Positions 1 to 36,394 of a stretch of 36,394 nt of DNA are shown here, piece by piece (the stretch's first letter is position 1; each line of letters opens with the position of its first letter). The translations under genes and the position numbers were made by a program. Source of the stretch: Lachnospiraceae bacterium (lineage in GTDB: Bacteria; Bacillota; Clostridia; Lachnospirales; Lachnospiraceae); the NCBI GenBank assembly GCA_017431515.1, contig JAFRKV010000039.1:1-36394 (forward strand), read 5' to 3'. The notes under the pieces are model-generated. The model made no database searches. It saw nothing but the letters and a program-made list of their open reading frames with translations, and was not told where the DNA came from.

Positions 1-235
1 AAAAAAATGGTAATTTGGTAATTTCTCAGCGCATGAGAGAGAAATGGCATTAGATCACATTGTTTCTGATAGGTCGCTACATAAAAAATGTATTATAATA
101 TAATCTGTATTTAATTATTATGGCGTTCGCCTTGTATATGGGGGTTTTTTGATAAAAATGCTAGTTCTTTTATCCGTTTTTTTTCAGAATCTGAAAAAAA
201 ATATAGATACAATCAACCACGTAGCATATAAAAAG

Positions 236-282
236 ATCCTCGCAACGCCCTATTTATCAGGCTTTGCGAGGATTGTTTTTTT
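236..282. terminator. Bidirectional Rho-independent terminator
   Basis: A G+C-rich stem is formed by ATCCTCGCAA (from 236) and TTTGCGAGGAT (to about 273). On the plus strand it is followed by a run of T (275-282); on the minus strand the stem is followed by CTTTTTATA. It can therefore end transcripts from either side. On the minus strand it is the first good terminator after the GH1/YhgE/PBP operon, about 100 bases beyond the last stop codon. Confidence 0.75.
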
Positions 283-301
283 AGCATTTCTGTAAGCAAT
301 T

Positions 302-344
302 TACGTCCCGAACGTAGCGCTCTACCAAACTGAGCCACACGCCG
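302..344 (-). pseudogene. 5' half of tRNA-Pro (anticodon CGG), truncated
   Basis: Read on the minus strand, the sequence has a 7-base acceptor strand starting at 344, then TG, a D arm (GCTC, loop AGTTTGGTA, GAGC), G, and an anticodon stem CTACG with loop TTCGGGA and CGTA on the far side. The anticodon CGG gives proline. The match ends near 302: no fifth base pair, variable loop, T arm or 3' acceptor strand follows, so it cannot make a tRNA. The break within the anticodon arm could come from a recombination event at a tRNA attachment site or from a chimeric assembly join. Confidence 0.7.
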
Positions 345-373
345 TGTTACAGCAAAAAGCGTTATAACACGGC
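341..373. repeat. Perfect 9-bp inverted repeat
   Basis: GCCGTGTTA at 341-349 pairs with TAACACGGC at 365-373 around a 15-base loop. It lies between the stop of the last operon gene (387) and the tRNA remnant, and it shares four bases with the tRNA acceptor strand. No T run follows on the minus strand, so it is not a standard terminator. It may help stabilise the 3' end of the operon transcript. Confidence 0.4.
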
Positions 374-386
374 TCCTATGGCTTGT

Positions 387-1091
387 CTAGTTATTTTTTT
401 CCAACCCCAGCAGTTCCCGCACCAGCGCGGCGGCGAGCTCAGGCTTTTCCGAGGCGCCGGCGATGCCGATGACAGGAGGGGTATCGCCGTAGATCCCGCT
501 GGCGCCCACTTTATCGCCGCTGTCCATAAGGATGCCGCGTGCATAGACAGCGCCGGGGGCATCGTCTTCCCCCTGCTCCGCAATGGTGGAAAGGTCGGGA
601 TCCTTTTCCACCCAGATGATACGATCTCCCAAGGCTTCCATTTCCTCCGGGGAAAGATAAAACTGCACCGGCACAAAGGCGCCCAGGCTTGCCTGCTCCC
701 GGTACAGATCCTCCGGCATCATCACCACATCCGCGCTGCCGGATCCCATGATCGTCATGATGGACTGCATCGCATATATATCGGTGGCCGAGGAACCCCC
801 GAGGTACTGGATGCTTGAATTGAGCATCACTTCCTCTTTCTGCGGGTCGATGCCATGCTCCTGCATAAAATCCGCAAAGAGCGTATCCCCGACCTCTTCC
901 TGCGCGTACGGATCCGCATTGACCGCCAGCACATAAAGGGAAATATCCTTTTTATTGATCACGGCGCGGATGATCGAAATCGCCACAACGACGCCGACTG
1001 CGATCAGGATCACCACCCATTTGTAGTAATCCCAAAAATAAGTCAGCTTCTCTTTTCCTTTCAAATCTCTCAGTTTCGGCACATTTTCCAT
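387..1091 (-). CDS. Membrane-anchored hypothetical protein
   Basis: This 234-residue protein has a short cytosolic N-terminus rich in Lys and Glu, one transmembrane helix at about residues 21-42, and an extracytoplasmic domain of about 190 residues. I do not recognise the domain. It has no lipobox and no obvious catalytic motif. The ATG at 1091 is chosen because it follows AGGGAG at a normal distance and starts the anchor naturally; the longer frame reaching 1160 would run into the preceding PBP gene. It is the last gene of the GH1/YhgE/PBP operon, starting 11 bases after the PBP stop. The context suggests an envelope role, which is inference only. Confidence 0.75.
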   Translation of the reverse strand: MENVPKLRDLKGKEKLTYFWDYYKWVVILIAVGVVVAISIIRAVINKKDISLYVLAVNADPYAQEEVGDTLFADFMQEHGIDPQKEEVMLNSSIQYLGGSSATDIYAMQSIMTIMGSGSADVVMMPEDLYREQASLGAFVPVQFYLSPEEMEALGDRIIWVEKDPDLSTIAEQGEDDAPGAVYARGILMDSGDKVGASGIYGDTPPVIGIAGASEKPELAAALVRELLGLEKNN

Positions 1092-1102
1092 AGTTTGGCT
1101 CC

Positions 1103-3244
1103 CTATAATCCGTTCATCATGTTCAGGTAATCCTGAATCTGCCGCAGCTGTTCCTCCCAAAGCTGCTGGTGCTCCTCCGGCGTTAGTTCCTCCAGGGGCT
1201 TTTGCTCCATCGGCGTCTCCGGCTGCGTCTCCAATGTGGGATCCGTCATCTCTTCCGGCTCCTCCGGCACCACCTCAAGGTAAGGCAGAAACTCCAGGGG
1301 CGCTTTGTCCGCATGGATCTTCAGCATAAAATCCTGCCAGATATGCCCCGGATAAGAATTGCCGGACAGTCCCGCAAAGGAACGCGGCATATCATACCCG
1401 ACCCAGACGCCCGTAGTGTAGTAGCGGGTATATCCCACGAACCAGCCGTCCTTATTGTCATTCGTCGTTCCGGTCTTGCCCGCGCAAGGCATCTCACCGA
1501 GATCTAAGCCCCGGCCGGTTCCCTCCGTGATGACGGAAGTCAGCATATCCGTCATCATGCGGGAAGCATTTTGTTTATAGACCTGCTCTCCCTCCACATC
1601 CGCTTCGTAGAGCACGTTGCCGTCCGCATCCGTGATCCGCCGCACGCAGGTCGGCGCGCGAAAAATGCCGTCGTTTTCGATGGCCGCAAATCCGGATGTC
1701 ATCTCCACCGGGGAGGCGCCGTAGGTGAAACCGCCCAGCACCACTGCCGGCCGCAGATCCCTTGTGGAAATATGGGTGAAATGCAGTTTGTCCAGGTAAG
1801 ACAATCCGACTGCCGGCGTCAGCTCCAGAAACAGCTGATGGGCCACCGTATTCTTGGAATAGGCCACCGCCTGACGCAGGGTCATTTCTCCCGCATAGCC
1901 GTCGCCGGAATTGGAAGGTCCGTCCTCCGTCTTTTCATCCACCACGATAGTATCCGGCGTATAGCCCCGTTCCAGAGAAGGCGTATAGACGATCAACGGC
2001 TTGATGGAACTGCCCGGCTGCCGGAAGCTCTGGTAAGCGCGATTTAACGTATACCCCGGCAGAGACTGGCTCCGGCCGCCGACAATGGCGGTCACCAGAC
2101 CGGTATCATTATTGATGCAGACGCCGGCGCTTTGCAGCGCATAGACGCCTTCCTCATTGACTTCCTCAAATTCCGCCAGTCCCTGATCAATGGAATCCTG
2201 CAACTGCTGCTGCATGGCAAGATCCAGAGAAGTGTAAATCCGGTAACCGCCGGTATACAGCTCTTTCTGACAGATCGCATACATATCGCCGTATGCCTGG
2301 TCATATTTCGCCTGCACCTCCGAGGCCATGTCATATTTATAAAGAAACGGGAAGCCCCTCATCTCCATGAGAGCCCGGGTCGCGCAATTGTACGCGTAGG
2401 TCTCCACATAGACATTTTTCGTATTGCAGGCCTGATTCAGCGTGATGGTCTCATCCAGCGCCTGATGATAGGTGCCCGTGGAGATGATCTGATCCTCATA
2501 GAGGTTCTTTAGGATCCGGTCCCGGCGCGATAGTGTATTCTCCATATTGGTCAGGGGATCGTAGAGAGCGGGGCTGTTAGGGATTGCCAGAAGAAAACAG
2601 ATCTCCGACAGGGAAAGCTCCGCGGTCTTTTTTTGAAAATACCCGCGGCTGGCCGCCTCGATCCCGTAATAACCGTTGGCAAAATAGATATTGTTCAGAT
2701 AGAACTCGAGGATTTGATCCTTGGTGTATTTTTTTTCCAGCGCCTTTGCCAGAAAGATCTCTTCCATCTTGCGCTGCCAGGTCCGGTCCATGGTCAGATA
2801 GATATTCCTGGCCAGCTGCTGGGTGATGGTGCTCCCGCCCTGGGTCGGCTCCCCGTTTTTGATCATCGCAAGAATCGCCCGGGCGATTGCCTTTGTGTCC
2901 ACGCCCTTGTGGTCGTAAAACTTTTTATCTTCGATGGAAACAATGGCCGCCTTCACATCATAAGGGATCTGATCTGCCGTCAGATAATAGGTGTCCTTCT
3001 CCCCTGACAGGGTAGAGATCAGGGTGCCGTCCGCCGCATACACAACAGAGGTCTCCGCTGTCCGGAAATCCTCCGGTGTAGAGCTCCTCGCAATCTGCTC
3101 TCCCGATTTTTTTAACGCCCGGATCTCTCCCGCATACCCGCCAAACAGATAATAGAGCACTCCCGCGATCACAAGCAGCAGGAGTATCAGCTGAATACGG
3201 AAAAAAATCCAAAAGCCGCGATGGGGTTTCGGCTCTTTTTTCAT
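1103..3244 (-). CDS. Class A penicillin-binding protein (PBP1-like)
   Basis: A bifunctional peptidoglycan synthase of 713 residues that polymerises glycan strands from lipid II and cross-links the stem peptides outside the membrane. One helix (residues 13-35) anchors it. The GT51 transglycosylase domain covers about 65-240, with catalytic Glu105 in SIEDKKFYDH and the second conserved motif GGSTITQQLARN at 137-148. The transpeptidase domain covers about 370-645, with Ser412-x-x-Lys415, Ser463-Lys-Asn465 and Lys590-Thr-Gly592 all present, so both activities should be intact. The tail after 655 is rich in Glu and Pro and may be disordered. The start overlaps the stop of the upstream YhgE-like gene (ATGA), which implies translational coupling. 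It is not a monofunctional transpeptidase because the GT51 domain is complete. Confidence 0.95.
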   Translation of the reverse strand: MKKEPKPHRGFWIFFRIQLILLLLVIAGVLYYLFGGYAGEIRALKKSGEQIARSSTPEDFRTAETSVVYAADGTLISTLSGEKDTYYLTADQIPYDVKAAIVSIEDKKFYDHKGVDTKAIARAILAMIKNGEPTQGGSTITQQLARNIYLTMDRTWQRKMEEIFLAKALEKKYTKDQILEFYLNNIYFANGYYGIEAASRGYFQKKTAELSLSEICFLLAIPNSPALYDPLTNMENTLSRRDRILKNLYEDQIISTGTYHQALDETITLNQACNTKNVYVETYAYNCATRALMEMRGFPFLYKYDMASEVQAKYDQAYGDMYAICQKELYTGGYRIYTSLDLAMQQQLQDSIDQGLAEFEEVNEEGVYALQSAGVCINNDTGLVTAIVGGRSQSLPGYTLNRAYQSFRQPGSSIKPLIVYTPSLERGYTPDTIVVDEKTEDGPSNSGDGYAGEMTLRQAVAYSKNTVAHQLFLELTPAVGLSYLDKLHFTHISTRDLRPAVVLGGFTYGASPVEMTSGFAAIENDGIFRAPTCVRRITDADGNVLYEADVEGEQVYKQNASRMMTDMLTSVITEGTGRGLDLGEMPCAGKTGTTNDNKDGWFVGYTRYYTTGVWVGYDMPRSFAGLSGNSYPGHIWQDFMLKIHADKAPLEFLPYLEVVPEEPEEMTDPTLETQPETPMEQKPLEELTPEEHQQLWEEQLRQIQDYLNMMNGL

Positions 3245-5406
3245 AGCATGATCCCTGTTTTTGCCTTGCTCTCCTCGATCTTCTCATTCAGCCGTCGGCA
3301 GGGGATCGCCAGCACCAGCCCGATAAGCAGCGACACAAGCGCAAATACCGAAAGCCAGAGCAACGAGATCACATAATCCATGCCGTACATTCCGGCGACA
3401 CATTCCTTCATTGCCCTGAGTCCATAGGTAAAGGGCAGATACAAATACAGTTTCTGATAGATCTCCGGCAGCACCTCAATGGGGAACGTGCCCCCTGCAC
3501 CGGCCACCTGAAGCACCATGATGACAACTGCCACGGCCTCTCCCACATTGCCGAAGGCCACCGTCAGGGAGTACATCATCAGCGTGAACACGAAACTGAT
3601 AAAGGAGCATGCCAGCCAGAACAGAAACGGCTCCTTACACTGAATACCGATAAAGAAGAAATTGCCCAGCACGATCAGCAGCGTTTGGAGCTGACCGACG
3701 ATGAAAAACATCAGATACCGTCCGAAATATGCCTGATAATGCTTGACATTGTGAAGCTCCTTGTCCGGCTCGACCTTCACATGCATGATCGCAACCAAAA
3801 TCAGCGCGCCCACCCAGATCGCAAGGATCGTGTAAAACGGCGCCATGGCGGAACCGTAATTTTCGATGGGATAAACCTCCACCGTTTCGATGGCCACCGG
3901 AGAGGACAGAAACGAGCCGATCAGCCCGGGATCCGTCCGGAGCATCTCCATGATCTCCTGATATTCCTCATCCGTGGAAAGGGAGACGATGTGATCGATG
4001 TACTGCTCCAGCGTCTCTCTCATGTCGGCTGCCATGTTGCGGGAATCTTGCAGGCTGCCGTTGCCGTCCTCCATGGTATCCTTGTACTGCTGCAGCACCA
4101 CAGCCACATCCGAGAAATTGCCGTTGATGGAATTCAGCACATCGGAAGCGCCGATCATGGAAACGCGCATGTCATCCATCATCGTGTCGATCCGGGGCTG
4201 CACATTGTAGGTGTAATCATCCCGCAGCGCTTTGACCGCGGCTCTGCAGTTTTCGATTTCCCCATTGATCTTTGCAGCGAGGCTTGCAATATCCTGTTCC
4301 GTCTTGGCGCCGGTGGCCGCAATGGCTTTCAGATCCGCTGTCAGTGTGGCAAAGGTGCTTTCCACAGTGTTGTATTCGTTTGTGATCCGCTGTTTCACAT
4401 CCGCGCTGACCACATTTCCCAGCGAGGACAACGCCGTATTGATATCAATGGAATGCTGCAGGCCCTCCGCAATGGCCGCATACTGCGCAATGGTCTCCGG
4501 CGCCTGCACACCACTCCGAATCATGGACAGCTGCGAAGAAATGGATCCCGACAAACTGGTAAGGGACTGATCCACCGTATCCAGACTGACCGTCAAAAGC
4601 CGCGACGCCGCTCTGGCACTGCCATCCGCTGCAATGAGCGCGCCTTCCAGCGTGCTTACCGTAGATTGCCCGTTGTCCACGATAGAGTCCAGATTCGGCA
4701 GCATCACCTGGGTTGTGCTCAGCAGGCTTCCTGCAGAATGGATAATATTGATAAAGGAATCCAACATGGTGATATAGATGGAAAGCTCGCGGTCCAGCTC
4801 ATTCATCTGCTCCAGCAGCGCGTCCAGCAGTGTGATCCCCGTTTGCTGCTCAGAGGCGGACAAAACATTCCCGACTTCCACCATGGACTCCGTCAGGGTG
4901 CTCACAAATGTGGCATTCACCTGCTCCTTTACCGCCTGCTGCGCCTTTGCGGTGATCTTCGGCGCGATGGCATTTTTCTTTTCATTTTCATAGTATTCGA
5001 TCTGGCCGTGATTCACGTCCCCGTTCATGAAGCTCATCATGTCGGAGGTAAAGGTCTCAGGGATGATCAGCGCCGCATAGTATTCTCCGCTGTTCACGCC
5101 CGCCAGCGCTTCTTCCGATGTGTCCGTAAACACCCAGCCGATGGTATTATTTGATTTCAGGCCTTCCACCACGCTGTCGCCGATATTCACCTTGACGCTC
5201 TCCACCTCTGCGCCCATGTCGTCCGAGCAGACCGCGATCTGCATTCTGGAGGTTGCCTCCGGACCATAAGGATCCCAGTTGGAAAGGATATTAAACCAGG
5301 CATACAAAGAAGGCAGCACGGAAAGACCCATGATAAATACAAGGGCCACCACATTGGAACTGATTCTTTTTACATCAACGAGAAAAATCTTAAGAATGTT
5401 CTTCAT
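3241..5406 (-). CDS. YhgE/Pip-family membrane protein (ABC-2-like)
   Basis: A 721-residue protein of the YhgE/Pip family. It has one N-terminal transmembrane segment (about 18-38) followed by the family hallmark LYAWFNI...WDPYG, then a long extracytoplasmic region of about 480 residues rich in predicted helix, and five or six membrane segments in the last 200 residues resembling ABC-2 permeases. Relatives include the phage infection protein Pip and the type VII secretion component EsaA; the exact function is unknown for most members. The start is the ATG at 5406 behind GAGGAAG; it overlaps the upstream gene by 17 bases. No ESX/WXG genes lie nearby, so a secretion role is not supported. It is paralogous to the gene at 5928-8390. 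Confidence 0.9.
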   Translation of the reverse strand: MKNILKIFLVDVKRISSNVVALVFIMGLSVLPSLYAWFNILSNWDPYGPEATSRMQIAVCSDDMGAEVESVKVNIGDSVVEGLKSNNTIGWVFTDTSEEALAGVNSGEYYAALIIPETFTSDMMSFMNGDVNHGQIEYYENEKKNAIAPKITAKAQQAVKEQVNATFVSTLTESMVEVGNVLSASEQQTGITLLDALLEQMNELDRELSIYITMLDSFINIIHSAGSLLSTTQVMLPNLDSIVDNGQSTVSTLEGALIAADGSARAASRLLTVSLDTVDQSLTSLSGSISSQLSMIRSGVQAPETIAQYAAIAEGLQHSIDINTALSSLGNVVSADVKQRITNEYNTVESTFATLTADLKAIAATGAKTEQDIASLAAKINGEIENCRAAVKALRDDYTYNVQPRIDTMMDDMRVSMIGASDVLNSINGNFSDVAVVLQQYKDTMEDGNGSLQDSRNMAADMRETLEQYIDHIVSLSTDEEYQEIMEMLRTDPGLIGSFLSSPVAIETVEVYPIENYGSAMAPFYTILAIWVGALILVAIMHVKVEPDKELHNVKHYQAYFGRYLMFFIVGQLQTLLIVLGNFFFIGIQCKEPFLFWLACSFISFVFTLMMYSLTVAFGNVGEAVAVVIMVLQVAGAGGTFPIEVLPEIYQKLYLYLPFTYGLRAMKECVAGMYGMDYVISLLWLSVFALVSLLIGLVLAIPCRRLNEKIEESKAKTGIML

Positions 5407-5911
5407 CGCTTTCTTCCTCATGTCCGGACAGACCGGCATCCGCCTCGATCTCTATCTCCGGCAGTTCATCCTCTATCTCAAGTTCTACATCCGGCAGTTC
5501 TTTATCCAGATCCAGCATCTCTTCTACCTCCGAAGCCGGTGCAAGAAAATACTCCGCCTTTTCCTTCACGGATTTCAGCGTCTCTTCCACATTCTCCATA
5601 TGCTGCCCGATCAGCGCCTTCACTTCCACTTCCTCTTCCCCGCGGAACTGGGCCAGACGCTGCTGCAGCTTATGATCCGCATACTCGACCGCGATCAGAT
5701 AGCCCGCAATGCCGTAAAGCGAAATGATCCAAAGCATCAGAAACAGCGGCTTGCTGCTGTCTGTCAAAAACATCAGGAGCAAAAAGGCAATGGGCACAAA
5801 CACCAGGCAGGCGATCCCTATCCGAATCCTGTGCATATTCCTGAGATGCGCCTTGTCTTCATATTCCAACATGGCGCGATACATTTTTTCGTATTGTTTT
5901 TCTTTTTCCAT
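5390..5911 (-). CDS. Small acidic two-helix membrane protein
   Basis: This 173-residue protein has a charged N-terminus (about 30 residues), two adjacent transmembrane helices (about 31-51 and 55-76), a predicted coiled-coil stretch, and a very acidic C-terminal third with an alternating pattern of Glu, Asp and hydrophobic residues. I do not recognise a family. It lies between two YhgE-like genes and overlaps the start of the second by 17 bases, while it begins 16 bases after the stop of the first. It may be a cytosolic-side partner or regulator of the two YhgE-like proteins; that is inferred from position only. Confidence 0.75.
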   Translation of the reverse strand: MEKEKQYEKMYRAMLEYEDKAHLRNMHRIRIGIACLVFVPIAFLLLMFLTDSSKPLFLMLWIISLYGIAGYLIAVEYADHKLQQRLAQFRGEEEVEVKALIGQHMENVEETLKSVKEKAEYFLAPASEVEEMLDLDKELPDVELEIEDELPEIEIEADAGLSGHEEESDEEHS

Positions 5912-5927
5912 GTTTTGCTTTACACTT

Positions 5928-8390
5928 TTACAGAATCTTAGTATCTTCCATCCGTTCCTCGATGAAACGGTTCAAGCCCATAAACGGAATCCGCACCACA
6001 AGTCCGATAAAGAGGCCGACGCCGGCAAAGATCAAAAGCTCCGCCAGACACTCGCCGTAAGTATTTTCATATAGCCCGCCGATACATTCCCGCATGGCGT
6101 TGATCGCATAGGGGAAGGGGAAGAAAATATACACGCGCCGGTAAAAATCCGGCAGCAGCTCGATGGGGAAGGTGCCGGATGATCCCGCGATCTGGATCAC
6201 GACCATCACGACCACAAGAGCCTTTCCCACATCCCCGAAAGAGATCGCCAGGGAGTAGATCAAAATCGAGAACACAAATCCCGTCACCGCGGACGCGAAC
6301 CAGAACATCCCGGGATGGAGGCATTGCACTTTGAAAAAGAGCAGATCCCCCAGCACGATGATGAGGGTCTGGATCTGACTGAGGACAAAGAAAATCAGAT
6401 ACCTTCCGAGGAACAGCTGCGCCGGCGTCGGATGATTGAGCCCCTTTGGATCCGCATGCACTTTAAAGAGCGCCGTCAAAAAGATGGTGCCGACCCAGAT
6501 GGCCAGCGTCGTGTAAAACGGCGTCACTGCCGATCCGTAATTGGAGACCGGATAGATCTCGTTTGTATTCACGACCACAGGTTCCGAGAAGAAATTGCCG
6601 TAAATCGTGGGATCTCCGCCCAGCATATTCACAAGCTCCTGCGCCCGTTCATCTTTCGACACGGCATCCAGCCGGTCCGTAATCTGCGTCAGCCTGTCGC
6701 TGACTTCACGGATCACATCTGCTGTCTGCACCAGGCTGGTATTGGTATTGTCCACGGTATCCAGCACGCCGTCAAAGACTTTGTCCATGTCCCCCAACGC
6801 CTGATCCAGTGATGTCAGCATGGAATTCACATTATCCATGACCTGCTGCATGCTCTCCATCAGCGTATTCATCTGCGGCACCAGAGAGGTAGTATAAAGA
6901 TTGCGGATATTCTCCACGGCCTGATAGCAGGTCGTCAGCGCGTTTTTCGCAAGGGAGGACGCCTGGTTCGCCGCTGTGGTGGCGGCGGAGGGAGTGATGC
7001 TGTCCGTCAGGGTCTTATTCATGGAGTTTAAGATGTCCAGCATGTTGTTTGCCGTGGAAACGGCATGGTTAATCGTACTGGGATCGGTGGCGTAAAGGGA
7101 GGCGTCCACTGCGGCTTTTTTGGTGAGGAGGTCGGCGCGCTCTTTTTCTAGATCATTCATACAGGGATCCAACGGATCTGTTGTAGGACCTTCTATCAAA
7201 GCTTTTTTTTGGGCTTCCAAAGCCGCTTTGTCGGTTGCATAAGACTCACTTGTCGGATCCAATGCATCAATCTCTGCCTGTTTCGCATCAATCTCCGCTT
7301 GTTTGTTATTGATCGCGGTCTGATTCGCATCCAGCTTCGTCTGATATTCCTTGCTCAGCTTCTCCAACTCCGCGCGGTTTCCGCCCGTGGCATCCTTCGC
7401 CTTTTCCCCTGCCGCTTCATTCAGGGATTTCAGCAGCGTGTTTACATGCGTGATCGCTGCATTGGTATCCGTCTTCAGGGCGTTGACCTGCGCATCCAGA
7501 TTGGTCGCATCCGTAGTGATCCCAGACTGATCGATGTCCGCCGACATATTGTTAATGGAGCCCTCGATGGCCGTCATCGTATTCTGGACATTCTGGCTGA
7601 ATAACGCAAGAGACGCATTGGTGGAAGTCATATCCTGCGCCGCTCTCGCCATATAGCCGTTTTCGGTCTCCAGTTTTTTCTTAGTCCCGTCCATGGAGCC
7701 CGAAGCCTCGGATACCGCTCTTTCCAAAGAACTGTTGCTCTTGACAAAGGCATCCACCATGACCTGATACTCCTGCAGGTTCTGGTTGATCTCCTTCAGA
7801 TTATCCTCAAACCGTTCAAAAGCCGAGTCATTTTCCATGTCCTGCGACACATCATTGGTCTTTTCAAACACCCGGTTTGTCACGACATTGATGAACTGCT
7901 GGTTGATATTTTTGCGCAGGGTATCTACCGCCGTATCAGTGATCTTGGTGCCCACTGCGTTTTTCTTTTCATTTTCATAGTAAGTGATCTTCGGATTTTT
8001 GAAATTGTCGGAAAGGGCGGTATACATACTCTCGGAGAAATCCGGCTCGATCACAATGGCGGCGTAGTATTTCCCGCTGTTGACGCCGTCCAGCGCCTCC
8101 TTCTCCGTATCCAGAAACACCCATCCGATGGAGGTCGCTTCTTTCAGGCCGTCCTCGATCTCCTGCCCCATGTTCACGGTCTCTGTCTCGCTGACCTTGT
8201 AACCGCGATCCTCGGAAGCCACGGCGATCTGGATATTTCCCGTATTGGCATAGGGATCCCAGTTGGCATAGATATTGAACCACGCATAAAGCGCCGGTAA
8301 TGCGCAAAGACCGATTGCGATTACCAGCGGGAAAAAATGGCTGCAGATATTCTTCAGATCTGTTTTAAAAATGGTAACAATGTTTCTCAA
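5928..8390 (-). CDS. YhgE/Pip-family membrane protein with long coiled coil
   Basis: An 820-residue paralogue of the protein at 3241-5406. It shares the N-terminal helix and LYAWFNIYANWDPY motif, the IGWVFLDTE segment, the YENEKKNA segment and the C-terminal block of five or six membrane helices (from about residue 615). Its extracytoplasmic middle is longer and contains heptad-like Lys/Glu/Ala-rich stretches around residues 345-445, which suggests coiled coil. The start is a TTG overlapping the stop of the GH1 gene (TTGA); the N-terminus MRNIVTIFKTDLKN matches MKNILKIFLVDVKR of the paralogue, which supports this unusual start. The two may form a heteromer; this is inference. Confidence 0.9.
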   Translation of the reverse strand: MRNIVTIFKTDLKNICSHFFPLVIAIGLCALPALYAWFNIYANWDPYANTGNIQIAVASEDRGYKVSETETVNMGQEIEDGLKEATSIGWVFLDTEKEALDGVNSGKYYAAIVIEPDFSESMYTALSDNFKNPKITYYENEKKNAVGTKITDTAVDTLRKNINQQFINVVTNRVFEKTNDVSQDMENDSAFERFEDNLKEINQNLQEYQVMVDAFVKSNSSLERAVSEASGSMDGTKKKLETENGYMARAAQDMTSTNASLALFSQNVQNTMTAIEGSINNMSADIDQSGITTDATNLDAQVNALKTDTNAAITHVNTLLKSLNEAAGEKAKDATGGNRAELEKLSKEYQTKLDANQTAINNKQAEIDAKQAEIDALDPTSESYATDKAALEAQKKALIEGPTTDPLDPCMNDLEKERADLLTKKAAVDASLYATDPSTINHAVSTANNMLDILNSMNKTLTDSITPSAATTAANQASSLAKNALTTCYQAVENIRNLYTTSLVPQMNTLMESMQQVMDNVNSMLTSLDQALGDMDKVFDGVLDTVDNTNTSLVQTADVIREVSDRLTQITDRLDAVSKDERAQELVNMLGGDPTIYGNFFSEPVVVNTNEIYPVSNYGSAVTPFYTTLAIWVGTIFLTALFKVHADPKGLNHPTPAQLFLGRYLIFFVLSQIQTLIIVLGDLLFFKVQCLHPGMFWFASAVTGFVFSILIYSLAISFGDVGKALVVVMVVIQIAGSSGTFPIELLPDFYRRVYIFFPFPYAINAMRECIGGLYENTYGECLAELLIFAGVGLFIGLVVRIPFMGLNRFIEERMEDTKIL

Positions 8391-10135
8391 TTTGCTTCTT
8401 TGCCGCCTTCCAAAATGACACGCGCGGATACAAGGAGCGTCAGATTCCCCTGAATCTCCACCACGCCAAAGCCCATCGGCAGAATAAAATGGTCTCCCCG
8501 GCGAATATAATGTCCGTTCAGCAAACCGTCACCCATAGAAACCGTGATATAAAGATACGTCTGATCCTGCAGGAAAGAGGCTTCCCCCTCTATCTCCAGC
8601 GTAATCATCTCCGTGCGTCCCGGCGGCTGCATCACACCGCCGAAAAGCTCCGGTGCCTGGTGCAGCAGCTCATCCAGCGTCATGCCGGCATAGGCGCCTT
8701 CCGTGATCCAGGACGCGACACTCACATCGCCGCCTTCATCCTGCTCCAAAAAGAGAATCTGCCGTGCTTTCTGGTTGACGGTCAGGGAACGGCCGTTGGT
8801 CTCTATCACTTTTTGATACCAGTAGGCAGAATCCTTCACAATGCGAAGCTGTGAGACAAAGTCCACATATACCAGACCATAACGTCGGCTGTAGCCGGAA
8901 TTCCATTCAAAATTGTCCAGAAAACTCCAGACAAAATAGCCACGGATATCCGCGCCGTCATCGGAAGCCTTCTGCAGCGCGCCGATATAATTATCCAGGA
9001 AAGAAATCCGGTTCGGATCATGGACGCGTCCGTCCGCGGAAATGCTGTCATGGCACGCCACACCGTTTTCCGTGATGTAAAGCGGCAGATGGTATTTTTC
9101 GGAAAGGAACCGCGCGCCCCAGTACAGCGCCGCCGGCGTAACCGGCCAATCCGCGTCCGTATGGGTCGCTCCGGGCTTTTCATCCAGCCTGACCACTTCA
9201 CCGTCTTCGTCCGCCCCCACATAATAACCGTTGTAGATATGATGGCACATAAAATCGAGGGGCTGTCTGATCAGCTTCATATCCTCTTCTTTGATCTCGG
9301 GCATCCAGGGTGCAAACGCCTTGAGCCCGTCCACAGGATAAGTGCCGAAGATCACGGGATCCAAAAACCAGGAAACATTCCACGCCCAGCGCTCACTCTC
9401 CGCATCGATGGAAAAATAGGTTTTCCGTGCCGCTTCCACATCCTCTTCACTGCTGGTCGCAGGGATCGCCACGCCGCAGGTGGGCGCATAGCCGATGGAA
9501 ACCGGCTGTTTTTCATGCCCTCTGAGGGCGATCACCGCCTTGCCATGGGCCATCAGCAGGTGATGCGTCGCAAGGAGCGCATCGGAAAGAGAAAGGGTCA
9601 GCCCCGGCGCGTTTTCTCCGACGCAATGACCCAGCATGATCTCGCATTCCGGCTCGCTGATGGTGATAAAATATTTGACCAGATCGGAAAAACGATCCGC
9701 CACCACCGCCGCATATCCGGCAAACCAGTCCGGACTGTCCGGAGAAAGCCAGCCGCCTCGATGCATCAGGGCCTCCGGCATATCCCAGTGATAAAGCGTC
9801 AGGTACGGCTCGATCCCGTTCTTTTTCATGCAGGAGATCATGTCCCGATAAAAGCGGATGCCTTCCTCGTTGACCTCACCAGTGCCTTCCGGCATGATCC
9901 GCGCCCAACTGACCGAAAAATGATAATGCTTGATTCCGAGCAACCTCATCATCGCAAAATCCTGCGGATAGCGGTGGATCACATCGCACGCCGTATAGGC
10001 ATCTTCCTTCCGCTGGATCTTTCCGGCATCCACAAACGCATCCCAGACATTTCTTCCGGCTCCGTCTGCAGGATCCCTTCCTTCGATTTGATAAGCGCTG
10101 GAGGCCGCACCCCAGACAAAATCTGTACGAAACAT
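8387..10135 (-). CDS. GH1 family beta-glycosidase with C-terminal extension
   Basis: A glycoside hydrolase family 1 enzyme of 582 residues, probably cytosolic since no signal peptide is visible. Residues 1 to about 448 form the (beta/alpha)8 domain: FVWGAASSAYQIEG near the start, the HWDMPEAL segment, the nucleophile Glu356 in YITENG, and WSFLDNFEW at about 403-411. The acid/base motif reads ITISEPE, with Glu161 present but the usual Asn before it replaced by Ser160. Some 130 extra residues follow; the part with MITLEIEG...YITVSMGDG...HFILPMGFGVV resembles the C-terminal beta domain of phosphomannose isomerases (cupin-like). The substrate cannot be told from sequence, and no PTS genes lie nearby. 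It is the first gene of the operon; ATG at 10135 follows a short AAGG. Confidence 0.92.
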   Translation of the reverse strand: MFRTDFVWGAASSAYQIEGRDPADGAGRNVWDAFVDAGKIQRKEDAYTACDVIHRYPQDFAMMRLLGIKHYHFSVSWARIMPEGTGEVNEEGIRFYRDMISCMKKNGIEPYLTLYHWDMPEALMHRGGWLSPDSPDWFAGYAAVVADRFSDLVKYFITISEPECEIMLGHCVGENAPGLTLSLSDALLATHHLLMAHGKAVIALRGHEKQPVSIGYAPTCGVAIPATSSEEDVEAARKTYFSIDAESERWAWNVSWFLDPVIFGTYPVDGLKAFAPWMPEIKEEDMKLIRQPLDFMCHHIYNGYYVGADEDGEVVRLDEKPGATHTDADWPVTPAALYWGARFLSEKYHLPLYITENGVACHDSISADGRVHDPNRISFLDNYIGALQKASDDGADIRGYFVWSFLDNFEWNSGYSRRYGLVYVDFVSQLRIVKDSAYWYQKVIETNGRSLTVNQKARQILFLEQDEGGDVSVASWITEGAYAGMTLDELLHQAPELFGGVMQPPGRTEMITLEIEGEASFLQDQTYLYITVSMGDGLLNGHYIRRGDHFILPMGFGVVEIQGNLTLLVSARVILEGGKEAN

Positions 10136-10183
10136 ACCTTACACCCAAATGAGAACAAGCCATACAATACTACACTATTTTCT

Positions 10184-10212
10184 ATCATAACACTCCTTCC
10201 CGTCTGATGCAA
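10184..10212 (-). promoter_or_regulatory. Promoter of the GH1/YhgE/PBP operon
   Basis: On the minus strand TTGCAT (10212-10207) and TATGAT (10189-10184) are separated by exactly 17 bases, a good SigA-type promoter. Transcription would start near 10177, giving a leader of about 40 bases. It lies back to back with the promoter of the CapA-type gene; only ten bases separate the two -35 boxes, so one regulator could act on both. Confidence 0.6.
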
Positions 10213-10222
10213 AAGCCGTTTG

Positions 10223-10251
10223 TTGCAAGTCGGGGGCAGTGTTTCTATAAT
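10223..10251 (+). promoter_or_regulatory. Promoter of the CapA-type lipoprotein gene
   Basis: TTGCAA at 10223-10228 and a perfect TATAAT at 10246-10251 are 17 bases apart. The predicted start of transcription is about 10258, at or next to the chosen ATG, so the mRNA may be leaderless or start translation at a codon slightly downstream. This also excludes the upstream ATG at 10207 as the start codon. Confidence 0.7.
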
Positions 10252-10257
10252 GAAGTC

Positions 10258-11490
10258 ATGGGAACGCAATTGTACGGGAAAAAGTTACGATTCACGCTGA
10301 CTGTCGCTTTGGCGGCGGGTGCGCTGATGACAGATGCGCTGTTGACGGGCTGCGGAGAAAGCAAGGCAATACCTGCCACGGAAACACGCTCTGTCACGGA
10401 AGCGGATCTTGCGGAATCATCCGTTCCCGAACCGGAAGAACCTGCTGAGCAGGCAGTTTCCGATACAGAAGACAAATCTGATCAGCGTTTGGAAGAGACC
10501 ACTCCTTCGGAACCAGCAGCTGTCACGGAACCGTTTTCCATCACCCTGGCCTTTGCCGGCGACATCAATTTTGACGACAGCTGGTGCACGATGGGCTATC
10601 TCCATTCCCAGGGAGATGATCTGACAAACGTCATCGACCCCGATTATCTTGCAGAAATGCAGTCTGCCGACCTCCTCTGGATCAACAACGAGTTCTGCTA
10701 CAGCGATCGCGGCACTCCCATGGCTGGAAAGATGTATACATTTCGCTCTGATCCCGCGAACGTAAAGTACCTGACGGAAATGGGCGTGGATCTCGCAGGG
10801 CTTGCCAATAATCATGTGTTTGACTACGGAGAGGAAGCATTTCTCGATACGCTGCAGACCTTGCAAAATGCGGGTATTCCCTATGTCGGCGCGGGAATCA
10901 ATCTGGAGGAAGCCTCCGCCCCGGTCTTTCTGGATGCGGACGGCGTCACGATCGCTTATGTGGCGGCTTCCCGTGCGGAAAAAAATATCATGACGCCGGA
11001 GGCCGGCGAAAACAGTCCCGGAATCCTTCGCTGCTATGATATGACGCGCTTTCTTAACTCCATCAAAAAAGCCGCCGAAGAGGCGGACTATGTGATCGCA
11101 CTCCCCCACTGGGGAACGGAATATTCTACAACATTGGAGCAGGCACAGATCGATGGGGCTCGCGCCTGTATCGATGCGGGTGCAGATGCGGTCATCGGCA
11201 CGCACACCCACTGCCTGCAGGGCGTAACCTCTTATCATGAAAGGCCCATCGCATACAGCCTCGGAAATTTCTGGTTTAACGAAAGGACGCTGGATACCAT
11301 GCTCTTTGAAATCCGGCTGAGCGGAATCAAAACCATCGAGCCCGATGACACCTCCTCCGTCATAATCACCGACGTGGATTCCGTGATCCTCCCTGGCAGG
11401 CAATCCGGCTATGTCACAACGATGGCTAAGGGAGCGGAAAAGCAGGAGATCCTGGATGCGATCGATGCGATCTCGCCGGCGGCGGAATAA
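10258..11490 (+). CDS. CapA/PgsA-type metallophosphatase-like lipoprotein
   Basis: A 410-residue secreted lipoprotein of the CapA (PGA_cap) family, related in fold to calcineurin-like phosphoesterases; members are linked to poly-gamma-glutamate capsules. The N-terminus has a KK pair, a hydrophobic stretch and a lipobox LLTGC with Cys32. A linker rich in Glu, Pro and Ser follows, to about residue 90. The catalytic-type motifs are FAGDINFDD, NNEF, LANNHVFDYG, LPHWGTEY and GTHTHCLQG, then SLGNFWF. No capBC genes are present here, so a role in capsule synthesis is not shown. The ATG at 10258 is preferred because the longer frame starts inside the promoter; no clear ribosome binding site is visible. 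Confidence 0.88.
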   Translation: MGTQLYGKKLRFTLTVALAAGALMTDALLTGCGESKAIPATETRSVTEADLAESSVPEPEEPAEQAVSDTEDKSDQRLEETTPSEPAAVTEPFSITLAFAGDINFDDSWCTMGYLHSQGDDLTNVIDPDYLAEMQSADLLWINNEFCYSDRGTPMAGKMYTFRSDPANVKYLTEMGVDLAGLANNHVFDYGEEAFLDTLQTLQNAGIPYVGAGINLEEASAPVFLDADGVTIAYVAASRAEKNIMTPEAGENSPGILRCYDMTRFLNSIKKAAEEADYVIALPHWGTEYSTTLEQAQIDGARACIDAGADAVIGTHTHCLQGVTSYHERPIAYSLGNFWFNERTLDTMLFEIRLSGIKTIEPDDTSSVIITDVDSVILPGRQSGYVTTMAKGAEKQEILDAIDAISPAAE

Positions 11491-11521
11491 AAAGTGCCGT
11501 ACAACGCCGGTAAGCCGCCCG

Positions 11522-11986
11522 CTACAGTTTTTCCGTTTTTTTCAGGTACTCCAGAAACGCCGCGCAGCCTTCACTCACATCGCGCCAGGTCGCTTCAAAA
11601 TCCCTCGTATACCACGGATCCGAAACTTCTCTGGGATGGCCGGTATAGTCCATGACCAGAGAACATTTGTCCTCCGGATCATTTCCCCACAGGCGCAGCA
11701 TATAATGCATATTCTCCTGATCGGTTCCAATGAGATAATCATAGTAATCGTAGTCTTCCCGGGTCATCCTCCGTGCGTGATGCCCGTCGCACCCGATCCC
11801 GTGCTCCGCCAGTTTCTTCCTTGCCGGCGGATACACCGGATTCCCCAGTTCCTCCGAACTGGTGGCCGCAGACGCAATCTCAAACCGGTCAGATAAGCCC
11901 TCTTTCCTTACCAGATCCTTCATAACGTATTCGCACATGGGCGATCTGCAAATATTGCCGTGGCAGATAAATAGCACTCGAATCAT
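11522..11986 (-). CDS. Low-molecular-weight protein-tyrosine phosphatase
   Basis: A cytosolic phosphatase of 154 residues, the usual length for the family. The P-loop CHGNICRS gives nucleophile Cys8 and Arg14, and the general acid Asp123 sits in DPWYTRD. In bacteria such enzymes often act on tyrosine kinases that control capsule or exopolysaccharide, or on other tyrosine phosphates; no partner kinase is seen here. The ATG at 11986 follows GGGGAAAAAGG and begins the family's conserved first strand; the frame upstream of it looks non-coding. It is a single gene convergent with the CapA-type gene. Confidence 0.93.
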   Translation of the reverse strand: MIRVLFICHGNICRSPMCEYVMKDLVRKEGLSDRFEIASAATSSEELGNPVYPPARKKLAEHGIGCDGHHARRMTREDYDYYDYLIGTDQENMHYMLRLWGNDPEDKCSLVMDYTGHPREVSDPWYTRDFEATWRDVSEGCAAFLEYLKKTEKL

Positions 11987-12061
11987 ATCCTTTTTCCCCT
12001 TTTTCACAAATTTCACGCTTTTCCATGATACCGTGATTCGCGCGCCAAAAGGCACATGCTT

Positions 12062-12067
12062 ATTTTA
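12062..12067 (-). promoter_or_regulatory. Possible -10 box for the tyrosine phosphatase gene
   Basis: TAAAAT on the minus strand, preceded by TGC (extended -10 pattern), 75 bases upstream of the phosphatase start. No good -35 box is visible at the right distance. Confidence 0.3.
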
Positions 12068-12144
12068 GCATATTTGTTTTTTTTCATATGAAAAAGCACC
12101 ACCGGTGTTCTCGGCGCTTCGTCTTTAAAAAAACGTGATCTCCG

Positions 12145-12180
12145 TGGTATAATAGTGTTGGTGCTTGTAGAAACGGAGGG
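12145..12180 (+). promoter_or_regulatory. Promoter and ribosome binding site of the STT3 remnant
   Basis: An extended -10 element, TGG then TATAAT at 12148-12153, has only a weak -35 (TTAAAA region, about 12125-12130). GGAGGG at 12175-12180 lies four bases before the ATG at 12185. Transcription signals are therefore still intact although the gene is broken, which points to recent decay. Confidence 0.55.
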
Positions 12181-12184
12181 TTGA

Positions 12185-14056
12185 ATGAAAGATTCTGTGT
12201 CTGTAGGGGAAACAACAGGTAGATGCAACGTGACGAAGCGCAGATGGCTGAAACCGGTGATGATCCTCTGTATCATTGCGTTATCGATATGTTCCCGCCT
12301 GATATTCCACGACCCTCTGATGGCCTACGGCGAAGGTTTCATAGACAGCGAGACCGGTTTGCCATATCTTCTTGATATGGATGGTTACTACCATGTCAGG
12401 ATGACAAATGATATTGCTTTGTACGGACATCCCGGAGAAACCCTGAAGGTGGGAGAACCCTGGGACAGCTTCAGCTTCGCTCCCTCCGGGAGGACCGCTT
12501 CCGACTACAAACCCCTGATGGCGTCGATAGGCATCGCTGTCAACCGAGTGACCTCACTTTTTGTTCCCCAGAGTCTTGATCAGACCGTTTACTGGCTGAA
12601 CATCTTCCTTTCTGCCCTGGTGGTCATTCCGGTCTTTCTCATCGCCTTTGAACTGTGCGGTCTCACAGGGGCTGTCATTGCATCTGTATTGGCTTCGCTT
12701 AATGATATGTATCTAAGCTATACCATGCCCGGCTACTATGATACGGACGGCGTGACCCTCTGGGTTTCCTGCTTTTTCTTTTATTTCGGACTGAAGCTGG
12801 TGAAGGGATGGCAGGAAAAAACAAAAAATCCCTGATCGTCGGCGGCATCGGCGGAATCATCCCCTTCCTTTTTGCACTGGTCATGTTTTTGATCCTCCTG
12901 GTGAGGGTGATCAAAAAGGGCGTCCGGTTTGATCATCTTTTTCTTCTTGTCTGGGCTCTTGTCACTTTTTTGCTTTCCTTCACGGGCAACCGTTTTACTA
13001 TGCTCTTTGCCATTCCGGCAGGGATTCTGGCGGGAAACCTGGCAGGAAAGGTTAGCGGGCTTCTGACAGAAAAGAAGGTTTCGGGCCGGAAAGTTTATCA
13101 GGTGGTGCTTCCGGTACTTTTCGTGTTTATTTTGGTGTTTCCGACGCTCTACAGTGTATACAACATGTACGGTCTGTACAGAGCCGATGCTGCGGCCTAC
13201 GATCCCGAAGAGGATTGGGGCTATCGGCCTCTGGAGGAGAGCCTTTGCAGCATAAAAGAGAAGACACCCAAAGATACGGTTCTAGTCAGTTGGTGGGACT
13301 TTGGATACTTTCTGGAGGAAAAAGGGCAAAGAGGGACTCTCTTTGACGGAGGAAACCCTTCTTTTCATGGACGAACTTCTCTCCGGCAGCAAAAGTGCAG
13401 CAATTGAAAAACTGCGGAAGAAAGACATTTCCGAAGACCGGGCAGTAGAACTGGCTGACCTTTTATTCCCGGAGGATGCGCCCCTTACGGAGTGCATCAT
13501 TACCCCTGATCTGCTCTTGTATTCCAGATGGTTCCCGCTATTCGGAATGACAACGACAGAACAGGATGAAAACCCGATGGAATTTCTCGTGGAAGTGCAG
13601 AATATGCCGGTGGATCTTTCGAAAAGCGGAGAAACCGTGATTGATACCGGAAACGGATATGATTTCATTCTGGAAAGGAATGAGGGTGAATGGTGCGCAT
13701 GGACGTCCCCTGTGGAAGAGGCCTCGGAGGAAGAGGCACCTGAAGAACAGCCCACCTATATCGACAGATTGATCTTCGTGGATCCATACGGAAACATAGA
13801 ATACATTCAGAATCATGATCCTTCCGGGGGAGAGCAGGTCTCCGATGCCGGAGAAGAAGCGCTTCCCTGGACGGCGATCGTGACTGACGACGGGCAGAAA
13901 ACAACACTTTCACTGATGTCTTCTGCGCTTGCCGACTCGATCCTCGGAAGGCTGTATTACCTTGACGGCGCAGGCCTTACGCGCTATCAGACCGAACCGG
14001 AATTCTCAAACGAGACTTTGGTTTACAGAGTCATAAAGGAGTCAGAAGCTTCCTGA
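12185..14056 (+). pseudogene. STT3/PglB-type oligosaccharyltransferase, broken
   Basis: Three frames together look like one membrane oligosaccharyltransferase that would move a lipid-linked glycan to Asn residues of exported proteins. The first (12185-12835) has the first helix, the acidic motif LLDMDGYYHVR, and GYYDTDGVTLW, matching the two aspartate motifs of the first loops. The second (12808-13407) has four helices and the SWWDFGYFLEEKG motif (WWDYG equivalent). The third (13301-14056) has the C-terminal extracytoplasmic domain. The frame changes at the A6CA6 tract near 12817-12829 and again near 13350-13380. The middle helices and the fifth loop with its catalytic Glu (TIxE-type motif) are not found in any frame, so an internal deletion is inferred and the product should be inactive. 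No glycan assembly genes lie near it. Confidence 0.75.
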
Positions 14057-14062
14057 CCCTGT

Positions 14063-14509
14063 TCACAAAGTGCTGTCATCCAGCAGAATCGTAAAAGGCC
14101 CTTCATTTGTCAGTGACACTTTCATGTCTGCTCCGAAGATCCCGGTTTCCACAACCGGGATCTTTTCACGGCATTGTGCGATGATGTACTCGTACAGTTC
14201 CTCCGCATCTTTCGGATTTCCCGCGTCCGTGAAGCTGGGGCGGTTTCCTTTCCTGCAGTCCGCATACAGGGTAAACTGAGAAACGAGGAGCAATGCACCG
14301 TTCACATCCCCAAGGGAAAGATTCGTTTTTCCGTTTTCATCTGCAAAGATCCGCAGCCCCAGCATCTTTTTCAGCATTTTGTCCGCGGTCTCCCTGTTGT
14401 CCTCTTTTCCGATCCCGATGAGCACCAGGAAGCCCTTGCCGATCTTCCCCACGATCTGATGATCCGTCTCCACCTCCGCAGAGGAACATACCTGTATCAC
14501 AAATCTCAT
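14063..14509 (-). CDS. dtd: D-aminoacyl-tRNA deacylase
   Basis: DTD hydrolyses the ester bond of mischarged D-aminoacyl-tRNAs (and glycyl-tRNA-Ala), a cytosolic quality-control step. The 148-residue length is typical. Family signatures are the SQFTLYAD segment (residues 77-84), which carries the cross-subunit Ser/Gln/Phe motif, and the C-terminal NEGPFT motif in place of the more usual NxGPVT. The N-terminus [13 protein letters not shown] is slightly diverged from the common MRAVVQRV. The start codon overlaps the stop of a small upstream gene (ATGA). The gene converges on the STT3 remnant with only six bases between them and no terminator. Confidence 0.95.
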
Positions 14510-14685
14510 GATGTCTTATTTTTCTCCTTGATCTGCTCCGTCATTTCACCGATCATTTTGTCAACCCGCGGCGATGTCATCTGATCGGAGATCCGGTCAA
14601 AAATGTTGTTGGAATTGGAGCTGTCGCCGTCAAACAGGTTCTCCAGTTTTTCTTTCAGTGTTTCTTTTTCTTTCTTTTCTTTCAT
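14506..14685 (-). CDS. Small charged protein, coupled to dtd
   Basis: A 59-residue reading frame starting with ATG at 14685 behind a GGGGA-type site and ending in TGA inside the dtd start (ATGA). The N-terminal 16 residues are almost only Lys, Glu, Leu and Thr; the rest contains an Asp/Ser/Asn-rich patch and an amphipathic C-terminal helix. There is no membrane segment or signal peptide, and I do not recognise it. The translational coupling to dtd argues that it is real. Confidence 0.6.
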
Positions 14686-14731
14686 GTTCTTGCCATCCCC
14701 TTCTTATAAAACTTGGCTACGTGTTTTTCTT

Positions 14732-14737
14732 ATTTTA
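14732..14737 (-). promoter_or_regulatory. Possible -10 box for the dtd pair
   Basis: TAAAAT on the minus strand with the upstream bases TGTGG, 47 bases before the small gene. The same TGTGGTAAAATAA string occurs upstream of the Hpt gene (19966-19971), which supports it as a promoter element. No good -35 is seen. Confidence 0.35.
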
Positions 14738-14763
14738 CCACAAAAAACCGATGTGCAGCACCT

Positions 14764-15636
14764 TCAAACCGGTTCCTTCCGTTCCCTGCGCATGGCGCCG
14801 AGCCACCTGAGAAACGCCACGCCGATGATGATGGCGTATCCGATCACGCTCAAAACCGTCGGGACTTCATGGAAGAACAGAATCCCCCACAAGGCGGCGA
14901 AGATCACCTGCAGATAGTCAAAGACAGAGAGTTTCCTGGCAGGCGCATATTTATAGGCCGTGGTGATGGAAAACTGTCCCAACGCCGCGGACAGTCCTGC
15001 AGCAATCAGGAAAAGAAGCTGCCTGGGAGACATGGGGACGAAATCCACAATGATGAACGGCAGTGTCAAAAGACATGAGAACAAGGAAAAGCAAATGACG
15101 ATGACCGGCGTCGCTGCCCCCTTCCCTGTGGCCCGTCTCACAAAGACATATGCCGTTCCGGCGCCGAATCCGCCGTACAGCCCGATCAACGCCGGCACAA
15201 GCGTCATGTTGCCGGGCGTCGGTCTGATGATAAACAATGCCCCGGTAAATGCGATGACAGTGGCCGTAATATCGAGTTTGGAGGGTTTTTCCTTCAGCAG
15301 CGGGATGGAAAGAAGAATGGCAAAAAACGGAGAAAGTTTATTGAGCATGTTCGAATCCGCCAGCGTCATTTGATCGATGGCATAAAAATTCGCGATCAAC
15401 CCCGTCGTCCCGAATAAACACCGAAACAGGATGTCCGTCCCGAATTCTTTTTTGATCACAAACCGTTCTTTTTTGACGATCAGAATGGTGATTGCAATGA
15501 CCAGAGCAAATGCATTTCTGAAAAATGCCTTCTCCATGGTCGGCAGGTCGCCCGAAAGCCTCACAAAGAATGTCATCAAAGAAAAGCCGATCCCCGCAAA
15601 CAGGATGTAAGTGATCCCTTTCAACTGATTGTTCAC
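14764..15636 (-). CDS. DMT-superfamily (EamA) transporter
   Basis: A 290-residue integral membrane protein with about ten hydrophobic segments arranged as two EamA repeats, typical for drug/metabolite transporters. Members export amino acids, nucleosides or other small metabolites; the substrate is not predictable. FFRNAFAL in the first repeat and FDYLQVIFAALWGILFFHE in the second fit the family. The start is a GTG at 15636 that overlaps the stop of the hybrid histidine kinase gene (GTGA), so it is the last gene of that operon. A link to signalling is suggested only by this coupling. Confidence 0.9.
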   Translation of the reverse strand: MNNQLKGITYILFAGIGFSLMTFFVRLSGDLPTMEKAFFRNAFALVIAITILIVKKERFVIKKEFGTDILFRCLFGTTGLIANFYAIDQMTLADSNMLNKLSPFFAILLSIPLLKEKPSKLDITATVIAFTGALFIIRPTPGNMTLVPALIGLYGGFGAGTAYVFVRRATGKGAATPVIVICFSLFSCLLTLPFIIVDFVPMSPRQLLFLIAAGLSAALGQFSITTAYKYAPARKLSVFDYLQVIFAALWGILFFHEVPTVLSVIGYAIIIGVAFLRWLGAMRRERKEPV

Positions 15637-17840
15637 GACCTGCCTACCTCTTTTTGCAGTTCTTTTCTCAGATAAGTCCTTAAGATCTCATCCAGTCTGA
15701 CAGGGTCGATGGGCTTGGCAAGGAAATCGTTAAATCCCGCCTCCTTATAAGCCTTTTCAGCGCCGCTCAGGGCGTTTGCCGTCAACGCGATCATGACAGC
15801 GTCCTTCCCGCCTTCCCTTGCGCGGATCCGTTGCATAGCCTCCACGCCGTCCATCTCCGGCATCATATGATCCATAAAAATGATGTCAAAGGGCTTCAGC
15901 CGTTCAAAGCACTGGATCGCGGCCTTTCCGCTTTCCACCGTGATCGGATTGATCTCATAGGATTTCAGCGCACTCTTAGCAACCTTCAGGTTCACGGAGT
16001 TGTCATCCACCAGCAGAACCTTTGCGTCCGGCGCTTTCATGGTCACCCGGAAAACATCCGTGTTGATCCTGGAAAGAGCCTTCTCAATGTCCCCGATGGG
16101 CTGCCAGTCTGTCACGTCGCTCATGATCTCGAAGGAAAAGATCGAGCCCATCCCATAGACGCTGTCCACTTCCATTTTGCCGTTCATCATATGCACCAGG
16201 CGCTTGGAGATCGCAAGCCCGATCCCTGTGCCGTCACCGGATCGGTTTCGCCTGGTATCCACCTGATTGAAGAAGTCAAAAATGTGAGGCAGATCCGATT
16301 CTTTGATGCCGGTCCCGGTATCCCTTACACGGGCTTTGATGCGGCATCTTTCATTGCCGAGCCTCTCATAATTCAGGCTGAGCTCCACACTGCCTTCATT
16401 GGTAAATTTCACGGCATTGGAAAGAATATTCAAAAAAATCTGTCTGACGCGCACCGCGTCCCCGATCAGATTGTCCGGGAAATCCGGATCCACATGGACA
16501 ATCAGCTCTATTTTCTTGTCTTCTGCCGTCACCTTTATCATGGCGACCACATCGTTGATCAAAGAAGACATCTGATATGGCTCGCAGACCAGATTCATCT
16601 TTCCGGATTCGATCTTGGAGAAATCCAGGATATCGTTGATGATGGCAAGCAGCGTATGTGCCGCGGAGTTGATCATGGCGGCATTCTTTTTGGTTTCCTG
16701 ATCCGGGCAGTCCCGCAGGATCGTCTGTGTCATGCCGCTGATCACATTCATGGGTGTGCGGATTTCGTGGGACATGTTGGCCAGGAAATTGCTTTTGGCC
16801 TGATTGGCGCTGTTCGCTTCCAGCACCAGCTCCTCTTCCTTCGTGATGTCATTCATCGTCAGGATATACCCGTACGGCTCGCCGTAATCATCCAGAGCCA
16901 CCGTCATATTGACCGCAAATTTCCGGTTATCCCCCGGGATTTTGCTTTTGAAGAGAATATTGGATTCCTTTTGCAGACGGTCGAGGATCTCTTCCTTCGT
17001 CTGCTCCAACGTCAGGATCTTTTCGATGTTCTCCCCTTCCGTGACCCCGAGTTCTTCCCGGGCAAACCGGTTCAAAACGATCACGTCCAGTGCCTCATCC
17101 ATGATGACGATCCCTTCACTCACCACATTCTGGGCATAGCTCCCCATTGTCTGAGAAGAGATGGAAAAAGCATTGTACTTTTCCGTCGCAAGATACCAGA
17201 GGAGGACGGAAATACCGGCTCCGAGGCCGGACAGCGGCAATCCGTAATTCATCCATCTGACCAGGAAGGTATCGGGGATCGCGCAAACCGCGATCACGAT
17301 ATTGGCGACCAGAATGCCGTAAAGAAGCTTTTTTTCCCGTTTGTGGGTGATGTTCTTGAACCAGAAAAACCAGGCAGAAAAGCCCACCGAGCAGACCACA
17401 ATGATATAGATGGTGTGAAAGGTTCTTTCCGGACAGGGAACAGCCTGAAAGGCTGTCCAGTTTCCGACTTGAATAAAATGATCGACACCGGGTCTGGAAT
17501 AGAGCATCCAGTCCGCAAACGCGTATCCGGCCAGCACAAACCGGATCAGATAGCGCCATTTGCGGGACAGCTTTGTCTTTTTCAAACCCAGAAAGGTCTC
17601 CACCAGCGGATAAGATACCACACCGGCCAGCGCGAGTCTCCGAAACCATACACAAAGCTCCGGATCCGGACACAATCCGACCATCCCGTATCCAATGGGC
17701 CAGATTCCTGCAGACAGGCCGAGAATCAACAGGGTCAGCCGAAAATAACCCGCATCCTTCTCTCTCCGAAAGAACAAGATGCCGTAAATGATCGAATGGC
17801 TGCCGACCACAATCAGGCTTACGCTTAATGCAACTCCCAT
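15633..17840 (-). CDS. Hybrid histidine kinase (7TM, PAS, HK, receiver)
   Basis: A 735-residue membrane sensor kinase. Residues 1 to about 217 hold some seven membrane helices of the HisKA_7TM type; about 235-335 is a PAS domain (EGIVIMDEALDVIVLNRFA and YILTMNDITKEE). The dimerisation domain has phospho-acceptor His358 in MSHEIRTPMN. The ATPase domain has the N box with Asn474, DTGTGI at 507-512 and GDGTGIGL at 535-542. The C-terminal receiver (about 605-728) has Asp612/613, phospho-acceptor Asp657 and Lys709. All catalytic residues are present. With the adjacent HD-GYP-receiver and Hpt genes it can form a His-Asp-His-Asp relay. The start ATG at 17840 is close behind GGGGGAGAG; the gene begins 12 bases after its neighbour ends. 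Confidence 0.95.
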   Translation of the reverse strand: MGVALSVSLIVVGSHSIIYGILFFRREKDAGYFRLTLLILGLSAGIWPIGYGMVGLCPDPELCVWFRRLALAGVVSYPLVETFLGLKKTKLSRKWRYLIRFVLAGYAFADWMLYSRPGVDHFIQVGNWTAFQAVPCPERTFHTIYIIVVCSVGFSAWFFWFKNITHKREKKLLYGILVANIVIAVCAIPDTFLVRWMNYGLPLSGLGAGISVLLWYLATEKYNAFSISSQTMGSYAQNVVSEGIVIMDEALDVIVLNRFAREELGVTEGENIEKILTLEQTKEEILDRLQKESNILFKSKIPGDNRKFAVNMTVALDDYGEPYGYILTMNDITKEEELVLEANSANQAKSNFLANMSHEIRTPMNVISGMTQTILRDCPDQETKKNAAMINSAAHTLLAIINDILDFSKIESGKMNLVCEPYQMSSLINDVVAMIKVTAEDKKIELIVHVDPDFPDNLIGDAVRVRQIFLNILSNAVKFTNEGSVELSLNYERLGNERCRIKARVRDTGTGIKESDLPHIFDFFNQVDTRRNRSGDGTGIGLAISKRLVHMMNGKMEVDSVYGMGSIFSFEIMSDVTDWQPIGDIEKALSRINTDVFRVTMKAPDAKVLLVDDNSVNLKVAKSALKSYEINPITVESGKAAIQCFERLKPFDIIFMDHMMPEMDGVEAMQRIRAREGGKDAVMIALTANALSGAEKAYKEAGFNDFLAKPIDPVRLDEILRTYLRKELQKEVGRS

Positions 17841-17852
17841 CTCTCCCCCGTC

Positions 17853-19298
17853 TCAGCGATCCATGTTCTTGTCCAGCGCAATCTCGATCCGCTCCCGCAG
17901 GTAGATCGGATTCACAGGCTTTAAGATATAATCCTTTGCGCCGACTTTATTGCACCGGAGCACGGTATCCCTGTTTGCGATGGCCGTCAAAAACACTACC
18001 GCCAGATCCTGATGGGTGGCGCGTATGGTCTCCACCGTGGACAAGCCGTCCATCTCCGGCATATCGATATCCATAATCAGCAGATCCGGCGCACCCTTTA
18101 CCTCAAGGTATTTGAGACATGCGGCTCCGCTTTCCAGCGTTGTAATGTCATATTCATCCTGCAGCGCCGATCTCGTCTGGTCCAGGGAGATCTTGCTGTC
18201 ATCCACCACAAGAATCTGCTTTCTCTCCCGTCCCTCATCGGAAGCCCCGTTTTTGGTGTCGATCCCGGAAATGGACTCTTTCATGAGATAGCCGGAATCC
18301 TTGATAAACACCATCCGATACCGAAGATCACTGCTCAGATCCACTTCTTTTCCGGTTTCATAGATCTTGATGCGGGGCCGCAGAGACTGCGTCGTGTGTC
18401 CGGTTACCACCGCTCTTTCCCCGTTGGAAAGGATGACATCCATTCCCGGCGGATAAGGCGGAATCACAGTCTGTACCGTCTCCACCACAGTAATATCAAA
18501 GAGAATCCCGGCACCGCCGATCAGGTATTCCAGCGCCTCAACGGGCGGACATGGATCCTTATAAGGGCGGTTACTGGTCAGTGCGTCAAACACGTCCACG
18601 GCATGGATGATCTTGGCATAGAGCGGGATCTCTTCTCCTGTTTTTCCGTAGGGATACCCGGATCCGTTTTCGTTCTCATGATGGGACAGTACCGCCATCC
18701 GGATCTTCAGGTTGACCACGGGGTTGGAGGAGATCAGCTCATAGCTGTACTGCGGATGACGCCGGATCTCATCAAACTCCGCATCCGTAAGTCTGTCTTT
18801 TTTATTCAGGATCATGGGGTCGATCCGGATCTTGCCCAGATCATGGCAGAGCGCCGCGATCGCCACCTCATTCAGTTCGTTGATGGAAAGGCCCATTTTA
18901 ATGGCAACCGCCACCGCATAGATCGCGACGTTGACCGTATGGTGATAGGTATAGTCATCAAAAGAGCGGATATCCAGAAGATCCAGACTGATCTCTTCCA
19001 TGGAGGAGATCTCCATGATCAGGTTGGAGGCTGCCTGCATGATGCCGTCGATATCCACACTCGCAACTGCGTCAATGGCTGCCTCGATGGTTTTTTCGCT
19101 GACTGCCTCCTCCACCTTGATATCCTTGGAAAAGGAGTCTGTGATGTATGCGCCGAGATAGCCGTCCTTTTTCAGACGCGCGATGAATTTTGGGGTCAGC
19201 TCGACGCCCCTTTCCAGCAGAGTGGCCTTATTGCGTGTGTGAATCTTTCTTCCCAGAATCATGCCCGGTTTCAGGTCAGCTGTCGCAACAAATCTCAT
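17853..19298 (-). CDS. HD-GYP phosphodiesterase with C-terminal receiver
   Basis: A 481-residue cytosolic protein that should hydrolyse cyclic di-GMP (or a related dinucleotide). Residues 1-60 form a small N-terminal domain often found with HD-GYP. The HD-GYP domain spans about 115-270 with HDLGK (152-156), HHENENGSGYP (206-216) and the later DVFDALTSNRPYK. The canonical Asp before G-x-GYP is Asn here (ENGSGYP). A receiver domain at about 361-475 has Asp366/367, Asp410 and Lys460. This is the reverse of the common order, in which the receiver comes first. ATG at 19298 has GGAGGG. It starts 14 bases after the Hpt gene, so phosphoryl flow Hpt to receiver is plausible. Confidence 0.93.
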   Translation of the reverse strand: MRFVATADLKPGMILGRKIHTRNKATLLERGVELTPKFIARLKKDGYLGAYITDSFSKDIKVEEAVSEKTIEAAIDAVASVDIDGIMQAASNLIMEISSMEEISLDLLDIRSFDDYTYHHTVNVAIYAVAVAIKMGLSINELNEVAIAALCHDLGKIRIDPMILNKKDRLTDAEFDEIRRHPQYSYELISSNPVVNLKIRMAVLSHHENENGSGYPYGKTGEEIPLYAKIIHAVDVFDALTSNRPYKDPCPPVEALEYLIGGAGILFDITVVETVQTVIPPYPPGMDVILSNGERAVVTGHTTQSLRPRIKIYETGKEVDLSSDLRYRMVFIKDSGYLMKESISGIDTKNGASDEGRERKQILVVDDSKISLDQTRSALQDEYDITTLESGAACLKYLEVKGAPDLLIMDIDMPEMDGLSTVETIRATHQDLAVVFLTAIANRDTVLRCNKVGAKDYILKPVNPIYLRERIEIALDKNMDR

Positions 19299-19312
19299 GT
19301 CTCTCCCTCCAC

Positions 19313-19918
19313 TTACCTCAGTGCCCTTAGCTTTTCACAACACGATGCTACAGCATCCGTATCCAAGTCACGGACGGCCGGCTCCATTTCTTTTACAATC
19401 GCCCCGTATAACGAAGGAATGCTCATGGACTGGATGGCTTCAAATGCTTCCTGGAGCGATGAAATATCAAAAGACTGCATCGCGGCATCCAATTTTTCCA
19501 CCAGCGCAAAAAAACGCTCCTCGTCATATTCCTGCGCCACATCGCAATCGCCGGTGATGATCTTGAAGCTTTCCGCCAGCTGCAGAAAGGCTTCACAAAA
19601 AGAAGCCGTATCCTTATCGATGGGCAGAAGGTTTTCTTCTTTTCCGGCGGTCTCCAGTGCAAACGCGCTGTCAAACAGGTCTGAACCGAGAGAGCGCAGG
19701 GCAGCCTTCATGGCATGCGCCTGAATCCGGTAGGAAGCGAAGTTTTCCGGACTGGGATTTTCCAGCACTTTCCCCTGATATTCCTTCAGAAGCGCAGTCT
19801 GCTTCTTCGCAGAACTGACAAACTCCGTCAGAACATTGCGTAAAACCTCTTTCTCCGGGATATAGCGGTGCGCTGTCTCCCAATCAATTCCCGCGATTTC
19901 CGGCAGATCGTAATCCAC
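19313..19918 (-). CDS. Histidine phosphotransfer (Hpt) domain protein
   Basis: A 201-residue, mainly helical cytosolic protein. Residues about 10-100 fit an Hpt four-helix bundle, with phospho-acceptor His68 in AHAMKAALRSLGSDLF, followed by ALETAGKE. The second half (about 110-201) is helical and unrecognised; it could be a second, degenerate bundle. GTG at 19918 is the start because it follows CGGAGG at seven bases. It is the first gene of the four-gene operon Hpt / HD-GYP-receiver / hybrid kinase / DMT transporter and probably passes phosphate from the hybrid kinase receiver to the HD-GYP receiver. Confidence 0.82.
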   Translation of the reverse strand: MDYDLPEIAGIDWETAHRYIPEKEVLRNVLTEFVSSAKKQTALLKEYQGKVLENPSPENFASYRIQAHAMKAALRSLGSDLFDSAFALETAGKEENLLPIDKDTASFCEAFLQLAESFKIITGDCDVAQEYDEERFFALVEKLDAAMQSFDISSLQEAFEAIQSMSIPSLYGAIVKEMEPAVRDLDTDAVASCCEKLRALR

Positions 19919-19965
19919 TGTAATCCTCCGTTTTTCTCTACAAAAACAGATACAAGAACGAAGTT

Positions 19966-19971
19966 ATTTTA
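19966..19971 (-). promoter_or_regulatory. Possible -10 box of the phosphorelay operon
   Basis: TAAAAT on the minus strand, with an extended TGG just upstream, about 48 bases before the GTG start of the Hpt gene. It shares the string TGTGGTAAAATAA with the putative dtd promoter. The -35 region is weak. Confidence 0.35.
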
Positions 19972-20027
19972 CCACAGATCCACAATAAACACCACTTTTC
20001 TTCAGGAAACACCCGAGAATCACACAC

Positions 20028-20062
20028 AAAAAAGTTCCTCTCCGGACGATGCCGGGAGGAAC
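20028..20062 (-). terminator. Terminator of the sulfur/encapsulin operon
   Basis: On the minus strand GTTCCTCCCGG (20062-20052) pairs with CCGGAGAGGAAC (20045-20034) and is followed by six T residues. It lies 20 bases past the stop of the serine acetyltransferase gene and is the only good terminator found between that gene and the operon promoter near 28650. Confidence 0.9.
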
Positions 20063-20081
20063 CTGTTCCTTACCATTACTT

Positions 20082-21041
20082 TCAGATCGTATAGAACCAG
20101 GACTCGTTCATCTCGATCTCTTTTCGCTCAATCGGATGCCCGGAATCATAGTTGTAGGTAAGCTCCTGACTCTTGACACTGACTCTTGCGCCCTCCGGAA
20201 TGGAGGTGGTAATAAACGCATTGCCACCAACCACCACATCTTTTCCGACAACGGTATCTCCGCCGAGGATCGACGCCCCGGAATAAATGGTCACGTTATC
20301 CGAAATGGTGGGATGGCGCTTCACGTTTTTCAGGGTTTGTCCCCCGCGGGTAGAGAGAGCTCCCAGCGTTACGCCCTGATAGATCTTGACATTATCCCCG
20401 ATCACGGTGGTTTCACCGATGACGACGCCGGTTCCGTGATCAATGAAGAAATACTTCCCGATGGTGGTGCCGGGATGGATATCAATCCCCGTGATGCTGT
20501 GGGCATGCTCCGTCATGATCCGCGGGATCATCGGCACTTCTAAGAGATACAATTCGTGCGCGATCCGATTGGTCATCGTCGCATACAGACCCGGATAAGT
20601 GCAGATGATCTCATCCTTGTTGTAGGCCGCCGGATCTCCATCAAAGGCCGCCTGCACGTCTGTTTCGATGTATTCTCGGATCTTCGGAATCTTTTCCAGA
20701 AACGCAAAAGTAATGTGATCCGCCGCCAGTGTAATCGCTTCCGGATCCGCATGCTCATACTGCGGCACATACTTCAGCACGATCCCCAGCTGCGCCTTGA
20801 GATTATAGATCACATCCTCCAGCAGCATGGTGATATTATTCCGTACCGTATAGGTCTTAAAGCTGCTGTTCCTATAATACCCCGGGTAAACGATCTTTTG
20901 GAGTTTCTCCAGGATATCCACCACTTTTTTGCGGTTCGGATGCTCAAAGGTCTTAATCTGATCGATCACCTTTCCGCCGCGGTAATCCTCGATAAAGAGT
21001 TCCACCAGACGGTCGATCTTCTGCTCCATTTCCTGTACCAT
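20082..21041 (-). CDS. Serine O-acetyltransferase (EpsC-like)
   Basis: Transfers acetyl from acetyl-CoA to L-serine to give O-acetylserine, the acceptor for sulfur in cysteine synthesis. The 319-residue protein has a helical N-terminal half and a left-handed beta-helix from about 175. Key motifs are HSITGIDIHPGTTIG, FFIDHGTGVVIGET (His202) and YQGVTLGALS, followed by hexapeptide repeats. It is longer than Escherichia coli CysE and resembles the EpsC type. ATG at 21041 follows GGAGG. It is the last gene of the ten-gene sulfur operon, 12 bases after the TusA-like gene. Serine acetyltransferase genes are known neighbours of family 2A encapsulins. No cysteine synthase (CysK/CysM) gene is in the window. 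Confidence 0.93.
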   Translation of the reverse strand: MVQEMEQKIDRLVELFIEDYRGGKVIDQIKTFEHPNRKKVVDILEKLQKIVYPGYYRNSSFKTYTVRNNITMLLEDVIYNLKAQLGIVLKYVPQYEHADPEAITLAADHITFAFLEKIPKIREYIETDVQAAFDGDPAAYNKDEIICTYPGLYATMTNRIAHELYLLEVPMIPRIMTEHAHSITGIDIHPGTTIGKYFFIDHGTGVVIGETTVIGDNVKIYQGVTLGALSTRGGQTLKNVKRHPTISDNVTIYSGASILGGDTVVGKDVVVGGNAFITTSIPEGARVSVKSQELTYNYDSGHPIERKEIEMNESWFYTI

Positions 21042-21053
21042 GCAAGCCTCCGT

Positions 21054-21302
21054 CTAGTCGCCGACCTTTTTAATATACAGTTCAAAGGTGCCGTCGCCGT
21101 TGTCCTCGAGTTTCAAAACCTCATGTCCCTCTTCTTTGATGCTTCTCGGAACATTCTGCACCGGCTCTCCGTCATTCAGATGCACCTGGAGGATCTGCCC
21201 TTCCTCCAGTTCCTCCAGTGCCACTTTTGTCTTTACAAACGTGACCGGGCAGTTGACATCCGTAATATCCACCTTATCATCTACTTCAAAATCAAGTGCC
21301 AT
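21054..21302 (-). CDS. TusA-like sulfurtransferase
   Basis: An 82-residue protein of the TusA/SirA family, which carries sulfur as a persulfide on a conserved Cys. The first strand VDITDVNCPVTFVKTK holds the candidate Cys18; the usual CPxP motif reads CPVT, so the second Pro is lost. The expected two-layer alpha/beta pattern (EELEEGQILQVHLND, then NVPRSIKEEGHEVLKLE) is present. ATG at 21302 has an AGGAGGAG site lying inside the end of the JAMM gene, overlapping it by 11 bases. Within the operon it could relay sulfur between the desulfurase and the E1/carrier pairs. Confidence 0.85.
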   Translation of the reverse strand: MALDFEVDDKVDITDVNCPVTFVKTKVALEELEEGQILQVHLNDGEPVQNVPRSIKEEGHEVLKLEDNGDGTFELYIKKVGD

Positions 21303-21738
21303 GATTTGCTCCTCCTATGACCAGTTCTTCTTTTCTCACGGTTTTCTCCCCGTCCACCGTCTCAATATGAAAGGCATTTAAGACCGGCTTTCCCTCTTCC
21401 TGCAGAGAAAGGATCAGATAGCTGGCGCTGCTGTCATTGGCCAGTTTTTTATCCTCCTCCGATGGACGTGAGGGGCTTTCCGGGTGGGAATGCCAGTTTC
21501 CAAGCGGCTTCAGACCGTTCTGGCGCATATCTTTTACCGCTTTCAACTGTTCCCTCGGATCGATGCTGAAATGTTCATTGGTATGATCCTTATTGGTAAG
21601 CAGGTATACCTTTTGAATATCCCGGGATCCGTCTTCGTTCTCAATTCCCGCGATCAGGCCGCACGCCTCATCCGGCCGCTCTTTCATGGCATATTCATAC
21701 ATGCTGTCAAAATCAGACTGTTTCAGGGTAATCCGCAT
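21292..21738 (-). CDS. JAMM/MPN zinc peptidase, copy 1
   Basis: A 148-residue M67-type isopeptidase-like protein (JAB1/MPN/Mov34). It has the full zinc motif: Glu24 in EACG, then H83-S-H85-P with Ser93 and Asp96 (HxHx7SxxD). Bacterial members act on ubiquitin-like sulfur carriers, either removing residues beyond the Gly-Gly end or releasing an amino acid attached to it. The adjacent carrier (22575-22784) ends in GGGAS, a natural substrate for such trimming. The gene starts 21 bases after the E1-like gene with GGAGGGAG upstream. Confidence 0.92.
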   Translation of the reverse strand: MRITLKQSDFDSMYEYAMKERPDEACGLIAGIENEDGSRDIQKVYLLTNKDHTNEHFSIDPREQLKAVKDMRQNGLKPLGNWHSHPESPSRPSEEDKKLANDSSASYLILSLQEEGKPVLNAFHIETVDGEKTVRKEELVIGGANHGT

Positions 21739-21759
21739 TCGGTTGGTCTCCCTCCTGAT

Positions 21760-22575
21760 TCAAGTGTTTTGTTTCAATTCACACGCCGCCTGTTCATAAT
21801 CGATTAGTTTGGTGATGGTGGGCGTATCCGAGCAGACCGCGCATCCCTTTCCTCTGGGCGGCAGTTTGATCTTATGAAACTCCATTTTCAGCGCATCATA
21901 GGTCAGGAGATATCCGGAAAGGAGTTCTCCCACACCGGTGATGAATTTGACTGCCTCCATCGCCTGCAGGGACCCGATGACGCCGCCCATCGCGCCGATC
22001 ACCCCCGCCTGTTTACAGGTGGGTACCGCATCCTTTGGCGGCGGATCTTTGAAAATGCATCTGTAACAAGGCCCTTCTCCCGGCAAAACCGTGGTGAGCT
22101 GGCCCTTAAACCGGATGATACCCGCATGGGAAAAGGGCTTTTTTGCCATCACGCATGCGTCATTGATCAGAAACTTCGCCGGAAAATTGTCGGTTCCGTC
22201 CAGAATAAAGTCATAATCCGCAATGAGATCCAGAATGTTGGCGCTGCTGACAAACTCATGGTAGGTATTTACCGTCACATCCGGGTTGATGGCATGCATG
22301 GTCTCTGCTGCCGATTCCACCTTCTGCTTCCCGATATCATTCGTCGTATGAATCACCTGTCTCTGCAGGTTGGAAAGATCCACATTATCGGCATCCGCGA
22401 TTCCGATGGTGCCGACACCGGCAGCGGCGAGATAGAGCGCCGCCGGGGCACCAAGGCCCCCGGCACCGATGATCAGCACTTTTGCGTTCAGAAGCTTTTT
22501 CTGCCCCTTGACACCGATCTCTTTTAAGATGATATGTCTGGAATAGCGCTCCAGCTGTTCATTTGTAAATGCCAT
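21760..22575 (-). CDS. E1-like adenylyltransferase (MoeB/ThiF/HesA type)
   Basis: Activates the C-terminal glycine of a ubiquitin-like carrier by adenylation, prior to formation of a thiocarboxylate. The 271 residues are a complete MoeB/ThiF domain: nucleotide-binding GAGGLG at 37-42, Asp61/Asp63 with NLQRQ (69-73), and zinc Cys pairs C170-x-x-C173 and C245-x-x-C248. A candidate catalytic Cys187 is in VPTCKQAG. No rhodanese domain is attached. Its ATG shares bases with the stop of the ThiS-like gene (TAATG), which strongly suggests it acts on that carrier. It is not likely to be a plain thiamine enzyme because no other thiamine genes are nearby. Confidence 0.93.
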   Translation of the reverse strand: MAFTNEQLERYSRHIILKEIGVKGQKKLLNAKVLIIGAGGLGAPAALYLAAAGVGTIGIADADNVDLSNLQRQVIHTTNDIGKQKVESAAETMHAINPDVTVNTYHEFVSSANILDLIADYDFILDGTDNFPAKFLINDACVMAKKPFSHAGIIRFKGQLTTVLPGEGPCYRCIFKDPPPKDAVPTCKQAGVIGAMGGVIGSLQAMEAVKFITGVGELLSGYLLTYDALKMEFHKIKLPPRGKGCAVCSDTPTITKLIDYEQAACELKQNT

Positions 22576-22784
22576 TATGACGCGCCTCCTCCCATAAAAT
22601 AGAGGAATTCCACTTCATCTCCCTCTTTCAGCACATGGCTTTGGAAGGCATCCTTGTCAATAAACTCCTCGTTGACAGAAACCGTCACATACTCCGGTGT
22701 TTCCACCTGTTCCAGCTCGATCAGTTCCGCGATGGTCAGGTTTTCCTTCACCTCTTTTTTTTCTCCGCCAACTGTGATCTTCAT
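22575..22784 (-). CDS. ThiS-like ubiquitin-fold sulfur carrier with C-terminal tail
   Basis: A 69-residue beta-grasp protein of the ThiS/MoaD type. It has the typical strand pattern MKITVGGEKKEV, a helix LTIAELIEL, a VSVNEEFI strand and the end DEVEFLYFMGGGAS. The Gly-Gly that should be activated is followed by further residues (Gly-Ala-Ser if the first two glycines are the active pair). So the protein probably needs trimming before the E1 can act, and a JAMM peptidase gene lies two genes downstream. The codons for GGG double as the ribosome binding site of the E1-like gene. AAAGGAG lies 12 bases before its ATG. Confidence 0.9.
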   Translation of the reverse strand: MKITVGGEKKEVKENLTIAELIELEQVETPEYVTVSVNEEFIDKDAFQSHVLKEGDEVEFLYFMGGGAS

Positions 22785-22848
22785 AGCGCTCTTATGCTCC
22801 TTTCAAACCATTTTTCCGGCTCAGCACGTCATCCTGTTGCAGTATCCC

Positions 22849-24444
22849 TCATGCAAATGTTTTCAGCACCTTTACAAGTGCATCAATATCATCAAATGAA
22901 TTATACAGCGCAAGGGTCGGCCTTACTGTGCTCTCATATCCAAAACGCCGCAGCACCGGCTGTGCGCAATGGTGTCCCGTGCGAACCGCGATGCCATAGG
23001 CATCCAGTCTCTTTCCGACCTCTTCATCCGAATAGCCATCCAGCTTAAAAGCCAAGGCCGAAGCCTTGTTTAAGGCCGTTCCTACCATGTGAAGACCGGG
23101 AACGGTGCTCATCTCTTTCATGGCATATTGCAGCAATTCGTGCTCCCAGCGGTAAACACAGGGCATTCCAATCTCCGAAAGGTACTGCAGCGCGGCGCCA
23201 AGCCCCACCGCATCGGCAATGCTCCCGGTGCCGGCCTCGAATTTGTTCGGCGCCGGATTATAGATCGTGCGTTCAAAGGTCACATCCGCGATCATATTGC
23301 CGCCGCCGTGATAGGGACGGGCTGCCTCCAGCAGTTCTTTCTTGCCGTACACCACCCCGATCCCGGTAGGCGCAAAAATCTTGTGACCGGAAAAAACGAA
23401 AAAGTCGGTATCCATCGCCGCCACATTCACCGGAATATGCGCGACAGACTGCGCGCCGTCGATCAGGATCCGCACGCCATGCCTGTGCGCAATGGCGATC
23501 AGCTCCTCCACCGGTGTCACAGTGCCGAGGACGTTGGAAACATGAGTGACGGATACGAATTTCGTCCTTTTCGTAAACAGCTTCTCATATTCCGGGAGGA
23601 TCAGCTGCCCTGACTCGTCACAGGGGATCACCTTAATCACCGCGCCGGTTTCCTCAGCCACAAGCTGCCAGGGTACGATATTCGCGTGATGCTCCAGGAT
23701 CGATACGATGATCTCATCACCGGGCGTCAGCATCGGCTTGACGTATGCGTTTGCCACCAGATTGATGGCTTCCGTGGTGCCGCGGACAAACACAATCTCT
23801 TCCGAAGACGGTGCACCGATGAAATCCCTCACAATATCTCTGGCGCCTTCATAGGCATCGGTGGATTTTGCCGCCAAGGTATGCGCGCCGCGGTGAACAT
23901 TGGAGTTTTCGTGCTCATAATAGTAAGAAAGTCTGTCGATCACAGCCTTCGGGCGCTGTGTCGTGGCACCGTTGTCAAGCCACACCAGACGATTTCCGTT
24001 GATCTCCTCCGAAAGAATCGGAAAATCACTGCGGATCTGGGCAAGGGTCTTGCTGCCGATGCGAATAGACTCGTCTCTGGAGGAATACGGCGCCGCCTCT
24101 CCCTTCTCCCTGCTCACGCTGTCGCCGCCCAAAGAGGTGGGGGCGTCTATCGCGCGATCCTGCTCCGCTGCCTGAGACTGGGACATGACAGAAGGCGCAT
24201 AACTGACAGAGGGCGCTTCCGTATAAAAAGGAGTGGGGATCTCCGGTATGGAAACCGGTGTCTCCGGCACGGACGCAGCAGGAATCTCCGGCACAGGCTG
24301 CGGAGTCGCAGGCACGGATACCGGTGTCTCCGGCGCGGACGCAGGCGTAGCAAGACCCCCCGTCAGATCCGGAAACAGTTCATTGGCGAGAATCGTAAGC
24401 TCTTCCGCGCTTGGCACACCCGCCAGCTGCTCAATCGTAGTCAT
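22849..24444 (-). CDS. SufS-like cysteine desulfurase, putative encapsulin cargo
   Basis: A PLP enzyme of 531 residues that takes sulfur from cysteine as a persulfide. The class V aminotransferase domain (about 135-531) has PLP-binding Lys355 in FSGHKIFAP, HH at 252-253, and persulfide Cys493 in RTGHHCAQP. The first 130 residues are unusual: a short helix-like motif SAEELTILANELFPDL, then a Pro-rich stretch with repeats of PETPVS and PEIP, then a polar linker. Such long disordered N-termini are known for cysteine desulfurases carried by family 2A encapsulins, where they serve cargo loading. ATG at 24444 (after GGTGAG) is preferred over GTG at 24453. It overlaps the shell gene by 14 bases. Confidence 0.93.
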   Translation of the reverse strand: MTTIEQLAGVPSAEELTILANELFPDLTGGLATPASAPETPVSVPATPQPVPEIPAASVPETPVSIPEIPTPFYTEAPSVSYAPSVMSQSQAAEQDRAIDAPTSLGGDSVSREKGEAAPYSSRDESIRIGSKTLAQIRSDFPILSEEINGNRLVWLDNGATTQRPKAVIDRLSYYYEHENSNVHRGAHTLAAKSTDAYEGARDIVRDFIGAPSSEEIVFVRGTTEAINLVANAYVKPMLTPGDEIIVSILEHHANIVPWQLVAEETGAVIKVIPCDESGQLILPEYEKLFTKRTKFVSVTHVSNVLGTVTPVEELIAIAHRHGVRILIDGAQSVAHIPVNVAAMDTDFFVFSGHKIFAPTGIGVVYGKKELLEAARPYHGGGNMIADVTFERTIYNPAPNKFEAGTGSIADAVGLGAALQYLSEIGMPCVYRWEHELLQYAMKEMSTVPGLHMVGTALNKASALAFKLDGYSDEEVGKRLDAYGIAVRTGHHCAQPVLRRFGYESTVRPTLALYNSFDDIDALVKVLKTFA

Positions 24445-25390
24445 AATACTCACCCACTTCTACATCTTCCAGTACACCGATGGCATCATCCGCAAGAATC
24501 GCCGCGGAGCAGTACAAAGACAGAAGGTAGGAAGCTACTCCCTTGTCGTCAATTCCGCGGAACCGCACGGAAAGGCCTCTGGAATGCTCATTCTTCATGC
24601 CGGCCTGGAAAAGTCCGACAACACCTCTCTTTGCCTCACCGGTACGAATCAGCAGGATATTGGTCTTGCCGCTCTGGGACTTCGGATTCTTCAACCCGTC
24701 CACGAGAAGCTTATCTGTCGGCACGATCGGAATGCCTCTCCAGGTAAGGAACGTGCCGCCGGAAATACCGATGGTGACAGGCGGGACGCCTCTCTTGGTG
24801 CACTCTCTCTCAAATGCCGCGATGGCTCTCGGATGCGCCAGGAAGAAGGAAGGCTCCTTCCACACCTTGGAAATCAATTCATCCAGATCATCCGGGGTAG
24901 GTGCGCCGTTTCTGGTCTGAATCCGCTGAGAATCCGCAACGTTCTTCAGCAGACCGTAGTCATCGTTGTTGATGAGCTGGCTTTCCTGACGCTCCCGCAG
25001 AGACTCGATCGCCAGTCCCAGCTGCTCCTGTACCTGGTCATAGGGTGCGCTGTATACATCCTCGATCACCGTATTGACATTGATGATTGTGGAAATGGAA
25101 TTCAGCCGGTACTCACGGGGCTGTGTCTCATATGCCACATAGCCCTGCGGAATGATATCCGACTTTTTCGTTGCGCTGCAAAGGACATCCAGCGGCGTTT
25201 CGCCCTCCACCACCTTATTCACGCGGTAGATGCCGGATTCCAATCCCTTAAACTCCAGAAATTTCGTCAACCACTTGGGCGTCAGCGCCCCGAACTGCGG
25301 CTTTGTCTTCGTGACGTTGGCCAGATTGTAGGCTTCCTGTGCTCCCAAAGCCTGAATGATGTCTGTTGCTTCTGTGTTTTCTTTTGCCAT
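24431..25390 (-). CDS. Encapsulin shell protein, family 2A type (SrpI-like)
   Basis: A 319-residue shell protein with the HK97 fold expected to self-assemble into a nanocompartment. It resembles the SrpI-type family 2A: start MAKENTEATDIIQALG, the PQYGxLTPKWL-like segment at about 31-41, NSISTIINVNTVIEDVY, and a C-terminal part with FRGIDDKGVASYLLSLYCSA. Its length is that of family 2A, and it lacks the cyclic-nucleotide domain found in family 2B. I recognise it by overall pattern and neighbour: the next gene is the matching cysteine desulfurase. ATG at 25390 is set by a strong AGGAGGG site; frame upstream of it is non-coding. A 73-base gap precedes it, the longest in the operon, perhaps with its own expression control. 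Confidence 0.88.
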   Translation of the reverse strand: MAKENTEATDIIQALGAQEAYNLANVTKTKPQFGALTPKWLTKFLEFKGLESGIYRVNKVVEGETPLDVLCSATKKSDIIPQGYVAYETQPREYRLNSISTIINVNTVIEDVYSAPYDQVQEQLGLAIESLRERQESQLINNDDYGLLKNVADSQRIQTRNGAPTPDDLDELISKVWKEPSFFLAHPRAIAAFERECTKRGVPPVTIGISGGTFLTWRGIPIVPTDKLLVDGLKNPKSQSGKTNILLIRTGEAKRGVVGLFQAGMKNEHSRGLSVRFRGIDDKGVASYLLSLYCSAAILADDAIGVLEDVEVGEYYDYD

Positions 25391-25463
25391 TTGATGTTCC
25401 CTCCTAAAAGATGTTTGTTTAGTTGCTATATGAAAGCCTTCCAGCCTCACATTCTTTGATTGA

Positions 25464-26921
25464 TTACAGCCACGCTCCCTCATGGGAGAACATGATGTCC
25501 TTCATGGCGTCGATCCCGCCCTTCAGGTTATACAGCGATCCTTTGTATCCGGCTTCTCTTAAAGTATTGATGGCGAGAATGCTCCGTTTTCCTTCCTTAC
25601 AGATGAAGATGGTATCCTTTTCCGGATCCAGCTCATTCTGCCTTCTGGCCAGCTGTCCGATGGGAATCACGATCGCATCCGGGAAACGCAATATCGCGCG
25701 CTCATGCGGCTCGCGGACATCCACGATCGTCATGGCATCGCCGTTTTCGATCCGGCTCGCCAATTCCTCCGGCGTGAAGCCTTCGATGACTGCCTCCTCT
25801 TCGGTTTCCTTCAGACCGCAGAACTCCTCATAGTCAAAATCCTCTACCTCGGTAATGACAGGATGTGTCCCACACAACGGACAGGACGGATTCTTTTTGA
25901 TCTCCACGATCCTGGACTTCAGATACAGACTGTCGATGATCAGCAGTTTCCCGGAAAGGTGCTCTCCGATGCCGATGATCAACTTCAACGCCTCATTCGC
26001 CTGAATGCTTCCGATGATTCCGGGCAACGGGCTGATGGCGCCCCCCTGCGCGCAGGTCGGTACCAGACCGGCCGGCGGCGGTGCCGGAAACGCGCATCGA
26101 TAGCAGGGGCCGTCGTTCAGATGGAACACGCCCACCTGTCCCTCATATTGATAGATCGCGCCGAAAACCAGCGGAATCCCGCATAAGCCGCAGGCATCAT
26201 TGATCAGATATCTCGTTTTATAATTATCCGTGCAGTCGATCACCATATCATATCCATCGATGAGCTCCGCAGCATTGCCGGCATCCAGCCTGACAGCCTC
26301 CGCCTCAAACACGATGGTTTTATTGATATTCCGGACTGTATCCTTTGCCGAAGCGACCTTTGGACGTTTCAGATCCCTGGTGGAATGGATCACCTGACTT
26401 TGCAGGTTGGAGAGGGAAACTTCATCATCATCCACCACTTTGATGGTACCCACACCCGCTGCCGCCAGATACTGGATCACGGGTGCGCCCAAAGCGCCTG
26501 CACCGATTACCACCACCCGCGCCGTCTTGATCCGTTTCTGCCCTTTGACGCCGATCTCGGACAGCATGAAATGTTTCTCGAAGCGTTCGATCTCCGCATC
26601 GTCAAAGGAGACAGCTTTTCGCCTTTCATCCGGAATAATGCTTTTCGCCGGTGCACCGCCTGCAATGGCCGGCAGGAGCAAGACGTCTTTCCCCGGCGGG
26701 AGAGGTTTTACCCAATGCTCTGTGGCGGTCCAATCATGTTCTCCCGCATAAATCCTAATAAAACTCCGGAGTGTTCCGCCTTCTTCAAACAAAACTTTTT
26801 TTGCATCCGGGTATTCTCCGGTCAGCGCATCCAAAACGCCGCGAATGGTATCCGCATCCGTAGAAAATGCAGCATTCTTTCCGAAAAACCCTCTTAATGT
26901 AGCAGAAATCAGAACCTGCAT
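25464..26921 (-). CDS. Fusion: MoaD-like carrier + E1 adenylyltransferase + rhodanese
   Basis: A 485-residue, three-part protein. Residues 1 to about 89 look like a MoaD/ThiS beta-grasp domain ending in DVLLLPAIAGG, but the Gly88-Gly89 pair is followed directly by APAKS and a linker. Residues about 108-365 are a MoeB-type E1 with GAGALG (140-145), NLQSQ, zinc Cys pairs C273/C276 and C347/C350, and Cys290 in VPTCAQGG. Residues about 382-485 are a rhodanese with Cys441 in CKEGKRS. Separate MoeZ-type E1-rhodanese proteins are well known; the carrier fused in front is not usual and would need cleavage after Gly-Gly. A JAMM gene overlaps its start by 13 bases. ATG at 26921 follows AAAGGAG. Confidence 0.93.
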   Translation of the reverse strand: MQVLISATLRGFFGKNAAFSTDADTIRGVLDALTGEYPDAKKVLFEEGGTLRSFIRIYAGEHDWTATEHWVKPLPPGKDVLLLPAIAGGAPAKSIIPDERRKAVSFDDAEIERFEKHFMLSEIGVKGQKRIKTARVVVIGAGALGAPVIQYLAAAGVGTIKVVDDDEVSLSNLQSQVIHSTRDLKRPKVASAKDTVRNINKTIVFEAEAVRLDAGNAAELIDGYDMVIDCTDNYKTRYLINDACGLCGIPLVFGAIYQYEGQVGVFHLNDGPCYRCAFPAPPPAGLVPTCAQGGAISPLPGIIGSIQANEALKLIIGIGEHLSGKLLIIDSLYLKSRIVEIKKNPSCPLCGTHPVITEVEDFDYEEFCGLKETEEEAVIEGFTPEELASRIENGDAMTIVDVREPHERAILRFPDAIVIPIGQLARRQNELDPEKDTIFICKEGKRSILAINTLREAGYKGSLYNLKGGIDAMKDIMFSHEGAWL

Positions 26922-27346
26922 GATGCCGCAGCTCCTTTCTCAATTCTGATCGGAACGGGTTTTTTTGGGTCCGGCTCTTTGGCATAACCCCGCAGTTCCT
27001 TTTCAATCCCCTGTTCAACAGACAGAATCCAATAGCTGATGCCGGGAATCATATATGCAAGATCTTCCGACGAAGGGATCGGCGGGCTGTCCGGATGAGA
27101 ATGATAAATGCCGAGCATCTCCATTCCTCTCTTTTCAGCCTCACACTCCGCCTGATAGACAATCAGCGGATCCATTTCAAAATGCCTCCGGCTGTTTTGT
27201 GCCGATACCACGTTTTGCACCGGAAAGGCATATCTGATCTCTCTTTCCCGGCCAAACAGGATCCCGCAGCACTCTTTCGGATAGGCCCGACGCGCCTCTT
27301 TTGTCATCTCCTCATATGCTTCGTTGCTGCATGTAAAGCAATTCAT
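26909..27346 (-). CDS. JAMM/MPN zinc peptidase, copy 2
   Basis: A 145-residue M67-type protein, only distantly similar to copy 1. The zinc motif is complete: Glu25 in ECCG, H82-S-H84-P, Ser92 and Asp95. The N-terminus has Cys at 3, 6, 26 and 27. Of the known relatives, some remove C-terminal residues from sulfur carriers and some (Mycobacterium Mec) release cysteine from the carrier. It overlaps the carrier-E1-rhodanese fusion by 13 bases and the MetY-like gene by 4 (ATGA), so it is tightly coupled to both and is the best candidate to process the fusion. Confidence 0.92.
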   Translation of the reverse strand: MNCFTCSNEAYEEMTKEARRAYPKECCGILFGREREIRYAFPVQNVVSAQNSRRHFEMDPLIVYQAECEAEKRGMEMLGIYHSHPDSPPIPSSEDLAYMIPGISYWILSVEQGIEKELRGYAKEPDPKKPVPIRIEKGAAASCRF

Positions 27347-28587
27347 CCGTTTTGCTCCCTATCCGCGTTTTGGATGGCTTCCGTAAAGTCCGCGATCAGA
27401 TCCTCCGGATCTTCGATCCCGACACTCACCCTTACCGTATCCTCATATACGCCGGCTTCTTCCCTTTCCTCTTTGGTCGAATGGAGATACAGCGTGGAGG
27501 CCGGATGGATCACCAGGGTGCGCAAATCCCCGATATTGCTTGCGATCAACGCGTATTTCAAAGCATTGATGATCCGAAATGCCCTCTCCTTTGTCCCTGC
27601 GCGGAAGGTCAGCACACCGCCGCCCTTTCCGTTCAGTTCCTTTTTGACATATGCATGATACGGATGGTTTTCCAGCGTCAGGTAATTCACCTCGATCCCG
27701 TGGATCGCATCCAGTGCGTGGGCCAGGCGATCCGCATTGTCGCAGATCCGCTCCATCCGAAGTCCCAATGTATCCAGTCCGATGTAATTCAAAAAAGCAT
27801 TGACCGGCGAGAGGCATCCGCCAAAGTTTTCCCAGATATCCGTGCGCAGCCTGACAGAAAATGCGCCTTTTCCGTATTTTTTGAATTCGGAAAGCGCGGC
27901 ATGTTTTTCAAAATCCCAGGCAAATCTGCCGCTGTCCGCGACAATCCCGCCGATGGCATTTCCACCGCCGTTGATATATTTGGAGGTGGAATGGATCACG
28001 ATATCCGCACCCAGCGCGATTGGCCTTGCCAGATATGGGGTCGCGGTCGTCGCATCCACAAGCAGCGGAATCCCCGCCTCATGCACTGCCCCGGCAACTT
28101 CAGGAATATCAAGCACCCGAAGGGAAGGATTGGAAATCAGTTCTCCGAAAACAGCCCTGGTCTTTCCGGTGATCCGTTCCGCTACCGCCGCTCCGGTCAG
28201 CTCTCCGGCAAAAACCGTATGAATGCCAAGCTTCTCCAAATCCCGCAGCAGATCGATCGTTCCTCCGTATAAACCGCTTCCCGCAATGATCTCATCCCCG
28301 CTCTCGCAGATGGCAAGCAGCGCTGCCGTGATGGCTGACATCCCGCTGCTGCAACAGACCGCATCCGCGCTGCCTTCCAGAGAAGCGATTCTCCGCTCAA
28401 AGGCGCTCAGCGTCGGGTTCCCGATGCGCGTGTAGGCATAACCCATCTTCTTGTGGGAGAAGACTCTCTCCAAATCCTCCATGCTTTCATAACGAAACGC
28501 CGCAACCTGTGAAACCGGCGGAAGGATCTCCCCGCCGGGATTGACCGGTATGGCTTTTCCATGGAGTAATTCGGTATGAAATCCCAC
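27343..28587 (-). CDS. MetY-like O-acetylhomoserine/O-acetylserine sulfhydrylase
   Basis: A PLP enzyme of the Cys/Met metabolism family, 414 residues. Family signs are PPVSQVAAF, YAYTRIGNPT, SSGMSAI, the DATTATPYLARPIALGAD region and PLP Lys203 in HSTSKYINGGG. MetY enzymes exchange the acetyl group of O-acetylhomoserine for sulfur. In systems such as that of Wolinella the sulfur comes from a carrier thiocarboxylate. The start is set to GTG at 28587, with AAGGAG nine bases upstream; the frame continues to 28647 but that part lies inside the promoter. First gene of the sulfur operon. Substrate preference (homoserine or serine ester) cannot be told by eye; a gamma-lyase is less likely but possible. 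Confidence 0.9.
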   Translation of the reverse strand: MGFHTELLHGKAIPVNPGGEILPPVSQVAAFRYESMEDLERVFSHKKMGYAYTRIGNPTLSAFERRIASLEGSADAVCCSSGMSAITAALLAICESGDEIIAGSGLYGGTIDLLRDLEKLGIHTVFAGELTGAAVAERITGKTRAVFGELISNPSLRVLDIPEVAGAVHEAGIPLLVDATTATPYLARPIALGADIVIHSTSKYINGGGNAIGGIVADSGRFAWDFEKHAALSEFKKYGKGAFSVRLRTDIWENFGGCLSPVNAFLNYIGLDTLGLRMERICDNADRLAHALDAIHGIEVNYLTLENHPYHAYVKKELNGKGGGVLTFRAGTKERAFRIINALKYALIASNIGDLRTLVIHPASTLYLHSTKEEREEAGVYEDTVRVSVGIEDPEDLIADFTEAIQNADREQNG

Positions 28588-28630
28588 AGCGCTCGTCTCC
28601 TTTACGATGGATAAGATGGATATGTTCTTT

Positions 28631-28659
28631 TTTATATCATTATTCACCTACTATGTCAA
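28631..28659 (-). promoter_or_regulatory. Strong promoter of the sulfur/encapsulin operon
   Basis: On the minus strand a consensus TTGACA (28659-28654) and TATAAA (28636-28631) are exactly 17 bases apart. Transcription would start around 28624, giving a leader of about 37 bases before the GTG start. The leader is too short for a riboswitch or T-box, so control must act on the promoter itself. Confidence 0.85.
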
Positions 28660-28664
28660 TAGGT
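28646..28664. promoter_or_regulatory. Palindromic operator over the -35 box (Rrf2-like)
   Basis: ACCTATTGACATAGTAGGT on the minus strand is a dyad with half-sites ACCTAyT and ArTAGGT around its centre. It covers the whole -35 box and part of the spacer, where a bound repressor would block RNA polymerase. Rrf2-family regulators such as CymR and IscR, which control cysteine and Fe-S metabolism, bind dyads of this size; the assignment to that family is inference. Confidence 0.45.
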
Positions 28665-28673
28665 TATTGGGGT

Positions 28674-28709
28674 AAAAAGCGTTCATGACGTTGTTTTCTG
28701 TCATGAACG
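28674..28709 (-). terminator. Terminator of the hpf operon
   Basis: CGTTCATGAC (28709-28700) and GTCATGAACG (28689-28680) form a perfect ten-base stem with a ten-base loop, followed by CTTTTT on the minus strand. It insulates the sulfur operon promoter, which begins 15 bases further on. Confidence 0.92.
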
Positions 28710-28713
28710 ACTT

Positions 28714-29496
28714 TTACACGTTATTTCTCGTTTTCAGGAAAAAGGTTTCCAGCTTTTGGAGTAAGGTGGCTTTGTCAATGGTTTTCAGCAGATAATCCGC
28801 AGGTTTTAAGCCTACCACCGAAAGGACGCTCTCCTTATCCCCGTGCCCGGTCAGAAACATCACCGGGATATGACCGGTCTCGGAATCGTTTTTCAGCATC
28901 TCGAGCACCTGGGATCCGCTTGCAATGGGCATCTCATAATCCAAAAGCACGAGATCCGCCTTGTTTCTGGCAAGGTAACTGATGGCCTGCATCCCGCTGG
29001 AAGCCATCCCCACATGATAGCTGTCCTTCAGCCACTCATAGACAGTACGCATGTAGGTGATATCGTCGTCGACGATGAGCACGGTCTTTTTCCGGTTCTC
29101 GCCGGTATTGTCCACGATGTATCGCTGAACACGCTCGATCAGATCGTCCATGACGAGGGGGCGTTTAAAGAACTCCAGGATCAGCATGTCCGGAATGGTC
29201 TTAAGGGCGGCCTCATACTGTATCGCATCTCCGATCAGGATCATTTTCCGATCCAGATCACTGGCCAGATCCTTCAGATAGACGAGCGTGTCCTTCATTT
29301 CCTCGATATTATCACTGAGGAACAGGATCATCAGCTCGATCTCATCCCGCATCCCGTCAATATCTTTGATCTTGCCGTGGGAAGATAAGGTGGGGAGTCC
29401 TGCTGATTCCAACTTGGACAGCAGACTCTTCGCAAGAAAACTCTCTCCTTCACTGATCACCAGCACTTTGTGATGTGCCAGATCCTGATAACTCAT
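28714..29496 (-). CDS. Response regulator: pseudo-receiver plus receiver
   Basis: A 260-residue cytosolic protein without DNA-binding or enzyme domain. Residues 8-128 look like a receiver fold that has lost the phospho-acceptor (FLSDNI in the fourth-strand region but no typical Asp/Lys set). Residues 137-258 are a true receiver: Asp143-145 (VDDD), phospho-acceptor Asp186 in LLDYEMP, Thr216 in LTGHGD and Lys238. It starts ten bases after hpf with GAGGAGA, so the two are co-transcribed. It may accept phosphate from the Hpt protein at 19313-19918, since no kinase is adjacent; this is a guess. Confidence 0.88.
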   Translation of the reverse strand: MSYQDLAHHKVLVISEGESFLAKSLLSKLESAGLPTLSSHGKIKDIDGMRDEIELMILFLSDNIEEMKDTLVYLKDLASDLDRKMILIGDAIQYEAALKTIPDMLILEFFKRPLVMDDLIERVQRYIVDNTGENRKKTVLIVDDDITYMRTVYEWLKDSYHVGMASSGMQAISYLARNKADLVLLDYEMPIASGSQVLEMLKNDSETGHIPVMFLTGHGDKESVLSVVGLKPADYLLKTIDKATLLQKLETFFLKTRNNV

Positions 29497-29506
29497 TACT
29501 TCTCCT

Positions 29507-30034
29507 CTAAAACTCCGGCTCGATCAAGCCGTAGGTATTTCCCTTTCTCTTGTATACCACATTCACTTCATCCGTTTCCGCATTGCGGAATACAAAGAAG
29601 TTGTGCCCTAAAAGCTCCATCTGTACGCAGGCATCCTCCGGATACATGGGCTTGACATCGAACTTTTTATTGCGGCTGATCTTGATCTCCTCGTCGTTGT
29701 CCGCTTCCTTCTCAATGAAATCCTTCTTGAAGAAGCTCTCGCTCTGCTGCTGGGTCACAAGCTTTTTGCGGTATTTTTTGAGCTGGCGCTCAATAATCTC
29801 TTCCACCAGGTCAATGGATACATACATATCGTTGCTGACCTGTTCGGAACGGATGATATTACCCTTCATCGGAATCGTGACTTCGATCTTCTGCCGCTCC
29901 TTCTCCACAGACAGCGTCACATGCGCCTCCGTATCCGGCGTAAAATACTTTTCAAGCTTTGAAAGCTTATCCTCGACAGCTGCCTTCAGACCGTCTGTCA
30001 GATCGATGTTTCTTCCGGTAATTGTGATTCGCAT
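29507..30034 (-). CDS. hpf: Ribosome hibernation-promoting factor, long form
   Basis: A 175-residue protein that dimerises 70S ribosomes into inactive 100S particles in slow growth. The N-terminal domain (1 to about 100) is the YfiA/HPF fold, beginning MRITITGRNIDLTDGLK. The C-terminal domain (about 118-175) carries the dimerisation region, RNKKFDVKPMYPEDACVQMELLGHNFFVFRN in essence, as in the long forms of Firmicutes. A charged linker joins them. ATG at 30034 is set by GGGGAGGG; frame upstream lies in the promoter region. It leads a two-gene operon. Confidence 0.95.
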   Translation of the reverse strand: MRITITGRNIDLTDGLKAAVEDKLSKLEKYFTPDTEAHVTLSVEKERQKIEVTIPMKGNIIRSEQVSNDMYVSIDLVEEIIERQLKKYRKKLVTQQQSESFFKKDFIEKEADNDEEIKISRNKKFDVKPMYPEDACVQMELLGHNFFVFRNAETDEVNVVYKRKGNTYGLIEPEF

Positions 30035-30070
30035 AAGATCCCTCCCCTTCTTCGGTCTTTTGATAGTTTC

Positions 30071-30098
30071 ATTATAGCAAATGTCACCGTTTAGGCAA
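30071..30098 (-). promoter_or_regulatory. Promoter of hpf
   Basis: On the minus strand TTGCCT (30098-30093) and a perfect TATAAT (30076-30071) lie 16 bases apart. The predicted leader is about 30 bases. The -35 box touches the stop of the upstream reductase gene. Confidence 0.7.
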
Positions 30099-30106
30099 TG
30101 CAAAAA

Positions 30107-30829
30107 TTAGTTCCATCCGCCGGTCAGCCCGATGATCTGGCCCGTCAGATATGCCGGTGCGTTTGCCACGGAAAAGATCAGTTCCGCTGCCTCCTTCGGT
30201 GTTCCGAAACGTCCCGCCGGAATCTCCTCGCAGAGCGCCTGTTTCTCCTCTTCCGACAGGCTTCCGTTCATATCGGTGTCGATACAGCCCGGCGCGATGG
30301 CGTTTACCTGGATATTGCTGGGTGCAAGTTCCTTCGCCAGCGCCTTTGTCAGGGCATCCACGGCACCTTTTGTGGCAGAGTAGGCCGCTTCACAGCTTGC
30401 TCCGACACTCCCCCAAACGGAAGAGACATTGATGATCCGCCCCTCTTTCTTCTGCACCATACCTGGAATCGCATATTTCGTAAACAAAAAGGTACCGGTG
30501 AGATTCGTCCTGATCAGGATATCCCATGACTCCGGCGTCATTTCGGACAGCAGACCCACATAAGAAATCCCGGCATTGTTGATCAGAATGTCCACATCCT
30601 CACATTTCGAAAAGACCTGAGATACAAAGGCGCTGTCTCCCACGTGTCCCGCGAAGGTCCGTACCCGCACCTGATGCCGCGCCCCGAGCTGCTCGGCAAG
30701 GCTTTCCATCTTTTCTGTGTTGTCTTTGCAGATCAAAACCAGGTCGTATCCTGCCGCGGCAAAGCGTCTTGCTGTCTCGGCGCCGATGCCGCGGGACGCT
30801 CCCGTGATCATGACAGTTTTGTTTTTCAT
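30107..30829 (-). CDS. Short-chain dehydrogenase/reductase (FabG-like)
   Basis: A classical SDR of 240 residues, probably NADP(H)-dependent and cytosolic. The Rossmann motif TGASRGIG is at about 9-16, NNAG at about 86-89, and the catalytic set includes Ser in NVSSVWGSVG and the YSATK motif (Tyr-x-x-x-Lys). The closing GGWN is typical of 3-oxoacyl-ACP reductases. It stands outside any fatty acid gene cluster, so another alcohol/ketone substrate is possible. ATG at 30829 follows AAGGAGG at ten bases. Confidence 0.9.
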   Translation of the reverse strand: MKNKTVMITGASRGIGAETARRFAAAGYDLVLICKDNTEKMESLAEQLGARHQVRVRTFAGHVGDSAFVSQVFSKCEDVDILINNAGISYVGLLSEMTPESWDILIRTNLTGTFLFTKYAIPGMVQKKEGRIINVSSVWGSVGASCEAAYSATKGAVDALTKALAKELAPSNIQVNAIAPGCIDTDMNGSLSEEEKQALCEEIPAGRFGTPKEAAELIFSVANAPAYLTGQIIGLTGGWN

Positions 30830-30889
30830 CGGATCGTTCCTCCTTAGTTGATTGTACGGGATGGAGGACATGATTGCAACCGTGGTGCC

Positions 30890-30918
30890 ACTATACAAAG
30901 GCATTTGGTTTATGATAA
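30890..30918 (-). promoter_or_regulatory. Promoter of the FabG-like gene
   Basis: On the minus strand TTATCA (30918-30913) and TATAGT (30895-30890) are 17 bases apart, giving a leader of about 54 bases. The divergent but gene shares this 149-base intergenic region; I could not place its promoter with confidence. Confidence 0.5.
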
Positions 30919-30978
30919 AATCTTTTCATATGACAAACGGAAAATATGCTGTTTACGGCGAATAAGGGAGGGTATGAT

Positions 30979-32325
30979 ATGTCTTTTCAAGAAACCTATG
31001 AAAGCAAAAAGGTCACTGCGGCCAAGGCTGTTTCAGTCGTACAATCCGGAGACTGGATCGACTACGGCTGGACCACCTGTACACCGGATGCGCTGGACAA
31101 AGCGTTGGCAGCGCGCACTGATGAACTGACCAACGTCAATCTGCGGGGCGGCATCCTGATGAAAAAACCCGCCATCTTCGAACGCGAAGACGCCGGTGAG
31201 CATTTCACCTGGAATTCCTGGCATATGTCCGGGATCGAACGGAAAATGATCGCGCAAGGCTGCGCATTTTACAGCCCGGTCAAATATTCCGAGCTTCCGA
31301 AATACTACCGGGATATGGATGCTTCCATCAAGCCGCGTATTTTTATGACCCAGGTGACGCCGATGGACAAGCACGGCTACTTTAACTTCGGGCCCAACGC
31401 TTCCCACCTCGCCGCTGTATGTGAGCGGGCGGATATCATCATTGTGGAAGTCAATGAAAATATGCCCCGCTGCCTCGGCGGTTATGAGAACTGTATTCAT
31501 GTGGATCAGGTCACCTACATCGTGGAAGGCGACAATCCGCCCATCTGTGAGCTTGGCGCCGGTGCACCTCCCACGGATGTTGACAAAAAAGTGGCGGAAC
31601 AGATCGTGGCATTGATCCCGAACGGCGCCTGCCTGCAGCTGGGAATCGGCGGCATGCCCAACACCGTTGGCGCTATGATCGCGGATTCCGACCTGAAAGA
31701 TCTGGGTGTCCATACGGAAATGTATGTGGATGCCTTTGTGGATATTTCCAAAGCCGGTAAGATCACCGGCCTGAAGAAGAAGCTGGATCCGGGCCGTCAG
31801 GTGTACGCATTCGGTGCCGGAACCAAGAAGCTGTATGACTTCATTGATGACAATCCGGAGCTGATGAGCGCACCGGTGGATTACACCAACGATGTGCGGG
31901 TGATCTCCCAGCTGGACAATTTCATTTCCATCAACAACACCGTGGATGTGGACCTTTTCGGGCAGATTTCCGCAGAGTCCTCCGGAATCAAACATATCAG
32001 CGGTGCAGGCGGACAGTTGGATTTCGTCCTCGGTGCCTACCTGTCCAATGGCGGAAAGAGCTTCATCTGCTGCTCCTCCACCTATACCGACAAAAACGGC
32101 AATCTCCAGTCCCGCATCCTGCCGACGCTCCATCCCGGCTCTGCTGTCACCGATACCCGTGCCAACACCATGTATCTGGTCACGGAATACGGTATTGTCA
32201 ATCTGAAGGGCCTCACCACCTGGCAGAGAGCAGAAGCCATCATCGGCCTGGCGCATCCGGATTTCCGGGATGACCTCATTAAGGAAGCGGAGAAGATGAA
32301 GATCTGGAAGAAGAGTAATAAATAA
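30979..32325 (+). CDS. but: Butyryl-CoA:acetate CoA-transferase
   Basis: Transfers CoA from butyryl-CoA to acetate, the final step of butyrate formation in many gut Clostridia; cytosolic. The 448-residue length is typical. [10 protein letters not shown] (74-83) and AFVDISKAG (252-260) are the two regions on which the standard but gene primers are based. Catalytic Glu247 is in HTEMYVD, as inferred from the related 4-hydroxybutyrate CoA-transferases; GAGGQLDF (342-349) and GIGGMPNT (222-229) are further family motifs. ATG at 30979 has GGGAGGG six bases upstream. A 4-hydroxybutyrate CoA-transferase is the main alternative, but no other genes of that pathway are here. It is a single-gene unit. 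Confidence 0.93.
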
Positions 32326-32338
32326 AAATATCTACCCC

Positions 32339-32478
32339 GCAAGAAAGGCAGCCATATTTCAACGCAGGATCGCTCTCGCTACATGAAAAACGTAGCGGTA
32401 CTAAATGAGCAAAGAACACTCGTTAAGTACCGGCGTTTTTCAATGTTCCTGCTAATGAAATATGGCTGTCTTTCTTGC
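32339..32478. repeat. 140-bp element with 23-bp terminal inverted repeats
   Basis: The ends 32339-32361 and 32456-32478 are inverted repeats with 22 of 23 positions matching. Inside, GCAGGA (32364-32369) pairs with TCCTGC (32447-32452). Between these are two further hairpins: CGCTAC...GTAGCG near 32377-32397, and GTACTAAATGAG with CTCGTTAAGTAC near 32398-32430. The whole folds into a branched cruciform. It fills the gap between but and the convergent S66 peptidase gene. There is no T run after it, so it is not an ordinary terminator. A MITE or REPIN-like element, or a structured RNA 3' end, is possible. Confidence 0.75.
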
Positions 32479-33492
32479 TCAGCTCAGTTTCATCTCTATG
32501 CTATAGTCGTTTCCTGCGACGACCACGTTTGCGACACTTCCGCAGATCAGCGGCACCATGGGCGGAAGGTGGCCGATATCCAGATCCTGAATGATCGGGA
32601 CATGGAGGCTGCCCAGGATTCCCGTTACAGCAGTATGGCGGTCTAATCCCATCATGGGCTCGTCATAGATCCGGGGGCGCCCGATCAGAAAGCCTCTCGC
32701 ATTTGTAAACCAGCCCGCTTCCTTCATCTGCCACAAGGCGCGGCGGATGGAAAACACGTTCAGATCACAGGCTTCCAGGAACCAGATGATGCCATCCTCT
32801 CTGTACTTGTCCTGAAACTCCTCTACATGATCATAGGCTGTGCCGACCAGATTGGTCAGAATGTCAAGACACCCGCCCAGCAGACGCCCGGAAAAAGAAC
32901 CGTCCTCTCCGACCAGTACTCTTTTTTCCGTCAGGTTGTACGGAACGGTGGGATGTGTCTCGTCCTTCAGGCTTTCCAGCTCCCATTTCTCGTAGCCCTC
33001 CACCGTCAGGCGTTCCCCTTTTATCACATCAAAGGCGTCCTGAATGGAAGCATCCCACACATCCATACCGAATGCCCCCGCACAGGGGCCGTAGACTGCC
33101 GCAGTATCACAGATCGTCGGCAGAAGAAAGGTGAAGTTCGTATTATCGGAATAGCCCATATACCATTTCGGAGGTGCATTCCGGATCTTCTCGAAGTTCA
33201 GGTGCGGCAGGATCTCACACATCAGCTCTCCGCCGCCGCAGGAAACCAGGACATCCGTCGTGTCCGCGCAGTAGTATTCCTCCAATTCCTTCGCGCAGAG
33301 CTCCGGCGTGTTGCTGATCCCGATACCGCTTTCCGCGCGGCAATTGGGCCCCAGCACGGTCTGATAGCCCATTCCTTCAAACTTTTTGATTGCGCCGTCA
33401 AATGCAGTGCGATAGGGTTCTGTCGCGCACCCGAAGGAAGGGGCCACAAAGCCGATGCGTCCGTGGTCTTGTAAAAATGCGCCGTATCTCAT
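32479..33492 (-). CDS. S66 family peptidase (LD-carboxypeptidase/MccF type)
   Basis: A 337-residue serine peptidase of family S66, whose members cleave murein tetrapeptides between L and D centres or inactivate microcin C-type compounds. The catalytic triad is visible: Ser115 in GYSDNTN, Glu240 in FLEACD and His308 in IGHLPP. There is no signal peptide, so it acts in the cytosol, in recycling or in self-protection. The MccF branch and the LdcA branch cannot be separated by eye. It begins 11 bases after an Lgt-like gene with AAGGAGG, and its stop codon touches the right end of the 140-bp element. Confidence 0.92.
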   Translation of the reverse strand: MRYGAFLQDHGRIGFVAPSFGCATEPYRTAFDGAIKKFEGMGYQTVLGPNCRAESGIGISNTPELCAKELEEYYCADTTDVLVSCGGGELMCEILPHLNFEKIRNAPPKWYMGYSDNTNFTFLLPTICDTAAVYGPCAGAFGMDVWDASIQDAFDVIKGERLTVEGYEKWELESLKDETHPTVPYNLTEKRVLVGEDGSFSGRLLGGCLDILTNLVGTAYDHVEEFQDKYREDGIIWFLEACDLNVFSIRRALWQMKEAGWFTNARGFLIGRPRIYDEPMMGLDRHTAVTGILGSLHVPIIQDLDIGHLPPMVPLICGSVANVVVAGNDYSIEMKLS

Positions 33493-33503
33493 GCGTTTCC
33501 TCC

Positions 33504-34334
33504 TTAAATAGCTTGGTTTCTATCTGCCTCATTTCCGTCTGACTCTGAGCGGTCTTTCTTCTGCAAGGAATCGTTTTTCTTCTTTCTCTTTCGTAAGATC
33601 AAAACAACGATCGCCGCCGTGACAGCAATCAGACTGATCCACTGCGAGGTGGAAAAGGGCCCGTAAATCCCGCGGCCTTCGTCATAACGCAGATATTCCA
33701 GCAGGAATCGATCAATCCCGTACAGAATCAGATAGGTTTCGATCGTATAGTCAGATTCAAAACGCAGTGTCAGGATTCCCAGGATCAGGGAGATCACGAA
33801 TAGTGTCCCAGACTCCAGAAGCTGCACGGGAAACAGTTCAATCCCCGGAACCGCAAAGGAATTCTCCGGAAACACAACCGCGCCCGGGCCATGATAGGGG
33901 ATCCCGTAGCAGCAGCCGGCCATAAAACAACCCAGACGTCCGAATGCATGGGCAAAGGGACAGAGAAAGATTACTTTTTTGATATAGTAAACGGCATCAA
34001 TCTTATGGATCTTTCCCGCAAGAAAGATCATCGCCAATCCGCCGAAAAGACCGCCGTAAAAAACAAACCCGCCCTGTAACAGCAGCATCAAATATGATGG
34101 CTCGAAGATCCGGTTCCACTCAATATAAGGAACAGCCGTTATCAGATACAGCCCCTTGGAGCCCACCAACGCACCGATCAGCATATAGGCCTCCAGGAGG
34201 ATCAGGTTATCCGTATCGATCTTCAGTTTTTTTCGAAATAATAGAGCAAGAAGATTCGCAAGGATCCCACCCGTGGTGATCAGGAGCCCGTATGCCGGAA
34301 TCCTTCGCCCTAAAAACTCAATAAATACATGCAT
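33504..34334 (-). CDS. Lgt-family membrane protein (diacylglyceryl transferase-like)
   Basis: A 276-residue protein with about seven membrane helices, of the Lgt family, which attaches diacylglyceryl to lipoprotein Cys. The family's core appears as AHAFGRLGCFMAGCCYG (His129, Arg133). The canonical Lgt signature has GRxGNFxNxE; here Asn and Glu are lost and three Cys appear, so it may not be the housekeeping enzyme. FGGLFGGL and PVQLLES motifs are kept. The C-terminus is a charged tail of about 30 residues. No strong ribosome binding site precedes the ATG at 34334. It is probably co-transcribed with the S66 peptidase. Confidence 0.82.
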   Translation of the reverse strand: MHVFIEFLGRRIPAYGLLITTGGILANLLALLFRKKLKIDTDNLILLEAYMLIGALVGSKGLYLITAVPYIEWNRIFEPSYLMLLLQGGFVFYGGLFGGLAMIFLAGKIHKIDAVYYIKKVIFLCPFAHAFGRLGCFMAGCCYGIPYHGPGAVVFPENSFAVPGIELFPVQLLESGTLFVISLILGILTLRFESDYTIETYLILYGIDRFLLEYLRYDEGRGIYGPFSTSQWISLIAVTAAIVVLILRKRKKKNDSLQKKDRSESDGNEADRNQAI

Positions 34335-34393
34335 TTTTTGTTGTCTATGTCTGTGTAAAAATAATGCAGACTTTCTCTATAGTAATAAAAAAG

Positions 34394-34424
34394 AAAAAAG
34401 TCCCTGCATAGAAATGCAAGGACT
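34394..34424 (-). terminator. Terminator of the small membrane protein gene
   Basis: AGTCCTTGCA (34424-34415) and TGCAGGGACT (34408-34399) pair, with one G-T pair, around a six-base loop. On the minus strand they are followed by TTTTTCTTTTTT. It lies 16 bases past the stop of the gene. Confidence 0.92.
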
Positions 34425-34440
34425 GTTTCTTTTGCGTGAA

Positions 34441-34725
34441 TTATAATGCGCCTGTTGCTGCGCCAATCGCAGAGCCGATCATGCCAACGCAAGCAACAGC
34501 AGCAATAACAGCGATTGCAGTGATGACAAGGGAAATGATGGAAAGAATCATTCCTGCAGTTGCCATACCGCTCGGCTGACCAGCAGCTTTTGCTTTCTTT
34601 CTTGCGATCACGCCAAGGATCACACCAACGATCGCACAGATCAAACCGATAATACCGCCGCCCGGGATCGGAACGAAGCAAAGCACAACACCGACAATGC
34701 CAAGTACTAATGATGCTATAGCCAT
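34441..34725 (-). CDS. Small two- or three-helix membrane protein (DUF4190-like)
   Basis: A 94-residue protein that is nearly all hydrophobic: helices at about 3-18, 22-38 and 60-84, with a short basic loop RKKAKAAGQ between the second and third. The pattern ASLVLGIVG...GVILGVIARKKA...GMATAGMILSIISLV matches the DUF4190 type, of unknown function. ATG at 34725 is set by AAGGAGG at seven bases, which removes the nine residues of the longer frame. It has its own promoter and terminator. Confidence 0.8.
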   Translation of the reverse strand: MAIASLVLGIVGVVLCFVPIPGGGIIGLICAIVGVILGVIARKKAKAAGQPSGMATAGMILSIISLVITAIAVIAAVACVGMIGSAIGAATGAL

Positions 34726-34761
34726 AACTATCCTCCTTTCAAGTAACAACACTACTGTATC

Positions 34762-34790
34762 AAAATAGCATAAGTCTATTTAAAAAACAA
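34762..34790 (-). promoter_or_regulatory. Promoter of the small membrane protein gene
   Basis: On the minus strand TTGTTT (34790-34785) and TATTTT (34767-34762) are 17 bases apart, the latter preceded by TGC (extended -10). The leader would be about 30 bases. Confidence 0.45.
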
Positions 34791-34842
34791 GGAAAAATTT
34801 ATCTGTATCACGACCATTGGAATACAATTTGGAAAATGAAAA

Positions 34843-35118
34843 TCACTCCCAAAACCGTTCCATATAAGCTCTGGCCACTGGGTTGGCGGTATGCAGTTTC
34901 ACGGGATAAAAGGTTTCACGCTCTGCGAGCCAGTCCAGAAGTTTGATGGCGTCTCCACCGTCAGAAGCATAATCTCCGAGATCATGATCCAGATCCAATA
35001 GTTCAATCTCGATCCCGTTCTGTTCGGCCTCCTCGATCATTGCAATTGCCTCATTTACCGACCTGGCGCCTTCATATCCTGACGGCACCGGTCGCAGATC
35101 ATCCAGCCATAGCTTCAT
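34843..35118 (-). CDS. cREC-like (cyclic-phosphate processing receiver) protein
   Basis: A 91-residue cytosolic protein resembling the cREC domain, a receiver-like fold with a proposed role in cyclic-phosphate chemistry. Motifs are MKLWLDDLRPVPSGYEGA at the start and LLDLDHDLGDYASDGGDA in the middle (acidic residues likely bind metal), followed by LHTANP. The ATG at 35118 is preceded by GGAGGAAG and overlaps the stop of the pseudouridine synthase gene (ATGA), which implies coupling. The biological role is unknown; the coupling to an RNA modification gene may hint at RNA. Confidence 0.78.
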   Translation of the reverse strand: MKLWLDDLRPVPSGYEGARSVNEAIAMIEEAEQNGIEIELLDLDHDLGDYASDGGDAIKLLDWLAERETFYPVKLHTANPVARAYMERFWE

Positions 35119-35813
35119 TTGCAAACTTCCTCCCTTTCCGTTATAAGCCTCTCAAACCATGCTCCCTTAGGCGTGGTTTCATAATCCTGACGCGCGCCGC
35201 TTAATGGATGGCGAAAGCGCAGGCGATATGCACAAAGTGCCAGAGGCAGCGCATCCTGATCCTGCATAATCCCGTACTTCCGGTCGCCCAGCAACGGCCA
35301 GCCGTGGAAGGCCATCTGGGCACGAATCTGATGATGTCGGCCGGTCAACAAGCGGATCTCTACCAATGCTAGGTCTCCATCGGTCTTGATCTTTCGGAAA
35401 TCCAGAAGTGCTTCCTTTGCCCCTTTTGTTCCTTCCGGCACGATCTTGGAAAGGTTCGTGCTTGCATCCTTTTTGATGTAATCTCTCAGATGCCCTTTCT
35501 CAGGAAGGTTTTGATCCATAAGAACCGCGAGATACCATTTTTCCATCTCTCCCCGCGCAAGCTGCCCAGAAAGGTTGGCGGCGGCTTTTTCGTTTTTTGC
35601 AAACAATACAAGCCCTTCCACGGGCTGATCCAGGCGGTTGATTGGCGCGATATAAGGGGTTTCTCCTTTTTCTGCACGGTAGTTCTTCAGCAGGCTGACA
35701 AGATCCTGCTTCCCGGTCTGTTTTGTCTGTACTGCGATTCCTGGTTTTTTATGTAATACGATGAGATCTTCGTCTTCGTATTGGATCGATTCTTTGAGTT
35801 CCTGTTCTGTCAT
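35115..35813 (-). CDS. RluA-family RNA pseudouridine synthase
   Basis: Isomerises uridine to pseudouridine in rRNA or tRNA. The 232-residue protein has the RluA catalytic motif NRLDQPVEGLVLFAK with catalytic Asp61 (in RLD), and later motifs RLLTGRHHQIRAQMAFHGWPLLGDRKYG and LCAYRLRFRHP. There is no N-terminal S4 domain, so it is one of the short forms (RluA- or YqcB/TruC-like). The target base cannot be inferred. Upstream is the metK terminator. Confidence 0.92.
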   Translation of the reverse strand: MTEQELKESIQYEDEDLIVLHKKPGIAVQTKQTGKQDLVSLLKNYRAEKGETPYIAPINRLDQPVEGLVLFAKNEKAAANLSGQLARGEMEKWYLAVLMDQNLPEKGHLRDYIKKDASTNLSKIVPEGTKGAKEALLDFRKIKTDGDLALVEIRLLTGRHHQIRAQMAFHGWPLLGDRKYGIMQDQDALPLALCAYRLRFRHPLSGARQDYETTPKGAWFERLITEREEVCK

Positions 35814-35830
35814 GATTCTCCCTGTGCATC

Positions 35831-35864
35831 AAAAAGCTGCCGCATCCCTGGGAATGCGACAGCT
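35831..35864 (-). terminator. Terminator of metK
   Basis: AGCTGTCGCATTCCC (35864-35850) and GGGATGCGGCAGCT (35848-35835) pair almost completely with a tiny loop and are followed by TTTTTG on the minus strand. It lies 17 bases past the metK stop. Confidence 0.92.
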
Positions 35865-35881
35865 CTTCTTTGTTACAACGA

Positions 35882-36322
35882 TTACAGATACTTCTTCAGC
35901 GCCTCTGCCTTATCGGTCTGCTCCCAGGGGAGATTCAGATCGTTGCGGCCGAAATGTCCGTATGCCGCGGTCTGCTTGTAGATCGGACGGCGAAGATCCA
36001 GCATCTTGATGATGCCTGCCGGACGAAGGTCGAAGTTCTCACGGATGATGGAAACCAGCTTCTCATCGGAAAGCTTACCGGTACCGAAAGTATCGATCAT
36101 AACGGAGGTCGGCTCAGCCACGCCGATCGCGTAGGAAAGCTGAATCTCTGCTCTGTCTGCGAGGCCTGCCGCAACGATGTTCTTTGCCACATAACGTGCT
36201 GCGTATGCTGCGGAACGGTCCACCTTCGTGCAGTCCTTGCCGGAGAACGCACCGCCGCCGTGACGAGCGTATCCGCCGTAGGTATCTACGATGATCTTGC
36301 GGCCGGTCAGACCAGCATCACC
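35882..36322 (-). CDS. metK: S-adenosylmethionine synthetase, C-terminal part only
   Basis: The last 146 codons of MetK, which makes S-adenosylmethionine from methionine and ATP. The sequence [16 protein letters not shown], then [10 protein letters not shown] and [12 protein letters not shown], matches the C-terminal third of the family, including the GGGAFSGKD motif; the end [23 protein letters not shown] is also as expected. The frame continues to 36322 and then meets unrelated G+C-rich sequence: the residues that should precede GDAGLT (Gly-Pro-His/Gln) are missing. The gene is therefore cut by the junction; the N-terminal two thirds, its promoter and any SAM riboswitch are outside view. 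Confidence 0.93.
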
Positions 36323-36394
36323 CCGCGCGCTGGACGCGCTCGGCGCCGCGCGCCTCGCGCTGGACGCCGGCTATATGCCGGACGCGGTGCTGAC
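36323..36394 (+). other. Very G+C-rich fragment, probably foreign (MnmE-like?)
   Basis: About four fifths of these 72 bases are G or C by hand count, far above the rest of the window. On the plus strand from 36324 they read [20 protein letters not shown] and on to AVL, an Ala/Leu-rich helix-like string. This resembles the C-terminal helical part of the tRNA modification GTPase MnmE, where a pattern of this kind precedes the final FCVGK, but the match is from memory and short. The fragment joins metK out of place, so a chimeric assembly is likelier than a natural fusion. Confidence 0.35.

Follow-up and report, generated by a model that had tools for sequence, protein, structure and literature searches.

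The DNA stretch analysed here (the window, 36,394 nucleotides of Lachnospiraceae bacterium contig JAFRKV010000039.1) carries ten minus-strand genes that form one putative operon, all within positions 20028..28664. In gene order, they encode a MetY-like enzyme, a JAMM metallopeptidase (JAMM1), a fusion of ubiquitin-like (UBL), E1 and rhodanese domains, a family 2A encapsulin, a cysteine desulfurase (CyD), a ThiS-like carrier, a second E1, a second JAMM (JAMM2), TusA and serine acetyltransferase:

28631..28659, minus strand: promoter TTGACA-N17-TATAAA, the single match in the window (0.03 expected; present in 3 of 100 shuffles)
27343..28587, minus strand: MetY-like O-acetylhomoserine/O-acetylserine sulfhydrylase (PF01053, 1.4e-101; longest frame to 28647)
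26909..27346, minus strand: JAMM1 metallopeptidase, full JAMM motif (PF14464, 1.1e-23)
25464..26921, minus strand: UBL-E1-rhodanese fusion, 485 residues (profile matches to ThiF and rhodanese, structure match for the UBL)
26655..26921, minus strand: CysO-like UBL domain of the fusion, residues 1–89, ending in Gly88-Gly89 (3dwg_C, E 4.2e-5)
25866..26612, minus strand: E1 domain of the fusion, about residues 104–352, with Cys290 (ThiF profile match)
25503..25775, minus strand: rhodanese domain of the fusion, residues 383–473, with Cys441 (rhodanese profile match)
24431..25390, minus strand: family 2A encapsulin shell protein, 319 residues (NF041162, 484.7 bits, over the cut-off of 380)
22849..24453, minus strand: SufS-type CyD with Cys496, Lys358 and an N-terminal extension of ~135 residues, the probable encapsulin cargo
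22575..22784, minus strand: ThiS-like carrier ending in GGGAS (TIGR01683, over cut-off)
21760..22575, minus strand: second E1, ThiF/MoeB type, without rhodanese (PF00899, 1.2e-87)
21292..21738, minus strand: JAMM2 metallopeptidase, full motif (PF14464, 2.1e-25)
21054..21302, minus strand: TusA-like sulfurtransferase (PF01206, 1.8e-21)
20082..21041, minus strand: serine O-acetyltransferase (TIGR01172, 1.8e-47, under cut-off)
20026..20075, minus strand: terminator hairpin with U run (−20.4 kcal/mol, z −2.8)

The original prediction had placed ten same-strand genes between one promoter and one terminator, and this layout was recovered, with the promoter upstream, the hairpin downstream and five of nine gene junctions overlapping (by 4, 13, 23, 1 and 11 nt); the other four are gaps of 73, 64, 21 and 12 nt, the two widest of which gave unremarkable hairpin z values (−0.6 and +0.5). 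The ten genes are presumably read as one transcript. The gene upstream has a hairpin of its own at 28716-28664 (z −6.8). A stock scan of the window returned 8 promoter-like and 10 terminator-like sites, neither count above that of its shuffles; it omits the operon promoter, whose second hexamer lacks the final T that the scan requires. Since this promoter overlaps the longest MetY frame, GTG 28587, preceded by AAAGGAG, is the more probable MetY start. As to the parts predicted, profile matches support the families, but one UBL and the rhodanese are not extra genes: they turned out to be domains of one 485-residue protein together with an E1.

Shell, desulfurase and carrier proteins

The shell protein was confirmed as a family 2A-type encapsulin by the curated model listed above and by solved family 2A shells, which it matches nearly over its full length (SrpI 6x8m: E 2.8e-107, residues 18–318 of 319 aligned), the family 2B model scoring 377.7, below its cut-off of 400. 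It has no cNMP-binding insertion, PF19307 being the sole domain found in the 319 residues, as in the definition of family 2A (PMC8346489). The SrpI match makes an HK97 fold very likely; our own fold model (pLDDT 33) was not used. A phage capsid was considered and ruled out by the curated model and the solved 2A matches. The desulfurase scores 780 bits against the cargo model NF041166, just under the cut-off of 800, with residues 135–532 aligned and the N-terminal domain unaligned, and 538.5 against SufS TIGR01979 (cut-off 475.1). Disorder of the N-terminal domain was judged from low-complexity letters, the catalytic part beginning at residue 135; the desulfurase loop is present in 97 of 102 frames of at least 400 residues.

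The UBL domain of the fusion aligns to the very end of 3dwg_C, the CysO chain. In a structure model of the fusion that is good overall (mean pLDDT 80), the Gly-Gly junction (85–90) is among three low-confidence segments, and VIA-align of this model covered mainly residues 104–362, the UBL part barely. A87, G88 and G89 are invariant across 25 aligned fusions; the list of fused UBLs is without the 469-residue E1 frame of L104. Among the UBLs compared, 77 of 78 have [IVM]AGG, a motif that the search pattern itself requires, so that zero entropy there is uninformative. Separate UBLs extend 1–49 residues beyond it in 20 of 21 cases, and the ThiS carriers 1–6 residues beyond FMGGG in 33 of 34. Because in nearly all carriers the chain continues past Gly-Gly into a tail or linker that varies, the JAMM proteins probably also act as carrier-maturing proteases, including a cut of the UBL off its own E1. 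Catalytic residues are conserved: the full JAMM motif is found in 61/61 and 33/33 JAMM frames. For the rhodanese loop, a strict pattern is matched by 65 of 80 frames of the module's E1 (E1a). Identity is 30% between JAMM2 and JAMM1 and 44% between the second and the first E1.

The MetY-like protein scores 385.7 bits against TIGR01326, under the cut-off of 495.1, and has OAH/OAS sulfhydrylase 8sf5 as its best solved-structure match. The acetyltransferase is of CysE/EpsC type, its EpsC score of 149.2 bits lying just under the cut-off of 150.

Conservation in related genomes

Relatives were compared at the best 80 of at least 563 loci, ranked by how similar they are to six encapsulins, of which five come with the module; this set leans towards the source clade, and its frequencies are not those of nature. 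A locus was scored as having the module when the encapsulin had an E1a match on its own strand no more than 8 kb away. L075 was set by hand as module-bearing, its E1 frame running into the encapsulin frame, and L028 as without module, its match being a lone 228-residue ThiF-type frame ~5 kb upstream. Among these best 80, the gene set predicted to belong together does recur: E1a stands near the encapsulin in 72 loci and is lacking in 5, while 3 are truncated, deposited labels spanning nine phyla, and distances on the encapsulin tree are correlated with those on the E1 tree (Mantel r 0.574 over 73 loci, five without anchor motif, L055, L059, L071, L079 and L080, having been dropped; 0 of 1000 permutations as high). 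Chance clustering of the operon genes is ruled out by this conservation.

In the same best 80, 76 loci have at least 1.5 kb upstream, and in 69 of them the encapsulin has E1a upstream at a distance of no more than 400 nt (70/76 with E1a; this tally scores L075 as without); a JAMM gene is also there in 61, and an acetyltransferase gene occurs in 46 of the 76. Where the DNA reaches 4 kb or more upstream and 6 kb or more downstream (39 loci), E1a is present in 37, JAMM in 37, sulfhydrylase in 34 and acetyltransferase in 30. The locus of the cultured relative Pseudobutyrivibrio xylanivorans MZ8 (L032) has genes for JAMM, E1a, encapsulin, CyD and acetyltransferase. CysK is present in 25 of the 72 module loci, and where the UBL is split from the E1, the upstream sulfhydrylase is of CysK type in 15 of 20 loci and MetY in none. 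JAMM was not found in the retrieved DNA, from partial genomes, of L054, L071 and L096, despite E1a and a GG-bearing UBL.

In the encapsulin tree the module is confined essentially to one clade, with 0 of 16 evaluable encapsulin rows carrying it elsewhere; five in-clade loci (L081, L091, L097, L098, L106) retain encapsulin and CyD but lack E1a. Of 391 genomes drawn evenly at class level, with no more than 4 candidates scored in each, 2 have the full fusion, both with encapsulin, and 42 others have E1-only matches; encapsulin-carrier linkage is rare among evenly drawn genomes. Sulfate-assimilation-type genes adjoin the operon in L023, L041, L061 and L083, the CysN, CysD and ApsA labels having been assigned by eye, with Pfam on two giving FAD_binding_2 and NIR_SIR domains only.

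Relation to known systems

Genes of the kind termed type 4e, the Wolinella thiocarboxylate homocysteine pathway HcyS/HcyF/HcyD/MetY, are recognizable in the operon. In the part of Iyer et al. 2006 considered here (PMC1779556), type 4e shares with the window the ThiS-like carrier, a rhodanese-free E1, JAMM, SirA/TusA and a sulfhydrylase; in the window, however, these are combined with an encapsulin and a module of 4c type, and the sulfate assimilation genes that accompany type 4e are not among the ten. The CysO-CysM-Mec+-MoeZ pathway, or type 4c, has in common the carrier, an E1 with rhodanese and a JAMM, and its CysK-type synthase is shared by many relatives of the operon, as far as the excerpts of PMC1779556 and PMC3227635 go; the window differs in having a MetY-like enzyme where that type calls for a cysteine synthase (CysK), in its fused UBL, in the encapsulin and CyD, and in a Gly-Gly that is not terminal. 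N-terminal UBLs on E1 are likewise described for the UBL-ThiF fusions of Campylobacter jejuni and Pelobacter propionicus, the latter's beside sulfhydrylase and cysteine synthase genes, whereas the window fusion has a rhodanese after the E1 and an adjoining JAMM gene, and encapsulin goes unmentioned for those fusions in the same part of PMC1779556. The excerpted account of MoaX (PMC4326299), a MoaD-MoaE fusion, also describes an N-terminal ubiquitin-fold carrier in which Gly-Gly precedes a small residue; the cut falls between Gly82 and Ser83, and cleavage is required; there the partner is MoaE and the protease unknown, whereas here the partner is an E1, a JAMM gene adjoins and cleavage is only predicted.

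The SrpI-CyD family 2A system (PMC8049743, PMC8346489) has the same shell family, an adjoining SufS-type cargo with N-terminal extension, and serine acetyltransferase and rhodanese accessories. In contrast to it, the rhodanese of the window operon belongs to an E1 fused to a ubiquitin-like carrier, and a JAMM, a second carrier, E1 and JAMM, TusA and MetY are added. Carrier-module genes are absent from S. elongatus pANL and four other plasmid types examined, Aliarcobacter excepted. Descriptions of both carrier modules date from 2006 (PMC1779556, in the part considered), and our literature search found no paper connecting either to encapsulins.

A possible route for caged sulfur

By bringing together a virus-derived shell for cysteine sulfur and two sets of ubiquitin-like sulfur carriers, the operon suggests a protein-made route returning caged sulfur to amino acids. 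We consider it slightly more probable than not that the shell stores sulfur, which is withdrawn by a ubiquitin-like route. The shell would hold the desulfurase via its N-terminal extension, and cysteine entering it would yield alanine and sulfane sulfur, stored as persulfide, polysulfide or elemental sulfur. With CyD expected inside and the E1-rhodanese outside, some small, diffusible form of sulfur would have to move from one to the other, conceivably a small persulfide caught outside by the fusion's rhodanese cysteine or by TusA. An E1 would adenylate the carrier's Gly-Gly end for conversion to the thiocarboxylate, rhodanese/E1 loading the CysO-like UBL, and TusA/second E1 the ThiS-like carrier. 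The MetY-like enzyme (CysK type in many relatives) may then pass carrier sulfur to O-acetylserine, supplied by the operon's own acetyltransferase, or to O-acetylhomoserine, and a JAMM would cleave the carrier-amino acid adduct, freeing cysteine or homocysteine. JAMM would also mature carriers made with non-terminal Gly-Gly, the window UBL being cut from its E1 between Gly89 and Ala90. As CyD destroys cysteine and the carriers serve to produce it, both arms would have to run at different times.

Sulfur might instead flow one way with no store, CyD steadily feeding persulfide to rhodanese and TusA and the shell merely containing reactive sulfur, while the carriers and the MetY-like enzyme convert cysteine sulfur to homocysteine, a transsulfuration without cystathionine. 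The position of MetY, not CysK, at the operon head in the source genus (another part of the genome encodes a CysK that scores over its cut-off) would suit this, as would the discussion of a desulfurase as likely sulfur donor to MoeZ in the part of PMC3227635 considered; yet the CysK type of the split-UBL relatives and the acetyltransferase gene common among the loci point to making cysteine, and encapsulation would impede direct CyD-rhodanese contact, so that we judge this course rather unlikely. Less likely still, the shell-CyD, CysO-type and HcyS-type genes might form a sulfur-starvation regulon with no common sulfur flux, the carriers using sulfide or thiosulfate. Encapsulin-CyD does occur without carriers, carrier operons occur without encapsulin (PMC1779556, part considered), SrpI is induced by sulfur starvation (PMC8049743), and sulfate-assimilation-type genes lie beside the operon in the four loci named above; against this, the E1a placement across nine labelled phyla is tighter than co-regulation needs, and no CysD match was found in the 82%-complete source genome.

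The UBL could also be conjugated to shell or cargo, with JAMM removing it, a ubiquitin-like switch of the compartment that we rate as very improbable. Archaeal ubiquitin-like tagging is not known to need E2 or E3. The UBL hits the SAMP1 model with E 1.3e-8, and desampylase is the best model for both JAMMs, all under curated cut-offs; the nearest solved UBL structure, however, is the 3dwg chain, SAMP chains scoring far weaker, and the operons' sulfhydrylase and acetyltransferase genes indicate amino acid synthesis. Were it true, the UBL would do more than carry sulfur, and one operon would encode both switch and target, opening or closing the compartment in sulfur shortage, and the UBL-E1 fusion, needing a cut to act, would set the timing.

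Returning to the store with carrier withdrawal, the fate of cysteine sulfur may reveal the encapsulin's physiological role (PMC8049743), and the operon names candidate acceptors for this sulfur. The sulfur source for CysO loading is stated as still unknown in the part of PMC3227635 considered; if our reading is true, both gaps would close in one ten-protein system, and a bacterial JAMM peptidase would gain a genetically linked fusion substrate, parallel to ubiquitin-fusion processing.

Many of the loci compared belong, by their record titles, to metagenome bins of rumen and termite gut. The Enterobacter sp. 10-1 operon has no near-identical DNA in the E. coli genomes searched, and the fusion protein, compared with plasmids (422 records), reached its top identity among the 25 matches listed, 52.8%, with an Aliarcobacter plasmid.

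Gene order and conservation of the encapsulin-carrier link

In the operon, five of the nine gene junctions overlap and the largest intergenic gap is 73 nt; UBL denotes a CysO-like ubiquitin-like domain, JAMM1 and JAMM2 two Prok-JAB metallopeptidases, and CyD a SufS-type cysteine desulfurase, the probable encapsulin cargo.

28659 to 20026, minus strand: promoter, ten genes and terminator
Gene order, minus strand: MetY-like sulfhydrylase; JAMM1; UBL-E1-rhodanese fusion (485 residues); family 2A encapsulin; CyD; ThiS-like carrier; second E1; JAMM2; TusA; serine acetyltransferase

The window contains a single match to the promoter pattern, where 0.03 would be expected. Because the promoter overlaps the longest MetY frame, a MetY start at 28587 is more likely than the longest-frame start. 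The flanking genes are unrelated in kind (response regulator, HD-domain regulator, ribosome hibernation factor, short-chain dehydrogenase). On both sides of the operon, same-strand signal-transduction genes (window 15633-19918, 28714-29496) encode a histidine kinase-receiver hybrid, an HD-domain regulator with receiver and a receiver protein.

The link between encapsulin and the adjacent carrier/E1 genes (the module) is conserved. Six encapsulin queries, five of them module-bearing, were used, and the best 80 of 563 relatives were retained; the first, rhodanese-bearing E1 (E1a) lay close to encapsulin in 72 of these 80 loci, was absent from 5, the remaining 3 loci being cut off. Among the 76 of these best 80 with at least 1.5 kb of upstream DNA, E1a was found in 70, within 400 nt upstream of encapsulin in 69; JAMM (62/76), sulfhydrylase (53/76), acetyltransferase (46/76), ThiS plus second E1 (27/76) and all ten gene kinds (16/76) followed, these counts being depressed by contig ends. 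With long flanks (at least 4 kb upstream and 6 kb downstream of encapsulin; 39 of the best 80), the figures were 37 for E1a, 37 for JAMM, 34 for sulfhydrylase, 30 for acetyltransferase and 21 for ThiS plus second E1. By deposited label, many loci being metagenome bins, the module loci among the best 80 of 563 comprise Bacillota (46), Fibrobacterota (7), Spirochaetota (6), Pseudomonadota (3), Synergistota (3), Planctomycetota (2), Thermodesulfobacteriota (2), Lentisphaerota (1), Myxococcota (1) and one unranked. The annotated Campylobacterota plasmid pACIB of Aliarcobacter cibarius carries genes for cysteine synthase, M67 peptidase, MoaD/ThiS, an E1 stretch, rhodanese, encapsulin, CyD and cysE.

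Several loci show peculiarities of their own. On pACIB (L130:3007-12333), the E1 stretch, which is flanked by the MoaD/ThiS and rhodanese genes, is split by an IS5-family transposase gene; upstream there is also an IS110 gene. At L075:9191-10945, no stop codon separates the E1-rhodanese frame from the encapsulin frame, which gives a read-through frame of 584 residues, the first E1 part being in a different frame; this may be either a genuine E1-encapsulin fusion or the product of sequence errors. The L023 operon includes, between MetY and TusA, a sulfite-reductase-type protein with NIR_SIR and ferredoxin domains (L023:4435-5304). The bin behind L084 (G833, labelled Synergistaceae) has four encapsulin places, three above the family cut-off and one shortened by a contig end.

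Rarity and evolutionary history

In evenly drawn samples, encapsulin exceeded the cut-off in 6 of 61 genomes of relatives (module in the window's genome, G000, and in G002, G003, G040 and G044; G049 without), in 7 of 391 of the class (module in G000 and G368; G283, G292, G169 and G237 without; G395 cut) and in 7 of 398 of the phylum (module in G000 and G773; G494, G633, G657 and G748 without; G808 cut). The shells of G169 and G237, both module-free, have about 480 residues, a family 2B-like length. Around Enterobacter sp. 10-1, 5 of 274 class genomes had encapsulin above the cut-off, with the module in Enterobacter sp. 10-1 only, the chosen centre; G909, G942 and G971 were without it, and in G1035 an acetyltransferase gene immediately upstream of encapsulin is followed by the contig end. 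The module was also absent from encapsulin plasmids of Azospirillum, Variovorax, Synechococcus and Methylosinus. With so few module genomes in even samples and plasmids lacking it, the encapsulin-module variant is therefore a rare accessory trait.

A quickly built tree covered 107 encapsulins. One group of 87 rows (SH-aLRT 99) took in 79 that have the module, 5 that lack it and 3 that are cut, and with the Aliarcobacter row it grew to 88 (support 86); outside the module group, none of 16 evaluable rows had the module. The finer branching of this tree is not to be relied on, given its long branches and unresolved forks. Lachnospiraceae rows enclose a set of eight Fibrobacter encapsulins (support 100), and in the E1 tree seven proteins from Fibrobacter fall in a 34-row set including the window (support 99); transfer of the operon as a single unit would lead one to expect such placements. 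Across 73 loci, encapsulin distances correlated with those of E1 (r 0.574; 0 of 1000 permutations as high), though close kin alone would yield some correlation. To account for the UBL-E1 fusion, a single change suffices on the E1 tree (support 77), and the encapsulin tree needs two. In the class sample, with at most four candidates scored per genome, the full fusion occurred only in G000 and G368, each with encapsulin, and E1-only matches in 42 other genomes. Among the best 80 of 563 relatives, upstream MetY was seen with fused UBL only (22/52 fused, 0/20 split), and upstream CysK accompanied 15/20 split and 9/52 fused forms. We infer that the older operon form may have been CysK-JAMM-UBL-E1.rhodanese-encapsulin-CyD-acetyltransferase.

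Relation to described sulfur-transfer operons

Elemental sulfur storage by this encapsulin type has reportedly been described by Benisch et al. 2024. CysO, once thiocarboxylated with the help of MoeZ, is used by CysM (PMC3227635), and both PMC6225789 and PMC5764234 refer to a thiocarboxylate pathway that leads to methionine in Wolinella. In Iyer et al. 2006 (PMC1779556), operon type 4c combines carrier, E1-rhodanese, JAB and cysteine synthase, type 4e combines carrier, an E1 that lacks rhodanese, JAB, SirA, sulfhydrylase and sulfate assimilation, and UBL-ThiF fusions were already recorded; set against these, the window operon amounts to 4c and 4e together, with encapsulin, CyD and acetyltransferase added. 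PMC8346489 names acetyltransferases and rhodaneses as accessories, and the words 'ubiquitin', 'JAMM' and 'MoeB' are absent from its main text. Open-access searches for encapsulin with ThiF and for nanocompartment with thiocarboxylate gave no match; encapsulin with a ubiquitin-like term gave one paper among the matches listed, the term being a SUMO tag. Among the open-access papers listed, none was seen to report a link between encapsulins and ubiquitin-like carriers.

Catalytic residues, genomic sulfur enzymes and carrier ends

The window proteins retain both JAMM motifs, the first E1 cysteine, the rhodanese cysteine, desulfurase Cys496 and Lys358, and the MetY lysine. Across the loci from the best 80 of 563 relatives, the full JAMM motif was present in 61/61 and 33/33 frames and the E1 cysteine motif in 77/80 and 32/34; the desulfurase loop was kept in 97/102 frames across loci. 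In the window's genome (82% complete), both Prok-JAB matches and two of the three ThiF-family matches (the E1s) belong to the operon, CyD is the top SufS match (539.8 bits; runner-up 165.1), a CysK above cut-off is encoded outside the operon, and CysD gave no match. A second desulfurase-like stretch in this genome (G000:C40:92326-93468) is interrupted by an in-frame TAG.

Alignment of the window's fused UBL with the 3dwg chain, which we take to be CysO, reaches the last residue of that chain, as does that of one separate UBL. Among the best 80 of 563 relatives, 20 of 21 separate UBLs extend 1-49 residues beyond Gly-Gly, and 33 of 34 ThiS carriers 1-6 residues beyond FMGGG; solved ThiS chains 1f0z and 1tyg stop at aligned residue 67 of the 69 in the window's carrier. 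In fused UBLs the chain continues past Gly-Gly into E1, the next residue being Ala or Ser in 52 of 56 from the same 80 relatives. A structure model of the fusion (mean pLDDT 80) falls below 50 at 85-90 (the Gly-Gly junction), 289-294 (at E1 Cys290) and 482-485. JAMM was present in 61 of 70 E1a loci with at least 1.5 kb upstream, again from the best 80.

Locus L055 (CADBQY010000075.1) is the sole one among the best 80 of 563 with a UBL lacking Gly-Gly, a cysteine-rich stretch following instead, and a JAMM gene was not found in its 8.9 kb upstream. L054, L071 and L096 count against this pattern of joint loss, since they keep Gly-Gly while JAMM was not found in the available locus DNA. In L085, a 471-residue fused frame upstream of the encapsulin at 9998 has the UBL Gly-Gly directly at the E1 start with no linker, and its sequence reads as if merely a stop codon between two genes had been lost.
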